Source: Sulfuriferula nivalis
Lineage (GTDB): Bacteria > Pseudomonadota > Gammaproteobacteria > Burkholderiales > Sulfuriferulaceae
Assembly (NCBI RefSeq): GCF_009937995.1
Contig: NZ_AP021881.1
Location: 992,001-1,056,000, forward strand
Direction of reading: 5' to 3'
DNA length: 64,000 nucleotides
In this document: positions 1 through 64,000 of the stretch, in pieces
How the letters are laid out: each line of letters begins with the position of its first letter
Position numbering within the stretch: the stretch's first letter is position 1
The notes under the pieces: generated by a model
Database searches by the model: none
Told to the model about the DNA's origin: nothing
What the model saw: the letters and a program-made list of their open reading frames with translations, nothing else
Program-made: the position numbers and the translations under genes

Positions 1-1
1 G

Positions 2-166
2 GAAAGTGGTACTGGTTTAGTATCGTTGCAATCCGAATTGGAAATGATGGGGCATGACGTAAAAGTAGGTGAGGCCAACAGCGGTTTGCACGGCTTTATG
101 CGCGTGCAAAATGGCTGGATGGGTGGGGTAGATCCACGTCGTGAAGGCTCGGCTGACGGGTATTAG
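2..166 (+). CDS. ggt: gamma-glutamyltransferase, C-terminal end (partial)
   Basis: This is the last 54 codons of a gene that begins before the window. The frame ends in the residues GGVDPRREGSADGY, the usual end of the small subunit of gamma-glutamyltranspeptidases, which hydrolyse or transfer the gamma-glutamyl group of glutathione in the periplasm. The upstream residues (SLQSELEMMGHDV, then GLHGFM) also match the C-terminal lobe of that family. The catalytic Thr and the autoprocessing site lie outside the window and cannot be checked. The gene converges on the metal exporter gene with only 5 bases between the stop codons. Confidence 0.8.
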   Translation, partial: ESGTGLVSLQSELEMMGHDVKVGEANSGLHGFMRVQNGWMGGVDPRREGSADGY

Positions 167-171
167 CGAAC

Positions 172-1140
172 TTATACGACGTCAGCTGGTGCCAGCTTGC
201 ATAGCACATCGTGCTCACCCAGTTCTATTTGAAAGGTTGCGTGCTGGATGCTGTGATGGTGAGACAGCTCTTCCGCGATTTTCGCCAGAAAACTATCGCC
301 AGGATGGCCCGCAGGCGTGACCAGATGTGCGGTGAGGGCGTTTTCAGTCGTGCTCATGCCCCAGATGTGCAGGTCGTGAACTTCCTGTACTTCGGGCAGA
401 CTCTGTAAATATGCCAACACTTTGGCGGGATTAATCGCATCGGGAACGGCATGCAACGCCAGTTTGAGTGATTGTTTGAATAGCCCCCACGTGCCATACA
501 TAATGGCAGCTGCGATCAGCAAACTGATGGCAGGGTCTAGCCATAGCCAGCCTGTCCATAACATGAGCACACCAGCAATAGCCACACCTACGGATACTGC
601 TGCATCAGCTATCATATGGATGAATGCGCCACGTAGATTGAGGTCTTCTTTGTGACCACGCATGAGCATCAATGCTGTTCCAACGTTAACGACTACTCCG
701 ACTAGCGCGACCCATATCATGACAGGTTCATTGACGGGCATAGGTTCGGTAAAGCGACGTATGGCTTCCCAGGAAATGCCGCCGACCGCTATGAGCAATA
801 ACATGGCGTTGGCGAGTGCAGCCAGGATGGTGGTGCTGCGCAGGCCATAAGTGTAATGCAGTGATGGCACACGTTTGGATAATATTAAGGCGCCCCAGGC
901 AGCAAGCAGGCCGATCACATCACTGAAATTATGCCCAGCATCGGCTAATAGTGATAAGGAATCAGCGTATAAACCAAAGCCGATTTCGATGATGACAAAA
1001 GCAAGGTTGAGACCGACACCGACAGCAAATGCACGACTGGTAGTATCTACATGGCTATGATCATGATGATGGTGACCATGGCCGTGATGGTGGTCACAGC
1101 CATGACTATGCTCATGATGGTCGTCGTGCGTTGCGCTCAT
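172..1140 (-). CDS. cation diffusion facilitator metal exporter, His-rich
   Basis: 322-residue inner-membrane protein of the CDF family (CzcD/ZitB/DmeF type), which exports divalent cations such as Zn, Co, Cd or Ni in exchange for protons. The first 31 residues hold many His and Asp residues, a typical metal-sensing tail. Transmembrane segments follow from about residue 38, with the conserved LLADAGHNFSDV motif in TM2 and a second metal motif MIADAAVSVGV in TM5. The C-terminal 80 residues form the cytoplasmic ferredoxin-like domain (HDLHIWGMSTTENALTAHL). It is the last gene of a minus-strand operon with redox proteins and a permease. The exact metal cannot be read from the sequence. Confidence 0.93.
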   Translation of the reverse strand: MSATHDDHHEHSHGCDHHHGHGHHHHDHSHVDTTSRAFAVGVGLNLAFVIIEIGFGLYADSLSLLADAGHNFSDVIGLLAAWGALILSKRVPSLHYTYGLRSTTILAALANAMLLLIAVGGISWEAIRRFTEPMPVNEPVMIWVALVGVVVNVGTALMLMRGHKEDLNLRGAFIHMIADAAVSVGVAIAGVLMLWTGWLWLDPAISLLIAAAIMYGTWGLFKQSLKLALHAVPDAINPAKVLAYLQSLPEVQEVHDLHIWGMSTTENALTAHLVTPAGHPGDSFLAKIAEELSHHHSIQHATFQIELGEHDVLCKLAPADVV

Positions 1141-1150
1141 ATTTTGCTTT

Positions 1151-1384
1151 CTAGGTTAACCAGCTATCAATTTTTTTGCGGTCAGGCACGCCGCCTGCAT
1201 GGACGACTACACCATCTATCACCACACCTGGGGTGGACATGACGCCATATCCGAGTATGGCCGCGATGTCTTCCACTTTTTCCAATTGTATCGCAACACC
1301 TTTGGCTTGCGCGGCTTCTTCTATGAGTTTGGTTGTGGTTTTGCAATTAGCACAGCCTGTACCGAGAACTTTAATGTTTTTCAT
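1151..1384 (-). CDS. small thioredoxin-fold redox protein (CANC)
   Basis: 77-residue cytoplasmic protein of the small thioredoxin / redox-active disulfide protein 2 family. The N-terminal beta strand leads into the active site GTGCANCKTT, with the Cys pair at the start of helix 1. The cis-Pro loop (STPGVVIDG) and a final GGVPDRKKIDSWL segment complete the short fold. It is a paralogue of the next gene upstream (same length once that start is corrected, same GGVP ending). Such proteins commonly accompany DUF318 permeases and arsenic- or mercury-type loci. A role in delivering electrons or binding a soft metal is inference. Confidence 0.85.
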   Translation of the reverse strand: MKNIKVLGTGCANCKTTTKLIEEAAQAKGVAIQLEKVEDIAAILGYGVMSTPGVVIDGVVVHAGGVPDRKKIDSWLT

Positions 1385-1397
1385 GATGCTTCCTTTC

Positions 1398-1640
1398 TTA
1401 GGTTAGCGATGGTGTGAGCCAGTTTTCTATGTCTATCCATTCAGGTACGCCACCAGCCAATACTACTTTGTCACCTATCATGATAGTTGGTGTGCGGGTA
1501 ATGCCTTGGGCGATGATGTCGCTGAGATTGTTAATTTCTTCTAGTGTTATCTGAACATGCCTTGCCTCAGCAACTTCGCGTATGAGATTAGCTGTGGCGC
1601 GGCAGCTATTGCAGCCAGGGCAAATAACTTTGATCAGCAT
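1398..1640 (-). CDS. small thioredoxin-fold redox protein (CPGCNSC)
   Basis: 80-residue thioredoxin-fold protein whose active site reads CPGCNSC, three cysteines instead of the pair in its neighbour. The open frame extends upstream to 1766, but that extra 42-residue part overlaps the preceding gene and looks unlike the family. I chose the ATG at 1640, 11 bases after the upstream stop, which gives the length of the 77-residue paralogue downstream. No good ribosome binding site is visible, so translation may be coupled to the upstream gene. The two paralogues in tandem suggest a duplicated and diverged redox or metal-binding pair. Confidence 0.8.
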   Translation of the reverse strand: MLIKVICPGCNSCRATANLIREVAEARHVQITLEEINNLSDIIAQGITRTPTIMIGDKVVLAGGVPEWIDIENWLTPSLT

Positions 1641-1650
1641 AGTTGCGTGA

Positions 1651-1956
1651 TTAGCAACACGCTTTGCCAGTGCCGGTGCTGCTACAGCAACTGCTGGTTG
1701 CAGCGGGTGCTGATGCATCGGTCTCGTCAGATATTTTTTCATCATAGATAGCATCAAACTGTGCATCTATTTTTTGACCTGCTTCATCGCGAATATGGCG
1801 TGCAATATCTATCACTAAATCGATTTGTTCATCGCTCACGCCAAACTGCTTGAGTTTGTCTAGTTGGCATAAACCCTTGCCTGGATGATTAGCAGCGATG
1901 CTGGCGGCTAAGGATACGAGCGATACGATAGAAGGATGGAGTATTGCATGGGCCAT
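1651..1956 (-). CDS. AhpD-like helical protein with Cys-rich tail
   Basis: 101-residue helical protein resembling carboxymuconolactone decarboxylase/AhpD-like proteins (AASIAANHPGKGLCQLDKLKQF, then a helix DLVIDIARHIRDEA). It lacks the CxxC peroxidase motif of true AhpD. The last 15 residues contain two CC pairs separated by a Ser/Gly linker, which looks like a tail that binds a soft metal. It sits between the DUF2892 membrane protein and the thioredoxin pair in the same operon. Metal handling is inferred from the context and the tail; no reaction can be assigned. Confidence 0.7.
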   Translation of the reverse strand: MAHAILHPSIVSLVSLAASIAANHPGKGLCQLDKLKQFGVSDEQIDLVIDIARHIRDEAGQKIDAQFDAIYDEKISDETDASAPAATSSCCSSTGTGKACC

Positions 1957-1968
1957 ATAAACCTCGCG

Positions 1969-2178
1969 TTATTTAATGGAGCAGGATGCATTTTTGCCAA
2001 ATAGGCTAGAAGCAGGGCAGAAGCCAGTAAATGTGGCTTGAAATGCCATGATGCTCGCCATGCCTGCTATCCATAAAAAACTGGGGTGGAGTAAATCAAA
2101 CTGACCTGATAAATGGGTCGCTGCCAGAGAAATCATCACCATCACTGACATCATGCGCATCATACGATTGCCTTTCAT
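1969..2178 (-). CDS. DUF2892 (YgaP-type) small membrane protein
   Basis: 69-residue membrane protein with two hydrophobic segments and the sequence ATFTGFCPASSLFG near the end, typical of the DUF2892 family found as the membrane part of rhodanese YgaP and as free-standing proteins. I chose the ATG at 2178 because GGAG lies 7 bases before it; a longer frame to 2220 would run into the permease gene. It lies 13 bases after the permease stop, so the two are co-transcribed. The function of free-standing DUF2892 proteins is not established; context points to thiol or metal stress. Confidence 0.82.
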   Translation of the reverse strand: MKGNRMMRMMSVMVMISLAATHLSGQFDLLHPSFLWIAGMASIMAFQATFTGFCPASSLFGKNASCSIK

Positions 2179-2191
2179 TGCATTACTCCTT

Positions 2192-3241
2192 TTACAATAC
2201 TGCATTAAAAACATAACCAACGAACAAAATGCCCGCTGCTACTATACTAATAAATGTTGCGATTAATCTGGGCTTTAATACTTTGCGCAAAATAATCATT
2301 TCAGGAAAGGACAGTGCAGTCACGCTCATCATGAATGCCAGTACCGTCCCTAACGCTGCGCCTTTGCCTAATAATGCCTGTACTACAGGGATAATTCCTG
2401 CGGCATTGGAATACATGGGCACGCCGATTAATACTGCTGCAGGCACCGACCACCAGGCGCCTTTGCCCATGATACTCGCCATAAAGTTTTGTGGCACATA
2501 GCCGTGTATACCTGCGCCCACTGCAACGCCTAGAACGATATATGGCCAGACTTTGCCGACAATTTCTTTGAGGTGGGCAATACCCGCCTGGAAGCGTTCT
2601 GCCCAAGTCTGTTTATGATCAAGCGCGACATGAACAGCACCACCGTTTGCTTGTATAGCCTGTACCCAGTCTTCCAGATATTTTTCCATGCCGAGCTTGC
2701 CGATGATCAGGCCCGCTACAATTGCCACCGATAAACCTAAGCTTAAATATAGCAATGCGATTTTCCAGCCAAACAAGCCAAATAACAATCCTAGTGCAAC
2801 TTCATTGACCATAGGTGCCGAAATCAAAAATGAAAATGTGACACCAAGTGGGACACCAGCCTGTAAAAATCCGATAAACAGAGGTACGGCCGAGCATGAG
2901 CAAAAGGGAGTGACTATACCCAGACTGGCTGCCATGACGTTACCTATGCCCAAGCGCCGACCTGACAAAATCTTGCGTGTGCGTTCAGGAGCGACAAAAG
3001 TCTGTATCACGCCCATGACAAACACTATCAGCGTCAATAACAGCAGTACTTTAGGTGTTTCAAATAGAAAGAAGTTGAGTGCTGAACCGAGATGAGTTTC
3101 TGCAGCAATGCCAGTGAGTGACATGATGTAATCAGCTACTGGTTGTAGTGAGTTATACAGCCATACCCACACTAAAACAGCCAGTATTACGCCTATTACC
3201 CATTTAAAGGTCTGATTATAGGACGGTGACGTCATTTCCAT
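2192..3241 (-). CDS. YraQ/DUF318-type permease
   Basis: 349-residue inner-membrane permease of the DUF318 (YraQ/ArsP-like) family. It has two groups of about four membrane helices flanking a hydrophilic loop (roughly residues 185-225). The family signature is clear: TPFCSCSAVPLFIGFLQAGVPLG with the conserved CxC in a membrane helix, and a second repeat AAGIIPVVQALLGKG. Members export organoarsenicals or take part in other thiophilic metal resistance. It is the first gene of the six-gene minus-strand operon, and a perfect palindrome lies 50 bases before its start. The substrate is not determinable here. Confidence 0.88.
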   Translation of the reverse strand: MEMTSPSYNQTFKWVIGVILAVLVWVWLYNSLQPVADYIMSLTGIAAETHLGSALNFFLFETPKVLLLLTLIVFVMGVIQTFVAPERTRKILSGRRLGIGNVMAASLGIVTPFCSCSAVPLFIGFLQAGVPLGVTFSFLISAPMVNEVALGLLFGLFGWKIALLYLSLGLSVAIVAGLIIGKLGMEKYLEDWVQAIQANGGAVHVALDHKQTWAERFQAGIAHLKEIVGKVWPYIVLGVAVGAGIHGYVPQNFMASIMGKGAWWSVPAAVLIGVPMYSNAAGIIPVVQALLGKGAALGTVLAFMMSVTALSFPEMIILRKVLKPRLIATFISIVAAGILFVGYVFNAVL

Positions 3242-3290
3242 GTGTTAGCTCCTGAAACGTTGTGGGCAGGAAATACATTGATGGGTTGAA

Positions 3291-3314
3291 GTATATTCGA
3301 AAAATTGAATATAC
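3291..3314. promoter_or_regulatory. 24-bp palindrome, probable ArsR-type operator
   Basis: Perfect 8-bp arms (GTATATTC at 3291 and GAATATAC at 3307) separated by 8 bases. It lies 50 bp before the permease start and about 100 bp before the divergent OsmC gene. AT-rich palindromes of this form are typical binding sites of ArsR/SmtB repressors, which control such metal loci. No ArsR gene is in the window, so the regulator must be elsewhere. Confidence 0.6.
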
Positions 3315-3414
3315 GCAAATTCGAATGTAAAATATTTTCATATGATTACGCTGTTTTATTTGTCATTGTGGGTGTAGGGTGAGGGTGTTGAATAGTAAAG
3401 GAGGCACTAACCAG

Positions 3415-3849
3415 ATGATGAATTTTCCATACCAGTATCAAGCGAGCGTGACTGCCAATCAAGTGGGCGAAGTGATATTGCATAGTGAAGGATTGGCAGA
3501 TATTGCATCTGCGGCGCCTAAGGACTTTGGTGGCCCAGGCGATCGCTGGTCACCGGAAACCTTGCTGGTTGCGGCATTGGGTGATTGCTATATTCTGACT
3601 TTTCGGGCAGTTGCCACAGCGATGAAAATCAATTGGGTCGCTATTGAATGTAATGTGCAGGGCACGTTGGCGCGGGTGGAAGGTAAAACTCGATTTACGG
3701 AATTTGTAATGCATATACAGTTGAAAGTGCCTGCTGAAGCTGATGAGGACAGAACACGCTTGGTGCTGCAAAAAGCTGAAGCGGGGTGTTTTGTTTCTAA
3801 TTCTTTGTCAGCACAGATCAGATTTGAGTCTGAAATTTTATCTGAGTAG
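3415..3849 (+). CDS. OsmC/Ohr family peroxidase-like protein
   Basis: 144-residue OsmC-family protein, which reduces organic hydroperoxides with a pair of reactive cysteines. Both are present: ALGDCYILTF at the start of the long central helix and AEAGCFVSNSL in the second helix. I start it at the ATG at 3415 because AAAGGAGG lies 10 bases upstream; the frame is open further back without a site. It is transcribed away from the metal/redox operon, with the shared palindrome between them, so the two may be co-regulated. Confidence 0.88.
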   Translation: MMNFPYQYQASVTANQVGEVILHSEGLADIASAAPKDFGGPGDRWSPETLLVAALGDCYILTFRAVATAMKINWVAIECNVQGTLARVEGKTRFTEFVMHIQLKVPAEADEDRTRLVLQKAEAGCFVSNSLSAQIRFESEILSE

Positions 3850-3871
3850 TACGAATAATCGCAGATTTATG

Positions 3872-3962
<91 letters not shown>

Positions 3963-4053
3963 GTTTAGTCAGCCATTGTAGCCGTATATTGCTTAAATAT
4001 GAAGCCAGTATTGTGGCTGGACAATTCGACTGAACTCAGTAAGACTACTGCCT

Positions 4054-5439
4054 ATGCGAATTTTGCTTACCATTTTATTGTTGATGCTGGCGGCATGTGA
4101 TATGCCGCATTTGCCTAAACTTCCTCCTGCGCCTATCGCTGCGCCTGCAAAGTCAGGCGAAATTGTTGTGCTTACGCATAATGGACCAACGACTTATTTT
4201 GAGGGGGATGACGGGAAATCCAGTGGTTTTGAGTATGATCTGGTGACGCGATTTGCTGAACAGAATGGTTATCGCGTGCGATTCATACAAGGGCAAAATT
4301 TGGGTGAAATGTTTGGATTGCTAGCGCAACATCAGGCGCATTTTATTGCTGCTGGCATTAGCGTGCTCGCCTCGCGTAAAGAAGTAATGCAATTTAGTCC
4401 ACCATATATGAGCGTGACGCAGCAGGTAATTTATAACAAAGATGGTATAAAACCTAAGAACTTTGCTGATCTGGCGAAAATGCGGGTAGAGGTAGTGGCG
4501 GGTAGTAGTCATACTGAAACCTTACGCCTCGCAGCCAAGGCTGTGCCTCAGTTGAAATGGACAGCGTTGCCGGCTAAATGGGATGAGGAAGCGTTGAACA
4601 GGTTGGCGAGCGGCTTATCTGATGCGGTATTGACGGATTCTAATGAGTTTGATGTGGCACGTAAGTTTTACCCGAATTTGGATGTGGCTTTTGAATTACC
4701 TAAAGCGGATCCGCTGGCCTGGGCTTTTCCAAGAACGCCTGATCCTGTGCTGTTTAAGCAGGTGCAGCAATTTATGCAAAAAATCAAACAGGACGGCACG
4801 TTAAAGCGATTAATAGATAAATATTATGGTCATGCTGATCGTCTGGAAGAGGCCGATGTTTCTGGGTTTCTGGATAAAATGCATACCACCCTCCCAAAAT
4901 ATCGTAAATTTTTTTATGCAGCACAGGATGCAACAGGTATAGATTGGCGTTTGATCGCGGCAATCGGATATCAGGAATCGCACTGGGATCCTTATGCGAC
5001 CTCCCCAACAGGTGTGCGGGGTCTGATGATGATGACAACCGCTACGGCGGATTCCATGGGTGTGGACGACCGTCTGGATCCGCAACAAAGTATCATGGGT
5101 GGGGCGAAATATCTGGCATTGATGATAGATCAGATGTCACCCAAGCTGATTGAGCCAGATAGAACCTGGATGGCACTGGCCGCGTATAATCAGGGAGAGG
5201 GGCATCTGGAAGATGCAAGGGTGCTGGCACAACGGTGTAAACTTAATCCGGTGGCTTGGAGTGATGTGAAAACAACGATGCCCATGTTGTCTAATTCCGA
5301 ACAGGGTGGTGCCGCCAAACATGGTTTCTGTCGGGGTGGTGAGGGTGTTATTTTTGTGGAAAATATTCGGACTTATTACGATATTTTGCAAAAATTTGAG
5401 CGCCCATACAAACCTTTGTTAATGTCTAAAAACGATTGA
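4054..5439 (+). CDS. mltF: membrane-bound lytic murein transglycosylase F
   Basis: 461-residue outer-membrane lipoprotein that cleaves peptidoglycan with 1,6-anhydro product formation. The signal peptide ends in the lipobox LAAC with Cys15. Residues 40-265 form a periplasmic solute-binding-like domain (VVLTHNGPTTYFEGDDGK, then GFEYDLV). Residues about 280-440 form the SLT domain, with the catalytic Glu in AAIGYQESHWDP and the motifs TGVRGLMMMT and AAYNQGEGHL. The length and order match E. coli MltF. The ABC exporter gene follows 33 bases later and may be co-transcribed. Confidence 0.93.
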   Translation: MRILLTILLLMLAACDMPHLPKLPPAPIAAPAKSGEIVVLTHNGPTTYFEGDDGKSSGFEYDLVTRFAEQNGYRVRFIQGQNLGEMFGLLAQHQAHFIAAGISVLASRKEVMQFSPPYMSVTQQVIYNKDGIKPKNFADLAKMRVEVVAGSSHTETLRLAAKAVPQLKWTALPAKWDEEALNRLASGLSDAVLTDSNEFDVARKFYPNLDVAFELPKADPLAWAFPRTPDPVLFKQVQQFMQKIKQDGTLKRLIDKYYGHADRLEEADVSGFLDKMHTTLPKYRKFFYAAQDATGIDWRLIAAIGYQESHWDPYATSPTGVRGLMMMTTATADSMGVDDRLDPQQSIMGGAKYLALMIDQMSPKLIEPDRTWMALAAYNQGEGHLEDARVLAQRCKLNPVAWSDVKTTMPMLSNSEQGGAAKHGFCRGGEGVIFVENIRTYYDILQKFERPYKPLLMSKND

Positions 5440-5472
5440 TTTATCAGTCTGTCTTAAATTTATCGAGTAAAT

Positions 5473-7260
5473 ATGCGTCATTTTAGTTCTGATGGTGGTC
5501 AGCCAGGTTCTGCCGATTGGCGGACTGTGCGTTTGTTGTTGCCGTACTTGTGGGAATACAAGTGGCGGGCGTTTATCGCTATCAGCTTCCTGATTGGTGC
5601 GAAGCTGGCAGTCGTGTCCATTCCGATTGTGCTCAAGCACATCGTCGATAATTTGAATCAACCCAAGGCATTGCTGGTGGTGCCGCTGGCCTTGCTATTC
5701 GGTTATGGATTGCTGCGGCTGGCAAGTACGGTGTTTTCAGATTTGCGCGATATTGTATTCGCCAAAGTCACGCAGCGCGCTATTCGTCGAGTGGGGCTGG
5801 AAGTATTCAAACATTTGCATAATCTATCCTTGCGGTTCCATTTGGAGCGTCAAACTGGCGGGGTGACACGCGATATTGAGCGTGGCGCGCGGGGGATTTC
5901 ATCGCTCATTCATCTGACCTTGTTTTCGGTGTTGCCGACACTGATAGAAATCAGTCTGGTAGCGGGGATATTGTTCGCCAAGTTTGACTGGATCTATGCA
6001 GCGATTACGCTGGTAGTGTTGGTAATTTATATAGTGCTTACCATCAGCATTACTGAGTGGCGCACGCAGTTGCGTCGGCAAATGAATGAAATGGATTCGC
6101 AGGCGAATACCAAGGCTATCGACAGCTTGCTCAACTATGAAACGGTGAAGTACTTTGGTAACGAAGAGTTCGAAGCTAAACGTTATGACAGCAGCCTGCA
6201 AAACTGGGAAGTGGCAGCGGTCAAGAATCAGACTTCGTTGGGTATGCTCAATGCCGCGCAGGCAGCCATTATCGCCGTTGGTGTGACTATCATGCTTATC
6301 CGCGCATCGCGTGGTGTGGTAGCAGGACAGTTAACGGTGGGCGATCTGGTGATGATTAATGCATTCCTCATCCAGATGTTTATCCCGCTGAATTTTCTTG
6401 GTGTAATGTACAGGGAAATCAAGCAGTCGCTGACTGATATAGAACGTCTGTTCAAGTTGCTGAATGTGAATCGTGAAGTTGCCGATCAGGCCGATGCGCA
6501 GCCGCTACTGGTAAAAGGTGCTGAGGTGCAATTTGATGACGTTAAATTTGGCTATGACAGCAATCGGGGAATATTGCAGGGTGTGAGCTTTACCATAACG
6601 GCGGGGCATAATATTGCGGTAGTGGGGACGAGTGGTGCGGGTAAATCAACCTTGTCACGCTTGCTTTATCGCTTTTATGATGTGAATGATGGCGTTATTT
6701 ATATTGATGGACAGGATATCCGGCAGGTGACTCAGACCAGTCTGCGTGCTGCTATTGGTATCGTACCGCAAGATACAGTGCTGTTTAATGACAGTATTTA
6801 TTACAACGTCGCTTATGGGCGACCCACGGCCAGCCGTGAAGAAATCGTCGAGGCGGCGCGTGCTGCACATATTTTGCATTTTATTGAATCGTTGCCGAAT
6901 GGCTGGGAAACGACGGTGGGTGAGCGCGGGCTAAAATTGTCCGGTGGTGAGAAGCAACGGGTAGCCATCGCCCGTACCATACTGAAGAATCCGCGCATCC
7001 TGATATTGGACGAGGCGACATCAGCGCTGGATACACAAACGGAAAAGATCATCCAGGCCGAACTCAAGGAAATCGCAAAAAATCGCACTACGCTGACCAT
7101 TGCCCATCGACTTTCAACCATTGTTGATGCCGACCAGATCCTGGTGATGGAGCAGGGGCGTATCGTCGAGCGTGGAGATCACAGGGAATTACTTGCAGCC
7201 AACGGCGTTTATGCCAAGCTCTGGGCGCTGCAACAAGAAGAAGCAAAATCATCTACTTAA
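5473..7260 (+). CDS. ATM1-type ABC exporter (fused membrane and ATPase domains)
   Basis: 595-residue half-transporter with an N-terminal six-helix membrane domain (about 30-310) and a C-terminal ATPase domain. The ATPase shows Walker A GTSGAGKST, the ABC signature LSGGEKQRVAIAR, Walker B ILILDEATSALD and the switch His in TIAHRLST. The membrane domain contains the segment LNYETVKYFGNEEFE, characteristic of the ATM1/HMT1 subfamily. That subfamily exports glutathione-linked sulphur species or heavy-metal thiolates in bacteria and mitochondria. It probably works as a homodimer. The nearby metal/thiol operon fits such a role, but the substrate is inferred. Confidence 0.92.
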   Translation: MRHFSSDGGQPGSADWRTVRLLLPYLWEYKWRAFIAISFLIGAKLAVVSIPIVLKHIVDNLNQPKALLVVPLALLFGYGLLRLASTVFSDLRDIVFAKVTQRAIRRVGLEVFKHLHNLSLRFHLERQTGGVTRDIERGARGISSLIHLTLFSVLPTLIEISLVAGILFAKFDWIYAAITLVVLVIYIVLTISITEWRTQLRRQMNEMDSQANTKAIDSLLNYETVKYFGNEEFEAKRYDSSLQNWEVAAVKNQTSLGMLNAAQAAIIAVGVTIMLIRASRGVVAGQLTVGDLVMINAFLIQMFIPLNFLGVMYREIKQSLTDIERLFKLLNVNREVADQADAQPLLVKGAEVQFDDVKFGYDSNRGILQGVSFTITAGHNIAVVGTSGAGKSTLSRLLYRFYDVNDGVIYIDGQDIRQVTQTSLRAAIGIVPQDTVLFNDSIYYNVAYGRPTASREEIVEAARAAHILHFIESLPNGWETTVGERGLKLSGGEKQRVAIARTILKNPRILILDEATSALDTQTEKIIQAELKEIAKNRTTLTIAHRLSTIVDADQILVMEQGRIVERGDHRELLAANGVYAKLWALQQEEAKSST

Positions 7261-7272
7261 TGAGGAGTCGAA

Positions 7273-8160
7273 ATGTCAGTTAATGAATTAAACCAAAAAT
7301 TTGCTATTGCTAATGTCTTGAATTTTGTTGAGGCTGCCGCAGATGTGCCAGTGATAGAAATTAAAACGGCTGATGCCAGCGCACGCATAGCGCTCATCGG
7401 CGCACAAGTGCTGGAATGGCAACCTGCTGGCGCCGAGCCAGTGCTGTGGGTGAGTCGTGCGGCTGTATATCAGGTTGGCAAAGGCGTACGCGGCGGCGTT
7501 CCGATATGCTGGCCGTGGTTTGGCGCTGGCGAAGCGGGCAAGCCTGCGCATGGCTTCGTGCGCACACGCATGTGGCAAGTGCGCAGCACAACGCAAACTG
7601 CAGATGGCGTAGTCGTCACTTTGGGTATTGCTGACAATGCTGAAACGCGTGCAATCTGGGATTATGCTTTTGATCTGGAGATGATAGTCACCGTAGGCAA
7701 AACCTTGACTATGGCACTGGTAACCAAAAATACCGGCGATGTGCCATTTACCATCACCGATGCGCTACATACCTATTTCCACATTGGCGATATTGCACAA
7801 ACTATCGTACAAGGTCTGGATGGCACGAAATACCTCGATAAAGTGCTGGATTTCACCGAACACACTCAGCAAGGTGACGTCATATTTTCAGGCGAAACCG
7901 ACCGCGTATATGTTGATACCAAGGCTACCTGCGTGATTAACGACACCGCCCAAAGTCGCGGTATACACATCGCCAAATCTGGCAGCGACACTACCGTAGT
8001 ATGGAATCCGTGGATAGAAAAAGAAAAAGGCTTTGCCGACATGGCCGCGGGTGAATATCAGCAAATGGTGTGTGTGGAAACTTGTAACGCGGCTGATGAC
8101 AAAATCACTATCGCGCCTAAGCAGATGCATAGCTTGGTAGCTGTGGTGTCGGTTGGTTGA
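7273..8160 (+). CDS. D-hexose-6-phosphate mutarotase (YeaD-like)
   Basis: 295-residue aldose-1-epimerase-fold protein of the glucose-6-phosphate 1-epimerase (YeaD) group, which interconverts alpha and beta anomers of hexose 6-phosphates in the cytoplasm. Family motifs are RGGVPICWPWFG, GFVRTRMW with the catalytic His just before it (KPAHGF), DALHTYFHIGD, and VVWNPWIEK, followed by the late Glu in MVCVETCN. A good ribosome binding site (TGAGGAG) lies 8 bases before the ATG. It follows the ABC exporter gene by 12 bases, so the two are likely co-transcribed although no functional link is known. Confidence 0.9.
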   Translation: MSVNELNQKFAIANVLNFVEAAADVPVIEIKTADASARIALIGAQVLEWQPAGAEPVLWVSRAAVYQVGKGVRGGVPICWPWFGAGEAGKPAHGFVRTRMWQVRSTTQTADGVVVTLGIADNAETRAIWDYAFDLEMIVTVGKTLTMALVTKNTGDVPFTITDALHTYFHIGDIAQTIVQGLDGTKYLDKVLDFTEHTQQGDVIFSGETDRVYVDTKATCVINDTAQSRGIHIAKSGSDTTVVWNPWIEKEKGFADMAAGEYQQMVCVETCNAADDKITIAPKQMHSLVAVVSVG

Positions 8161-8261
8161 TTTGGGGGCTGGGCAATAGCTGGGTTGTTTGGTTAGGCAA
8201 ATAATATAGCCACCGATTTTGGTGTTTATTAAATGTTAAACCTTGAATTAAGGAGAGTGAA

Positions 8262-8432
8262 ATGCGTGTTATACAAAACAAAAAACGTAGCGGCTACCAG
8301 TTTATTATGGGGGGATGCATGTTTTTCGTAGCTGCGTTTGTTGGTAAGCAGGTAGCATTTTATGGTGTAGGTGCTATGTTCCTTGCTATTGGTGCCGCCT
8401 ATTTACGTAAAGCCAAAGGCTTGCAGCCATAG
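8262..8432 (+). CDS. small membrane protein, unknown
   Basis: 56-residue protein starting at an ATG with AAGGAGAG 5 bases upstream. A basic N-terminus (QNKKRSGYQ) is followed by two closely spaced hydrophobic segments joined by a short GKQ turn and a basic end (LRKAKGLQP). It has the form of a two-helix inner-membrane miniprotein. I do not recognise the family. The strong ribosome binding site and clean composition support it as a real gene. Confidence 0.65.
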   Translation: MRVIQNKKRSGYQFIMGGCMFFVAAFVGKQVAFYGVGAMFLAIGAAYLRKAKGLQP

Positions 8433-8484
8433 CTTCCATCCTCAGAGCGTTGGGGTCTTGTTTTACAATTCGCACTACCGAATC

Positions 8485-8740
8485 TGATTTAATCCCCGCT
8501 TGCAGGTCGGGGGTTGCCCGACGGCAAGTTACTTTCTCTTGCTTGCCCAAAAGAAAGTAACCAAAGAGAAGGGCACCCGCTGTGCCAGTCCTGCGGACTT
8601 CCCACGTAGCGGCTAGCAAAGCGGGCGGCTGCGGAACTCGCGCATTGCGCTCAGACAATCCTCGCCGACTGCCCCCGCTTTGCTAACCACTAAGTGGTGG
8701 CACAGATAGGGATGTGTGGGAGTCTGGTTTTGCATTTTTC
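8485..8740. repeat. GC-rich repeat-like non-coding block with hairpin
   Basis: No credible gene lies between 8433 and 8897. This block contains a perfect 10-bp stem (GTTACTTTCT at 8528, AGAAAGTAAC at 8552) around a 14-base loop, followed by a GC-rich stretch rich in short inverted repeats. I recall the phrase around the stem as recurring in intergenic regions of many Betaproteobacteria. A weaker echo of its end (ggcataaattt-type tail) occurs at about 9535-9570. Minus-strand open frames across it have no family support and are treated as chance. Confidence 0.45.
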
Positions 8741-8897
8741 ATAAATCTAAGGTGCGACTGTCAAATGTAAGATCAGGCCTCATGGTTTCAACGTCAGCAT
8801 CAACATGTAACCTTTTCACACACCATTCCGAATAACCTGATAAGACGAACGCTGAGTCGTGGTTATTAACTGGTTGCAAATAATTGAGGTGAATGTG

Positions 8898-9386
8898 ATG
8901 AATAGACGGCTGTTTCTTAAAATTGGTACTGGTCTGGTCGGTATTGTAGGTGCGCCGGTGATGTTTGCTATATCAAAGGCAAGCGCGGGTGATGTGATAG
9001 GTAAGCTGGTTAAAACCAACGCGGAATGGAAGAGGCTGCTCACGCCAGCGCAGTATGATGTGCTCAGGGAGGAAGGCACGGAAGCGCCTTACAGCAGTCC
9101 ACTCAATGATGAAAAGAGAGTGGGTACCTTTGTTTGCGTTGCCTGTGAGTTACCTCTTTTTACATCCAAATTTAAGTTTGATAGTGGTACCGGTTGGCCT
9201 AGTTTCTACGACGCGCTACCGGGTAGTATCGCAACTCAAACTGATTACAAGCTCTTACTGCCGCGCACGGAATATCACTGTGCGCGTTGTGGCGGGCATC
9301 ATGGGCATGTATTTAAGGACGGGCCTGCCCCAACAGGGCTGCGCTACTGCAATAATGGCGTGGCGTTGAAATTCATTGCAGGCTAG
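8898..9386 (+). CDS. msrB: methionine sulfoxide reductase B, exported
   Basis: 162-residue enzyme that reduces methionine-R-sulfoxide. The start at 8898 has GAGGTGA 6 bases upstream and gives an N-terminus MNRRLFLKIG followed by a hydrophobic stretch ending in SKASAG, which is a twin-arginine-type signal. The zinc site is complete (Cys80, Cys83, Cys128, Cys131). The catalytic Cys151 sits in RYCNNGVALKF, where most relatives have RYCINSA. An exported form would repair oxidised periplasmic proteins. It stands alone between two non-coding stretches. Confidence 0.92.
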   Translation: MNRRLFLKIGTGLVGIVGAPVMFAISKASAGDVIGKLVKTNAEWKRLLTPAQYDVLREEGTEAPYSSPLNDEKRVGTFVCVACELPLFTSKFKFDSGTGWPSFYDALPGSIATQTDYKLLLPRTEYHCARCGGHHGHVFKDGPAPTGLRYCNNGVALKFIAG

Positions 9387-9600
9387 GGTTGATGTCTATA
9401 CTGACGGCATTATTGCTTTATGTGCGTCTTTGCAGTCGCTTTGTGTTTGGAGGTGGTCCTCGTAGACTACCTGCGCTTTGCTAGTTACTTTGTGTAGCAC
9501 AGAAGGGGATGGGTTGATTTACCAGTGGACCTCAAGATCGGGTTTTACATTCGGCATAAATTTAATCAAATGAAAATTGGATCCCGAAGTTCCCGAATTG

Positions 9601-10380
9601 TTACTGCAGTTTAAAAGCATCGTGCTTTTGTGCAACTGTCTTTAGATTCCATACTGCTATATTGGCATTGCCATGATGGATATCGTGGAACAATGTGGCA
9701 TCAATGGTGTATTTGCCGTAAATAATCTTGGATATCCACTCCAGCCATTTTGGTAATGTCACGCGATACGTGCCATATTCTTTATGTTGGTAATGCAGGT
9801 AATGATTAAATATCCAGTCTTGGATTGCGTATGCTGTACGTAATCCTATCCAAAATTGAATGAATTCCCAGCCCGCCAGATAAAAAATACTCCAAAACAG
9901 AATGTTTCTGTAGAGCCACCAGCGGTTAAGTTTCCAGCCATTGGCTTTGAGATGATGGTATGCAGCACCTTCGGACACGAATAGGCAACCTAAAAAAGAA
10001 CGCAGATGCCCGCCTCCTATTCGCCACCATTCTGGATCTTGAGGATTTGCTGTATGTTTGTGGTGGCCAAGATGTTCTGCCCGGTATTCGTCCCAGCCAA
10101 CGTTGAATGGTGAGAAGGTAATTGGTAACGCTCTTACCCATAGTGGGTGCGGTCCAGGAATGTGGAATAGTTCGTGTGTCGCAATCGCCCATCTGCCCAA
10201 TGGTGGGCCTATCAACAGCACAATCCAGTACCACGCTAAATCATAATGAACGCTGATTGCCAGTAATAAATAGATCAATGGCGGCATGAGTAGCGCGTAG
10301 AGATAAAAGGTCGCTGCGTCTCGTTGCGTGTAGTAATGTTCTTTTATCGCGCTCTGAATATTACGTAAGTTATCTTGCAT
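9601..10380 (-). CDS. membrane fatty acid desaturase family protein
   Basis: 259-residue membrane di-iron enzyme of the fatty acid desaturase/hydroxylase superfamily. The three His boxes are visible: HELFH, HLGHHKHT and HDIHHGN, placed on the cytoplasmic side between hydrophobic segments. These enzymes insert a double bond or hydroxyl in acyl chains or carotenoids using oxygen. Its length is shorter than typical acyl-lipid desaturases and nearer to the carotenoid hydroxylase-like group, so the substrate is open. It is transcribed singly on the minus strand. Confidence 0.85.
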   Translation of the reverse strand: MQDNLRNIQSAIKEHYYTQRDAATFYLYALLMPPLIYLLLAISVHYDLAWYWIVLLIGPPLGRWAIATHELFHIPGPHPLWVRALPITFSPFNVGWDEYRAEHLGHHKHTANPQDPEWWRIGGGHLRSFLGCLFVSEGAAYHHLKANGWKLNRWWLYRNILFWSIFYLAGWEFIQFWIGLRTAYAIQDWIFNHYLHYQHKEYGTYRVTLPKWLEWISKIIYGKYTIDATLFHDIHHGNANIAVWNLKTVAQKHDAFKLQ

Positions 10381-10457
10381 TGACAGCTATCCTGTTTATT
10401 ACCAACATAGGCAATTGTTCTAATATTTTTCCGTGTAATAACAACGGGGATGGCTGT

Positions 10458-10835
10458 TTAAGCCAGTTGAATAATTTGATTTAATACTTCACGCACTTGC
10501 TCAAAATACGGTTCGTGCAGTTGTCCTAGAGGGTGTGGTTTTGCGTCACGCATGCGCCAATCAAAAGACTTGGGTTGATGGCAAAGGATGTAGCTAGATT
10601 TGTCTGATTTCTTACCTGATGCTTTGCCCGCAGTTACTGCAAATGGATTGCTGGCATTGTATTCTGCTGTTGTCATGGGTAACCCGATTACCACTGATGT
10701 TTTGTCATTGAACACGCGTGGAGATAACACTAGAAAAGGATGGATGTCGCGCATTTCCTGGCCTGCTTGCGGGTTGCAGTTTATCCAGATGATGTCTTGT
10801 CGATCTGGTACCCAGTTCAATAGTGGCTTTACCAA
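10458..10835 (-). CDS. MazF/PemK-family toxin
   Basis: 125-residue protein with the PemK/MazF fold, an mRNA endoribonuclease toxin. The family pattern is clear: DIIWINCNPQAGQEMRDIHPFLVLSP near the N-terminus (loop S1-S2 with conserved Pro and Arg) and SYILCHQPKSFDWRMRDA in the middle. It overlaps the antitoxin gene by 7 bases. The annotated start is a TTG at 10835; a slightly later start is possible, since the fold itself begins near residue 10. Confidence 0.88.
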   Translation of the reverse strand: MVKPLLNWVPDRQDIIWINCNPQAGQEMRDIHPFLVLSPRVFNDKTSVVIGLPMTTAEYNASNPFAVTAGKASGKKSDKSSYILCHQPKSFDWRMRDAKPHPLGQLHEPYFEQVREVLNQIIQLA

Positions 10836-11083
10836 TTTTCAGCGCCTAATGTTTGTGAGGCAACCATCACTTCGCAGCCATGTTCAGCAGGATTAAATAA
10901 CGCCAATCGCTGTTCTAAAGTTAGGGCAGTTGCTGCTATTGGCCTGATGATGATTTCTCCATTGAGGACGCTGATACGCACACGCTGATGCGCTTTCAAG
11001 TGCGATTCACGCGCAATCGCCGCGGGCAGGCGCACGCCCAAGTTATTACCCCATTGCTTAATATCCAATTCTACTTCTGTCAT
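10829..11083 (-). CDS. MazE/AbrB-family antitoxin
   Basis: 84-residue antitoxin with an N-terminal AbrB-type swapped-hairpin DNA-binding domain (IKQWGNNLGVRLPAAIARE) and an acidic, flexible tail that would neutralise the toxin. I start it at the ATG at 11083, with GGAG 6 bases upstream, rather than 12 bases earlier. It binds DNA in the family, and a strong palindrome lies just upstream, so the pair is probably autoregulated. Confidence 0.9.
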   Translation of the reverse strand: MTEVELDIKQWGNNLGVRLPAAIARESHLKAHQRVRISVLNGEIIIRPIAATALTLEQRLALFNPAEHGCEVMVASQTLGAENW

Positions 11084-11099
11084 GACTAACTCCATCCAT

Positions 11100-11125
11100 A
11101 ATGTTTATACCAAAGTATAAACATT
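11100..11125. promoter_or_regulatory. MazE-type operator palindrome
   Basis: Two perfect 11-bp arms (AATGTTTATAC and GTATAAACATT) separated by CAAA, 17 bp before the antitoxin start. The right arm overlaps a further ATGTTTATG repeat. Position and symmetry fit binding of the antitoxin or toxin-antitoxin complex at its own promoter. Confidence 0.75.
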
Positions 11126-11165
11126 GCTATGTTTATGTCAAGGTTTGGAAGGGTGGTTATTGTGC

Positions 11166-11927
11166 TTACTTAGCTTCTGGGCTGAAATACCCCAATTTTT
11201 CTGATATTTGAGTGCCAGCCTGTTGCAGCGCACTGACCCATTCATCCTTGCGGCGCTCGCGGGGAGCGGAGATAGATAAGCCTGCAACTGCCTTGCCGCT
11301 GGCGTCGCGTATCAGTACACCGATGCAGCCTACGCCTAATTCTGCTTCTTCATTATCAAATGCATAAGCCTGTGCACGTGCAAGTTCAGCGCTGGTGCAC
11401 AGATCATTGGCTTCTGTGATGGTGTTGGGGGTGTAGGCAGGGAGTTGTGTGCGTTTAGCGTAACTCAGACAAGCCGCTGCTGCATCTTCTCCCAGCATCA
11501 GTTTCCCTACAGCAGTGACGTGTAAAGGTGCACGGCTGCCAATCACCTGTTCTACACGCATCAGTCGGGTAGAGGTGACGCGTTCTATATATACCACTTC
11601 ATCGTTTTCACGCAGGGTCAGATTGACAGTTTCACCTGTCTGGTCGCGTAATGCGGTCATGATGGGGAGGGCAATTTCACGCAAGTCTAGCTGTTGTTCA
11701 GCCTGGTTGGCATAGCGCATCAAGCCGCCACCTAGTTGATATGCTCCATTGCTGTCACGTGTTACCCAGTCGTGATGATGCAATGACGCGAGGATGCGAA
11801 AGGCGGTCGAGCTATGTAGGCCGGTCTCGGCAGCAAGCGTTTTCAGGCTGGCGTGTTCGTGCTTTGCCAAACTTTCCAGCAGACTGACCATGCGATCGAT
11901 TACTTGGATATGGGTTTCATTTGTCAT
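11166..11927 (-). CDS. IclR-family transcriptional regulator
   Basis: 253-residue regulator with an N-terminal winged helix (residues 8-70, LAKHEHASLKTLAAETGLHSS) and a C-terminal IclR effector domain (RVTSTRLMRVEQVIGSRAPLH, and GVGCIGVLIRDASGKAVAGLS). IclR proteins often sense small carboxylates such as glyoxylate or pyruvate. It is divergent from the transketolase-kinase-GlcDEF operon, and two palindromes lie in the 110-bp gap, so it very probably controls that operon. Glycolate or glyoxylate as the effector is inference. Confidence 0.9.
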   Translation of the reverse strand: MTNETHIQVIDRMVSLLESLAKHEHASLKTLAAETGLHSSTAFRILASLHHHDWVTRDSNGAYQLGGGLMRYANQAEQQLDLREIALPIMTALRDQTGETVNLTLRENDEVVYIERVTSTRLMRVEQVIGSRAPLHVTAVGKLMLGEDAAAACLSYAKRTQLPAYTPNTITEANDLCTSAELARAQAYAFDNEEAELGVGCIGVLIRDASGKAVAGLSISAPRERRKDEWVSALQQAGTQISEKLGYFSPEAK

Positions 11928-11943
11928 GAGATAATTCTACATC

Positions 11944-11984
11944 ATTTCACATTATGAAATCAATTTTATATTGCGAAATATTTC
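11944..11984. promoter_or_regulatory. two IclR-type palindromes in divergent promoter
   Basis: The gap between the IclR gene and the transketolase-like gene holds ATTTCA-N5-TGAAAT (11944-11960) and the core GAAATATTTC (11975-11984, extended imperfectly). Both use TTTCA/TGAAA half-sites, spaced about three helical turns centre to centre. This fits IclR-dimer binding controlling both genes. Confidence 0.6.
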
Positions 11985-12037
11985 ATAGTTTGATATTGTG
12001 GTTACATCTTAAATCGCTGATGTGAAGGAGTAGTAAA

Positions 12038-14230
12038 ATGAACGCACCTGTTTTCTGTGAAGGCATACAACATTTTGGTGAAAAATGGCTGGATTTCGAT
12101 ACACAAGCTGCTAGTCCGGTTATCGCGGCAGGTCAGCATGGTATTGCTGACTCAAGTGATAGTTCAGCGGTTTACCAAACTTTATTAGCGGCTGACGCGT
12201 TACGCTATCTGACTCTGCAAGTGACTGGTTCTAAAGGTTCTGGTCATCCAGGTGGTTACGCATCCAGCGCTGAAGCGCACGCGTCACTGATGATGTTAGG
12301 TCATACCAATATCGTGACTGAAGTCGGTCACCATGCACCAGGTTTTTATTCTTCCATGTTCCTGGATACTTCTTTAGAAGAAATGGGCATACGTACTGTT
12401 GCTGACATGATGGCGCGGTTCCGTGAGAAGCATGGTTTGTTGGGTCACTTGTCAGGCGCTATTCCTGGTCTGCTGGCTCCTGCTGGTCCGCTGGGTCAAG
12501 GTCAGCACTTCGCGATGGCGGGTGCTTTGTTGCATCCTGGTAAATTATTCCCTGTGACTATCGGTGACGGTGGTATGGGCGAGCCGTATGTGCTGAATAG
12601 CATGATGCACTTCAACACAGCTTATCCTGAAGTGACTAACTTCCTGCCTGTATTGGTATGGAATGGTTATTCGCAAGAACACCACTCCATGGTGTCACGC
12701 ATGACTAACGATGAAATGGTGGCTTACTGGAAAGGTCATGGTTTCAAAAATGTGGTGTTGGTTGATGCCAAAGAATTTGATGATACTCATCAGGAATTGC
12801 CATATGTGGACAGCACCCAGTTCTCACTGGGTCAGCGTCTGGCATTCACCAAGGCGGTATTGCAAGGTGTGGATAAAGCATCACAATCTGCATTAAATGG
12901 CACGCTTACTGTATTTATTATTAAGCAATTAAAAGGTGCTGGTGTGCATACGGTAGGTGCGAAATCACATAACCTGTATCCCGCCGATACATTAGATCAG
13001 CCACATATTATTGCTGGTCTGCAACGCCGTGCATTGCCACCTGAAGCCTGGCAAATCGTTCGTGACAACTTGTCACGTGCTGGTGGTGGCGCAGCGGTTA
13101 AAACCGTAGTGACTGAAACCGAGCTGGATATTGTGGCTATGCCTAAGCTTGCGATGACTGAATTCAAGCAAGGCGACAAAGCCGTACCAGCGACAGCGAT
13201 GGGAGCACTGGTTGCGCAAATGGGTAAGGCTGATCCACGTTATGTGGTAACCAACGCTGACGGTAACGAAGCATCTGCGATGAAGAACATCAATGATGCG
13301 CTGAAAGTGCGTCATCCGACAGTAGATCCATTGTATAACCAGGAGCCGAATGGTCAGGTTTACGAGCCGTTGAATGAAGATGCGTGCGCGGGTCTGGCTG
13401 CGGGTCTGGCATTGTTTGGTTCGCGTTCAATTTGGTTGTCATATGAATCATTTGCAATTAACGGCTGGCCAATTATCCAGACCGTAACGCAAGCTATGGC
13501 TGAATTGCGTCGTAAAACACCGTCTATCGTTTGTATGTTTACCGCAGGTGCATTGGAACAAGGTCGTAACGGCTGGACACATCAGCGTCCGGAGATCGAA
13601 AACTTCTTTGCAGCGATGATGCGCAATGGTAACGTTTTCCCACTGTTCCCATGCGATGCGAATGCGATGCAGGTCGCGTATGAATATGCGACTGACAGTG
13701 TGAATAAAGGTATGGTGATTATTGCTTCCAAGAGCCCATTACCTGTTTACATGACGCTGGCTGAATCCAAGCAAGCGATGGTGAATGGCGCGGCAACTAT
13801 TTACGAAAGTGCTACAGGTGCGGGTGCTACCGTGGTGTTTGCAGTAACCGGTGACATGGTGCTGTTGCCAGTATTCAAGGCCAAAGACCAGCTCGAAGCC
13901 CAAGGTTATCGCGTACGTATCGTCGCAGCGGTGAATCCTCGTGCGCTGTATCGTCCAACTGATGTTGCGTGGGATACAGTATCGCAGCCAGACAATGGCT
14001 TTATGGATGATGATCATTTTAATGCGCTGTTTGACGGTGATGCGTTAATTGCAGTCAGTGGTGGTCCAAGCGCACCGTTAGAGCCAGTGCTGTTGCGTAC
14101 ACGCGCACCGAAACGTGATACTTTCTGCTGGAAACGTGGTGAAACCACAGCCAGCGCGGATGAAATCATGGCGTTTAATGGTATTACGGCTGAAGCAATG
14201 ACAGCCCGTGTTAATGCCTTGTTAAAGTGA
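12038..14230 (+). CDS. transketolase-family thiamine diphosphate enzyme
   Basis: 730-residue enzyme with transketolase architecture. The N-terminal ThDP domain has the active-site His70 in GSGHPGG and the cofactor motif GDG (176-178) with Asn209 27-30 residues on. A middle Pyr domain (about 385-560, with NADGNEAS and YESFAINGWP) and a C-terminal domain follow. The segment GRNGWTHQRPEIE replaces the DGPTHQPIE of classical transketolases and leans toward phosphoketolases, yet the protein is shorter than phosphoketolases and lacks their N-terminal motifs. So it is a distinct clade. It is first in an operon with a four-carbon acid kinase and glycolate oxidase. A role joining a two-carbon ketol to glyoxylate is proposed in the findings. 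Confidence 0.85.
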   Translation: MNAPVFCEGIQHFGEKWLDFDTQAASPVIAAGQHGIADSSDSSAVYQTLLAADALRYLTLQVTGSKGSGHPGGYASSAEAHASLMMLGHTNIVTEVGHHAPGFYSSMFLDTSLEEMGIRTVADMMARFREKHGLLGHLSGAIPGLLAPAGPLGQGQHFAMAGALLHPGKLFPVTIGDGGMGEPYVLNSMMHFNTAYPEVTNFLPVLVWNGYSQEHHSMVSRMTNDEMVAYWKGHGFKNVVLVDAKEFDDTHQELPYVDSTQFSLGQRLAFTKAVLQGVDKASQSALNGTLTVFIIKQLKGAGVHTVGAKSHNLYPADTLDQPHIIAGLQRRALPPEAWQIVRDNLSRAGGGAAVKTVVTETELDIVAMPKLAMTEFKQGDKAVPATAMGALVAQMGKADPRYVVTNADGNEASAMKNINDALKVRHPTVDPLYNQEPNGQVYEPLNEDACAGLAAGLALFGSRSIWLSYESFAINGWPIIQTVTQAMAELRRKTPSIVCMFTAGALEQGRNGWTHQRPEIENFFAAMMRNGNVFPLFPCDANAMQVAYEYATDSVNKGMVIIASKSPLPVYMTLAESKQAMVNGAATIYESATGAGATVVFAVTGDMVLLPVFKAKDQLEAQGYRVRIVAAVNPRALYRPTDVAWDTVSQPDNGFMDDDHFNALFDGDALIAVSGGPSAPLEPVLLRTRAPKRDTFCWKRGETTASADEIMAFNGITAEAMTARVNALLK

Positions 14231-14237
14231 ATTAAAT

Positions 14238-15566
14238 ATGACTCAGCTCACCAAAATTATCGTACTTGACGACGACCCTACGGGGTCACAAACGGTGCAC
14301 GGCTGTCTGCTGTTGACGCGTTGGGATGTTGCGACGCTGGTTGAGGCATTGGCGGATAGCTCACCACTGTTTTTTGTGCTGACCAATACGCGCGGCATGT
14401 CTGCTGCGCGTGCTGATGCGGTGACGCGTGAAGTGTGCGTGAATCTGAAATCGGCACTGGCACAGACCGCAGCGGCAGGACAATCTATCAATCCGATATT
14501 GGTGAGTCGTTCGGATTCAACATTGCGTGGTCACTATCCGGTGGAAACCGATGTGATTGCGGAATTGCTGGGGCCATTTGATGCACATTTTCTGACACCA
14601 GCATTTTTTGAAGGTGGGCGTATCACCCGCGACAGCATACATTACCTGCTGGTCGATGGCGTGCATGTACCTGTTCATGAAACCGAGTTTGCTCGGGATT
14701 CAGTGTTTGGCTATAAGCACAGTTATTTGCCAGATTATGTGGCTGAGAAAACACAGCAACGGATTGCCGCCCATCAGGTTGAGCGCTTTACACTGGCAGA
14801 TGTGCGTGCTGATATCACGCCAAGATTACTGGCGTTGCATGATAACGTTTGCTGCGTTGTGGATGCTGAACAGCAGAGCGATATGGATCAGTTTGCGGCG
14901 CAGATACAGACAGCGGCAGCAGCGGGCAAGCGCTTTTTGTTCCGCAGTGCGGCAAGTTTGCTGACCTCGCTCGCCAAGCTCGGCAAGCAACCTGTTGCCC
15001 CTGAGCAAATGGCACATTATGTGCGCGGTGGGCGTGCGGGTGCGGTGATAGTGGGTTCGCATGTTAAAAAAACCACGTCGCAATTGCAGGTGTTATTGCA
15101 GCAATCTGGTATCGCAGGGATAGAGATAGATGTACAGCGCATTGCTCAGGAACGTGATGCACTGTTGCAAGAGGTAATCCAGCTTGCGCAGGCTGCTCAT
15201 GAGCAGAATCTGTCTTCAGTGGTTTACACCAGTCGGGTGGAAATCACCTTCGCTGATCAGGCGACCCGGTTAGCATTTGGTGAGCAGGTATCGGCATTCC
15301 TGATGGATGTGGTGCGTAACTTGCCAACGACTATTGGCTTCCTAATCAGTAAAGGTGGGATTACCTCGAATGACGTGTTGAGTGATGGGCTGGCACTGCG
15401 CACTTCGCGTGTGCTTGGGCAGATTTTGCCTGGTTGTTCAGTCGTGCGTTGCCCACCTGAGCATCCACGTTACCCAGATTTACCCGTGGTGATATTCCCA
15501 GGTAATGTGGGCGATGAAAATGCGCTGGCGACAGCCTATCAACGTTTGCGTGGCAAGGTGTCCTGA
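14238..15566 (+). CDS. four-carbon acid sugar kinase family protein (DUF1537)
   Basis: 442-residue kinase of the DUF1537/OtnK/DtnK family, whose characterised members phosphorylate 3-oxo-tetronate, D-threonate or D-erythronate. The substrate domain begins VLDDDPTGSQTVHG and contains SRSDSTLRGHYP, the family substrate signature. The C-terminal nucleotide-binding domain shows FLISKGGITSNDVL and a glycine-rich end PVVIFPGNVGDENAL. It starts 7 bases after the transketolase-like gene and its TGA overlaps the glcD ATG, so it is translationally coupled to glycolate oxidase. That placement is unusual, since relatives usually sit with OtnC/OtnI or PdxA2 genes, none of which is here. Confidence 0.9.
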   Translation: MTQLTKIIVLDDDPTGSQTVHGCLLLTRWDVATLVEALADSSPLFFVLTNTRGMSAARADAVTREVCVNLKSALAQTAAAGQSINPILVSRSDSTLRGHYPVETDVIAELLGPFDAHFLTPAFFEGGRITRDSIHYLLVDGVHVPVHETEFARDSVFGYKHSYLPDYVAEKTQQRIAAHQVERFTLADVRADITPRLLALHDNVCCVVDAEQQSDMDQFAAQIQTAAAAGKRFLFRSAASLLTSLAKLGKQPVAPEQMAHYVRGGRAGAVIVGSHVKKTTSQLQVLLQQSGIAGIEIDVQRIAQERDALLQEVIQLAQAAHEQNLSSVVYTSRVEITFADQATRLAFGEQVSAFLMDVVRNLPTTIGFLISKGGITSNDVLSDGLALRTSRVLGQILPGCSVVRCPPEHPRYPDLPVVIFPGNVGDENALATAYQRLRGKVS

Positions 15567-17056
15567 TGCATACAGGCTGCGAACATGAGCATACGGCAAC
15601 GATAAGCAAGGCTGACTTGGTCAAGCAATTGCTGGCGTTATTGCCCGCTGATTGCGTATTGTTCGAGGCCGAGGATTTGAACCCGTATGAGTGTGACGGC
15701 TTGTCGGCTTATCGCCAGTTGCCGTGGGTCACTGTATTACCGAATTCGGTGGAGCAGGTGCAGGCAGTCATGCGCTTGTGTCATCAATATCAGTTGCCAG
15801 TTGTGGCTCGCGGTGCTGGAACAGGACTATCGGGTGGGGCATTGCCACATCCTAATGGTGTGTTGCTGAGTCTGGCAAAACTCAAGTCTATATTGTCTGT
15901 AGATACACTGGGACGGACTGCGCGGGTACAACCTGGCGTGCGTAATCTGGCTATTTCACAGGCTGTCGCCGCACACGGTTTATATTACGCGCCAGATCCC
16001 TCATCGCAAATTGCCTGCACCATAGGCGGGAATGTGGCGGAGAATTCAGGCGGCGTACATTGTCTGAAATATGGTCTGACCATCCATAATATTTTGCAGG
16101 TGAAGCTGGTAGACGTGACCGGCGAATTGCTGGTGATAGGCAGTGAAGCCTTTGACAGCGCAGGTTATGATTTGCTGGCGCTGATAACCGGGTCGGAAGG
16201 TATGCTCGGCGTGATCGTTGAAGTGACCGTTCGGCTATTGCCTATGCCTGAGCAGGCGCAAGTGGTGCTGGCAGCGTTTAACGATGTGGAAAAAGCGGCA
16301 GCGGCGGTGGGCGATATCATTGCCGCAGGCATTATTCCAGCAGGTCTGGAAATGATGGATAAGCTGGCGATTAATGCCGCTGAAGATTATGCCCATGCGG
16401 GTTATCCGCGTGATGCAGAAGCTATTTTACTGTGCGAACTGGATGGTATGCGTGCCGATGTGGTTGATCAAATCACTCGTGTGCAGCTAATCCTGTCGCA
16501 AGGTGGTGCGACAGAAGTGCGATTGGCTGCAGACGATACCGCTCGTGCATTGTTGTGGAAAGGGCGGAAAGCTGCTTTTCCAGCTGTGGGGCGTTTATCG
16601 CCTGATTATTACTGCATGGATGGCACTATACCACGCCGCCATTTGCCGTTGGTGTTGCGGCGTATAGCGGAATTGTCACAGCAGTATGGATTAGCGGTGG
16701 CCAACGTGTTTCATGCGGGTGACGGTAATCTGCATCCGCTGATTTTGTATGATGCAAACAAACCCGGTGAGCTGGAGCAAGTAGAAGCCTTTGGTGGCAA
16801 GATCCTGGAGTTCTGTGTTGAAGTGGGCGGCAGTATCACTGGCGAACACGGTGTCGGTATGGAAAAAATCAATCAGATGTGCGTGCAGTTTGATGCGTTG
16901 GCACTGACGCAGTTTCACGCAATCAAACATGCATTTGACCCACAGGGCTTGCTCAATCCTGGTAAAGCTGTGCCGACTTTGCACCGCTGTGCTGAGTTTG
17001 GTGCGATGCACATACATCACGGCAAAACGCCATTCCCCGAATTGGAGCGGTTCTGA
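15566..17056 (+). CDS. glcD: glycolate oxidase, FAD subunit GlcD
   Basis: 496-residue FAD-linked subunit of glycolate dehydrogenase, which oxidises glycolate to glyoxylate and passes electrons via GlcEF to the quinone pool. The PCMH-type FAD domain shows VVARGAGTGLSGGALP and GGNVAENSGGVHCLKYG, and the C-terminal domain shows NVFHAGDGNLHPLILYD and GGSITGEHGVGMEK. All motifs needed for FAD and substrate binding are present and the length is normal. It overlaps the kinase gene by one base and glcE by one base. Confidence 0.95.
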   Translation: MHTGCEHEHTATISKADLVKQLLALLPADCVLFEAEDLNPYECDGLSAYRQLPWVTVLPNSVEQVQAVMRLCHQYQLPVVARGAGTGLSGGALPHPNGVLLSLAKLKSILSVDTLGRTARVQPGVRNLAISQAVAAHGLYYAPDPSSQIACTIGGNVAENSGGVHCLKYGLTIHNILQVKLVDVTGELLVIGSEAFDSAGYDLLALITGSEGMLGVIVEVTVRLLPMPEQAQVVLAAFNDVEKAAAAVGDIIAAGIIPAGLEMMDKLAINAAEDYAHAGYPRDAEAILLCELDGMRADVVDQITRVQLILSQGGATEVRLAADDTARALLWKGRKAAFPAVGRLSPDYYCMDGTIPRRHLPLVLRRIAELSQQYGLAVANVFHAGDGNLHPLILYDANKPGELEQVEAFGGKILEFCVEVGGSITGEHGVGMEKINQMCVQFDALALTQFHAIKHAFDPQGLLNPGKAVPTLHRCAEFGAMHIHHGKTPFPELERF

Positions 17057-18129
17057 TGGCACCAAACGAACAGGATATTTCAGCCGTTTTGCAGGAACAA
17101 GTGGAGCTAGCTTATGCTGCTAAAACCCCACTGAATATCTGTGCGGGTAATAGCAAAGCATTTTATGGGCGTGCTGCAACCGGGCAAACACTCGATGTGT
17201 CAGCGCATGCCGGCATAGTAAGTTATGAGCCGACTGAACTGGTGCTGACCGCACGCGCAGGTACGCCATTGCGCGATATTGAATCAGCACTGGCAGTGCA
17301 CGGACAAATGCTGGCGTTTGAACCACCGCACTGGGGTGCGAGTGCGACCATAGGCGGCACGATAGCGTGTAATTTGTCTGGCCCGCGCCGTGTATATACA
17401 GGCTCTGGCAGAGATTTTTTGCTCGGTTGCCACATGATAAATGGCAAGGGTGAGCTGCTGCATTTCGGCGGTGAAGTGATGAAAAACGTGGCGGGCTACG
17501 ATGTTGCGCGCTTAATGGCTGGCGCAATGGGGACATTGGGCGTGCTGCTTGATGTAAGCCTGAAAGTCTTGCCCCTGCCTCAGCATAAATTGACTTTAGT
17601 ACGTTCTGGACTGAGTGCTACCAAGGCATTGAGTCTGATGAATCAGCTTGCGGGTCAGTCACTGCCGCTGTCGGCTTCAGCATGGGTAGATGGTGATTTG
17701 TATCTGCGCTTTTCGGGTGCTGAAAGTACTATCGAAGCAGTGCAGCACAGCCAGCAAGGTGAGGTGTTGCTTGATGACGAGAATTTCTGGATATCTATTC
17801 GTGAGTTGCAGCATCCGTATTTTGCCAGTTGTCAGCCGTTATGGCGTATAGCTTTGCCGCAAGTGGCTGCGCAGCCTGAGCTGACGGGTGACTGGTTAGT
17901 TGAGTGGGGTGGTGCGCAACGCTGGTTGCGCAGTGATGCGCCGGCAGAGGATATTCGTGCAAAAGTATCTGAATTGGGTGGTCACGCAACGTTGTTTCAT
18001 GGTGGCGACAGATCTGGTGCAGTTTTCCAGCCGTTATCAGCAGGTGTGTGGCAGTTGCATCAACGCTTGAAGCAGGCATTCGATCCAGCCGGGATATTGA
18101 ACCCAGGCCGTATGTACGAGAACCTATAA
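17056..18129 (+). CDS. glcE: glycolate oxidase subunit GlcE
   Basis: 357-residue FAD-binding subunit of the GlcDEF complex. It retains the N-terminal FAD half-domain (LNICAGNSKAFYG, and GASATIGGTIACNLSGPRR) with HFGGEVMKNVAGYDV, and lacks most of the GlcD C-terminal substrate domain, as is usual for GlcE. It is coupled by ATGA-type overlaps to glcD and followed after 1 base by glcF. Both subunits are needed for activity in characterised systems. Confidence 0.93.
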   Translation: MAPNEQDISAVLQEQVELAYAAKTPLNICAGNSKAFYGRAATGQTLDVSAHAGIVSYEPTELVLTARAGTPLRDIESALAVHGQMLAFEPPHWGASATIGGTIACNLSGPRRVYTGSGRDFLLGCHMINGKGELLHFGGEVMKNVAGYDVARLMAGAMGTLGVLLDVSLKVLPLPQHKLTLVRSGLSATKALSLMNQLAGQSLPLSASAWVDGDLYLRFSGAESTIEAVQHSQQGEVLLDDENFWISIRELQHPYFASCQPLWRIALPQVAAQPELTGDWLVEWGGAQRWLRSDAPAEDIRAKVSELGGHATLFHGGDRSGAVFQPLSAGVWQLHQRLKQAFDPAGILNPGRMYENL

Positions 18130-18130
18130 C

Positions 18131-19345
18131 ATGCAAACTAATCTGGCTGAACAATTCAAAAACACACCGCTAGGGCAGGAAGCTGATGCGATTTTGCGTA
18201 GCTGCGTGCATTGCGGATTCTGTACCGCGACCTGTCCAACCTATCAAATCCAGAGCGATGAACTGGATGGTCCGCGTGGTCGCATCTATTTGATCAAGCA
18301 GGTGTTGGAAGGCCAGCCTGCGACTGCCAAGACGCAGCTGCATCTGGATCGTTGTTTAACTTGCCGTTCCTGCGAATCGACTTGCCCATCTGGCGTGCAG
18401 TACGGGCATCTGGTTGATATCGGTCGTGCGGTGGTTGAGCAGCAAGTAGGCCGTACCTGGCGTGAAAAATTGTTGCGTGGCACGTTGCGTGCAGTGATCC
18501 CATATCGTCAGCGCTTCGGTGCTTTACTCAAGCTAGGTCGTTTGGTCAGTCCGTTACTCCCAGCGGCATTGCAACGCAAGATGCCTGCTGCACAAAATGC
18601 CGGACAGTGGCCAGCGCCACGTCATGAACGGAAAATGCTGGTGTTGCAAGGCTGCGCGCAGCCTGCAGCTACGCCGCTTACCAATGCAGCTGCCGCTCGT
18701 GTGCTGGATAAGCTGGGCGTGAGTCTGCTGGAAATCAGCACAGCAGGTTGCTGTGGTGCGTTAAGCCATCATCTGAATGCAGAGCAGGAAGCACTTGATT
18801 TTGCACGGCGTAATATCGATGCCTGGTGGCCACATATCGTGGCGGGAGCCGAAACCTTGGTGATGACTGCCAGCGGTTGTGGCGTCATGGTCAAAGATTA
18901 TGGACACTTGTTACGTAATGATCCTGACTATGCCGAAAAAGCCCAGCGCGTATCAGCAATGACGCGTGATCTGGTAGAAGTGCTGCTGCAAGAAGATTTG
19001 TCGTCACTACAACCGTATCAGCATGAGCCAATTGCGGTGCATGCACCGTGCACGTTGCAACATGGTCAGAAACTGCCGGGTAGTCTGGAACAGCTGATGC
19101 GTCGCGCTGGTTTTATTTTGACCAGCGTACCTGATGCGCATTTGTGTTGTGGCTCTGCAGGGACTTATTCGATTTTGCAGCCCACACTGTCACAGCAACT
19201 CTTGCAACAAAAACTAACCGCTTTGAACAGTGGACAACCATCCTTAATTGTCACTGCCAATGTGGGGTGTCAGCTCCATCTGGCAAGTCAGTCAGCTATT
19301 CCTGTGCAGCATTGGATTACATTGTTTGATGTGGCTGGCAATTAG
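18131..19345 (+). CDS. glcF: glycolate oxidase, iron-sulphur subunit GlcF
   Basis: 404-residue subunit with two [4Fe-4S] motifs (CVHCGFCTATCPTY at about 27-40 and CLTCRSCESTCPSG at about 77-90) and two CCG-type domains (GCCGALSHH and LCCGSAGTYS) of the heterodisulfide reductase family. It carries electrons from the flavin subunits toward the membrane. It ends the operon; an 11-bp stem-loop follows 36 bases after the stop. Confidence 0.95.
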   Translation: MQTNLAEQFKNTPLGQEADAILRSCVHCGFCTATCPTYQIQSDELDGPRGRIYLIKQVLEGQPATAKTQLHLDRCLTCRSCESTCPSGVQYGHLVDIGRAVVEQQVGRTWREKLLRGTLRAVIPYRQRFGALLKLGRLVSPLLPAALQRKMPAAQNAGQWPAPRHERKMLVLQGCAQPAATPLTNAAAARVLDKLGVSLLEISTAGCCGALSHHLNAEQEALDFARRNIDAWWPHIVAGAETLVMTASGCGVMVKDYGHLLRNDPDYAEKAQRVSAMTRDLVEVLLQEDLSSLQPYQHEPIAVHAPCTLQHGQKLPGSLEQLMRRAGFILTSVPDAHLCCGSAGTYSILQPTLSQQLLQQKLTALNSGQPSLIVTANVGCQLHLASQSAIPVQHWITLFDVAGN

Positions 19346-19381
19346 TTCGTCTAACTCTTTTCCTAATGCCTCACCTGCTGG

Positions 19382-19409
19382 TAACCTATAAATTTGATTT
19401 TATAGGTTA
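19382..19409. terminator. bidirectional stem-loop terminator
   Basis: Perfect 11-bp arms (TAACCTATAAA and TTTATAGGTTA) around a 6-base loop, between the end of glcF and the 3' end of the split minus-strand tRNA-Arg. The stem is AT-rich and no long T run follows, so a terminator role for both converging units is likely but not certain. Confidence 0.5.
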
Positions 19410-19416
19410 TGATATC

Positions 19417-19466
19417 TGGTGCCCTCGACACGAATCGAACGTGTGACCCTCCCCTTAGGAGGGGGA
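19417..19466 (-). pseudogene. 3' half of split tRNA-Arg (CCT)
   Basis: Read on the minus strand, this gives anticodon stem-loop TCCCC-CTCCTAA-GGGGA, variable loop, T-arm with TTCGATT loop, acceptor 3' strand CGAGGGC, discriminator A and encoded CCA. Upstream of the anticodon stem the sequence becomes unrelated island DNA. Joined to the segment at 51752-51790 it gives one perfect cloverleaf with acceptor pairs GCCTTCG/CGAGGGC. The host tRNA gene is therefore cut in the anticodon region. Confidence 0.93.
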
Positions 19467-19532
19467 AACGATATTATAAAAACATATATTATTCAATATG
19501 TTATATTGTAATTCCCTTTTTTTCCCTGAAAT

Positions 19533-19548
19533 GGGACAAATTGGGACA
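19533..19548. promoter_or_regulatory. left-end GGGACA repeats, possible recombinase arm sites
   Basis: Two GGGACA(A) motifs 10 bases apart, 67 bp inside the left junction. The same pair with nearly identical flanks (aaatgggacaaa-t-ttgggacaatt) recurs in the same orientation near the right end at 51638-51654. Conserved short repeats near both ends of an integrated element often bind its recombinase. The role is inferred. Confidence 0.45.
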
Positions 19549-19664
19549 ATTTGAGTGGGTTTCCCCCACCTAGGTGCAAATAAGCACATTTAAAAAAGGG
19601 GGTTACCCTAGCGTCGCAACACCCACCAGTACATTCCAGAATTAGTGACTTCGCTTAAAGTACA

Positions 19665-20060
19665 TTAATTACTTTTAGTCCTCTTGAACGATGAATTAGC
19701 AGGTTCAGTGAAGAGTTTATAAAGAGCGAAAACTTGCATCGCTGTTGTTATAACACCTGCAAATTCTTCTACTTTAGTGAGTTGGGGAGCAACGCCACCC
19801 AGCATTACAAGAATGCTTAGCGCTGTAATTACAGCAAGCATATAACGGGCGGCATTACTGCCTTGGCTAATTTTGTATGGAAAAATGCAGATAATGCCGT
19901 AAAGCACAATGTTTGACATGAAATGGTCAGCTGATACATTGCCAGCTACTTTGTCAGCTAGTGCTAATAACGCACCAAGTCCAATACTTGCCCAGATGAG
20001 ATTAACTGGCGAGGTAATAAGTTTAGATTGTTCTTTGAATGCTTCTGTTTGTAAATCCAT
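19665..20060 (-). CDS. four-helix membrane protein, unknown
   Basis: 131-residue protein with four predicted membrane segments (about residues 18-38, 48-64, 72-90, 97-118) and a basic C-terminus (SSFKRTKSN). It has no catalytic motif that I recognise. It lies alone at the left end of the island, outside the 159-bp repeats, so it is not part of cassette A. The codon choice is similar to the rest of the island. It could be an accessory of the element itself. Confidence 0.65.
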   Translation of the reverse strand: MDLQTEAFKEQSKLITSPVNLIWASIGLGALLALADKVAGNVSADHFMSNIVLYGIICIFPYKISQGSNAARYMLAVITALSILVMLGGVAPQLTKVEEFAGVITTAMQVFALYKLFTEPANSSFKRTKSN

Positions 20061-20336
20061 ACTATCCCCTGATGTAATTTACTAATTATTTTTGCTGATT
20101 TTCAACAATTTAGCACAAGTTCCTTTCTGGCTAATTACATTTCTACGAATTTCTCAAATTGAGAGTGTAGTAAGTTATCTATAAGTCAGCCATCCGCACA
20201 TGCATCAATATTGTTGATGCTCACCGAATAATGAGCATTTAAACACAATGATGCTCGTTGTACATTGATCGGATAAAATCAGCACCCTGCTCGAAGATAT
20301 GTGCAAAAATTAAAATAATCGCCATGGACATACGAT
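20061..20336. other. non-coding stretch before first 159-bp element
   Basis: AT-rich sequence without a credible gene, between the membrane protein and the first 159-bp repeat. It contains short repeats of GATGCTC/ATGAGCAT (20216-20255), which form a weak inverted repeat. No known family or RNA is recognised. Confidence 0.4.
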
Positions 20337-20495
20337 GTTAAATTGCATTCCAAATTGAGCTACTTTGTCTGAATGTTTGCATTAAATATTGACCCGACTC
20401 AAGAAATGCAACCTGTCGTGCTACATGACCAATTATCAAATTTGGTGGGTCAGACTAAAATACAAAGGATAGGTCAATCCGCGGCGCAATTTAAC
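20337..20495 (+). repeat. 159-bp inverted-end element, copy 1
   Basis: 159 bp bounded by GTTAAATTGC and GCAATTTAAC (10-bp perfect inverted ends). It contains an internal inverted pair GACCCG / GTGGGTC and no open frame. Copies 2 and 3 are the same length and close in sequence; copy 4 is inverted and more diverged. The form matches a miniature inverted-repeat transposable element. No clear target duplication flanks it. Confidence 0.82.
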
Positions 20496-20778
20496 AATCG
20501 ATCCCTCATTACAACAATGGCTCCATTTATATAGTGTTATTTTAGAATGTTAATGCCTGATCTACCCTAAGCGGAAGCTAAGGCTGAGCAACTTGATTGT
20601 TTTCTCGTCGGCCAAAATGGACATCAACGATACTTGAAAAACATAGAGGAAAATGGCCGCTTTGACCGGTTGCGGCACCCTGCACTAATGACCGCTCCAC
20701 CTTCAATACCAGTCATACCATGGGGCTATCTGTGCAACAGACTTGAATGTCGGTTTCTTAAAAATATATACAATAAAA

Positions 20779-20805
20779 ATATATGTCTACTTAGTTGACA
20801 TATAT
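20779..20805. promoter_or_regulatory. operator/promoter of cassette A
   Basis: Perfect 9-bp arms ATATATGTC (20779) and GACATATAT (20797) with a 9-bp spacer, overlapping a TATAAT -10-like box at 20803. A further GGACATAT half-site follows at 20822. It lies 48 bp before the WYL regulator. Regulators of this class (BrxR/CapW) bind such repeats at their own promoters, so autoregulation is likely. Confidence 0.6.
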
Positions 20806-20852
20806 AATGTTAAGTGTAAACTGGACATATCAACTCATGAAGGTTTTATGTT

Positions 20853-21734
20853 ATGAACAATGTCACTGACAAAGCAACGACGGTCCAGATGAAATGGGAT
20901 GTACGCCAACGCCTCATATTATTAGAAACCACCCTGCTCATGGTGGGATGGGTTCGTATTACATCCCTTATGGAAATGTTCAGTATTAGTCGTGCGCAGG
21001 CATCCAAAGATTTTCAGGGATATCAGTTATTGCGTCCAAACAACTTACGATATAACAAATCAGCAAAATACTATGAAATAAGTGATGGGTTTATGCCGCT
21101 GTTACTAACAGGCAAAACATCAGAATTGCTAAGCATCTTTCACACTCCACATACACCTAACCCTCCTGTACTTTCACTAACGGCTTATCAACCACACGCG
21201 AGTGCAATTAACCCATTGGATCGCGAAATTGATCTAACTATTTTTAGATTGATAAGTAATGCGGCATACAACCACCGTAAAGTTAAGATTTTGTATCAGT
21301 CACTTACTCAAGCTGACTCGCAAGAACGCATAATATCCCCACATACTTTGGTATATAGCGGATATCGTTGGCATATTCGTGCTTATAGTGAACATCATCA
21401 AGCATACCGAGATTTTGTGTTAGCTCGTATTAAGAACGTGCCTACGTTAATAGATGAGGTCGGTATCGATGATACAAATGATACCGAGTGGCATACACAG
21501 GTGCCCATTGTCATCGGCCCGCATCCAAATTTATCAGATAATCACAAGACAGTTATAGTTGATGATTATGGTATGTGTGACGATCAGATCACAGTTCAAA
21601 TGAGGGGTGCTTTGGTTGGGTACTTCTTAAAATTAATGCACTTAGAGCCTAGTAGAGAACACCCAGACGCTAAGGTGCAGCAAATTGTTGTTTTAAATAA
21701 AGACGTTGTTAAGCATTGGGTATGGGGTGAGTAG
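20853..21734 (+). CDS. WYL-domain transcriptional regulator (BrxR/CapW-like)
   Basis: 293-residue regulator. Residues 12-85 form a winged helix (RQRLILLETTLLMVGWVRITSLMEMF). Residues about 125-205 form a WYL domain, here with RWHIRAYSEHHQAYRDFVLARI. The end (QITVQMRGALVGYFLKLMHLEP) is the WCX dimerisation domain. This layout is that of BrxR and CapW, repressors at the head of BREX, CBASS and other phage-defence loci that respond to a nucleic-acid or nucleotide signal. It is the first gene of cassette A, 28 bases before the next gene, behind an inverted-repeat promoter. Confidence 0.88.
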   Translation: MNNVTDKATTVQMKWDVRQRLILLETTLLMVGWVRITSLMEMFSISRAQASKDFQGYQLLRPNNLRYNKSAKYYEISDGFMPLLLTGKTSELLSIFHTPHTPNPPVLSLTAYQPHASAINPLDREIDLTIFRLISNAAYNHRKVKILYQSLTQADSQERIISPHTLVYSGYRWHIRAYSEHHQAYRDFVLARIKNVPTLIDEVGIDDTNDTEWHTQVPIVIGPHPNLSDNHKTVIVDDYGMCDDQITVQMRGALVGYFLKLMHLEPSREHPDAKVQQIVVLNKDVVKHWVWGE

Positions 21735-21762
21735 GTTTTATTAAAATCAGAAAGGAAGTGTC

Positions 21763-23319
21763 ATGGGACAAATGCATGAGAGAGAACTAGCTGTGCTAAC
21801 TGAAGAAGAGTATCAGCAAGAACAAGCGGATAAGCTTAATGACGAGCTTAATCAAGATCAACAGATAGAAAAAACAGGCAGCTTAATTATTGATTTCGTA
21901 TCTTCTTACGAAAAGCATAAAACTACCATGGCGCTAGATTTATGGCTAGTAACTGAATTTAAGCAACACAAAGACATTTGGAGTGATGACGCTGAAATCG
22001 AGGAAACCGCTAAAGAAATTATTGCAACAGTCAAAAGTAACAATGAATCCAAATCTTCGCTGTACGAACACCTAGACTATGGCAAAAGCCAGGCAAGTTG
22101 GGTGGCGAGTCATATTGAGCAAGGTGCAAAAGCAGCGGGTGTTGTTAATGTTGGGCGATATGCAGGACAAATAGAAGCGACAATAGGACAAGCCAATACT
22201 GATATGGCCCGCACTATATTTACTAAAGATGCAAATATCAGCCAGGCACTTAATCTAGACGGTTTTATTGCTGAACAACACCATGTTGATACATTTAATT
22301 TAGAAGCCGCCGCGCAAGGCAGTTCTTACCGTGCTAAAGCCTTGGTGCCTGATGGCACAGCCTATGGCAAAAACTCTATGGACATAGGTATCTATGACGA
22401 GAAAGGGCAATTGGTTAAACGTTATCAAGCAAAATATGGGCAACATGCCGATGCGACACAAGATTTATGGGAAAAAGGCGATTATCGTGGTCAGCGCAAA
22501 TTAGTGCCTGCTGATCAGGTTAATGATATCAATGGTGCAACCGACAAGATAGAGCATGACGGCGTGCAATCCAAGCCTTTAACCAAGGCTGAAGCCAAAG
22601 AGTTACAGGACAAGGCGCAGCGACATGAGGAAAGTAAAACCTACGAATGGAATGATGTTTCACGCACGGAGATCGCCAAGCAAATTGGTAAGCAAGCGCT
22701 CGTAGGCGCGGCACTCACAGCGGGGTTTCATGGCGTTCGTGTATTCGGACGGCGTATATGGAACGACTTACTGGGCAAGAAGAACCCACCACTCAGTGCC
22801 GATTTACAAGATTTTTTTCAGAGTTCGGTTAAAAGTGCCGCGCATGTTGGCGTACAGGTTGCTGTTTCGGGTGCGATTGTTGTTTCTGCAAAGAATGGGT
22901 GGCTAGGGGCTGTGTTAAAGAACTCACCCGCTGGTCGCCTTGCGTCTATGGCATATCTGGGTATGGAAAATGCAAAAGTCTTATTCAAATTTGCAAAAGG
23001 TGAAATGACAGGGGAAGAAGCTGCTGATGCAATGGGAAAAACCACTACCAGCCTGGCAATCAGCATGGCTAGTGCCGCTCAAGGCGCGATGCTTGGCGCA
23101 GCATATGGCACGGTATTTGGTCCAGCAGGAACGATTGTTGGTGGCATTGTTGGTGGTATAGCGGCAGGCATGGCTGGCAGCAAAATAGGTGAAGCGGTTT
23201 ATGAAGGCGGTAAAAACATCGTCAAAACAGCCGTGAAAGCGATTGGTAGCACTGTTTCGGCGGTGTATGAAGGCGTGAAAAACGTGAGCAGGGCAATTAA
23301 TCCAATGAATTGGTTGTGA
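21763..23319 (+). CDS. nuclease-like protein with glycine-zipper membrane region
   Basis: 518 residues, no assigned function. Residues 1-130 are acidic and helical. Residues 160-250 resemble a PD-(D/E)XK-type nuclease core: GFIAEQHH (E171), NSMDIGIYDEKG (D207), then RYQAKYG (Q222, K224). After a charged linker (265-310), residues 315-400 are partly hydrophobic, and 436-482 form a long Gly/Ala stretch with GxxxG spacing (AAYGTVFGPAGTIVGGIVGG), a glycine zipper as found in pore-forming and membrane-inserting proteins. A DNA-cutting domain joined to a membrane-inserting domain suggests a toxic effector. Start has AAAGGAAG upstream. The fold assignment is by eye only. Confidence 0.65.
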   Translation: MGQMHERELAVLTEEEYQQEQADKLNDELNQDQQIEKTGSLIIDFVSSYEKHKTTMALDLWLVTEFKQHKDIWSDDAEIEETAKEIIATVKSNNESKSSLYEHLDYGKSQASWVASHIEQGAKAAGVVNVGRYAGQIEATIGQANTDMARTIFTKDANISQALNLDGFIAEQHHVDTFNLEAAAQGSSYRAKALVPDGTAYGKNSMDIGIYDEKGQLVKRYQAKYGQHADATQDLWEKGDYRGQRKLVPADQVNDINGATDKIEHDGVQSKPLTKAEAKELQDKAQRHEESKTYEWNDVSRTEIAKQIGKQALVGAALTAGFHGVRVFGRRIWNDLLGKKNPPLSADLQDFFQSSVKSAAHVGVQVAVSGAIVVSAKNGWLGAVLKNSPAGRLASMAYLGMENAKVLFKFAKGEMTGEEAADAMGKTTTSLAISMASAAQGAMLGAAYGTVFGPAGTIVGGIVGGIAAGMAGSKIGEAVYEGGKNIVKTAVKAIGSTVSAVYEGVKNVSRAINPMNWL

Positions 23320-23360
23320 CCAATGGTTGATATATCAATTTTTAAGTTAGAGGAAAAATT

Positions 23361-24617
23361 ATGAAAATGATTAAATTTGACCTTCAAATGAAGGGCGTAA
23401 AAATAACCAGTGTTGAAGAATTGCAAGATAACTTCAGTGCCGATATTTTGCCTATTTTTCAATCAGGGCGATTAGCTAAATGGTTCAAATCGCGGGATAT
23501 GCTAGATCAGGCACTTGCCATCGAAGCCATAGCCAAAGACAGTAGTGAATTACAACAACTCGGCAATATTTGTCGTGCACTGGATCTGGATGATGATGAA
23601 GAAGTATTGCGGTTTTTGTTGGATGATAGAGCCGCTCCTCAAATCACACCTGTTACACCGACAGTTGAAGTTGAAGAAGATACGATAATCATTACAAAGT
23701 CAGGGATAGATTGGAGCGGTCAGGATATGAGTGGTCGTCGTTTTATTGGTGAGGATTTGCGACATGCTAATTTAGCAGGTGCTAATTTAGCAGGTGCCGA
23801 CTTGTCAGGAGCAAATCTGAGCCATTCTAATTTGAAGGGTGCTAATTTAACTGGAACTATAGTGAGTCAGGCAGACTTTACGTCTGCTAATTTGTCAAAT
23901 GCGACTTTGAACTCTTTAAAAGCAGAAGCTGGAGTTTGCTTTATCCAAGCCAATCTTGAAAAAGCAATATTTAACGATGCCATTCTGCATGGTGCGGATT
24001 TTACTGAATCTTGCTTAAATGAGGTCAATTTTACAGGAACTCAATTTACTAACGTGAATTTTACACAAGCCAATTTGAATGCATCTGTTTTGAAAGCAGC
24101 GCATTTTTCAGGGATGATTAACTTGTTTAGAGCGGATTTATCATTTGCTGACTTAACTAATGTCGTGCTGCCATATGATGCTAACTTGGCTGAAATGAAG
24201 CTAACTGGTTCAATTGGATACATAGAAAACTATTTTCTTGGTTTAGACGTGCTAGACACTGAGGATGCCGAGGAAGTGAAAACAGCATTGATGGAAGCCA
24301 CGGAAATGGCAGTAAAAGTCAATTTAGCAGAGCAAAATGTAAATGAACTTGAAAAAAAATTAGCCAATTATGTAGAGTATATGAAAGGGCGCGATATCTT
24401 CGACGGCGAGTCGGGTGAAAGTCTCAAAGAGATCGCCATAAATAAAATGACTACGGCTCTAAGACAGGCAAAAATTGAAAGAGAGGGGATAAGAGCGAAT
24501 GCAGCCAGATTAATGGAGAAAGCTAAATTTATGTTTTCAAACATTAAAGAACCCATGCTCCAGGAAGAAGAGCCGCTTTCGAAGCGAATGCTTCGCTCAT
24601 GGTATGTTAAATTATGA
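23361..24617 (+). CDS. pentapeptide-repeat protein
   Basis: 418 residues. Residues 10-90 form a helical domain (VEELQDNFSADILPIFQSGRLAKWFKSR), of a type seen at the N-terminus of varied bacterial signalling and defence proteins. Residues about 118-280 are pentapeptide repeats of the A(N/D)LxG type (LAGANLAGADLSGANLSHSNL), which fold into a right-handed square beta helix, sometimes mimicking DNA. Residues 300-400 form a coiled-coil-like helical tail. The ribosome binding site AGAGGAAA precedes the start. It is part of the cassette A operon. A scaffold or DNA-mimic role is possible but unproven. Confidence 0.85.
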   Translation: MKMIKFDLQMKGVKITSVEELQDNFSADILPIFQSGRLAKWFKSRDMLDQALAIEAIAKDSSELQQLGNICRALDLDDDEEVLRFLLDDRAAPQITPVTPTVEVEEDTIIITKSGIDWSGQDMSGRRFIGEDLRHANLAGANLAGADLSGANLSHSNLKGANLTGTIVSQADFTSANLSNATLNSLKAEAGVCFIQANLEKAIFNDAILHGADFTESCLNEVNFTGTQFTNVNFTQANLNASVLKAAHFSGMINLFRADLSFADLTNVVLPYDANLAEMKLTGSIGYIENYFLGLDVLDTEDAEEVKTALMEATEMAVKVNLAEQNVNELEKKLANYVEYMKGRDIFDGESGESLKEIAINKMTTALRQAKIEREGIRANAARLMEKAKFMFSNIKEPMLQEEEPLSKRMLRSWYVKL

Positions 24618-24889
24618 TAAATAAAAATAGTTATTTTGACCGTATAGACGTTGTGTCGCCTGCTGGAATAGCAGTTTTAAAACTTTATGATGAGTTAACT
24701 GATACAAACTATATAGTGGAAAAACTTGATACATTGTCTTATGGCGGTGGGGATTTTGAAAAATGGAGTGTATTCATTACTTCAAACTCAAATACCAGAT
24801 ATGAATATCGTAAACGATTTGATACAAAAACAGCAACAGAGGAATATGTTAATGAAGTAAAAAATATGTTGAAAAATATTGAGGCATAA
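24614..24889 (+). CDS. small protein, unknown, cassette A
   Basis: 91-residue protein overlapping the pentapeptide gene by an ATGATAA junction and followed after 14 bases by the AAA+ gene, so it is translated as part of the operon. It appears to form a mixed alpha/beta fold (GGGDFEKWSVFITSNSNTRYEYRKRF, then a C-terminal helix). I do not recognise the family. Tight coupling on both sides suggests it is a component of the same system. Confidence 0.65.
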   Translation: MINKNSYFDRIDVVSPAGIAVLKLYDELTDTNYIVEKLDTLSYGGGDFEKWSVFITSNSNTRYEYRKRFDTKTATEEYVNEVKNMLKNIEA

Positions 24890-24903
24890 AAAGGGGCAAT
24901 GAA

Positions 24904-26412
24904 ATGACGACATCAGCATCAATACAAATAATCAATCATATCCGTAGTTATGTCGAATCCCGTTATCCCATGCTTTATTTGGTGACATCTGAAGATGCTG
25001 TGGCTGACGACATCATCTGCGCACTGACTGAAGGTCGAAAAATCACCGAATGGAATATGGCACTGGGTTTGGTTAACTTCGCGACTAAGCAACCCTATAT
25101 GGAGGATGAATATAAAGATTTATCTGCCGCTTTATTGTGGATGCTGGAACAAGATTTTGAACAGCAGATTATAGTGATTCGGGATGTGCATTTAGGTTTG
25201 CGTGATAACGCGATTGCCGTGGCTAGGCTTAAAGCCTTGGTGATGCAAGTGCTAGGACGAGCGCATACGCATATCACTATTTTCTTAGTGGCTACTCAGG
25301 TTTATATTCCTGTTGAGTTGGAGAAATTTACCACATTATTCGATTTGCCATTGCCTGACGAAATAAGCATTCGTGGCTTAATTGAAGATGAGGCACTCAT
25401 GCTTGATGTGTGTATTGACGAGGAAACGATTAGTCAATTGGCCACGTCATTCCAAGGGCTTACACATTACGAGATTAAGCAATTGCTCAAGCGTAGTTAT
25501 CAAACTGAGGGGGAGATTGGTCGTCAGCATATAGAGCTAATTCATGATGAAAAAGCGCAGATTATCCAAAAAAATGGTGCGCTGGAATTGATTAAGACTA
25601 AAGAAAGTCTGGCGAGTATCGGTGGTTTGAAGAATCTTAAAACCTGGCTAAGACAAAAAGAAAAGATATTAGCGAACTGGTCTGATGCACGTAAATTCGG
25701 TGTAGAAACACCAAAGGGAATTATGGTTGTGGGTATGCCTGGTTGTGGCAAATCACTCACGGCTAAAGCGACTGCGAGCTTATTTAAGCTACCTTTGCTC
25801 AAGCTGGATATGGGTTCCATGATGGGTAAATATGTAGGTGAAAGCGAAGGTAATATGCGCCGCGCGTTAAAAGTGGCGGAAGCGGTTAGCCCATGCGTGC
25901 TATGGGTTGATGAAGTCGAAAAGGCATTTGTCGGCATCGGCAGTCAAGGAGCTGGATCAGAAGTAGCGACACGAATGTTTGGTTATTTCTTAACTTGGAT
26001 GCAGGAAAAAACCAGCCAGGTATTTGTCATCGCCACAGCCAATGACATATCGGCTTTACCACCTGAATTGTTACGTAAAGGCCGTTTTGATGAGATTTTT
26101 TATGTAGATTTCCCTAACGAGATTGAGCGTAAAGACATTTTCAGCCTGCATCTTAAAAAACGCGGCAAACTCAATGAACATACCGACCTTGGGCAACTTG
26201 CGAAAGATACCATGGATTATTCGGGTGCTGACATCGAATCCGTTGTTAAAGATGCGATCGAAAGCGCATTTGTGGAAGGTAAAGCAGAGTTAGATACCGT
26301 GCGTTTGCAAAAAATCATTATCAACACCCAACCATTGGGCGCTGTGATGAAAGACAAGGTAAAAGAATATAAGGATAAATTTGAAAAGATGAAAATCAAA
26401 AAAGCCTCGTGA
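24904..26412 (+). CDS. Ycf46-like AAA+ ATPase
   Basis: 502-residue AAA+ ATPase of the Ycf46 type, known from plastids, cyanobacteria and scattered bacteria. The N-terminal 230 residues form a degenerate AAA-like domain that begins with a helix and [10 protein letters not shown]. The second domain is complete: Walker A GMPGCGKS (277-284), Walker [10 protein letters not shown] (332-340), sensor 1 ATAN (377-380) and Arg finger in RKGRFDE (391-397). Such ATPases remodel proteins as hexamers. It is preceded by AAAAGGGGC and is the last large gene of the cassette A operon. A chaperone or trigger role for the effector upstream is inference. Confidence 0.88.
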
Positions 26413-26461
26413 ATATGAATGATGCTTGTGGATTTAGTATTAATTTTTGTGCCCTTGAAAA

Positions 26462-26662
26462 ATGTTGCAAGTAAGCAGTGCGCATATCGTGGCCGCTTTG
26501 CAAAAATGTCTCAATTTTGAGCCCACGATCAATTATTGTTTATCACCTGATGCGTCTAGTCTCGCTGCGATTCTGGCTGAAATGAATTATTTTAAACAGG
26601 AAATTCGCACTATAGAATCGTTGTCCAGCGGGCAACAAGAAGTAGTTATGCGGTGGCTGTGA
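26462..26662 (+). CDS. small protein, DUF3717-like
   Basis: 66-residue protein beginning 49 bases after the ATPase gene. The second half (CLSPDASSLAAILAEMNYFKQEIRTIESLSSGQQ) recalls the small DUF3717 proteins of Betaproteobacteria, but the match is from memory and weak. No ribosome binding site is evident. It may be an end gene of cassette A or a remnant. Confidence 0.4.
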   Translation: MLQVSSAHIVAALQKCLNFEPTINYCLSPDASSLAAILAEMNYFKQEIRTIESLSSGQQEVVMRWL

Positions 26663-26735
26663 TGATGTAAAAGTCTCAATGCGGCTGGTCAATGTGCATA
26701 TTTTTGAGTTTTATTGTTTTTCACATGCCTTGTAG

Positions 26736-27518
26736 CTATTTAAACTTGGTGTTTAGTTGAAGATTGTGCAAATTCTCAGTCAGTCTGGCAATGTCTTGAT
26801 CAAGGTTAAGTGTCTTTAACCCATCTGGAAAACTAAGCGCAAACAGGCGAATGGCAATCATTCCTGTCTCGACCGTAAATTTCATTGCATTGATTGAAAC
26901 CAGATTCAGTGGATGAAGAGTAACTATTTTAATGGTGCTTACTCTATCCTTGTCATACTCATCATACTCAAGTGCCATATTTGAATAGAGTGCATCTTTG
27001 TTAGGATGCGCTCCAAAATCAATAGCAGTTTGATGAAGATATCTAGCCCAGTTAGCTAGTCCATCATTTATTTCGCTAAGTTTTTTCGTCAATGGTGAAA
27101 AGCTAAACTCATAGTTCCACTTTTTTCGTAACTCTTTATCTATTGGCTTGTTGTTCCAGTGAATCGTGGCTTGTTCGTTAATTGATAGGTACCAACCATA
27201 GAGAGCAAACTCAACAGTAGCACGTCCAGTCGGATATGCTGGTAAGCAATGCCCAGCCGAAACGGATCGAGCCGAAGCGAGGTATTGATTATTTGCTGAT
27301 AAAAACAACAATATTGCGGATGGTTCATCTGTTTTAAGAACTTTGTTAATTGCATACGAAGAGCATTTATTGAAAACTGTTGCTACGTCGAGAAGAGCCT
27401 TTTGCCATTGGGGTGCGTTAGCAAAGGTTGCCAATTCGTTTTGATAGGCTATAGCTTGGAATTCAGACAAGAGGTCATCCCCCCAGCCTACAGGGTGAAC
27501 AGTTTGGTTATTTTCCAT
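26736..27518 (-). CDS. hypothetical protein, 260 aa
   Basis: 260-residue soluble, mostly helical protein with a central aromatic segment (ATVEFALYGWYLSINEQATIHW). It resembles in outline the DUF5677-type proteins found in defence islands, which is a weak similarity judged by eye. It is transcribed against the cassette A operon, and nothing downstream belongs to it. No catalytic motif is seen. Confidence 0.6.
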   Translation of the reverse strand: MENNQTVHPVGWGDDLLSEFQAIAYQNELATFANAPQWQKALLDVATVFNKCSSYAINKVLKTDEPSAILLFLSANNQYLASARSVSAGHCLPAYPTGRATVEFALYGWYLSINEQATIHWNNKPIDKELRKKWNYEFSFSPLTKKLSEINDGLANWARYLHQTAIDFGAHPNKDALYSNMALEYDEYDKDRVSTIKIVTLHPLNLVSINAMKFTVETGMIAIRLFALSFPDGLKTLNLDQDIARLTENLHNLQLNTKFK

Positions 27519-27705
27519 AAATGAAGTGGTAGTGGCTTAGTATGATTTGTATTATGCAACAGATAGACGCTTTCCTGGGTAGGCCGTTGTTGTGCAGCAG
27601 TAATTTCATCAATATCAGCGATGGTTAGTAGTTTGACTATAGACTTGCCTACAAGATGCAATATGTTCAACGTTGTAATATTGGCTGGTCAATTTTAAGT
27701 GAGCG

Positions 27706-27790
27706 TCAAGGGTTGGCAAAATAAGGCAGCATTTCTGCACGTCTGACTTGCTTGCGCACTATAGTTTTGCCATGCTGGACATCATTCGAA
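27706..27790 (-). pseudogene. IS110-family transposase remnant
   Basis: A minus-strand frame reads DVQHGKTIVRKQVRRAEMLPYFANP and then stops. This matches the N-terminal part of IS110-type transposases (the segment just before the PPCLIGMEAC motif). Nothing else of the gene remains. It lies in the roughly 400-bp gene-poor gap between two cassette A genes and marks past transposition here. Confidence 0.4.
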
Positions 27791-27920
27791 CTTACTGTAT
27801 CTGGTGAAGAATTTCCATCTAGGAGCTCTGCGAAACGAATGAAGTTGATTTTATGTCCGATTAACTTTCTGTAAAAATTTCTCTTGAAAATATAGTCTGA
27901 GTTATTTTAGGCACATGTAT

Positions 27921-28789
27921 TTACTCACGATTCATTGGTGATTTCCACGTTTTAAATCGTTCTAGAGCATCTAAAGTGCCTAATAACTCTCGAGCCTCCA
28001 TCAAACGATGCTCAATAGTATGCCGGTTCTTTTCAGATAAATCTTGTGCACGAAGCTCCACGTCCTTAAAAAACTCATCAATTCGTTTAGTATCAGCCCA
28101 GGTCTCAATGATGCTAAGGAGCTCATTTTTACTATCTTTAACATTCTTGATTCGTTTTTTCTCATCCTCTTCACGACACCATTTTTGTTGCTGAATTTCC
28201 CATTCGTCGTGTCGGATTTTAGCTTGGCGCTCATCCTCTTCTACTAAATTGACGATATTTGAAGCTTCTTGCTCTAGCGCTTTAACAATTGATAAAAACT
28301 GACCTGGGAAGTCGCTAGATTTAGACTCTCGCCATTCATGTTTCCAAGATGTACCGGTATAAGGAGAATAGGCTTGCACACATAGACGTCCACTAGGGGT
28401 GTCACGCTTAGTTGTCAAAGGTTGAATAAACAGATTTGGCTTTATTTTGCGATTAGGTAACTCATCTACACGAATATATTCACTATTGACGTAATGATAC
28501 TCAACTTCTTCACTCGTCTCGAAAATGGTCAGCCCAATTGCAACCGTGCCAATATAAACTACTGTGGGATGTCTCGGACTCCATAAATTGGTATGACGAT
28601 TTCCATTCTGGATTTGTTCACGTTCATCAAAAGTTTCTCTTTGAAAGTGACGGCTTTGTGTAGCGATGACGACATGATGGCCAAAATCTTCTAGCAGTAA
28701 AAATAGTTCGTTTGTAATGTTTAGAGCATGGGAGAGTGTCTTGTCAGAAACAATTAAATCAAGTAAAAGCCTTTTTGCGGGTATTAGAT
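27921..28789 (-). pseudogene. C-terminal part of IS-interrupted HTH protein gene
   Basis: This is the 3' part of a gene split by the IS3 element at 28790-30140. The frame is open from the IS junction to the stop at 27921. It encodes a central domain (LIPAKRLLLDLIVSDKTLS, with ATQSRHFQRETFDE), then a long charged coiled-coil segment (EEDERQAKIRHDEWEIQQQK) and a final helical part. Joining it to 30141-30525 minus one target copy restores an intact frame of 416 residues. The lack of any further damage shows the insertion is recent. The family is unknown to me. Confidence 0.75.
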
Positions 28790-28828
28790 TAAAGTGGACC
28801 CCTCCGTCAAGACAATAATACGTCGAGT

Positions 28829-29722
28829 TTAAGAGGGTAACCTTTCATATGCAGCTGCACGGCGCTGCCCCGGTTTTGTTTCTGGTTTTCGATCTTTTTC
28901 TAACAACGCTTTTCCTGACGTAGTGAACTTGTCCACGATGCTGGCACCACCGCCACTGGCTGTTCGATAAACCTCGTCTGGTGTTTTATAACCCAGTGAC
29001 TGATGGATACGTTCAGCGTTATAAAACACAAAGTATTCCGTCAATCCTAGCAGCAGTGCTGGTAATGTAGCATAGCCTTTCAAATATACGTCTTCGTGCT
29101 TGACGCTACGCCAGAGCCGTTCCACAAAGATGTTATCCAATGCCCGTCCGCGACCATCCATGCTAATCGTAATGCCGTTTTCCTTGAGTGCACCCGTAAA
29201 CGCGTCACTGGTGAACTGACTGCCCTGATCAGTGTTAAATAACTCAGGTATGCCGTGCGACTGTAGTGCCTGTTCCAGACAGTCCACACAGAAGCCACTG
29301 TCCATCGTATTCGATAATCGCCATGCCAGCACTTTGCGCGAGTACCAATCTATCACTGCCACCAAATACACGAATCCTCGTGGCAGGCGCAGGTAAGTGA
29401 TATCCGTACTCCACACCTGATTGGGACGGGTCACTGCGACACCTCTGAGCAGGTAAGGATAAATCTTATGCTGCGGGTGCGCACGACTGGTGTTCGGTCC
29501 TGGCGCCATGCCAGCTAACCCCAGTGTGCGCATTAATCGTTGCACTCGTTTGCGATTGATGTGGTGTCCTATGCTACTCAGGTAATGCCTAATCTTGCGG
29601 CTGCCATAAAATGGATGCCGTGTGTATTCTGTGTCTATCAACGTCAGCAATGCCAATTCTTGTTCGTCAGTGGCTTTGATCAATCTGGGCGCATAAACGC
29701 TGGATCGCGCCACACCCGCCAA
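28829..29722 (-). CDS. IS3-family transposase OrfB
   Basis: 297 residues from the first ATG; the frame is open further upstream to the slippery run near 29805, through which it is fused to OrfA. It has the IS3 helix-turn-helix HTH_21 region (DTEYTRHPFYGSRKIRHYL) and an rve integrase core. The DDE triad is visible as STDITYLR, FNTDQGSQFTS and NIFVERLWRSVKHED. The C-terminal VFYNAERIHQSLGYKTP is also typical. It catalyses copy-out paste-in transposition of the element. Confidence 0.93.
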   Translation of the reverse strand: MAGVARSSVYAPRLIKATDEQELALLTLIDTEYTRHPFYGSRKIRHYLSSIGHHINRKRVQRLMRTLGLAGMAPGPNTSRAHPQHKIYPYLLRGVAVTRPNQVWSTDITYLRLPRGFVYLVAVIDWYSRKVLAWRLSNTMDSGFCVDCLEQALQSHGIPELFNTDQGSQFTSDAFTGALKENGITISMDGRGRALDNIFVERLWRSVKHEDVYLKGYATLPALLLGLTEYFVFYNAERIHQSLGYKTPDEVYRTASGGGASIVDKFTTSGKALLEKDRKPETKPGQRRAAAYERLPS

Positions 29723-29781
29723 TGCACACTGCTGACTGAGTGCTAAAGATGTGCATTGGCTAATCCACTGCTTGCGCAGTG

Positions 29782-30075
29782 CTATGGGTTGATCCCGGAC
29801 TTTTTTTTAAGCCAGTCCAATTCCATTTTGAGTCTGCCAATCTCGGAATACAGTCGCTCTGGACTAGCAGAGAGATCCACTGGCTTCGGGCCGCGTTTGG
29901 CATTAAACAAGCCAGCAGCTTGTTCTTGCAACTCTTTCTTCCACAATCCAACCTGGGTCGGATGCACGCCAAATTCCTGACCTATTTCGTTAACCGTCTT
30001 GACACCACGAATCGCTTCCACTGCAACCTTGGCTTTAAACTCACCCGAAAAATGCTTACGATTTGTTTCACTCAC
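29782..30075 (-). CDS. IS3-family transposase OrfA
   Basis: 97-residue helix-turn-helix protein (RKHFSGEFKAKVAVEAIRG, then EFGVHPTQVGLWKKEL) with a leucine-zipper-like end. I chose the GTG at 30075 because AAGGAG lies 6 bases before it; the frame is open to 30105. Its stop is downstream of the A8G frameshift run, as usual for IS3 elements. Confidence 0.9.
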   Translation of the reverse strand: MSETNRKHFSGEFKAKVAVEAIRGVKTVNEIGQEFGVHPTQVGLWKKELQEQAAGLFNAKRGPKPVDLSASPERLYSEIGRLKMELDWLKKKSGINP

Positions 30076-30140
30076 AACCCGCTCCTTTTTACAGCAGGTT
30101 ACCATCTTAATTCATTGTCCAGAAATCGGGGTCCACTTTA

Positions 30141-30525
30141 GATATCCATTGTCTGTTTGGGGAACATCTTTGAAATGCTGCGGCGCATCAGCTATCAACC
30201 TATGTTTAGAAGGTCTGCTTTTACGTTGCCTAATTCGCCTTGATTGGTTGTTTTCAGGGGCCTTAGGCATGGGATTGGGAGCTCTGTTGGTCATGCCGTC
30301 ACGAGACCATTCAACCTCATCACCAGGCTTAGAGTCAGGAAGTAAGGCTTTGGGTGACGTTTTGCCTGCGGCACGTTTAGCCCAATAACCCATAGGCGGG
30401 CGTGGCACATTTAGACGTTTGCAAATGCGCACCAAAAAACTGTCTGACACCCCATAACGTTTTGCTACACTTGTTATGGGTTCAGCCCAGATTTCTTCAT
30501 AAAGTTTTTCGCGTGAAACAGTCAT
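30141..30525 (-). pseudogene. N-terminal part of IS-interrupted HTH protein gene
   Basis: This is the 5' part of the gene cut by the IS3 element. It starts at the ATG at 30525 and encodes a helix-turn-helix of unusual but recurrent type (SREKLYEEIWAEPITSVAKRYG, then VSDSFLVRICKRLNVPRPPMGYW), followed by a basic low-complexity linker. The frame enters the IS at GGATATC and continues as if spliced into 28786 when the IS and one GAT copy are removed. The original 416-residue product was probably DNA-binding. Confidence 0.75.
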
Positions 30526-30585
30526 GGTGTAAATTATTACTCAAAAACGTTTCGGAAGTTGAAAAATATGCATTAAGTCAGGTTT

Positions 30586-30744
30586 GTTAAATTGCATGCC
30601 GAATTGAGCTGCTTTGTCTAAATGTTTGCATTAAATATTGATCCGCCTCAAGAAATATAACCCGTTGTGCCAAATGGTCAGTTATCAAATTTGGTGGGTC
30701 AGACTAATATGCTAAAGATGGGTCAATCTGCGGCGCAATTTAAC
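30586..30744 (+). repeat. 159-bp inverted-end element, copy 2
   Basis: Same length and orientation as copy 1, with ends GTTAAATTGC and GCAATTTAAC. It fills most of the gap between the interrupted gene and the AAA+ gene of cassette B. The bases just outside also mirror each other (AGGTTT and AACCT), hinting at insertion into a small palindrome or a longer end sequence. Confidence 0.82.
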
Positions 30745-30845
30745 AACCTAGTGCATTTATTTGAAGATTAGTTTTTAACCCTCATATACAACTAGCTTTG
30801 ATTGTTACTGTGCGATTGTGGATAGCAACATTTGCAATTTTTTAT

Positions 30846-32945
30846 TCAGTAAGATGAAAAGCCAATAGCGCGTTTATTTGCATCTGGCTTAAGGGCGCAT
30901 TCATCCGTTAACCGACTTAGCAAATCAGCGTCATCAGTAATTTTACGCAGCCGAGCCTGTCTACTAACCGTAGCGAAGTCACCAGGTGTCAGCATAGCGA
31001 GTGCAGCTACTGATTTTTGTAATGATTCATCGAGCGGCAAGCCTAGTTTGGCTATAGTGTCAGTAAACATAAGCCAGGCTTGTTCTGGCTTCAGATAATC
31101 AAATCGCAACTTTAAATCAAAACGTCTTAAAGCGGCTGGATCCAGGCTACTCATGAGGTTGGTTGAGGCAATAAATACACCATCAAAACTTTCCATTTGC
31201 GTGAGCATCTCGTTTACTTCACTGATTTCCCATGAACGCTGGGCATTTTTCCGATCTTGCAGATAGGTGTCAGCCTCATCTAGTAGCAACACGGCATTTT
31301 CGATTTCGGCTTCTCGGAACATTTTCGCCATGTTTATCTCAGCTTCACCAAGAAATGGTGAGAGTATGTCAGATGCACGCTTGATGAGCAGAGGACGATC
31401 CATACGGTCAGCAATATATCGGCCGAATGCAGATTTTCCTGTACCCGGCGGACCGTACAAACACAAGCGGCCTCGTTTTTCCGTTACCAAGTTATCGCAA
31501 ATCTCTCCTACATTGCAGTCAGCATTGAGAATTCCTAGGCGATAGTTGGTATCCATGCCTAATGATGCCTTAGGCATACGGGGTAGATAAAGTGCTTCCA
31601 AGGTATTGCCCATCACCTTAGAAATAACCTTATCCATATCCTGTGTTGGAATGGTATGTTTAATGTGTCGTACAACTTTTGCTGCTCGTTCAATGACGGC
31701 GGGCACCAAATTTTCATGTTCTGACATTTGACGTTTCCAGTGCGTGGAAACTGGTAGGTCAATTAAATAATCATCAAGCATACGAGCACGAACACTGCGG
31801 GGAGGTGCATTCATTTCCAGTATGTAGTCAAACCTACGTACGACAGCGGGATCCAGTTGCGGCAAGTTGTTGGTAAGCCAGAAGGAGGGCACTGGGTTGG
31901 TTTCCAATAATCGATTTACCCATGCTTTAGTGCCACTTTGATTGTCTCTTTTACCTGATTTACTAAGTGACTCTTTGAACACATCCTCGATTTCATCGAA
32001 CAGGATCAGCGTGTCATGACGCCGTTCCAGGATGGTTTGCGCTAATCTGAACGCGCGAAACCGTTCTGATCCTTCCAGCGCTTTAGCTTGGCGAGTTTCG
32101 GTGGCTATCTCGTATAGATGATGTCCTGTAACTTCAGCTATCATTCGTGCGTACTCGGTTTTTCCACTGCCAGGAGCACCATAAATAAGTATATTTATCC
32201 CTGTGTTTTTTGCTTGTCCGGCAGCGCCAAGATAGTGCTTGATGGTTGCGGTGTCTTCGGTAAGATGGGAATAATGCTCTGCACCCAGTTTGGCTTTAAA
32301 AGATGGGACGATGTGGTTATGGAATAAACTCAAAGGCTCATTCTGTTCACGCATGAGTTCAGTTGTTAAACCGTGCATGATGACTACTGTGTTTGAAAAG
32401 GTATAAACACTGTCCATATCAAGCCACAGGATACCTGTACGAAATAGGGTGCCTGATTCAGAGAGAGCTGTCCGGACATCAGTTATTCCAATTCCAAGGC
32501 AGATGCTGAATATTTTTTCTATGGACGCTATATTTAGGTTACCCATAGAATCAATAGCTTCTTCAAAATGATCTTCGGTTTTAACAGCGATGGCAAAAAA
32601 GAGAATCAGAATTTCAATATCATTCAGTTTAAGTGCTTGACCTAGCATGCCAAGGTTTTCCCATAGCCGTGATTCCGATTTTGCTTGGGGTGGATGCTTC
32701 TCAATGGTGGCTAAATTTTGACGTAGCTCAGTCAGAATTAAATCGCGGTTGTATGCACGTGGATTATCAACGTAATTGTCCAAACCTAGTTCACGTGCTA
32801 TATCATCAAATCTAAATGCATGTTCATTCAAAAACCTTTTATGCGCTTCAAGTTTTAGAATGATACGTAAGAGCCATAAATGCTTTAGCTCTTTATTTAA
32901 GTTGTCAGTAAAGGTTGATTTATTTTTTTGAATATCGAGTTTCAT
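30846..32945 (-). CDS. double-domain AAA+ ATPase
   Basis: 699 residues from the ATG at 32945 (AAGGA 8 bases upstream; the frame is open to 32984 without a site). An N-terminal helical region of about 230 residues precedes two CDC48-like AAA modules. In the longer-frame numbering they carry Walker A GAPGSGKT (269-276) with Walker B LILFDEIED, and Walker A GPPGTGKS (511-518) with LLLDEAD. Both modules keep the Arg-containing segment (VVRRFDY, ALRRFDL). It probably acts as a hexameric unfoldase or remodeller. It lies beside the FtsZ-like gene in the same direction, with its own copy of the cassette B operator. Confidence 0.9.
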   Translation of the reverse strand: MKLDIQKNKSTFTDNLNKELKHLWLLRIILKLEAHKRFLNEHAFRFDDIARELGLDNYVDNPRAYNRDLILTELRQNLATIEKHPPQAKSESRLWENLGMLGQALKLNDIEILILFFAIAVKTEDHFEEAIDSMGNLNIASIEKIFSICLGIGITDVRTALSESGTLFRTGILWLDMDSVYTFSNTVVIMHGLTTELMREQNEPLSLFHNHIVPSFKAKLGAEHYSHLTEDTATIKHYLGAAGQAKNTGINILIYGAPGSGKTEYARMIAEVTGHHLYEIATETRQAKALEGSERFRAFRLAQTILERRHDTLILFDEIEDVFKESLSKSGKRDNQSGTKAWVNRLLETNPVPSFWLTNNLPQLDPAVVRRFDYILEMNAPPRSVRARMLDDYLIDLPVSTHWKRQMSEHENLVPAVIERAAKVVRHIKHTIPTQDMDKVISKVMGNTLEALYLPRMPKASLGMDTNYRLGILNADCNVGEICDNLVTEKRGRLCLYGPPGTGKSAFGRYIADRMDRPLLIKRASDILSPFLGEAEINMAKMFREAEIENAVLLLDEADTYLQDRKNAQRSWEISEVNEMLTQMESFDGVFIASTNLMSSLDPAALRRFDLKLRFDYLKPEQAWLMFTDTIAKLGLPLDESLQKSVAALAMLTPGDFATVSRQARLRKITDDADLLSRLTDECALKPDANKRAIGFSSY

Positions 32946-32987
32946 AATCGTGTCCTTGATAAGTTTTGGGTAATGATCAGGCACACA

Positions 32988-33006
32988 TGCGACATTTTGT
33001 GTCGTA
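32988..33006. promoter_or_regulatory. cassette B operator, site 1 (AAA+ promoter)
   Basis: TGCGACA-N5-TGTCGTA, 43 bp before the AAA+ ATPase start. One base from a perfect palindrome. The same site with the same 5-bp spacer recurs at 34081, 34150 and 38486. Confidence 0.65.
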
Positions 33007-33087
33007 TTAAATGCGTTACGAATCCTAAGATTTATATCCGAGTCATTTATTAGCTATAGTGTTTCATTTAATTTGCAGATAATAGCC

Positions 33088-34026
33088 TCAATTCTCATCT
33101 GAAATACCACTTAACATGATTGTTACTCTGAAATCATGATTGATTTCTGGATTAAATATCGCACACCAAAACATGACCGTATCTGGTGGAAGTTGCGTTC
33201 GAAAGACGTTAAAACCATGACAGATTATTGGCATGATGGGATGATTCTGGTTGTTTATTTCAAAAGCAATCAGTGCGCTTGAGGCGAGTGGTAATTGACG
33301 TTGAGTGAGCAGTGGATGATCAATTGCTCGTTGTATTGCTGTTTCGATACTATTCTCTCCCGTTGCTGATCCATATCCAAAAGCAGTATTCCCATCGTTG
33401 CTCATGAAACTAGCCACATCCGCGAAATCAATACCGACGATACCAGGCTTTTCACTGGTATTTATGATGCATTGATAAAATTGAGCAAAGGCTAAAGATG
33501 CATGCTTAAGCAGAGGTACAGTACGGTGATTTTTATCTGCTGTGTTCGCAAATGTCTCATTGGATATTTGGAAAACACCATTAACATGAGGAGTGAGCGT
33601 TTTGACGCCATTTAATGCTATCTCTTTATGTTTTTCGCCTTCAAAATTGAAAGGCATAATGGCAACTGCTAGCCCAGCAATATTGTGATTTTGTAGAATT
33701 TCAGCAATGTTGGATGAAATGCTCGTTCCAGTTACGCCCCCCATTCCAGCAACAATAAACACTATATCAAGATCACTTACAGCATCAATAATTTGATGTA
33801 TGTTGGTAATGGATAGTGTCGTGTTTGGAATAGTTTGGTTAGCTTGATTAGCGCCAACTAAAAGTTTTATGTCCGCTACTGCATCATGTAAAGCCGTAGG
33901 GTCGGTATCAATAGCAATGGTGCGATGAATATAGGGTAACGATTTGGCGTTGTCTGTAAGAACGTTACTTCCAGCGCCACCCACAGCAATGACGCCAAAT
34001 TTGGTGTCCCATGTCGATTTATCCAT
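33088..34026 (-). CDS. FtsZ-like tubulin-family GTPase
   Basis: 312-residue protein clearly homologous to FtsZ along its whole core. The nucleotide loop T1 reads AVGGAGSN (14-21). The tubulin signature reads GMGGVTGTS (94-102), where FtsZ has GMGGGTGTG. AIMPFNFEG (122-130) matches the FtsZ PFxxEG strand. The T7 synergy loop reads GIDFADV (198-204), keeping the two Asp residues (D200, D203) with Asn replaced by Gly, followed by SFMSNDGNTAFGYGSATGEN. It lacks the C-terminal linker and the conserved peptide that binds FtsA/ZipA. So it may bind GTP and polymerise but is unlikely to serve as the cell-division FtsZ. It sits between two operator copies beside a double AAA+ ATPase. Confidence 0.9.
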   Translation of the reverse strand: MDKSTWDTKFGVIAVGGAGSNVLTDNAKSLPYIHRTIAIDTDPTALHDAVADIKLLVGANQANQTIPNTTLSITNIHQIIDAVSDLDIVFIVAGMGGVTGTSISSNIAEILQNHNIAGLAVAIMPFNFEGEKHKEIALNGVKTLTPHVNGVFQISNETFANTADKNHRTVPLLKHASLAFAQFYQCIINTSEKPGIVGIDFADVASFMSNDGNTAFGYGSATGENSIETAIQRAIDHPLLTQRQLPLASSALIAFEINNQNHPIMPIICHGFNVFRTQLPPDTVMFWCAIFNPEINHDFRVTIMLSGISDEN

Positions 34027-34080
34027 TTTTCTTAATCAAGTATTCTTCGGAAAATAGCGATAAAGCAGCATAATCACCTC

Positions 34081-34099
34081 AGCGACGAAATGTGTCGTA
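34081..34099. promoter_or_regulatory. cassette B operator, site 2 (FtsZ-like promoter)
   Basis: AGCGACG-N5-TGTCGTA, 55 bp before the FtsZ-like gene start. It departs from the consensus TGCGACA-N5-TGTCGCA at three positions but keeps the spacing and the GCGAC/GTCG cores. Confidence 0.55.
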
Positions 34100-34149
34100 A
34101 TGGATTCAAAAAGTCTGATGTTTAAGGAAATTATTGTTTATGTAAAAAG

Positions 34150-34168
34150 TGCGACACAATATGTCGCA
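34150..34168. promoter_or_regulatory. cassette B operator, site 3 (DUF2779-WYL promoter)
   Basis: Perfect palindrome TGCGACA-CAATA-TGTCGCA, 57 bp before the DUF2779 start in the divergent gap. This is the best copy of the four and probably defines the consensus. The operon it precedes encodes the WYL protein that is the likely binder. Confidence 0.7.
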
Positions 34169-34224
34169 TGCGTGCTTACAATAGAGTTAGTTTGTTTAAT
34201 CTAGTAATTCTTAACGAGGAAGTT

Positions 34225-35724
34225 ATGCGCACATTCTCAAAATCCAAGCTGCTCGCTTTACGACAATGTCCAAAACGGTTGTGGCTGGAAATCAATCGTC
34301 CTGATCTACGTGAGGATTCGGATGCAACTGAAGCCAGTTTTCAGATTGGATTCCAGGTCGGGGATATTGCTCAGCAAATATATGATCCGGATGGTTGTGG
34401 TGCGCTAATTGATATTCAGAGCGAAGGATTTAAGCGTGCATTTGAACGCAGCGCTGAATTACTGAATATTGCGCAACCCATTTTTGAGGCTGGTTTTTCA
34501 GCAGGTGGAGCGATGGCATTCGCCGATGTCATGTTACCTATACAAAATGAGGGCAAGCAAGCCTGGCGCATGGTGGAAGTTAAATCCTCTACTAGCGTTA
34601 AAGATTACCATCGCGACGATGTGGCGGTGCAAGCGTTTGTAACGCAGTCTGCAGGTGTGCCGTTGAAGTCTATTGCATTGGCGCACATTGACAGTTCCTG
34701 GGTTTATCCTGGCGACGATAATTATCACGGCCTTTTAAAAGAAAATGACCTTACAGCGGAAGCCTTTGCGCGGACAGAGGAAGTTCAAGGTTGGATAACC
34801 CAGGCGCAAAATATCGTTGCTGAAACTGATGAACCAGATATTAAAATTGGTAATCATTGCGATACGCCTTATGAGTGTGGCTTCTTCGCATATTGCAGTC
34901 AAAATGAGCCGAAACCTGAATACCCAATTAATTGGTTGCCACGTTTTCCTTCGGCCAAGAAGCGTGAACTGGCGGCTCAAGGGTTGTACGATATGACAGA
35001 AATACCCGATGACTTGCTTAATGATAAGCAACAACGAGTAAAAGATTACACGGTATCCAATACAGTATATTTTGATGCTGAAGGCGCATTGGCGGATCTG
35101 GCTGAGTATCCGCTTCCAGCCTATTTTCTTGATTTTGAGACTATTCAGTTTGCAGTACCTATCTGGAAAGGCACACGACCATATCAGCAGATTACCTTCC
35201 AGTTTAGCTTGCACACATTAACTGAATCAGGCGAGTTGGAACATAGTGACTTCCTTGATCTGTCTGGTAATAACCCATCCGAGGCATTTGCGTATGCGTT
35301 AATCGCAGCTTGTGGTCAGCAAGGCCCCGTTTATGTCTATAACGCAGGCTTTGAAATGGCACGTATCCGTGAATTGGCTGAACGTTATCCATCGATAAGT
35401 GTATCGCTGCTAGCCATTAACGAGCGTGTGGTTGATCTGCTGCCTATTGCACGTGAGCGTTATTATCACCCTAGTCAGCAAGGTAGCTGGAGCATTAAAA
35501 AAGTACTGCCTGCCGTAGTGCCTGAATTACGTTATGACGCGCTCGATGGTGTGCAAGATGGTGGCATGGCGATGGATGCTTTTCTTGAAGCTATTCATCC
35601 GAATACGAATACTGAACGCAAAGCTCAAGTCAAGCAGCAGCTTTTAGCGTATTGCAAGCTCGATACTTACGCCATGGTGCGCCTGTGGCAGGTATTTGCT
35701 GGTCGCACAGATATGAGGTTATAG
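34225..35724 (+). CDS. DUF2779 protein: Cas4-like nuclease plus DEDD exonuclease-like domain
   Basis: 499 residues from the ATG at 34225 (CGAGGA 5 bases upstream). The N-terminal half is Cas4-like: Cys15 (RQCPKRLW), Asp101, the VEVKSS core (E118, K120) and Cys212, Cys218, Cys224 (HCDTPYECGFFAYC), which would hold an iron-sulphur cluster around a PD-(D/E)XK nuclease. The C-terminal half (DUF2779) begins AYFLDFET (D303, E305) and has further acidic motifs near YNAGFE and YCKLDTYAM, resembling a DEDD 3'-5' exonuclease. Both active sites look complete. It is coupled to the WYL gene (3-base gap). A nucleic-acid processing role is expected. Confidence 0.85.
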   Translation: MRTFSKSKLLALRQCPKRLWLEINRPDLREDSDATEASFQIGFQVGDIAQQIYDPDGCGALIDIQSEGFKRAFERSAELLNIAQPIFEAGFSAGGAMAFADVMLPIQNEGKQAWRMVEVKSSTSVKDYHRDDVAVQAFVTQSAGVPLKSIALAHIDSSWVYPGDDNYHGLLKENDLTAEAFARTEEVQGWITQAQNIVAETDEPDIKIGNHCDTPYECGFFAYCSQNEPKPEYPINWLPRFPSAKKRELAAQGLYDMTEIPDDLLNDKQQRVKDYTVSNTVYFDAEGALADLAEYPLPAYFLDFETIQFAVPIWKGTRPYQQITFQFSLHTLTESGELEHSDFLDLSGNNPSEAFAYALIAACGQQGPVYVYNAGFEMARIRELAERYPSISVSLLAINERVVDLLPIARERYYHPSQQGSWSIKKVLPAVVPELRYDALDGVQDGGMAMDAFLEAIHPNTNTERKAQVKQQLLAYCKLDTYAMVRLWQVFAGRTDMRL

Positions 35725-35727
35725 ACT

Positions 35728-36678
35728 ATGCCAAAACGTCCAAATTCCGTTGAAGAACTCAATCTAACGCATGCAATATTACAGCGCATTCCCAAGGGAC
35801 GTACGGTTACTGCATCGGAGTTGCGTCAGCAACTGGCTGATGCAGGTATTAATCGTGACTTGCGCACCCTGCAGCGCCAACTGGATATGCTTAGCGAAAA
35901 CTATGACATTGATCGTGATGACAGCAGCAAGCCGTATCGTTACAAATGGAAAGAATTTGCCAAAGGGCTAAGCCTAGTTGGCCTTAGCCCACAGGAGTCG
36001 TTGTTGCTTACCCTTGCTGAACAGCATTTGAACAGCCTGTTGCCCGCCAAACTAATGAAATCAATGCAAGGCTTCTTTACCCAGGCACGCAGCCAGCTAG
36101 GAGATAAAAGTTCGACTAAACGTGAGCGGGAATGGCTGGAGAAAGTGCGTGTAGTCAGCACCACCCAACCGTTGCTGCCACCCAAGATTGACCCGCTAGT
36201 ATTTGAACAGGTCAGCAATGCGCTCTACGCAAATCAGTGGCTGGAAGTAGACTACAAAAATGCCGCTGGCAAACGCACCGAGACTCGCGTCATGCCGCTG
36301 GGCTTGGCGCAACAGGGTCAACGCATGTACCTCGTTTGTCGATTTGATGGTTATGATAACGAGCGTAGCCTTGCGTTGAATCGCATCATCTCCGCAAAGG
36401 TTTCAACGCTAACGTTTGAACGCCCCAAAGACTTCGATCTTAAGCAATATGACGACGATGGCCGATTTGGTTATGGTAATGGCCAACACATTAAGCTGAG
36501 TTTCCGTATTGATAAGGATGCGGGACTGCATTTGCTTGAATCGCCTCTGTCGCTGGATCAGCGGGTAGTGGAGTTGGATGATGCCTACGAGATTACTGCG
36601 ACGGTGGTGGATAGTGAGATGCTGGAGTGGTGGTTGCGGGGATTTGGGGATTCAGTAAGTATGGTAACTAAAAATTAA
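35728..36678 (+). CDS. WYL-domain transcriptional regulator
   Basis: 316 residues. An N-terminal winged helix (VTASELRQQLADAGINRDLRTLQRQL) is followed by a WYL domain (ANQWLEVDYKNAAGKRTETRVMPLGLAQQGQRMYLVCRF) and a WCX end (LEWWLRGFGDSVSMV). It differs in layout from the BrxR-like regulator of cassette A. As the only DNA-binding regulator in cassette B, it is the best candidate to bind the palindrome repeated at four promoters, including that of its own operon. Confidence 0.88.
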   Translation: MPKRPNSVEELNLTHAILQRIPKGRTVTASELRQQLADAGINRDLRTLQRQLDMLSENYDIDRDDSSKPYRYKWKEFAKGLSLVGLSPQESLLLTLAEQHLNSLLPAKLMKSMQGFFTQARSQLGDKSSTKREREWLEKVRVVSTTQPLLPPKIDPLVFEQVSNALYANQWLEVDYKNAAGKRTETRVMPLGLAQQGQRMYLVCRFDGYDNERSLALNRIISAKVSTLTFERPKDFDLKQYDDDGRFGYGNGQHIKLSFRIDKDAGLHLLESPLSLDQRVVELDDAYEITATVVDSEMLEWWLRGFGDSVSMVTKN

Positions 36679-36692
36679 AGGACGGATTGTCA

Positions 36693-37241
36693 ATGAAATA
36701 TCAAAAAATTATAGATAAAGTTAAAAGTGGCACTATGTCTCGAGACGACCTTGATAAATTAAAACAAAATGCCGAAGAAAAAGTTGCAAAAGGTGATCTG
36801 GATGCGCAAGCAGTTATTTTGGCCATACAAATAGCAAAACCATCTGATTCTTATATTTTGTTTATGGGCTTCTGCCCAAATGCCGAGTTTGAAAATCGAC
36901 TTGATATTGAATGGAAAGATAAGGGAATTTGTCGCTTTGATTATTTAGAAAGCGAATCTCAGTTAGAACGATTTAACACTATTCGCACTGGTGACTTGGT
37001 CATTTTGAAAAAAATTCAGCAGTTTGGTAAAACCATGAGATTGTTTGGGCATGGGCGAGTGAAAAGTATTGCATATGATGAAAATAACATTCGCTATCTT
37101 GTTATGGACTGGTCAGATCAGGCAGAAATAATTGAAGTTCCGCTTATGGGTTGCAACTCCACCGTTGACATTAAATCAATGAAAGCTGTTTATGATGAGA
37201 TGCCAGACGAGTTTTATTCTTGGTTGGGGTTGGGTAAATAA
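36693..37241 (+). CDS. hypothetical protein, 182 aa
   Basis: 182 residues from the ATG at 36693; AAAGGA lies 12 bases upstream. The first 50 residues are charged helices; the rest contains a small beta domain (TGDLVILKKIQQFGKTMRLFGHGRVKSI) that recalls EVE/PUA-like folds, which bind modified bases. This is a weak likeness. It follows the WYL gene by 14 bases and is in the same operon. Adenine-rich codon use contrasts with the WYL gene before it. Confidence 0.65.
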   Translation: MKYQKIIDKVKSGTMSRDDLDKLKQNAEEKVAKGDLDAQAVILAIQIAKPSDSYILFMGFCPNAEFENRLDIEWKDKGICRFDYLESESQLERFNTIRTGDLVILKKIQQFGKTMRLFGHGRVKSIAYDENNIRYLVMDWSDQAEIIEVPLMGCNSTVDIKSMKAVYDEMPDEFYSWLGLGK

Positions 37242-37305
37242 AAGATGTAAGATTATTCAGATTGACCATTTTGTAATGGTGCTCAAGTAATGACGAGGGA
37301 TATTC

Positions 37306-37815
37306 ATGATTTACAACCACATTGATGATGTAACAGTAACCGCCCAGTTCGCATGGGAAAATGATCTGTACTATCGCTACCGACTAGAAATAGTCCTAAA
37401 CGATGCCGCACCCACAGGTAAAACAGCCTGTGTAGTGATGCAAAACCCGAGTCGTGCTGGGGAGAACGTAGCTGACAAGTCCGTTCAATTCATGGAGAAA
37501 GTGGTATTCAAAAAGGAACTGGCGGAATTCGCAGGTGTGCGCCGGCTGATAGTAGTTAATCAGTTTGCATATATCCAGACTAATGATTTTCAGGGTTTGC
37601 CACACGAAATTGGCGCGCTCAATGATGCAACTATTAAGGACGCTCTGAATGAGTCTGATATTGTCATTTTAGGTTGGGGTGCGGCCAATCGTTTTACAGC
37701 ACGCAAATCCTATGTGCTTGACCTGCTTGCTGACATGCCTCAGAAGGCGATTTACCAGACTAGGATGCATCCGTCACGTGGTCGGTATGATGGTTTTATT
37801 CAGCCATATCTATAA
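37306..37815 (+). CDS. DUF1643 family protein
   Basis: 169 residues of the DUF1643 family, small proteins common in mobile DNA and phages. Recognisable segments are CVVMQNPSRAGENVADKSV, RLIVVNQFAYIQT and DIVILGWGAANR, ending in MHPSRGRY. The alternating beta/alpha pattern suggests a nucleoside- or DNA-glycosylase-like fold, but the function is not established. It is probably the last gene of the DUF2779 operon. Confidence 0.8.
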   Translation: MIYNHIDDVTVTAQFAWENDLYYRYRLEIVLNDAAPTGKTACVVMQNPSRAGENVADKSVQFMEKVVFKKELAEFAGVRRLIVVNQFAYIQTNDFQGLPHEIGALNDATIKDALNESDIVILGWGAANRFTARKSYVLDLLADMPQKAIYQTRMHPSRGRYDGFIQPYL

Positions 37816-37884
37816 TAAGCATACCCTTACTTTTAACATTGTTATCCCACTTTCCAAAGTCAACAATGGGGCAGACAGGGGGCA

Positions 37885-38442
37885 CTATATGCGTGGGAAC
37901 GGTTGTTCCCACGTCTGCTCATCAATTTTAATTTCCACGCAAACTGAGCCAATGCGAAGCAAATCAAGCCAGTCCAATCCGCAATGATCGTAAAGACAGT
38001 GATACAGATAACAATGCCACTCACCAACAAAATATGCAGGACAGTCACAATGATTTATATTCGTTATACCAAATCCCCATTCTTGATCAGTGTGGATACA
38101 GTCAAAAATATCCTCATGTAGCTCCATAAGGATGTTGTCATCGTTTTCTTCATATTCATAGTCGCTTTCATGTAAATAAAAGGTAATGACAAACTCAAGA
38201 TTGAAATCTTGTATCCAGTCGTGATGATTTTTAACTCGTTCCTGCAGTTGTGTGTATTTGGTTTTTAAAATGGGCAAGTATTGCTTTTCAAGCAAAGTGA
38301 GGTGTTTATTTAATGCTTGTAGTTGACTACGTTCTGTTTCATTAAGCGATTGATAGTCGGTGAAATATGCTTCGGCATTTTGCCTATGCATATAACGTGC
38401 TTTTAGATTTTCAGAATAGTCTAGTTTGTGGTCGAATTTCAT
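37885..38442 (-). CDS. hypothetical protein, 185 aa
   Basis: 185 residues, acidic. The N-terminal 80 residues are helical with coiled-coil character (NETERSQLQALNKHLTLLEKQYLPILKTKY). The second half is rich in Trp, Tyr, His and Cys (NINHCDCPAYFVGEWHCYLYHCLYDHCGLDW), which could bind a metal. I do not recognise it. It is divergent from the histone-deacetylase-like gene, and the shared gap contains a copy of the cassette B operator. Confidence 0.65.
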   Translation of the reverse strand: MKFDHKLDYSENLKARYMHRQNAEAYFTDYQSLNETERSQLQALNKHLTLLEKQYLPILKTKYTQLQERVKNHHDWIQDFNLEFVITFYLHESDYEYEENDDNILMELHEDIFDCIHTDQEWGFGITNINHCDCPAYFVGEWHCYLYHCLYDHCGLDWLDLLRIGSVCVEIKIDEQTWEQPFPRI

Positions 38443-38485
38443 GATGTTCTGGTTTTTAATCGAAAGTACTAAGTTTATTTACGCA

Positions 38486-38504
38486 TGCGTCACATAGTGT
38501 CGTA
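38486..38504. promoter_or_regulatory. cassette B operator, site 4
   Basis: TGCGTCA-CATAG-TGTCGTA in the 111-bp divergent gap between the 185-residue gene and the deacetylase-like gene. It keeps the length and spacing of the other three sites with two mismatches from the perfect copy. Confidence 0.6.
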
Positions 38505-38553
38505 TCAATGGGATTAAATACACCTTATTGGCAATGAATATAGGGCGAACAAA

Positions 38554-39456
38554 GTGGAACCAGTCTCGCAACTTACTGAATGTGTGAACGATGTACCTGT
38601 GTTTTTTACGCCTAGGATGGTTGCCCATTTCAGTAGTTCTTCACCCAGTGCCGCCAAGCCTGAAAAGGTGATGGATGCTTGGTTAAGATTGGATCTACCG
38701 ATTGCTGTTATTGAGCCTGAACCAGTGACTGTTGATCAACTTAAGCAGGCACATAATCCAGATTATGTGGATCAAATTTTGGCATGCGAAATTAAAAATG
38801 GTTTTGGCAATAAATTACCCGAGGTAGCAGCTACTTTGCTTTATACAACAGGTGCTATGCTGGCGGCGGCACGAGAAGCTATTCGTAACGGGAAAGTAGC
38901 TGTTGCACCTTGCTCAGGATTTCACCATGCAAAGTATGCATCCGCGTTTGGGTATTGCACGTTCAATGGACTGGTAGTGACGGCGATGATTTTGAAGGTG
39001 AGTGGATTAGCCAACAAAGTGGGTATCCTGGACTTTGATATGCATTATGGGGATGGCACGGATAACTTAATTGAACAGCATCAATTGAAATGGATAGAAC
39101 ACTATACGGCTGGACGTGAATATGAAGCTACACATCAAACCCAGGAATTCTTGTTGAGTGTCTCTGAGAAAATTACAAAGATGCAAGACTGCGACATTAT
39201 CCTGTACCAGGCTGGAGCAGACCCGCATATTAAAGATCCATTAGGTGGGTTTTTAACAACTGAGCAACTAAGGATACGAGACAAGATTGTATTTGAAACG
39301 GCAAATGCGCTTGGCATACCCATCGCGTGGAATCTGGCAGGTGGTTATCAAGTTGCTGACGATGGCAGCATTCCAGAAGTATTGACCATTCATAGCAACA
39401 CTATGCTTGAATGTATTAGGGTATATGTATGTAAATATAAGCAAGTGCACCAATAG
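38554..39456 (+). CDS. histone deacetylase-fold amidohydrolase
   Basis: 300-residue member of the arginase/deacetylase superfamily. All catalytic residues are present: the His pair H124-H125 in GFHHAKYAS, zinc ligands D162 and H164 in LDFDMHYGDG, the third zinc ligand D223 in QAGADPH, and the catalytic Tyr265 in LAGGYQ. Bacterial relatives deacetylate acetylated amines such as polyamines or lysine side chains, or simple amides. It starts 50 bases after a cassette B operator and leads a three-gene run. Its substrate in this context is unknown. Confidence 0.85.
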   Translation: MEPVSQLTECVNDVPVFFTPRMVAHFSSSSPSAAKPEKVMDAWLRLDLPIAVIEPEPVTVDQLKQAHNPDYVDQILACEIKNGFGNKLPEVAATLLYTTGAMLAAAREAIRNGKVAVAPCSGFHHAKYASAFGYCTFNGLVVTAMILKVSGLANKVGILDFDMHYGDGTDNLIEQHQLKWIEHYTAGREYEATHQTQEFLLSVSEKITKMQDCDIILYQAGADPHIKDPLGGFLTTEQLRIRDKIVFETANALGIPIAWNLAGGYQVADDGSIPEVLTIHSNTMLECIRVYVCKYKQVHQ

Positions 39457-39495
39457 TTGGTTAATTTTTTATTGATTTTTTGAAGTGGAGTAGCT

Positions 39496-39858
39496 ATGAA
39501 AGTTTATCTGGGTGATAGCAGCAGTAGTAGTAAATTGATTAGTTTGGATTGCAATATTGTAGGAAACAAAGTCTACCAAGGTAATCACACAAGCAGTAGT
39601 TATCTGCTATGTAATGTTAGAGAAGGTAAGGTCTATAAGGGGGATAGCGGCAGTAGTAGCAATATGCTGTTTAATATCAGAGATGATAAAGTTTACAAAG
39701 GCGAGAGCGGAAGTAGCAGTAATATGCTGTGCAATATTAAAGGCAATAAGGTCTATAAAGGTGATAGTAGTAGCAGTAGCAACATACTTTTTAATACTTC
39801 AGAGAGATTTAGCACCGAACAATTGGCCGCCATTTTATTTGCGATTGAATTAATTTGA
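39496..39858 (+). CDS. protein of 20-residue KVYxGDSxSSS repeats
   Basis: 120 residues made almost entirely of five tandem units, of about 20 residues after a first unit of 23, with consensus KVYKGDSSSSSNMLFNI. Each unit looks like a beta hairpin, so the protein may form a small beta-propeller or beta-solenoid. The last 16 residues form a hydrophobic helix (TEQLAAILFAIELI). SD GAAGTGGAG precedes the ATG. I know of similar repeats in other bacteria but no function. It lies between the deacetylase-like and nucleotidase genes. Confidence 0.75.
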   Translation: MKVYLGDSSSSSKLISLDCNIVGNKVYQGNHTSSSYLLCNVREGKVYKGDSGSSSNMLFNIRDDKVYKGESGSSSNMLCNIKGNKVYKGDSSSSSNILFNTSERFSTEQLAAILFAIELI

Positions 39859-39863
39859 AAACC

Positions 39864-40793
39864 ATGACGGATTCAAGTTCGGATGGTATGTCTTTTAGCC
39901 ATAAAAAGCTAATAGTCGCCATTTCCTCTCGTGCTCTTTTTAATCTTGATGAGAGCCATGCTGTTTTTGAAAAGGACGGTGTGGAAGCATATTGCAGATA
40001 CCAAATTCAGCATGAGGATATACCGCTTGAAACTGGTGTGGCATTTAGTCTGGTGAGGAAATTGCTGGCATTAAATGAACGTGATCCTGAAAATCCGCGT
40101 GTTGAAGTGATTTTATTATCTCGTAATAGCGCAGATACTGGCTTGCGTATATTCAATTCGATAAAGCATCATGGGTTGAATATCAGTCGCGCTGCTTTTA
40201 CACGGGGCGCAAGTACACATCCGTACATTTCAGCATTCGGTGCTCAGCTGTTTCTTTCTGCCGAAGCTAATGATGTGCGTAAGACGCTAGAGGCGGGATT
40301 TGCTGCGGCGACGATTTTACCTTCTGCTTCTGCAGCTGTTTCTGAAGTGGATCCATCGCAGTTGCGTATCGCCTTTGACGGGGATGCTGTCTTGTTCTCA
40401 GATGAGTCAGAACGTATTTATAAGCAGGATGGATTGGAGGCATTTGAAAGTAATGAAACATTAGCCGCGAAGCAGCCTTTGCCTGGTGGGCCATTTAAAA
40501 ATTTTCTTGCATTGTTGCATCAGCTTCAATTGGAATTTCCAGCAGATACAGCACCTATCCGCACAGCCTTAATCACGGCGCGTGGTGCACCTGCCCATGA
40601 ACGGGTTATTCGTACATTGCGCGCCTGGAATATCCGTATAGATGAAGCCTTTTTCTTACGCGGAAAAGACAAAGGGGAGTTTCTGAAAGCATTCAGAGCC
40701 GATATTTTCTTTGATGACCATCAAAAGCACTGCGAATCCGCGCGCCAGCACGTCGCCACTGGGCACGTTCCGCATGGTGTGGCTAATGAATAG
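39864..40793 (+). CDS. 5'-nucleotidase, cN-I type
   Basis: 309 residues, Pfam 5-nucleotidase family (cytosolic type I-like, HAD-related). Diagnostic segments are IAISSRALFNLDESHAVFE near the N-terminus, VILLSRNSADTGLRIFNS, and IAFDGDAVLFSDESERIY in the middle, followed by ARGAPAHERVIRTLRAW. It hydrolyses nucleoside 5'-monophosphates. Start uncertain: an ATG at 39864 or a TTG at 39855 overlapping the repeat gene stop. It ends cassette B, 111 bases before the third 159-bp element. A nucleotide-depleting role is conceivable. Confidence 0.85.
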   Translation: MTDSSSDGMSFSHKKLIVAISSRALFNLDESHAVFEKDGVEAYCRYQIQHEDIPLETGVAFSLVRKLLALNERDPENPRVEVILLSRNSADTGLRIFNSIKHHGLNISRAAFTRGASTHPYISAFGAQLFLSAEANDVRKTLEAGFAAATILPSASAAVSEVDPSQLRIAFDGDAVLFSDESERIYKQDGLEAFESNETLAAKQPLPGGPFKNFLALLHQLQLEFPADTAPIRTALITARGAPAHERVIRTLRAWNIRIDEAFFLRGKDKGEFLKAFRADIFFDDHQKHCESARQHVATGHVPHGVANE

Positions 40794-40904
40794 CTAAGTT
40801 ATTTAGGAAAACATTATCATTGACTATTCATCAAAAAATGGACACTTAGAGTGTCATCAATTCACTGCCTACCAAACACGCATGGGAACAGCTGGTGGTG
40901 ATGT

Positions 40905-41063
40905 GTTAAATTCTATTCCGAATTGAGTCGCTTTGTCTGAATGTTTGCATGAAATATTGACCCGCCTCAAGAAATACAACCCGTTGTGCCAAATGGTCAA
41001 TTATCAAATTTGGTGGGTCAGACTTAAATGCAAAGGATGGGTCAATCTGCGGCGCAATTTAAC
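40905..41063 (+). repeat. 159-bp inverted-end element, copy 3
   Basis: Third copy, same length and orientation. Its left end reads GTTAAATTCTATTCCG, slightly damaged relative to copies 1 and 2, and its right end GCAATTTAAC is intact. It separates cassettes B and C. Confidence 0.82.
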
Positions 41064-41631
41064 ATTGGATGGTTATTTTCAATTAATCCTAGCGCAATCC
41101 CTTGGCTAGCCAAGCAGAACGTAAGTCAGAAAACAGTCAGCTAAACGGAATACCATTAGATTGTAGCGATTCTTTAATATTCTTTGCACGTCGATGAGGA
41201 AACCATTGAAGAAATGCTTAGTGTGATTATAAAGGCTGAAAAAGCAGCGCACGGAAGATCAGGCAATTGGTTTTCAATTGGTGTCAAGATTCAAGTAACT
41301 TTGCTGCATGAGTTCAGATTATCTGAATAACTGCTCTTCGCCGTATTGAGAACTTTTATTTCAGGTGGCTTATCTGATTGCTTATGGCACGTAGCGTCTA
41401 TAGCTCACTATATTAAGCACAGATGTGGCCTTTGGATGCTTACTGCGATGGAATAAATTTTCTGTGCAATGATTGCCCAAGCAGGTTAGACTTAATCAGC
41501 GTGCTTGGACGCAGAAATGTTGGTGCGTCGAAAAGGTATGGTTGCCAATAAATAACGATATAGCTTTAAAAATTTAGTATTGCTGAAAAATTGGCAAGTT
41601 TCTGGAATTCCTATATGGCCATCCTAAGCTA
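41064..41631. other. 568-bp gap before cassette C with a possible gene remnant
   Basis: No complete gene. A plus-strand frame at 41184-41330 without a start reads like a protein end (HVDEETIEEMLSVIIKAEKA, then NWFSIGVKIQVTLLHEF) and may be the last part of a lost gene. The final 100 bases are AT-rich and probably hold the promoter of the MORC-like gene. No palindrome shared with the other cassettes was found. Confidence 0.4.
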
Positions 41632-43143
41632 ATGAACACTTCTGCTCAAGCAACTGCTTCCAATATGATTACCCACCCTCTCGAGGAAAACCTTGATATT
41701 GTTGACCCAAATGCTTCCAGCATGGTCGAGGCTCTTCGAGATATCGGATACTCACTAGAATCTGCGGTTGCAGACGTCATTGATAACTCTATTACTGCCA
41801 CTGCAACTCGAATAGATATACGATTTGGCTGGGAAGCTGGAGGTGCGCCATGGCTAGCTATTATTGACAATGGTTACGGAATGTCCGAATCTGAACTTGT
41901 CGAAGCGATGCGACCTGGCGGGAAAGATCCTCATGAATTCAGAGGCCCCAATGATCTGGGACGATTTGGATTGGGCCTGAAAACCGCATCATTTTCGCAA
42001 TGTCGGAAAGTGACTGTAGTTACTACGTCAAATAAGACTCTGTTGGCAAGACAATGGGATCTTGATCTGGTGAGAGCAAGGAATAAATGGGTGCTAAAAA
42101 CTCCAACCTCGTTGGAGCTTGAAGCTTTACCAGGGTTGTCAATGCTCGGGGTGAAAGGGACGATGGTGCTCTGGCAAGTACTTGATCGGCTTGATCTAGG
42201 GAATGCTCCTGAGAAGGTGCATCAAGTCATGAACGAAAGGGTTGCTTCAATTTGTGAACATGTCGCACTCGTCTTTCATAGATTTATTTCAGGGGAACCT
42301 AAATATCCAAAGGTGGTAATTGCGGTTAACAATAATCCAATCGAAGCTTTCGATCCATTTAATGCGAAGCATCCAGCAACGATGCATCTGGGAGAGGAGC
42401 CCTTGGATATAGAAAATGAAACTGTAACCTTCAGACCATATATTCTTCCTCATCATAGCAGGGTAAGCGCTGAAGAGTACGAGCGCCTCGGGGGAAGTGA
42501 AGGTTATCTGCGCGGGCAGGGGTTCTACATTTACCGTAATCGCCGACTAATTATCCACGGCACATGGTTCCGAATGGCACGACAGGATGAGATGACAAAG
42601 CTGGCCAGAGTGCAAGTAGATATACCGAATACTTTGGATCACCTTTGGACAATCGATGTAAGAAAATCCCGTGCCAAACCTCCAGAAGCAGTCAAGAAAC
42701 GTCTTCGTTCAATTTTGGATCGCATTCGTGATACAGCCAAGCGACCATATAACCATCGTGGTACCAAATCTATAAGCTTACATGGTGAGCCCATTTGGCA
42801 ACGCCTTTACCATAATGAACATGTTAGTTACCAGCCTAATAACAAACATGCGATTCTGGGAGAGTTCAGGTCTGATTTGCCAGCAGAAATGCGAATGAAA
42901 TTCGATGGGATTCTGTTTGTGATTGGCAAGTCAATTCCATTTGCTGCGATATTTAATGATATGGCAACTAGGCCAAAAGAAACCGATTCAAATACTGATA
43001 CTGCAGAGGCACTCGAAAAACTGGCAAACCTTCTATTTGAAGATATGGTCTCTATCAATCCTCAGTATGTGTCTAAAATGATGAGTAGCATTGAACCATT
43101 TGCCTCTAATCCAGATTTTATTTCCGCTTACATAAAGCGCTAA
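41632..43143 (+). CDS. MORC/MutL-like GHKL ATPase
   Basis: 503-residue ATPase with a GHKL (Hsp90/MutL/kinase-type) domain: N box SAVADVIDNSITATATRID, G1 box IIDNGYGMS, and G2 box GRFGLGLKTASFSQ. A MutL-like S5 domain follows (RGQGFYIYRNRRLIIHGTWF, with the catalytic-type Lys/Arg region VDVRKSRAKPPE). The C-terminal 100 residues are helical. Prokaryotic MORC-like ATPases of this form were described in restriction-type operons with Z1, PD-(D/E)XK and AIPR genes, which is exactly the order here. It probably clamps DNA in an ATP-dependent way. Confidence 0.88.
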   Translation: MNTSAQATASNMITHPLEENLDIVDPNASSMVEALRDIGYSLESAVADVIDNSITATATRIDIRFGWEAGGAPWLAIIDNGYGMSESELVEAMRPGGKDPHEFRGPNDLGRFGLGLKTASFSQCRKVTVVTTSNKTLLARQWDLDLVRARNKWVLKTPTSLELEALPGLSMLGVKGTMVLWQVLDRLDLGNAPEKVHQVMNERVASICEHVALVFHRFISGEPKYPKVVIAVNNNPIEAFDPFNAKHPATMHLGEEPLDIENETVTFRPYILPHHSRVSAEEYERLGGSEGYLRGQGFYIYRNRRLIIHGTWFRMARQDEMTKLARVQVDIPNTLDHLWTIDVRKSRAKPPEAVKKRLRSILDRIRDTAKRPYNHRGTKSISLHGEPIWQRLYHNEHVSYQPNNKHAILGEFRSDLPAEMRMKFDGILFVIGKSIPFAAIFNDMATRPKETDSNTDTAEALEKLANLLFEDMVSINPQYVSKMMSSIEPFASNPDFISAYIKR

Positions 43144-43164
43144 AGCATATAAGGAGTTTACCAA

Positions 43165-45867
43165 TTGAGTCCTCAGGAGTTTGAAAATCAAGCCAAAGCG
43201 TCTTTAAACGCAATGACTTCAGTAACCCCTGAAAAAATCCGGTTGATCGTACGTCACTTGTTAGAAATGTATGGTGCAGACGCGCCTCATTTTGAAGAAA
43301 AAGAACAGTTTATTGAGCAGATATCCAAATCTCTTGAGTCTAAACTAGACCTCTCTATGCCAGATGCGACAGTTATTAAGCTTCCTTTTGAAGAATGGAT
43401 AACTGAACGACGAGCAGATGAAGAACTGTTTTATTGGAGCCGTTATCGTCAGCATCTGCTTCAAGAAGGATTTTCAAAAGAAATGGTTGGAACGGTAGGA
43501 AGAGATACGGACAAAATTGTTGGTCTACTTGAAAACCCAAACAAGCCTGGTGGATGGAAACGTCGAGGACTGGTTGTTGGCCATGTTCAATCAGGGAAAA
43601 CAGCAAACTATAGTGGCGTGATTTGTAAGGGTGCTGATTACGGCTACAAGATTATTATTCTGCTTGCTGGCATGCACAATAATCTGCGAAGTCAGACCCA
43701 GCAGCGATTGGAGGATGCATTCATTGGTGTTGATACAGATAAGCTTGAGAAAAATTTAACATTTAACGAGGCAAAGACTGGTGTAGGAAAAATATCTGAT
43801 ATTTCAAGAACACCTTTTAGCCTTACTTCCAGAGAGTATGATTTTAGAAAGAGCTCGAGGAGGGCAAGTACATTCACATTAGATTCTATAAAAGTACCTG
43901 TTGTATTTGTGATTAAAAAGCAAACCTCTGTTCTTAGGAATTTGATTGAATGGCTTACAAGCCTTAATGAAACAAAAGGCGGAAAGATACTATCTACCCC
44001 AATGCTATTGATTGATGATGAGGCTGATAACGCTTCAATAAATACATCAACAGATGAAAATGACCCAACTCGCATTAACAAGTTGATACGACAGCTTCTC
44101 GCTCTCTTTGAACAGACAAGCTATGTTGGATATACAGCTACGCCATTTGCAAATATCTTTATTGATCCAGAGTCTGAACATGAAATGGTCGAGGATGATC
44201 TTTTCCCGAAACATTTCATCGTGTCCCTGGAGGCGCCAGAAAATTATGTAAGCGCTTCAAGAATATTCGGTGATGACGGCGATCTTACCAACTTTGTTGT
44301 TCCTGTTTCTGACCACCTTGCAGCCTTTCCTGAAGTCCATAAAATCACTCACCCAGTTGGAGCGCTTCCTCCAAGTTTAATGGAAGCGGTCAGGCGTTTC
44401 ATACTGGCCAGAGCTGTACGTATTCAACGAGGACGTGGCCAGGATCACTCATCTATGCTGGTAAACGTCTCGCGATTTAATAAAGTGCAAAATCAGGTTA
44501 CATCTTTAATAAGTCACTATGTTGAGGAGTTACTTAATTCTGTTAAGTTGCATTCGTCACTCCCAGAGAAGGAGGCTTTAAAAGATCCTGGTATGCGTTC
44601 GCTGTATGAAACATGGAACGGGATGGAGATTGTAAATGGTGAGTCTTGGGAGCAGGTTAGGCGGAACCTGAATCAGGCAGTCAGTACAATTGTTGTCAAA
44701 ACCATTAACAATAAATCACCAGATCGCCTTGACTATAAAAACTATAAAGAAAATGGGCTGCACGTCATAGCTGTTGGTGGATTAAGTTTGTCTCGTGGCT
44801 TTACCCTCGAAGGCCTGACAATCAGTTATTTCATTAGAAATTCAATTATGTATGACACATTGCTTCAAATGGGGCGATGGTTTGGCTACAGAGATGGATA
44901 TCTGGATTTGTGCAGTCTTTATATGACTGAAGAAGCTGAGAGCTGGTATGCCCATATTTCATCTGCGCTTGACGAGTTGAGAGTTGAGTTTCGTATGATG
45001 GAAAAAATGAATAGAAGTCCTGAAGAATTTGGTTTGAAAGTACGAACACATCCAGACTCACTGATTGTAACGGCTCGTAATAAAATGCGAACAGGTAAAA
45101 AAGTAACACATTCTGTGACACTCAATGGACGACTGATAGAGACAGTACGTATTAAGTCCTCTAAAAAATCATTGGAAAATAATTTCAAAGCTGTAGTAAA
45201 TCTGTCAGGCGAGCTCGAGAGTGTTTATGGTAAAAACAGAACCAAGGAATCAGGTTTAGGTTATATATGGAGAGATGTCAGTGCAGAAGTGGTGTGCTCG
45301 TTTTTATCTCAATTTGAATTTTTTGACAGTGAGCTCGACATCGCCAGGCAGCACCCGGTGATCAGTTTTATACAGAATGACCCTGAACGACTTGGTTTGT
45401 GGGATGTTTGTTTCTACAGTCTGAATGAGGGAAACGATGTAGATGTTGGACCAATCAAAATCCGGCCGCAGCAACGTGGTTGTCTCGATAAAGGTGACTT
45501 TTATGTAGTCAGCGGAACCAAGTCGCGAGTTGCTTCCAGGGGGGCTGAAAAGGCTGGGTTGTCGGCAGATCAGATTAAAGAGGCAAAGCTCTCCGCAGAG
45601 GGAAAGGACAATGTTCCGGATTATGCTTACAGAGTTTTTCGGTCGAAGCCTTTATTGATGATACACGTTCTGGATCTTGGCCTTAACAAGGCGAAAAGTG
45701 ACATTCGCCTTGTTGATAAAGCATGCGCCTGGGGTATAAGCTTCCCAGGAGAAATAGGTAAGGGTAATGGTAAGTTAGTGGAATACCTGGTTAATACTGT
45801 TTGGTGGAAAGAGCAATTCGAGGATCAAAATGATGATTCGGAGGATGACAGTGATGTCCAGAGCTGA
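43165..45867 (+). CDS. Z1-domain helicase/ATPase
   Basis: 900 residues, superfamily II-like ATPase with a Z1 domain. Walker A is GHVQSGKTAN, Walker B LLIDDEADNAS, and the motif VI equivalent QMGRWFGYRDGY lies in the second RecA lobe. The Z1 region includes GGLSLSRGFTLEGLTISYF. The start is a TTG at 43165 with AAGGAG 8 bases upstream. It overlaps the next gene by 14 bases. It should supply translocation or unwinding for the restriction complex. Confidence 0.9.
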   Translation: MSPQEFENQAKASLNAMTSVTPEKIRLIVRHLLEMYGADAPHFEEKEQFIEQISKSLESKLDLSMPDATVIKLPFEEWITERRADEELFYWSRYRQHLLQEGFSKEMVGTVGRDTDKIVGLLENPNKPGGWKRRGLVVGHVQSGKTANYSGVICKGADYGYKIIILLAGMHNNLRSQTQQRLEDAFIGVDTDKLEKNLTFNEAKTGVGKISDISRTPFSLTSREYDFRKSSRRASTFTLDSIKVPVVFVIKKQTSVLRNLIEWLTSLNETKGGKILSTPMLLIDDEADNASINTSTDENDPTRINKLIRQLLALFEQTSYVGYTATPFANIFIDPESEHEMVEDDLFPKHFIVSLEAPENYVSASRIFGDDGDLTNFVVPVSDHLAAFPEVHKITHPVGALPPSLMEAVRRFILARAVRIQRGRGQDHSSMLVNVSRFNKVQNQVTSLISHYVEELLNSVKLHSSLPEKEALKDPGMRSLYETWNGMEIVNGESWEQVRRNLNQAVSTIVVKTINNKSPDRLDYKNYKENGLHVIAVGGLSLSRGFTLEGLTISYFIRNSIMYDTLLQMGRWFGYRDGYLDLCSLYMTEEAESWYAHISSALDELRVEFRMMEKMNRSPEEFGLKVRTHPDSLIVTARNKMRTGKKVTHSVTLNGRLIETVRIKSSKKSLENNFKAVVNLSGELESVYGKNRTKESGLGYIWRDVSAEVVCSFLSQFEFFDSELDIARQHPVISFIQNDPERLGLWDVCFYSLNEGNDVDVGPIKIRPQQRGCLDKGDFYVVSGTKSRVASRGAEKAGLSADQIKEAKLSAEGKDNVPDYAYRVFRSKPLLMIHVLDLGLNKAKSDIRLVDKACAWGISFPGEIGKGNGKLVEYLVNTVWWKEQFEDQNDDSEDDSDVQS

Positions 45868-46816
45868 TCCTTGGAGTGACATCGATCCCGATACGCTGCC
45901 GGGAACGCTTCATGCGCGAAGGGCTGATGCTACTCATCCTCATGATTTTTTCTGGGGCCGCGATGTGCAAGGTCACAGGCTCCTCATTTATAAGTCTATT
46001 AATCTCGTAACTGATCTTAAGCTCCCAAGTTTGCGTGGAGTGAATATTGAACTCAAGCCAGATAGCCTGATCCTCAGGCTTACCCAACATAGTGATCTCG
46101 AAATATTTGCTACATTATGCTGGAGTCTCATTGAGAGAACACGTGGAGCACAGCCTGGTAGCGAGGTACTTATTCGCATAATTGAACAACTTGAAAGATG
46201 GCAGAGGTTTCTTGGTAAGGGCAATGATCGGCTATTAAGCGATGAGCAAATTAGAGGGCTTTTTTGCGAATTAAAATTTCTTGCATGCGAATTAATCCCA
46301 AGGTTTAGTCAGTCTGCTATTGCGTATTGGCATGGTCCAGCTGGTGATCCACAAGACTTTGCAGTTGGTACTACGCTCTTTGAAATAAAAAGTCATACCG
46401 CAGGTTCAGCCCCTGTGCTGATGATTTCTTCGGCGGAACAGTTGTGGCATGAAGCTGGTGAACTGTTTCTGGTTGCATACACAATCGGAGAGTCTTCTGC
46501 AGAATCGTCTGATGCACAATCACTATCATTTTTGGTTTCACAGTTACGCACTTTGTTTAATACAGCGGATACATTAGATATTTTTGAAGATCGGCTCATG
46601 GAGGTCGGATACATAGATCACCCCGAATACGAGCGTAAATTCTTTACTGTATCTGCCCCAGAATCGTATCTGGTTGGTGATGACTTTCCACGCATCACTA
46701 AAAATGCAGTAATTCCCGGTGTGTGTCGTGTCAAATATGCCATCGAGCTATCAGCGTGTATTCCTTACAAAGCCATCCCAGATTGGGTATCTCTAGGTGC
46801 AACAAATGGACATTGA
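45854..46816 (+). CDS. PD-(D/E)XK motif protein (DUF4420-like)
   Basis: 320 residues from the ATG at 45854, preceded by GGAGGA; frames are open 24 bases further upstream. The nuclease core is visible: a helix with LFCELKFLACELI, then GDPQDFAVGTTLFEIKSH, giving D...ExK. The family is known as PD-(D/E)XK motif protein and occurs with Z1 and AIPR genes. It probably provides the DNA-cutting activity. It overlaps the genes on both sides, so all four are one translationally coupled operon. Confidence 0.87.
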   Translation: MSRADPWSDIDPDTLPGTLHARRADATHPHDFFWGRDVQGHRLLIYKSINLVTDLKLPSLRGVNIELKPDSLILRLTQHSDLEIFATLCWSLIERTRGAQPGSEVLIRIIEQLERWQRFLGKGNDRLLSDEQIRGLFCELKFLACELIPRFSQSAIAYWHGPAGDPQDFAVGTTLFEIKSHTAGSAPVLMISSAEQLWHEAGELFLVAYTIGESSAESSDAQSLSFLVSQLRTLFNTADTLDIFEDRLMEVGYIDHPEYERKFFTVSAPESYLVGDDFPRITKNAVIPGVCRVKYAIELSACIPYKAIPDWVSLGATNGH

Positions 46817-48854
46817 TACATTTTTCACGGATCTGCAGCAAGACATTATTCTTCGAGCTGACTCTACTGAAAATTTCACGGATGAAGCGTTTGCCGAGGT
46901 TGTTACTGAGTATCTGGTTGATTCAGGTTCGATTGATGAGTTTGTGCCCTGCAAATTTATTCATCGAGGTATGCGTGTAGATGGCTACGCGCTGAAGTGG
47001 GATGAAGCGCTGTTGGAGCTTTTTGTTGTTGATTGCCGCCGAGGTGATGTAGCGGAAAAAATGACCAAAGCAGAAATGGGGCAGATTTTCAAAAAGGCAG
47101 AAACATTTTTCGAAAAATCATGTACAGCCAGTTTTGTCGAACAAATGGAAGTAGCTCACCCTGCTTTTGCGCTGGCTCGGACGATTCTTGACCAAGCTGA
47201 TCAGATCAAACGAGTGCGCTTTTATCTGCTTACCAATGCCAGCCTTACAACCAGTGTCAAAGACTTACCCCCGAAAACAGAACAGCAGCGGGAATGGTCA
47301 TATCGCGTATGGGATCTGGATCGTCTTGCAAGAACGATAGGTACAGGTGAGCCTGAGCCTATTTTAGTTGATTTTAAGGAAATGTTTGGCAGCAAGCTTG
47401 TTTGTCTTCCAGCAGATGATGGTGAGGGAGATATAAAGTCCTATATGGCAGTGATACCTGGGAGTTGGCTCGCCCAGCTATACGATATATATGGTGGGCG
47501 ACTTCTCGAACAGAATGTCCGAACTTTTTTACAAGTACGCGGAAAAATAAACAAGGGAATTCGAAAAACAATACTTGAAGAACCCCGACGATTTTTTCCA
47601 TACAACAACGGAATATCGGCAACAGCAGAGGAAATCGTTGAAGAACGATTAAATCGTGTCACATATGTAGTCTCTTTAAAAAATTTGCAAATAGTAAACG
47701 GTGGGCAGACTACAGCGTCAATTTTTAACGTCCTTAAAAAAGACAAAGGTGCTTCAGTCAAAGATGTATATGTGCAGATGAAACTTTCGGTTGTCAAGCC
47801 AGAGCTGGCATCAGAGATCGTGCCAAAAATATCAAGGTATGCAAATAGTCAGAACAAAATTAGCGATTCTGATTTCTTTTCGAACCATCCTTTTCATGTT
47901 GTTATTGAAAACATATCCCGACGACTTTCCGCACCAGCAAAGCAGGGTTCCCAGATCCTTACTCATTGGTTTTATGAGCGTGCAAAGGGACAATATGCCA
48001 ATGCTACGGCATACCTTTCACCTTCAAAAAAGCGGGAGTTCCAAGCACGTAATCCAAAAGATCAGGTGATATCGAAGACTGATCTTGCCAAATATGTACA
48101 GACCTTCTTGGAGCTGCCTCATGAGGTTAGTCTTGGTGCCCAGAAGAATTTTGCAAAATTTGCCAATCATGTAAGTGGATTGTGGGAGCATCACGAGCAT
48201 GATTTTAATGAGCTTTGGTTTCGACGAGCGATCACTGAAGCTATCATCTTCCGCAATGCTGAATTGTTGGTGCTAAGAGCGCCTTGGTATGCACAGGGTT
48301 ACCGTGCCCAAGTCGTGACTTATGGGTTAGCATTTCTTATGCATAAGATACGTGATGCAGGATTTGAAGTGGATGTCCAACGTATTTGGCGAGAACAGTC
48401 TTTGCCGGATGTATTTGAAGAAACTATTCTGGAGTGCTGTCATCTAGCCCAAGACGAAATTATTAGTGGAGCCGCCATGAATAACGTAATTAACGTCACG
48501 GAATGGTGTAAACGCAAGCCTTGCTGGGATCAGGTTATCAATCTGCCTTACAACCTGTCGTCATCATTTATGCAACTACTAAGGGCACGGGATGAAGAGC
48601 AGGCAGATGTTCGTGATGCGCGGCGTGAACAAAAGGTGATCAGTGGTGCTGAAGCCCAAATTGCTGTGGTCAATGCAGGTGCTGCATATTGGGCCAAAAT
48701 TCATCAGTGGGCGGATAATAATCCGGAAATCAAGCCTTCGGATCTCGTGATTTTGGACGTTGCATCTGCAATACCCAAAAAGCTGCCAAACGAGAAGCAG
48801 AGCGTTAGATTGATGGAGATACGAGTGTTGTATGAGGATATGGTTCTGCCATAA
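46806..48854 (+). CDS. AIPR-family (abortive infection phage resistance) protein
   Basis: 682 residues from the ATG at 46806, overlapping the preceding gene by 11 bases. The AIPR region is recognisable (FFPYNNGISATAEEIV, then KNLQIVNGGQTTASIFN and ISRYANSQNKISDSDFFSNHPFH). An N-terminal part contains FIHRGMRVDGYALKWDEALLELFVVDCRRG, which looks like a second nuclease-type core. AIPR proteins are found in phage-resistance loci. It closes the MORC-Z1-nuclease-AIPR operon. Confidence 0.88.
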   Translation: MDIDTFFTDLQQDIILRADSTENFTDEAFAEVVTEYLVDSGSIDEFVPCKFIHRGMRVDGYALKWDEALLELFVVDCRRGDVAEKMTKAEMGQIFKKAETFFEKSCTASFVEQMEVAHPAFALARTILDQADQIKRVRFYLLTNASLTTSVKDLPPKTEQQREWSYRVWDLDRLARTIGTGEPEPILVDFKEMFGSKLVCLPADDGEGDIKSYMAVIPGSWLAQLYDIYGGRLLEQNVRTFLQVRGKINKGIRKTILEEPRRFFPYNNGISATAEEIVEERLNRVTYVVSLKNLQIVNGGQTTASIFNVLKKDKGASVKDVYVQMKLSVVKPELASEIVPKISRYANSQNKISDSDFFSNHPFHVVIENISRRLSAPAKQGSQILTHWFYERAKGQYANATAYLSPSKKREFQARNPKDQVISKTDLAKYVQTFLELPHEVSLGAQKNFAKFANHVSGLWEHHEHDFNELWFRRAITEAIIFRNAELLVLRAPWYAQGYRAQVVTYGLAFLMHKIRDAGFEVDVQRIWREQSLPDVFEETILECCHLAQDEIISGAAMNNVINVTEWCKRKPCWDQVINLPYNLSSSFMQLLRARDEEQADVRDARREQKVISGAEAQIAVVNAGAAYWAKIHQWADNNPEIKPSDLVILDVASAIPKKLPNEKQSVRLMEIRVLYEDMVLP

Positions 48855-48954
48855 TTGACACTCGGCAATTATGGCACTTAGTAAGTTAAAAAATACTCTT
48901 TAAAACAGATTTATTTGCTTTCAACATGCAGGACGCTAAAGTAAGAATAGTTAC

Positions 48955-49125
48955 GATGCTGACGCAAACGAAGTCAAAGCCATTCTGGATCTCGAGAGTA
49001 GTTCAAAATCCAAGATTATTGTTAGCGACAATGGGTGTGACATGTCAATTGCAGACCTAGAGGAGAAATGGCTAGTTCTTGTTACGCACTCTACTTGTCC
49101 CGGAAACATTTCAATTTCCGAGTAA
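48955..49125 (+). pseudogene. fragment of a GHKL ATPase gene
   Basis: A plus-strand frame without a start reads DADANEVKAILDLES, then IIVSDNGCDMSIADLEEKWL and stops after 57 codons. This matches the N box end and the DNGxGM (G1) box of Hsp90/MORC-type ATPases, with DNGCDM in place of DNGxGM. Stops lie directly upstream and nothing else of the ATPase follows. It is a remnant, distinct from the complete MORC-like gene at 41632, and slightly overlaps the end of dcm. Confidence 0.6.
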
Positions 49126-50664
49126 ATGGAAGACTATTTTCGCAATTTTATTTGCAAGCAAAGGTGGTACGGCATTTCCAACTTGGTGAAATTGTTGTGT
49201 TCGGTTTCCCTGGAAAAAATAGTTGTCCGGGAAGGTCTGTAGGCGTGCAGCTTCCCGCACTGTCAAGCTACGACACTGTGCAGGGTCTGGATGGATAAAG
49301 TAATGCCCATCTTTCGAAATGTGACTGGTTACGGTTGTGGATGGTCGTCCTTTGAGTTGCACCCTGAAACGGTCAGAAAATTTCCCGCTTTCCCAGTTGT
49401 TATGGTTTGGTCGTAGTCCTTCCAGATCAAATTGTTGATGCCCCTTCGGGGAAAGTCCATAGGCTTCGGCATATGCGGCTGCATAAATATAACGTCTTAA
49501 GTCACTAGACATATGTCCTCTGGATTCATGATTCAGTATAACTTTCAGATTGTTATCACGGTACCACTCATCTAGTTTTGAGTTGAGTATCGCCGGTTGA
49601 TTTTCAATATCTAACCTTAAGGCTCCAAAATCAAGATCAGAATCTATTGCATGTTTCAGCCTATCCAGAACGGCTGTTAATTCATGCAATTCTTTTCTTT
49701 TTGAGGCTTCTGCATGAAGTTCTTGCAAATGCTGTTTAACTGTTGTCGTCCATTTTTCGGCATTGTCACCCCCTTTGCTCAAACGGCTGCGTAAGCGGGG
49801 GAGTTTTCCTATCACATCCTGAACAGTGAATTCTGAAACTTTATCTAAAAGCTTGGGATTGACATTTATATCTTCCCGGATGCCAATAAGAATGACTCTA
49901 TGACGGGCCTGCGGAATGCCAAATTCTTCAGTGCGAATGATGAAATCATGTGCGTTGATATCTTGTGGATCCATACCTTTTTCAAAGTAAGTAGGAACAG
50001 CCAGAGAGTGAATTTTGTAGCTTCGGCCTAGTGACTTTCCGAGCGCTAAGTTAGGGTCAGAAAGGTCTCGCAATATGGTATTAAAGATTTTCTGGCCATC
50101 AATTGTAGATGACAGAATACCTTTGACATTCTCCATCACAAAAACGGCAGGCTGATATTCCTGAATAATTCGAAGATACTCGCGGTAAAGATAATGTCGA
50201 TGATCCTGTTCTGGACAATAATCGGTCTTTCCTCTGTTCCTTGAACGTCCTACCAGTGAATAAGCCTGACAGGGTGGTCCGCCAATCAATATCCATGGCT
50301 TTGAGGCGTTAATTTTTTCCTTATCTAGTATCGTGTCGAGTTCAAGATTGCCTGTGGTTGTCCCCAAAGTGATACGACGTGCCTCTTTATTGGCTTCTTC
50401 CCATGCAGGCAAGGATTTGTCATCATATTCTGTATCCGATTCACCATTACAGAACCGATAGTAACTTTCCAGTGATGAGCTGTCTTGCGTTTTCAAAATT
50501 CGGAAGAAAGATCGCAGTTTCAGAGTTTGATGCGCTGACGTCTCCATTTCCGCTGAAACTAATATTTTGAATGCGTTGCCATTATCAAGAGCTGAAAAGC
50601 CCTCTCCCAGACCGCCGGGGCCAGCGAAAAGATCAACTATGGGGATAGGTTCGTCTTGGGACAT
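49111..50664 (-). CDS. dcm: DNA (cytosine-5) methyltransferase, Dcm type
   Basis: 517-residue C5-cytosine methyltransferase. Motif I is VDLFAGPGGLGEGF, motif IV GGPPCQAYSLVGRSR with catalytic Cys132, motif VI VFVMENVKGI, motif VIII QARHRVILIGIR, and motifs IX-X are RPSTTVTSH, REAARLQTFPD and QVGNAVPPLLANKI. It is longer than Dcm owing to an insert before motif IX (target-recognition region, about 300-400). It is divergent from vsr with a 46-bp gap. It should protect self DNA from the cassette C nuclease. The recognition sequence cannot be read. Confidence 0.93.
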   Translation of the reverse strand: MSQDEPIPIVDLFAGPGGLGEGFSALDNGNAFKILVSAEMETSAHQTLKLRSFFRILKTQDSSSLESYYRFCNGESDTEYDDKSLPAWEEANKEARRITLGTTTGNLELDTILDKEKINASKPWILIGGPPCQAYSLVGRSRNRGKTDYCPEQDHRHYLYREYLRIIQEYQPAVFVMENVKGILSSTIDGQKIFNTILRDLSDPNLALGKSLGRSYKIHSLAVPTYFEKGMDPQDINAHDFIIRTEEFGIPQARHRVILIGIREDINVNPKLLDKVSEFTVQDVIGKLPRLRSRLSKGGDNAEKWTTTVKQHLQELHAEASKRKELHELTAVLDRLKHAIDSDLDFGALRLDIENQPAILNSKLDEWYRDNNLKVILNHESRGHMSSDLRRYIYAAAYAEAYGLSPKGHQQFDLEGLRPNHNNWESGKFSDRFRVQLKGRPSTTVTSHISKDGHYFIHPDPAQCRSLTVREAARLQTFPDNYFFQGNRTQQFHQVGNAVPPLLANKIAKIVFHLLGN

Positions 50665-50710
50665 ATGCTGCTATATTAACTTTAATTAGAGAGTGGCCAG
50701 GATACCAGGA

Positions 50711-51160
50711 ATGACCGATATAGTCGATAGTAAAACACGATCTCGCATGATGGCTGGAATTAAAAGTAAAGATACTGCGCCGGAAATGGTAGTGCGACGA
50801 TTCCTTCATAGGGCAGGTTTACGTTATCGGCTGCATGATTATACCCTGCCTAGGTGTCCTGATCTTGTTTTACCGCGCTATCGCACAGTGATATTCGTTA
50901 ATGGCTGTTTCTGGCACCGACATCCAGGCTGTAAACTTGCCTATTCACCAAAGAGTAATTTTGAAATATGGCAGAAAAAATTTGATCGGAATGTTTTACG
51001 TGATCAACATAATATTGAAACGCTTATAAAGTCAGGGTGGCGGGTTATAGTCGTATGGGAGTGCGGATTACGTAAAAATCCTTATAACGTTCTGATAGCA
51101 CTGGTTGATGAAGTCAGGTGTAAGCACACGTCGTCTATGGTTCAAATACCCTCTTCATGA
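50711..51160 (+). CDS. vsr: very short patch repair endonuclease Vsr
   Basis: 149 residues from the ATG at 50711 with CCAGGA 8 bases upstream. Family motifs are TRSRMMAGIKSKDTAPE, GLRYRLHDYTLPRCPDLVLPRYRTVIFVNGCFWHRH with the catalytic Asp in PDLVLP, and WRVIVVWECGLR. Vsr nicks at T:G mismatches made by deamination of methylated cytosine, so its pairing with a C5 methyltransferase is functionally expected. Confidence 0.93.
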   Translation: MTDIVDSKTRSRMMAGIKSKDTAPEMVVRRFLHRAGLRYRLHDYTLPRCPDLVLPRYRTVIFVNGCFWHRHPGCKLAYSPKSNFEIWQKKFDRNVLRDQHNIETLIKSGWRVIVVWECGLRKNPYNVLIALVDEVRCKHTSSMVQIPSS

Positions 51161-51273
51161 ACTTAAATGCGTTGATACTTACCCAAAATTGACTACCTGT
51201 GTTTGTTGAATGTTAATCAAATGTTTATTTGCAATTCTAATAGTGGAATGTTTCCGACGAAATACACGATGAT

Positions 51274-51431
51274 GTTAACTGTGCACCACAGATTTTCCCA
51301 TTTTTGCATTTTAGCTTGACCCACCTAATTTGATAATTGCTCATGTGGCACGATGGGTTGAAGTTCTTGAAGCGGGCAATATTTGATGAAAATATTTAGC
51401 CAAAGTGGCTCAATTCGGAATGCAATTTAAC
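51274..51431 (-). repeat. 159-bp inverted-end element, copy 4 (inverted, diverged)
   Basis: 158 bp, opposite in orientation to copies 1-3. Its outer end reads GCAATTTAAC on the plus strand at 51422-51431 and its other end GTTAACTGTGC is damaged. Internal landmarks (ttgacccacctaatttgat) match the shared core. It lies between vsr and the replacement tRNA-Arg, so it closes cassette C. It is the most diverged copy. Confidence 0.72.
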
Positions 51432-51486
51432 GTTTTGACTATCTAGATTGGCTCAGATTTTAAAAAATGGTAGTATAGAAGGCTGT

Positions 51487-51561
51487 GTCGCCATAGTTTA
51501 ATGGATAAAACAAGGGTTTCCTAAACCTTAGCTCCAGGTTCGACTCCTGGTGGCGGCACCA
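51487..51561 (+). tRNA. tRNA-Arg (CCT), island-borne
   Basis: Complete 75-base tRNA with encoded CCA. The acceptor stem GTCGCCA pairs with TGGCGGC. The anticodon arm is AGGGT-TTCCTAA-ACCTT, giving CCT. The T-arm is CCAGG-TTCGACT-CCTGG. It resembles the E. coli tRNA-Arg(CCU) in D-arm layout but differs strongly from the split host gene here (acceptor GCCTTCG). It is inside the island, 191 bp from its right junction, and presumably replaces the tRNA the island destroyed. Confidence 0.95.
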
Positions 51562-51637
51562 AAACGCACATCATTCTTCTTTTCAAAAATCCCATCACAA
51601 TTACCCACTAATAACTTACTATATGAGTATGAAAAAT

Positions 51638-51742
51638 GGGACAAATTTGGGACAATTCTATACCGGATTAGAGGGGATTTGAACGGATTTGAGTGGATTT
51701 AAATGATTGATTTTATTGAAAAACATGTAAAATCTGTGTCCC
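51638..51742. promoter_or_regulatory. right-end GGGACA/GGATTTGA repeats, possible recombinase sites
   Basis: Two GGGACA motifs (51638, 51649) match the left-end pair in sequence, spacing and direction. Next come repeats of GGATTTGA-type units (about 51673-51700), then TGTCCC at 51737 in the other direction, close to the junction. The 190 bp between the island tRNA and the junction contain no gene. Confidence 0.45.
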
Positions 51743-51751
51743 TTGTGTCCA

Positions 51752-51790
51752 CTTAGGAGGGGGATGCTCTATCCACTGAGCTACGAAGGC
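51752..51790 (-). pseudogene. 5' half of split tRNA-Arg (CCT)
   Basis: Read on the minus strand: acceptor 5' strand GCCTTCG, D-arm GCTCAGTGGATAGAGC, then the anticodon 5' stem TCCCC and loop CTCCTAA, plus one base of the 3' stem before it turns into island DNA. Together with 19417-19466 it makes a perfect tRNA-Arg(CCT). Its promoter side is retained, so it may still be transcribed into a useless half-tRNA. Confidence 0.93.
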
Positions 51791-51850
51791 AAGCGCGCAT
51801 TTTACCTTGAATAGCGTGATTTTAGAATTTTGATTTGTGGAATACTGTAT

Positions 51851-52381
51851 ATGAAACTGATAATTATATTGGTAGGGATAGTGCTTGCCATGTTATGGCT
51901 GCGCACTAGTCAGGCTGCTGATTTGCCTAAAATTGGGCAGGACGCACCTGATTTTGCTTTGCCTGACCAATCGGGCAAGGTGCAGCACTTGTCTGATTAT
52001 CGTGGCCAATGGGTGGTGTTGTATTTTTACCCTAAGGACGATACGCCGCATTGTACAACCGAGGCGTGCCAGTTTCGTGATGATGCTTTTCAGCTACATC
52101 AACTCGGTGCGGTTGTGCTGGGTGTGAGTGTGGACGATACAGATAGCCATGCCGAGTTTGCAAAGAAGCATCATCTGGCATTTCCATTGCTGGCCGATCG
52201 GGGTGGCGTCGTGGCGGACAGTTATGGCTCTATCACTAACCTGTTAGTGATCAAGTTTGCTAAACGTAACACCTTTATTATTAATCCATCAGGAAAAATT
52301 GCTAAGGTTTACGTTTCTGTAGATGCGCAACAGCATGCTAAATCGGTGTTGCAAGATTTAACGGCTTTATCGGCTAAATAA
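51851..52381 (+). CDS. exported thiol peroxidase (Bcp/PrxQ type)
   Basis: 176 residues from the ATG at 51851, giving a signal peptide that ends near SQAAD. The peroxiredoxin core shows APDFALPDQSGKVQHLSDYRGQWVVLYFYP, with Cys68 in TPHCTTEAC (most relatives have TPGC) and Cys73 as the resolving Cys of PrxQ/Bcp. It reduces peroxides outside the cytoplasm. It is the first host gene after the island's right edge. Confidence 0.9.
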   Translation: MKLIIILVGIVLAMLWLRTSQAADLPKIGQDAPDFALPDQSGKVQHLSDYRGQWVVLYFYPKDDTPHCTTEACQFRDDAFQLHQLGAVVLGVSVDDTDSHAEFAKKHHLAFPLLADRGGVVADSYGSITNLLVIKFAKRNTFIINPSGKIAKVYVSVDAQQHAKSVLQDLTALSAK

Positions 52382-52399
52382 CCAATAAAGCCGATAGGT

Positions 52400-52528
52400 T
52401 TATTCGTGGCCGTAGGATTTTTTGATAAAGAACCATGTAAACCAGATCATCATGCCCAATGCAAAAGCTACAGTAAATGCGCTCATCAAGCCTACGGTTG
52501 AGTGGAATAATGTTGTGAATATGTTCAT
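52400..52528 (-). CDS. DUF3149-like small membrane protein
   Basis: 42-residue protein with one long hydrophobic helix ([22 protein letters not shown]) and a polar end KKSYGHE. AAAGGAG lies 6 bases before the ATG. Short proteins of this kind (DUF3149) are common in Betaproteobacteria; the function is unknown. It is transcribed toward the peroxiredoxin gene. Confidence 0.75.
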
Positions 52529-52613
52529 GGTAAACTCCTTTAATTAAGTTATGTGGATAAATATATCTTTTTATATTTACATGTGTCAACAATTTTTTTT
52601 ATAAATTTTAAAA

Positions 52614-53297
52614 ATGTTACCCTGGCTATCTTCTTGGACTGATTTTCCGCCTGTCAACCTGGCTTTACAGGAGCCCAATGGTTTGCTGGCCGCGGGTGGA
52701 GAGTTGCGCGCGGATTGGCTGTTAACGGCTTATCAGCGTGGAATTTTCCCTTGGTTTAATGAGGGGCAGCCAATATTGTGGTGGAGTCCTGATCCGCGCA
52801 TGGTGTTGTTTCCGCAAGAATTGCATGTGCCAAAATCATTAGTACGGGTGATGCGTAAGGGCGGCTATGAAATACGTATTGATACTGCATTTGCGTCAGT
52901 AATGCAGGCGTGCAGTCAGCCGCGTCATGGTCAGGATGGCAGCTGGATTAGTCCCGAAATGGTGGCTGCCTATACGTCATTGCATCAGTTAGGCTGTGCT
53001 CACAGTATAGAAAACTGGCAAAACGGGGAATTAGTCGGTGGTTTGTATGGTGTTGCATTAGGTCGAGTATTCTATGGCGAATCTATGTTCGCCAAGGTAG
53101 ATGATGCATCTAAAATCGCGTTTGTGCATTTAGTAAAAAAATTACAGCAATGGGGGTTTCAGGTGATTGATTGTCAGATGAATACGGCACATTTGGCTCG
53201 TTTTGGCGCGCGTGAGATACCCAGGGCTGATTTTATGCAGATTTTGCAGCATAATGTAGATGTGCCTAATGCCCCTTGGGGTTCCGCGGAGATGTGA
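52614..53297 (+). CDS. aat: leucyl/phenylalanyl-tRNA-protein transferase
   Basis: 227-residue enzyme that adds Leu or Phe from charged tRNA to the N-terminus of proteins starting with Lys or Arg, marking them for ClpSAP. It begins with the family pattern FPPVNLALQEPNGLLAAGGEL and has GIFPWFNEGQPILWWSPDPRMVLFP and GGLYGVALGRVFYGESMFA. It overlaps bpt by one base, placing the two N-degron transferases together. Confidence 0.95.
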   Translation: MLPWLSSWTDFPPVNLALQEPNGLLAAGGELRADWLLTAYQRGIFPWFNEGQPILWWSPDPRMVLFPQELHVPKSLVRVMRKGGYEIRIDTAFASVMQACSQPRHGQDGSWISPEMVAAYTSLHQLGCAHSIENWQNGELVGGLYGVALGRVFYGESMFAKVDDASKIAFVHLVKKLQQWGFQVIDCQMNTAHLARFGAREIPRADFMQILQHNVDVPNAPWGSAEM

Positions 53298-54028
53298 TGA
53301 CGCATTTACATGAAATTCCGATACAGCTGCAGTTTTATATTACATCGCCATATCCGTGCAGTTATATACCTAATCTGACCGCACGCTCACAAGTTGCGAC
53401 TCCTGCACACTTAGTGGATACACTGGTTTATAGTGAATTAATCCGTAATGGTTTCAGACGCAGTGGGTTTTATACCTACCGGCCGCAGTGTGGTGAGTGT
53501 AGTGCATGCGTGCCTGTGCGTGTAGTTGTCGATGAATTTGCACCCAATCGCACTCAGCGTCGTGTGTTGAAAGCAAATGCAGGGATGACGGTGAGCATAG
53601 AGTCGCCGCATTATGACCCTGAGCATTTCGCCCTATATCAGCGTTACCAGGCAGAGCGTCATGCTGGTGGGGGCATGGATCATGATGATAAAGATCAATA
53701 TACTCACTTTTTAGTCGCCAGCCAGGTCGAGAGTTATTTGCTGGTTTTCCGCGAGAATGACAAGGTGCAGATGGTGAGCTTGATAGACAGGGTGGCAGAT
53801 GGATTATCTGCGGTGTATACGTTCTTTAATCCGGATTTATCCAAGCGTAGTCTGGGTGTGTATAACGTGCTTTGGCAGATTGATTTGGCGCATCAATTGG
53901 GTGTACCTTACCTCTATTTAGGTTATTGGGTCGCAGATAGTCGTAAAATGGCTTACAAACAACAATATCAACCATTACAAGGATTTATAGATGCAGATTG
54001 GCGAACCTACTCCACGGCGCAAACTTGA
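53297..54028 (+). CDS. bpt: aspartate/glutamate leucyltransferase Bpt
   Basis: 243-residue enzyme that transfers Leu to proteins starting with Asp or Glu, the second bacterial N-degron route. I use the ATG at 53297, which overlaps the aat stop codon. Motifs include YSELIRNGFRRSGFYTYRPQCGECSACVPVRV with the conserved Cys set, and YLYLGYWVADSRKMAYKQQYQPLQ near the end. Length and context are normal. Confidence 0.94.
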   Translation: MTHLHEIPIQLQFYITSPYPCSYIPNLTARSQVATPAHLVDTLVYSELIRNGFRRSGFYTYRPQCGECSACVPVRVVVDEFAPNRTQRRVLKANAGMTVSIESPHYDPEHFALYQRYQAERHAGGGMDHDDKDQYTHFLVASQVESYLLVFRENDKVQMVSLIDRVADGLSAVYTFFNPDLSKRSLGVYNVLWQIDLAHQLGVPYLYLGYWVADSRKMAYKQQYQPLQGFIDADWRTYSTAQT

Positions 54029-54398
54029 GCCGTTATGCGATAAGATAGGTCGCGATAATGTGGAGCGTGTGGTGCATGATTTTTATGGGCGATTGCAGGC
54101 GAATGAAATGATGCGTCCGTTTTTTGCAAATATGGGAGATTTCGCATCACATGAGTCATTGATTGCGGATTACTGGTGGACGGTAATGGGCGGTAAAGTA
54201 GATGGCCCGCGCCCATTTGATATGCTCGGCAAACATCAGGCGCTGAATCTGCATGGAGCGGCTTTTGACACTTGGTTACGTATATTTGAGGAGACGTTGT
54301 TAACGTATCTGCCACCTGAACTGGCGCAACGCTGGTTGCAAATGGCATTGGGAATAGGGGATACGATGAAACGGCATTTGGGGTTGCAAAATAATTAA
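53991..54398 (+). CDS. group III truncated haemoglobin
   Basis: 135-residue haem protein of the truncated haemoglobin group III type, with [18 protein letters not shown] (helix B-C region) and the segment [21 protein letters not shown] that contains the proximal His region. Such proteins handle oxygen, nitric oxide or related ligands. It overlaps the end of bpt by 38 bases in another frame and has AAGGAT upstream. It probably belongs to the same transcript. Confidence 0.85.
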
Positions 54399-54406
54399 GG
54401 ATAACT

Positions 54407-55201
54407 ATGCGTCAATATTTGGATTTAATGCGGCATGTTGCAGAGCATGGGGTGAAAAAATCTGATCGTACAGGGACGGGGACAGTGTCTGTATTTGGTC
54501 ATCAAATGCGTTTTGATTTAAGTCAGGGCTTTCCTTTGGTGACAACTAAAAAATGCCATCTGCGGTCTATCATTCACGAGTTGCTGTGGTTTCTTAAAGG
54601 CGAAACTAATATTGCCTATCTTAAAGCCAACGGTGTGAGTATTTGGGATGAGTGGGCGGATGAAAATGGTGAGTTAGGTCCGGTATACGGAAAGCAGTGG
54701 CGTAGCTGGCCGACACCAGATGGCGGGCATATCGATCAAATCGCACGCGTCATACATGACCTGAAAAACAACCCCGATTCGCGTCGTATTATCGTTTCTG
54801 CATGGAATGTGGCGGAGCTGGATCAGATGGCATTGGCGCCTTGTCATGCTTTTTTCCAGTTTTATGTGGCGGACGGCAAGTTGAGCTGTCAGCTTTATCA
54901 ACGCAGCGCCGATATATTCCTTGGCGTGCCATTTAATATTGCCAGTTATGCACTGTTAACCATGATGGTGGCGCAGGTGACAGGATTGCAAGTAGGCGAT
55001 TTTGTTCATACGCTAGGTGATGCGCATTTGTATAGCAATCATCTTGAGCAGACTCAAGAACAATTGAGCCGAACACCGCGTGCATTACCGACCATGCGTT
55101 TGAATCCAGCAGTTAAAGATTTGTTTGCATTCACCTTCGAAGATTTTGAGCTGGTTGACTATGATCCTTATCCTGCGATTAAGGCGCCAGTTGCGATATG
55201 A
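54407..55201 (+). CDS. thyA: thymidylate synthase
   Basis: 264 residues, the standard bacterial length. The catalytic Cys146 lies in [12 protein letters not shown]. Folate and dUMP contacts are visible ([35 protein letters not shown]). It converts dUMP to dTMP with methylene-tetrahydrofolate. It starts 8 bases after the haemoglobin gene and overlaps the following response-regulator gene by 4 bases. Confidence 0.97.
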
Positions 55202-56823
55202 TGGATTTCAGCAAAAAACGTGTATTGATTATCGATGATAGTCCAGCTATGTGTTCTTCGTTGAAGAATACGCTGAGTAATTTCGGCATTAGCAAATGTG
55301 AGACTTCGAACTCTGGTAACGAAGCTGTTTTCAGAATACGGCAGCGTTCATTCGACATTATCGTATGTGATTATTGCCTAGGTGAAGGCAGTGATGGGCA
55401 ACAAATACTAGAGCAATTGCGTCGCGGTGGTCTGATTGCGCCTAGTGTGGCCTTTCTGATGGTGACCGCAGAGCGTGGTTATGAAAAGGTCGTATCCTGC
55501 GCAGAACTGGCGCCAGATGATTATTTGCTCAAGCCGTTTACTGCAGAAACCATGCGCTTGCGGTTAGAACGTGTGTTTGAGAAAAAAGAAACTTTTGCTG
55601 TCATTTATGAATTGCTGGAAAAGGGTAATGCAGTAGAAGCTATCCTTGAATGTGATCGGTTGCTGGCATTAAAAAGTAAATTCACCATAGATCTGATACG
55701 CATGAAAGGCGAATTGCTGATTTCGCTCGACAGGCATGAAGAGGCGCGTGTCTTGTATGAACAAGTGATTGCTGCGCGTGCGATTCCTTGGGCGCGTATA
55801 GGTTTGGCCAAGACTCTGAGTATGGCTGGCCTGGATGATGAAGCAATTGAGACATTGGAGTTGGCAATTGAGGACAACCCGCAATATCTTGAGGCCTATG
55901 ACTTGTTGGCTAAGGAGTATGAGGCCAAAGGCAATGCTGAATTAGCGCAAACCATATTGGAAAAGGCCGTCGAAATTTCACCAGAAACCTTGTCGCGCCA
56001 GACACGTGTGGGTGAAATTGCGTACCGTAATGGCGATTTAACCAAGGCTAAGCGTGCATTTGGCATTGTTGTTGATAAAGGACGTTTTTCTTTTTTCCGT
56101 TCACCCAGCGATTTTATTAGTTTATCCAGAGTGCATCTGGATGAAGGTCAGCATGATAAAGCGTTGTCTCTGGTGACCGATGCAAAGAAATCATTTGATA
56201 AGACACCTGAATTAGAAATGGCGACATCAGTGATGGAGAGTTTGATTCATCATAGTGCTAAAAATGAAGCTGCTGCCAAGTTGGCTTTGCAAAAAGCGTT
56301 GGATGTACAAGAAAAAACCGGTATCGCAATTCCAGATGCGTCAAAACTGGATTTGGCAAAAAGCTGTTTCCTGAATGACAAAGTTGAGGAAGGCCGCGCT
56401 TTAGTAAAAGATATGGTCAGTAACTTTTACGATGATGAAAAAGTACAAAGCATGGTGCGTCAGATGTTGGAGAAAGTAGGGCGTGCTGATGAAGTGGGTA
56501 GTCTGGTTGATAACAGCGTTCGCGATGTGATTAAACTTAATAACGAAGGTGTGTTGTTAGCGAAAAAAGGCGATTTGGCTGGTGCGATAGCATTGCTGGT
56601 GAGTGCTGCCAAACGGATGCCACAGAATGTGCAGGTTGCACTGAATGCAACACACGCCATGATTGTAGATAGTGACAGAAATGGCTGGAATGAAGAAAAC
56701 ATGGATCTGGCGCGTCATTTTTTACGTGAGCATGAGGCCAAGTATGGAAATCTTGAGAAATATAAAAAAATCAATGCATTGATGAAAGATGTCAGCTTAA
56801 AATTCGGAGTAAAAATAACATGA
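55198..56823 (+). CDS. response regulator with TPR output region
   Basis: 541 residues. Residues 8-125 form a receiver domain with Asp13-Asp14, phosphoacceptor Asp58 (IIVCDYCLG) and the conserved Lys in LLKPFTAE. The rest is a long array of tetratricopeptide-like helices (for example [27 protein letters not shown], then [17 protein letters not shown]), a protein-protein interaction output instead of DNA binding. It overlaps thyA and the kinase gene by 4 bases each, and its kinase partner is probably the next protein. The pathway is unknown. Confidence 0.88.
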
Positions 56824-57476
56824 GCTTAATCGAAACTGCTGATATTGATGTTAAAACCATCATCGCGCTCAATGTGCACGAAGTGAAAAATTTAATGGCG
56901 TTGTTGGTATTTAAGTTGGATGAGGTGCAATCAACTGAAGCCGCAATTACTGATTCCCGTCTGCTCTGTCATCGTGTGAATGACTGCATGGAACGCATGA
57001 TATTGCTGTTTAATCTGGAATCTGAGCGCTTGCGCCCTAATATCGCGGATTATTCACCTGCTGATTTTGTTGATGAGTTTGTGCGTAATGCACAAGTGTT
57101 GGCGGGTGACAAAATAAATATAGTCAAAGACGTTGATCAGGCACCAAGTTATTGGTTTTTTGATCGCGATCTGGTGGAAATGGCGATGATGAATGCGATA
57201 CATAATTCGTTACGTTTTGCGCGTCATGAAATCAAAATCAGTGCGTATGAAGCTGATCAAATGCTGGTGCTGGAAGTCACTGATGATGGTGAAGGTTACT
57301 CAGACAGTTTGCTGAAAGATCCCGTTGCTTCAATTATGCAAACCAGTCAGGGATTAGGTTTGTATCTTGCCAATGCGATCGCTCAGTTGCATGTAAATAA
57401 AGACCGTAAGGGTCAATTATTATTGCATAATAATGAACACCCGCGCGGTGCGGTTTTTACACTGCAACTACCTTAA
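56820..57476 (+). CDS. soluble histidine kinase without sensor domain
   Basis: 218 residues. A short dimerisation helix has NVHEVKNLMALL, with His20 in the HExxN arrangement of an H box. The ATPase domain follows: N box MAMMNAIHNSLRFA, G1 DDGEGYSD, G2 SQGLGLYLANAIAQ. There are no membrane segments and no sensor domain. It is coupled to the response regulator gene, so it is probably its kinase or phosphatase; input may come through the TPR region. Confidence 0.82.
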   Translation: MSLIETADIDVKTIIALNVHEVKNLMALLVFKLDEVQSTEAAITDSRLLCHRVNDCMERMILLFNLESERLRPNIADYSPADFVDEFVRNAQVLAGDKINIVKDVDQAPSYWFFDRDLVEMAMMNAIHNSLRFARHEIKISAYEADQMLVLEVTDDGEGYSDSLLKDPVASIMQTSQGLGLYLANAIAQLHVNKDRKGQLLLHNNEHPRGAVFTLQLP

Positions 57477-57508
57477 TTACATCCCCGTATTTATAAGAAA
57501 CGATAGAA

Positions 57509-58684
57509 ATGAATTTACACGAATACCAAGCAAAACAATTATTACGCGAATTTAGTATTAACACGCCACGAGGTATTGTGGTTGAAGATGCTACTCATGC
57601 TGAACTAGCAGCGACAGGCTATCTGGGCGGTGAAGCATGGGTGGTCAAAGCACAGATACATGCAGGTGGCCGTGGTAAGGCTGGTGGTGTGCGTTTAGTG
57701 CGTTCATTGGATGATTTGCGTGCTGCAGCAGCGGCATTGTTGGGTTCACAATTGGTGACTTATCAAAATGCACCTGAAGGGCAGCTAGTAGGACGTTTGT
57801 TAGTGGAAGAAACGTTGTCAATTGCACGTGAGTTATATTTGAGTGTGCTGGTTGATAGAGAGACAGAACGCGTCGCAGTAGTGGCATCCAGTGCGGGTGG
57901 GATGGAAATTGAAGAGGTTGCGCAGACGCATCCTGAACAAATTTTGCGTGAATATTGTGATCCTATATTGGGACTGCAGGATTTTCAATGTCGTAATTTA
58001 GCTTTTGGCTTGGGTTTGTCAGGTGCGCATGTTGGTGATTTGACGCGCATGTTGAGGGCTTTGTATAAGCTGTTTATTGAGTCTGATCTGAGCTTGTTGG
58101 AGATTAATCCACTTGTCATCACTGAAGATGGCCGTATGGTGGCGCTGGATTGCAAAATGGCGATAGACGACAATGCGCTGGCTCGCCAAAAAAAGTTTGC
58201 TGATATGGCAGACACAACGCAAATTGACAGCAAAGAAGTTGCCGCGCAGGCAGCGGGTCTGAATTACATCGCGCTTAACGGCAATATTGGCTGCATGGTC
58301 AATGGCGCAGGTTTGGCAATGGCGACTATGGACCTGATTAAATTGCATGGCGGTGCACCTGCGAATTTCCTGGATGTAGGCGGTGGTGCAACAGCAGAAA
58401 CAGTGGCGCGCGCGTTCAAAATTATTTTGTCGGATAGTCAGGTTAAAGCTGTTCTGGTGAATATTTTCGGTGGCATTATGCGCTGCGATATTATCGCTGA
58501 TGGCATTATTACTGCGGTGAAGGAAGTGGGCGTAAGTGTCCCTGTCATCGTACGTTTAGAAGGTACAAATGTGGCGTTGGGTAAACAAAAATTACTGGAA
58601 AGTGGCCTGGATATTATTACTGCTGACAATTTGACTGATGCCGCGCAGCGTGCCGTGGCCGCCGTGCAAGGAGTGTCTGCATGA
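57509..58684 (+). CDS. sucC: succinate-CoA ligase, beta subunit
   Basis: 391-residue ADP-forming ligase beta subunit of the TCA cycle. The ATP-grasp domain starts [15 protein letters not shown] and has [20 protein letters not shown]; the CoA-ligase domain shows [25 protein letters not shown] and [11 protein letters not shown]. It is somewhat longer and more variable at about residues 105-130 than E. coli SucC, but all motifs are present. It overlaps sucD by 4 bases. Confidence 0.95.
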
Positions 58685-59549
58685 GTATCCTGATCGATAA
58701 AAATACTAAAGTTATTTGCCAGGGCTTTACCGGTAAACAAGGTAGCTTCCATTCTGAACAAGCCATTGCTTATGGCACCCAAATGGTGGGTGGGGTGACG
58801 CCGAGTAAAGGTGGACAAATTCATTTAGGTTTACCTGTATTCAATACCGTACGTGATGCGGTACGTGAAACTGGTGCAGATGCCAGTGTGATTTATGTAC
58901 CAGCCAATTATGCTGCTGATTCTATTATGGAAGCCGCTGATGCGGGCATCGCGCTGATTGTTTGTATTACCGAAGGCATTCCAGTCTTGGATATGCTTAA
59001 TGTTAAAGCCGCATTGCGTGCCAATGGCGCGCGTTTAATCGGGCCAAATTGTCCGGGCATTATTACGCCTGATGCTTGCAAAATTGGCATCATGCCTGGC
59101 TTTATCCACCAACGTGGAAAAATCGGGATCGTTTCGCGTTCAGGTACGTTGACTTACGAGGCGGTGCATCAAACTACGCAATTAGGTTTAGGACAAACCA
59201 CCTGTGTAGGTATCGGCGGTGATCCGATTAAAGGTCTGGATTTTATAGATTGCCTGGCATTGTTTGAAGCGGATAGCGAAACTGAAGCGATTATCATGGT
59301 TGGCGAGATTGGTGGTACGCGTGAAGAAGAAGCCGCTGACTATATTAAGCATCATGTGACTAAGCCAGTTGCAGCTTACATTGCCGGTCAAACTGCACCC
59401 AAGGGTAAACGCATGGGGCATGCTGGTGCAATTATCGCGGGTGGTAGTGGTACGGCGGAGGCGAAAATTCGTGCACTGAGTGATGCTGGTGTATCAGTTG
59501 CTGCATCGCCTGCGGAGATGGGAATAGCGGTGCAAAAAGCGATGCAGCG

Positions 59550-59553
<4 letters not shown>
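58681..59553 (+). CDS. sucD: succinate-CoA ligase, alpha subunit
   Basis: 290 residues. The CoA-binding domain shows [22 protein letters not shown] and PSKGGQ; the phosphohistidine loop is [10 protein letters not shown] near residue 246. It forms the catalytic complex with SucC. The order sucC-sucD-nadE-glnB, with 4-base overlaps throughout, is typical of several Nitrosomonadales and supports the taxonomic placement. Confidence 0.96.
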
Positions 59554-61498
<1,945 letters not shown>

Positions 61499-62368
61499 TT
61501 AGAGTTGCGGGTCGCGGACAGCAAAGCCGTGGCTACGCAACATATGTAACGTCGGATTCAGGCATTTCAAAATAAAAGCGCGTCGGGCAGGATTACGGCG
61601 CGCCATTTCACGCCACTGCTTGCCGTGGCTCAAACCCGCAAGTTCATAGACATCCGCACTTGGTAAGTAGAATGTGCGGACAAATTGTTGTATCAACAAG
61701 TTGATAAGCGGTGTCAGTAATTTGCGTTGCAGTGTACTGCAATGCTTGAGGCTGGCTTCCAGCGCGCTGCGTGCATGAGCAATGTGTCGCGCTTCATCGA
61801 TAATGTGCAAAGTACACATTTGACGGATGACATTGTCGACTTTATCTTTTCCTTCAGTACGGACATAGCGATTTAAGCGGTCAGGCACTTCTTCGCCTAT
61901 AGTTACAGCCAGCCAGAATAATGTGGTATTCAACGGTGTGTGACGACCGAGAAAATCAGCTACAAAAGGACGATGCCGCCATACGCCAGGCAGACGTAAG
62001 CCACTCTTCTCCATCAGTTTCAGGAACATCAGACTGTGCCCCGATTCTTCACGGATTTCGTGTAGATAATAAGCAAGTTCTTGTGTTGACTGTGTATGTC
62101 TGAGGTTTTTTGATAAACGCTCTATGAATATGGCTTCCAGCCAAATGCCAGCCTGGATAAAACCAGTAAATTCGTACTGTGATAAGCGAACTTTTAGGGC
62201 GTTAGATAATTCGTCATATTCTGGTAAACCAAACAACGAAACCGCCTCATCAGGTAACCAGGGACGATTAGCATCCAGACTCTGCCAATCCAGGCGAGTC
62301 AATGGATCAGAATAATGAGCACTATTGGTTGATAGTTGTTCTAGCAGCGATAATTCAGCATGCGCCAT
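61499..62368 (-). CDS. AurF-like diiron oxygenase
   Basis: 289-residue helical protein of the AurF/CmlI diiron oxygenase family (often annotated diiron oxygenase or ferritin-like). Metal ligands are visible as EAIFIE, HEIREESGH and IGEE, and DEARHIAHARSAL. AurF oxidises aryl amines to nitro groups; close chromosomal homologues in Betaproteobacteria have no known substrate. It converges on glnB with adjacent stop codons and seems to be transcribed alone. Confidence 0.78.
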   Translation of the reverse strand: MAHAELSLLEQLSTNSAHYSDPLTRLDWQSLDANRPWLPDEAVSLFGLPEYDELSNALKVRLSQYEFTGFIQAGIWLEAIFIERLSKNLRHTQSTQELAYYLHEIREESGHSLMFLKLMEKSGLRLPGVWRHRPFVADFLGRHTPLNTTLFWLAVTIGEEVPDRLNRYVRTEGKDKVDNVIRQMCTLHIIDEARHIAHARSALEASLKHCSTLQRKLLTPLINLLIQQFVRTFYLPSADVYELAGLSHGKQWREMARRNPARRAFILKCLNPTLHMLRSHGFAVRDPQL

Positions 62369-62530
62369 GAGCAGTCATCGTGAATGATTATTAGGAATAG
62401 CTAATCATACCAATTTTTGGCTTGATTAGACAGTCGGCTAGGGTGCGAATTGATTAAATCTTGCTCAAAATAAGTGAATACGGTATCCTTGCGCACTTTC
62501 TTGACTAGTGCAATGCTGGTTAAGAATTAC

Positions 62531-62620
62531 GGAGAGGTGGATGAGTGGTTTAAGTCGCACGCCTGGAAAGCGTGTTTGGGGTCATTCCCAACGGGGGTTC
62601 GAATCCCCCTCTCTCCGCCA
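62531..62620 (+). tRNA. serX: tRNA-Ser (GGA)
   Basis: 90-base class II tRNA with encoded CCA. Acceptor GGAGAGG pairs with CTCTCC plus one extra pair, the anticodon arm is CACGC-CTGGAAA-GCGTG giving GGA, and a long variable arm and a TTCGAAT T-loop are present. Intact. DNA after it has features of an integrated element. Confidence 0.96.
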
Positions 62621-62997
62621 AAAGTAATTATAAATCATCACGTTGCAAGCAATTCAGAGCATTCATAAAATCTTGTCAAGCAGCCAAAAACACCGCTTTT
62701 GTCTACGCAGTGTCCCCGTTTTGTCCCCGAAAATAATTTAATATCATTCTGCATAATCGCGCAATTGTCCCCGAAGTGTCCCTGGAATAAGTATAGAAAA
62801 TAATTGAGATATTGAAGCTGCTTGAACATGTTTGTTTGCAGGGGTTGCGACACCCAATAATAAATGGTTATTACAACACATTGATTTAATTGAAAATAAT
62901 TGTAAATTATGTTGATTAATTATTGATGGTGATTTATAATTATCAAATGGGACTTAATTTGATCAACAAAGGAAAGAAAGACACGCGGGGCGACATT
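62621..62997. other. gene-free attachment-like region after tRNA-Ser with TGTCCC repeats
   Basis: After the tRNA, a stretch of about 375 bp has no credible gene. It holds TGTCCCCG at 62711, TGTCCCCGA at 62722, TGTCCCCGAA at 62766 and TGTCCC at 62777, all in one direction. The same TGTCCC/GGGACA word flanks both ends of the 32 kb island. It looks like the left arm of a second element integrated at the 3' end of the tRNA. Confidence 0.5.
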
Positions 62998-63360
62998 ATG
63001 CCGATCCTCCTGCTCGTCCTGACTTTCAGCGCGGTTTTGCTGATTCATTTTTTACCTATCTTTGGTTCGATTTTTCTTGCGTATTGTTCGGCTCTTTGGT
63101 GTTTCGCGCTGAGAGAAAACAACATTCAATTAGACGATGGTGTGCCCGCCGCCAAGGTAGCTAAAATTGAGAAAAGTCACGAGTTTGAAGAAAATAGACT
63201 TGCGGCTCAGGCTAATTTCAGCAAGGCGATCAGCAAAGATAGTGCTGATTATGTTTCTCATTTCGCTTCACGCCTCGTTCCACCCCCAGCACCAACCCGC
63301 CACACTGTCCAAATCACCCTGACCCCACGCTTGGTGCAATCTCCTAATTTTTCTGCTTAA
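62998..63360 (+). CDS. small membrane-anchored protein, unknown
   Basis: 120 residues from the ATG at 62998; GGGG lies 7 bases upstream, and the frame is open back to 62923, so the start is uncertain. Two hydrophobic segments (PILLLVLTFSAVLLIHFLPI, then FGSIFLAYCSALWCFAL) are followed by a charged cytoplasmic part and a Pro-rich end. Not recognised. It is probably an element-encoded gene. Confidence 0.55.
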   Translation: MPILLLVLTFSAVLLIHFLPIFGSIFLAYCSALWCFALRENNIQLDDGVPAAKVAKIEKSHEFEENRLAAQANFSKAISKDSADYVSHFASRLVPPPAPTRHTVQITLTPRLVQSPNFSA

Positions 63361-63421
63361 AATTCAATAACTTATACCGCTTTGCGGCTTGGATTTGTAG
63401 CAAAAAATTAGGAGTAGGTGC

Positions 63422-63745
63422 ATGTTCATCGAAAATTTTATCAAAAATAATTTTGCGGGCTTATTGACTGTCCCACTATCGAAAGCTTGCGCAGTATTTG
63501 AGTTCAATACAAAAACGGCTAGAAACCAAATATCGGCTGGCACTTTCCCTCTTCCAACTCTCGTCCAATGTGGGCGGAGAGTAGTAAAAGTTGAAGAAAT
63601 AATCAATTATTACAACAGCTTGCGGTCAGATAAAGAGCCAGCTTCCAAAGTCGAAAAAATGAAAATGATGGAGATCGCGCCCGCAAAACGAGCCCGAGGC
63701 CGTGGTCGCCCACCAAAAAATAAAAATGGGGGTGCAACAAAATGA
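63422..63745 (+). CDS. PrtN-like DNA-binding protein with AT-hook
   Basis: 107 residues. The core (GLLTVPLSKACAVFEFNTKTA, then AGTFPLPTLVQCGRRVVKVEEIINYY) has the pattern of pyocin-activator PrtN-like and excisionase-like winged helices used in phages and plasmids. The C-terminus carries an AT-hook-like GRGRPPKNK. TAGGAG lies 5-10 bases before the ATG. It overlaps the next gene by 4 bases (ATGA). Probably a regulator of the second element. Confidence 0.6.
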   Translation: MFIENFIKNNFAGLLTVPLSKACAVFEFNTKTARNQISAGTFPLPTLVQCGRRVVKVEEIINYYNSLRSDKEPASKVEKMKMMEIAPAKRARGRGRPPKNKNGGATK

Positions 63746-64000
63746 ACACCTCCACTTCAAAAATTTTAGCTGCCCTTCCAAAAATCTGCGGCGATTTTTA
63801 CGCTAAAAACACGCCATTTATCCATCAAATTATAAGACTAAACCTATCATCAAGTGATGATATTTTGTCTGACATCTATGTGCTGTATGCAGAACATAGA
63901 TTAACCCTGCCCGAGCTTTCGAAGATTTATAACGTCCGCAAAATCAACAACGTTTGGCACGCGGTTGACCCGCTAGGTCACGCTCAAAGCCTTGCTGTGC
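63742..64000 (+). CDS. unknown protein, runs off window end (partial)
   Basis: At least 86 residues, coupled to the PrtN-like gene by an ATGA overlap. The visible part is helical (KILAALPKICGDFYAKNTPF, then LSDIYVLYAEHRLTLPELSKIYN) with a possible helix-turn-helix near residue 60. No family is recognised. It continues past 64000. Confidence 0.6.
   Translation, partial: MNTSTSKILAALPKICGDFYAKNTPFIHQIIRLNLSSSDDILSDIYVLYAEHRLTLPELSKIYNVRKINNVWHAVDPLGHAQSLAV

What the first reader, a model, noticed from the sequence alone, without database searches (positions are those of the whole stretch)
33088..34026. FtsZ-like GTPase inside a mobile cassette, beside a double AAA+ ATPase
The protein follows FtsZ through the T1, T4, PFxxEG and T7 regions but has a changed signature (GGVTGTS), a T7 loop with Gly for Asn, and no C-terminal tail for division partners. 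It is encoded with a 699-residue AAA+ ATPase and nuclease genes in an island. I know of no described defence system built on an FtsZ-like filament and a double AAA+ remodeller. It might form filaments that sense infection, or poison host division as a suicide response.
Basis: partly seen in the sequence, partly recalled or inferred. Interest (0 to 1): 0.88.

Follow-up and report, generated by a model that had tools for sequence, protein, structure and literature searches.

The report
Captured division protein in mobile islands
A stray, altered copy of the bacterial cell-division protein FtsZ sits beside a two-domain AAA+ ATPase in a mobile gene cassette; similar pairs occur in a few other bacteria, where such copies seem to have been captured more than once and changed at the same key position, which suggests a tool or sensor aimed at cell division.

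Summary
The 312-aa protein is a divergent FtsZ (TIGR00065 152 bits, cut-off 295; T4 GGVTGTS; T7 Asn-to-Gly; no tail). The genome also has an ordinary ftsZ and a second copy of the cassette. The AAA+ gene belongs to a widespread Cdc48-like tandem family that often sits near a WYL regulator and a DUF2779 nuclease, usually without FtsZ. FtsZ-like genes lie beside it in six genomes, in a seventh where the AAA+ gene is broken, and in two weak cases. Trees favour at least two separate captures of ordinary FtsZ, though one clade of all five full-length copies is not rejected. All five lost the T7 asparagine (present in 41 of 41 other FtsZs examined) and kept both T7 aspartates. Best mechanism (about 0.4): a GTPase-defective FtsZ derivative that acts on the host Z-ring and is handled by the AAA+. 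Main rival: a decoy that senses phage FtsZ inhibitors. No anti-phage function was shown. Tubulin/FtsZ domains in predicted conflict systems have precedent (PMC7159879); I did not find this pairing in my paper searches.

The parts
33088..34026 (-). FtsZ-like protein, 312 aa; T4 GMGGVTGTS, T3 loop shortened, T7 Asn replaced by Gly with both Asp kept, no C-terminal tail
   Evidence: identical base for base in the second cassette copy
30846..32984 (-). Tandem AAA+ ATPase (712 aa from GTG, 699 from an internal ATG), Cdc48/VCP-like by sequence
   Evidence: Two PF00004 stretches; full-length match to phrog_10401, 394.9 bits; best PDB relatives VCP/Cdc48; purifying selection between the two copies, dN 0.0024 and dS 0.031
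34168..35724 (+). DUF2779 protein with weak Cas4-like and RNase-H-like matches (predicted nuclease)
   Evidence: PF11074 142.7 bits; Cas4 and RNase_H_2 matches below cut-off; 64%, 62% and 41% identical to the DUF2779 genes of L037, L053 and L090
35728..36678 (+). WYL/WCX regulator
   Evidence: PF13280 and PF25583 over cut-off
36652..37290 (.). Segment not shared with the second copy, which here carries a 739-aa GmrSD-type (DUF262) gene; the window has an unassigned 184-aa ORF (36687-37241, +)
   Evidence: Alignment gap between copies; GmrSD_N 72.8 bits for L004:10826-13045; no Pfam match for the 184-aa ORF
37306..37815 (+). DUF1643 protein (passenger)
   Evidence: PF07799 62.4 bits
37885..38442 (-). 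185-aa protein of unknown function with a weak relative at the Geobacter locus L119
   Evidence: 25% over 161 residues, E 2e-9
38554..39456 (+). Histone-deacetylase-fold protein, also found near other AAA+ loci
   Evidence: PF00850 109.8 bits; 44% over 285 residues to L119; the same neighbour cluster has L052 and L057
39496..40793 (+). 6-fold beta-flower protein (39496-39858) and 5'-nucleotidase (39855-40793), passengers at the cassette end
30585..30745 (+). 161-nt repeat, left flank; ends begin GTTAAATT and finish AATTTAAC
40904..41064 (+). 161-nt repeat, right flank, direct orientation, 91% identical

Best explanation
A mobile, WYL-regulated conflict-type cassette whose tandem Cdc48-like AAA+ ATPase has taken on a captured and altered FtsZ. 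Shown: FtsZ-derived genes recur beside this AAA+ family; tests favour at least two separate captures; the full-length copies share loss of the T7 asparagine while keeping the two T7 aspartates. Inferred: the FtsZ derivative still docks through its T7 face onto host FtsZ but supports neither normal GTP turnover nor normal onward growth, so it caps or poisons Z-ring filaments and halts division when released. The AAA+ is proposed to keep it monomeric or to pull it off filaments, and the WYL protein and nucleases to supply regulation and a second attack on foreign nucleic acid.
For: FtsZ-like genes near the AAA+: strong matches in 9 of 121 loci from 6 genomes, plus a Thiodictyon plasmid where the AAA+ gene lies in two pieces around an IS607-type insertion. 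Extra FtsZ genes are otherwise rare: of 398 Burkholderiales genomes, 390 have FtsZ_C and 4 have two matches; only two of those are ectopic genes, one of them beside the AAA+. Asn207 is changed in 5 of 5 full-length copies (G, D, S, G, S) and present in 41 of 41 other FtsZs examined; Asp209 and Asp212 are kept in all five. In KpFtsZ the Asn207 side chain coordinates the T7 metal (PMC10333351, passage). Nucleotide-face columns kept are 14, 15, 14 and 14 of 27 in four of the five, against at least 25 in 37 ordinary FtsZs. Independent capture: starred branches force three label changes; one clade of L068+L155 p 0.031, of L068+L155+L194 p 0.040. The G502 copy is nearest to that genome's own FtsZ, 43-44%, as expected if it must fit the host filament. 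FtsZ-like gene lies directly upstream of the AAA+ on the same strand in the window.
Against: No experiment. One clade of all five full-length copies is not rejected (p 0.156, with the Thiodictyon row trimmed), nor are the pairs L068+L194 (0.218) and L155+L194 (0.306). Asn207 is not the only shared change: Thr102, Val188 and Gly256 are also changed in all five. T7 columns overall are only 3-6 of 8 kept. Two copies (L053, L090) have only the GTPase half and one (L119) has lost the glycine motifs, so no T7 face is left there. The Thiodictyon copy keeps 26 of 27 nucleotide-face columns and a C-terminal peptide. Most AAA+ loci lack FtsZ. No purifying selection could be measured on the window gene itself, since the two copies are identical.
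Confidence: 0.4

Rival explanations
1. Decoy or bait. The captured FtsZ stands in for host FtsZ; phage inhibitors of FtsZ bind it, and the AAA+ with its nuclease partners reads out the engagement and fires. Like a guarded decoy, it need not work as a division protein.
For: Phages do attack FtsZ: T7 Gp0.4 and T5 Hdi (PMC10714956, passages) and P1 Icd, with a predicted site including N207, D209 and D212 (PMC11897509, passages). Separate captures and loss of GTPase motifs suit a decoy. FtsZ-like genes are far more divergent than their neighbours: 29% and 21% identity to L037 and L053 against 64% and 62% for DUF2779.
Against: If Icd needs N207, losing it in all five would weaken a bait for it. GTPase-only copies lack the C-terminal half where resistance to Hdi and Gp0.4 maps (F268). 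No sensing activity known.
Confidence: 0.25
2. Own filament. The protein forms a separate GTP-dependent polymer that scaffolds or senses for the AAA+ and nucleases, without touching host FtsZ.
For: FtsZ fold and several nucleotide motifs kept in the window protein; precedent for tubulin-domain proteins in predicted conflict systems (PMC7159879).
Against: T3 loop shortened or lost in four of five full-length copies; two copies are GTPase-only and one has no glycine motifs, which does not suit a conserved filament.
Confidence: 0.15
3. Loosely attached cargo. The AAA+/WYL/nuclease module is the working unit and FtsZ copies are passengers picked up by chance and decaying.
For: Most AAA+ loci lack FtsZ; copies are degenerate and of different lengths; the slot beside the AAA+ is variable.
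Against: Long open frames persist at 24-56% identity to ordinary FtsZ; the same T7 residue is lost while both Asp are kept in all five; recurrence beside one AAA+ family is far above the rarity of ectopic FtsZ.
Confidence: 0.15

Closest known systems
FtsZ (TIGR00065, PF00091 + PF12327)
   Same: Fold, order of motifs, T1 and T7 aspartates; some relatives are 50-56% identical to ordinary FtsZ
   Different: Window protein far below the equivalog cut-off, T7 Asn lost, T3 shortened, T4 changed, no tail; outside the division gene cluster; host has its own ftsZ
Tubulin/FtsZ parts of GAP1-N2 and MoxR-vWA conflict systems (Kaur et al. 2020, PMC7159879; sections 17 and 29 and passages read)
   Same: Tubulin-superfamily protein paired with an NTPase in a predicted conflict system; FtsZ/tubulin listed as rare cell-division effectors
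   Different: Here a tandem Cdc48-like AAA+ with WYL and DUF2779; no GAP1, vWA or MoxR partner was matched among the ten window proteins scanned with Pfam or PADLOC
FtsZl1 and FtsZl2 (Makarova and Koonin 2010, PMC2875224; abstract and first fifth of the text read)
   Same: Divergent FtsZ relatives found by gene context
   Different: Those have a coiled coil or a ~300-aa extra C-terminal region; the window protein has neither
IetAS (IetA AAA+ ATPase with IetS protease)
   Same: AAA domain similar to IetA over residues 504-688
   Different: Partial match only, 123 bits against a cut-off of 510; two AAA domains; no protease partner matched
Cdc48/VCP tandem AAA+ ATPases
   Same: Two AAA domains, best PDB relatives
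   Different: CDC48 model 71.5 bits against 802.65
TubZ plasmid and phage tubulins
   Same: Tubulin superfamily on mobile DNA
   Different: No PHROG family matched the window protein; its closest relatives are FtsZ

Membership tests
FtsZ cell-division protein | Score over the FtsZ equivalog cut-off (TIGR00065, 295.2 bits) | tested here: not met
   152.4 bits
FtsZ cell-division protein | T7 catalytic loop NxDxxD | tested here: not met
   GxDxxD in the window protein; N in 37 of 37 ordinary FtsZs
FtsZ cell-division protein | C-terminal tail peptide for division partners | tested here: not met
   Protein ends at the C-terminal domain; kept only in the Thiodictyon relative
Tubulin/FtsZ superfamily | GTPase and FtsZ_C domains over Pfam cut-offs | tested here: met
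   70.5 and 28.5 bits; FtsZ top in Foldseek
Tubulin/FtsZ superfamily | GTP-dependent polymerisation | not testable with these tools
   Needs purified protein
FtsZl1 / FtsZl2 | Long extra C-terminal region (coiled coil or ~300 aa) | tested here: not met
   312 aa, matched by PF00091 and PF12327 up to residue 308; feature from PMC2875224
IetAS | IetA over its model cut-off with an IetS protease beside it | tested here: not met
   123.2 against 510 bits; no IetS among ten proteins scanned
Cdc48/VCP-like tandem AAA+ | Two AAA domains with both Walker motifs | tested here: met
   Two PF00004 stretches; Walker A lysines and Walker B Asp-Glu invariant in eight aligned relatives
Cdc48/VCP-like tandem AAA+ | Membership of the CDC48 subfamily model TIGR01243 | tested here: not met
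   71.5 against 802.65 bits
Anti-phage defence system | Shown protection against phage | not testable with these tools
   No experiment; FtsZ-like protein has no PADLOC match

The most novel reading that the evidence does not exclude
Mobile AAA+ conflict islands repeatedly domesticate a host FtsZ into a one-sided, turnover-defective filament cap (or bait) for the Z-ring, held in check by a Cdc48-like unfoldase: a bacterial tubulin-and-remodeller switch that couples immunity to division arrest, with one variant fused to an FtsK-gamma DNA-binding domain.
Probability: 0.3. Interest if true: 0.88.

Novelty: new variant of a known kind. Interest (0 to 1): 0.7.

Why it matters
If the captured FtsZ acts on, or stands in for, the host division ring, it would link a mobile AAA+ conflict system to cell division by parts taken from the division machine itself. 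Phages gain from blocking FtsZ (PMC10714956, passages), so FtsZ is contested ground; repeated capture of host FtsZ would be the bacterial side of that contest. It also gives a natural set of FtsZ variants, each changed at the same T7 residue, to test how FtsZ assembly can be capped or poisoned.

Tried and rejected
Rejected or weakened: (1) ordinary chromosomal ftsZ: own ftsZ is separate and far closer to other FtsZs. (2) FtsZ as fixed partner of the AAA+: most loci lack it. (3) IetAS and other PADLOC systems: partial matches only. (4) Phage or plasmid tubulin (TubZ): no PHROG match; viral-contig scan with five FtsZ-like proteins gave 1 relative among 23 pattern matches, not followed. (5) L066 (15.5 bits) read as a false match, a ThiF-like Rossmann protein by eye. 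(6) L123 (12.0 bits, FtsZ C-terminal half only) kept as tentative, no Pfam match. (7) L119 AlphaFold model failed (pLDDT 40.8); its FtsZ kinship rests on 21.7 bits and Pfam gave no match. (8) That every gene next to the AAA+ is a hidden FtsZ: sensitive search of 606 upstream ORFs did not support it. (9) FtsZ-like searches of plasmids with L053, L090 and the Rhodoferax protein added, among the rows listed, no new pair. (10) The slot protein of L040: FtsK-gamma match below cut-off (25.2 of 30.6).

Rows dropped: L017 and L026 (over-long frames) from all FtsZ sets; L157 and L161 from the 37-row conservation set, added back as controls; several near-duplicate rows and the two GTPase-only copies from the trees, and the window and Rhodoferax rows too (longest branches). 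In some searches the Thiodictyon row was trimmed by mistake at its start (35-40 residues); searches use the annotated length. The 27 class FtsZs were chosen by similarity to the window protein. AAA+ neighbour counts cover 80 of 90 loci, many with short flanks (46 with 2.5 kb on both sides).

Full report
WHAT IS THERE. The ORF at 33088-34026(-) encodes 312 residues with an FtsZ GTPase domain and an FtsZ C-terminal domain, both over Pfam cut-offs, but it scores 152.4 bits against the 295.2 cut-off of the FtsZ equivalog model. A partial predicted model matches FtsZ structures. Downstream on the same strand is a tandem AAA+ ATPase; divergently upstream are a DUF2779 protein and a WYL regulator.

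SECOND COPY AND MOBILITY. The genome carries an ordinary ftsZ and two FtsZ-like genes. The second cassette copy has different flanks; window 30659-36651 and 37291-40792 match it at 98.8% and 98.6%. Identity is mosaic: the FtsZ-like gene, the 185-aa gene, the deacetylase-fold gene and the beta-flower gene have no base difference, while AAA+, DUF2779 and WYL differ mostly at silent sites (15 of 19, 12 of 17 and 29 of 33 differences). The second copy keeps a 739-aa GmrSD-type gene (72.8 bits) that the window copy lacks; a relative of it (28%) sits in the Halothiobacillaceae locus L090. The window cassette lies between 161-nt direct repeats with short inverted ends; this repeat gave 11 matches in the genome, two of them halves of one copy split by an insertion beside the second cassette. 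The AAA+ gene was found in 1 of 18 genomes of the family, the window's own.

THE AAA+ FAMILY. In 80 of 90 loci where the gene was recognised, WYL genes lay within 7 kb in 47, DUF2779 in 23 and a Sir2-like cluster in 9 (the Sir2 label is my reading, with Pfam support for the L155 gene). The family matches phrog_10401 over its length, and its best solved relatives are VCP/Cdc48.

FTSZ-LIKE PARTNERS. With an FtsZ profile, strong matches near the AAA+ occur in 9 of 121 loci, from six genomes: the window genome (two loci), Rhodoferax antarcticus plasmid L037, a Thauera MAG (L053, L165), betaproteobacterium MS502-89 (L068), a Halothiobacillaceae MAG (L090) and an unnamed Burkholderiales genome G502 (L178, L194). 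A Geobacter MAG (L119) has a degenerate one (21.7 bits) and an Alcaligenaceae MAG (L123) a tentative one (12.0 bits). A Thiodictyon plasmid has an FtsZ-like gene followed by Sir2, with pieces of the AAA+ gene on both sides of an IS607-type insertion. L053 and L090 have only the GTPase half. The G502 protein has an FtsK-gamma domain at its N-terminus (39.7 bits, cut-off 30.6). The Rhodoferax protein begins MNRRKLFQLLG; the Thiodictyon frame has MKRRIFLQGLG upstream of the annotated start; both look Tat-like to me (recalled motif). A separate ordinary ftsZ was seen in the window genome, G369 (L053), G370 (L090), G502 and G786 (L123); in G785 (L119) only a fragment was found, the L068 genome was not held, and for Rhodoferax and Thiodictyon only the plasmid was searched.

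CONTROL FOR RARITY. In 398 Burkholderiales genomes, 34 have the AAA+ at E 1e-100 or better, the centre genome G369 included. Of the 30 loci fetched, two have FtsZ-like genes: the centre itself and G502. FtsZ_C was found in 390 of 398; four have two matches: two division clusters in G452, what looks like one gene split over two contigs in G643, an ectopic full-motif FtsZ in G740 beside a gene that reads like a SIR2-domain protein (not scanned), and the G502 copy beside the AAA+. So one of two ectopic genes lies beside this AAA+; GTPase-only copies would be missed by this model.

CAPTURE AND CONVERGENCE. L068 is 49-52% and L155 55-56% identical to ordinary FtsZs, and L194 is nearest (43-44%) to the FtsZ of its own genome; the window and Rhodoferax proteins are 28% identical and too divergent to place. 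With the two longest branches left out, starred branches force three label changes, and holding L068+L155, or all three, together is rejected at p 0.031 and 0.040. Against this: all five together are not rejected (p 0.156), nor are the pairs L068+L194 and L155+L194 (p 0.218, 0.306), with a trimmed row, L068+L155 gave p 0.0006 and all three 0.061. Of 83 near-invariant FtsZ columns, four are changed in all five full-length copies: Thr102 (to V or I), Val188, Asn207 and Gly256; Asp209 and Asp212 are kept in all five. By the share of changed columns in each copy, about 0.6 such columns would be expected (my arithmetic). Asn207 is present in 37 of 37 ordinary FtsZs and in four further ones, among them two ectopic FtsZs not linked to the AAA+, L161 and L208; Gly256 is not kept in two of those four. 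The nucleotide face (27 columns) keeps 14, 15, 14 and 14 in window, L037, L068 and L194, 26 in L155, 17 and 22 in the GTPase-only L090 and L053, against 25 or more in ordinary FtsZs; T7 columns keep 3-6 of 8.

MECHANISM. The retained aspartates with a lost Asn and a worn nucleotide face suggest a subunit that can dock on FtsZ by one face but not turn over or extend normally, that is a cap or poison; the AAA+ could control it. A decoy for phage FtsZ inhibitors is the main rival: T7 Gp0.4, T5 Hdi and P1 Icd attack FtsZ (PMC10714956 and PMC11897509, passages). GTPase-only and degenerate copies fit neither perfectly. The FtsZ-like gene is the fastest-changing part: 29% and 21% identity to L037 and L053, against 64% and 62% for DUF2779.

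PRIOR WORK. Kaur et al. (PMC7159879; sections 17 and 29 and passages) describe tubulin-domain genes in GAP1-N2 systems and rare FtsZ/tubulin effector domains in MoxR-vWA systems. Makarova and Koonin (PMC2875224; first part) describe FtsZl1 and FtsZl2. In ten full-text searches of the held library I saw no paper that pairs FtsZ with this AAA+/WYL/DUF2779 set; of the papers opened, DefensePredictor (PMC13092281) and the BREX survey (PMC12839542) do not name FtsZ in the main text. Subscription papers and preprints were not searched.

VERDICT. A real and unusual association, best filed as a new variant of predicted AAA+/tubulin-type conflict systems; function untested.

Noticed in passing
window 20336-20497, 30585-30745, 40904-41064, 51260-51431(-): The 161-nt repeat recurs about every 10.3 kb and parts the island into three segments of near-equal length; 11 matches in the genome.
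   Followed up: partly
window 41632-46816: MZA-like anti-phage genes: MzaB 345.9 and MzaC 582.1 bits, below the NCBIfam cut-offs, and MzaD in PADLOC.
   Followed up: no
L004 19211-19957 and L005 106-1236: Tyrosine recombinase and IS91-like transposase (by reading) inserted in the repeat at one end of the second cassette.
   Followed up: no
window 23361-26412: Pentapeptide-repeat-like protein followed by a single-AAA ATPase (PF00004 104 bits) in the neighbouring repeat-bounded segment.
   Followed up: no
L004 against window 35000-37800: Mosaic divergence between the two copies (WYL dS 0.14, DUF1643 dS 0.26, other genes 0), pointing to replacement from a third version.
   Followed up: partly
L208 (G740) 3279-5732 and 6747-7964: Ectopic FtsZ with all motifs intact beside a gene that reads like a SIR2-domain protein, without this AAA+.
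   Followed up: partly
L155 5854-7973: Plasmid FtsZ-like gene with a possible Tat-like start and a kept C-terminal peptide (DIPAFLRR), followed by a Sir2 gene.
   Followed up: partly
L119 8947-16929: Geobacter locus with degenerate FtsZ-like gene, AAA+, relative of the window 185-aa gene, deacetylase-fold gene, a KptA-like gene (by reading) and Sir2-like gene in a row.
   Followed up: partly
all seven FtsZ-like proteins, column Thr102: Thr102, just before the T4 loop, is hydrophobic (V, I or L) in all seven, against Thr in 36 of 37 ordinary FtsZs.
   Followed up: no
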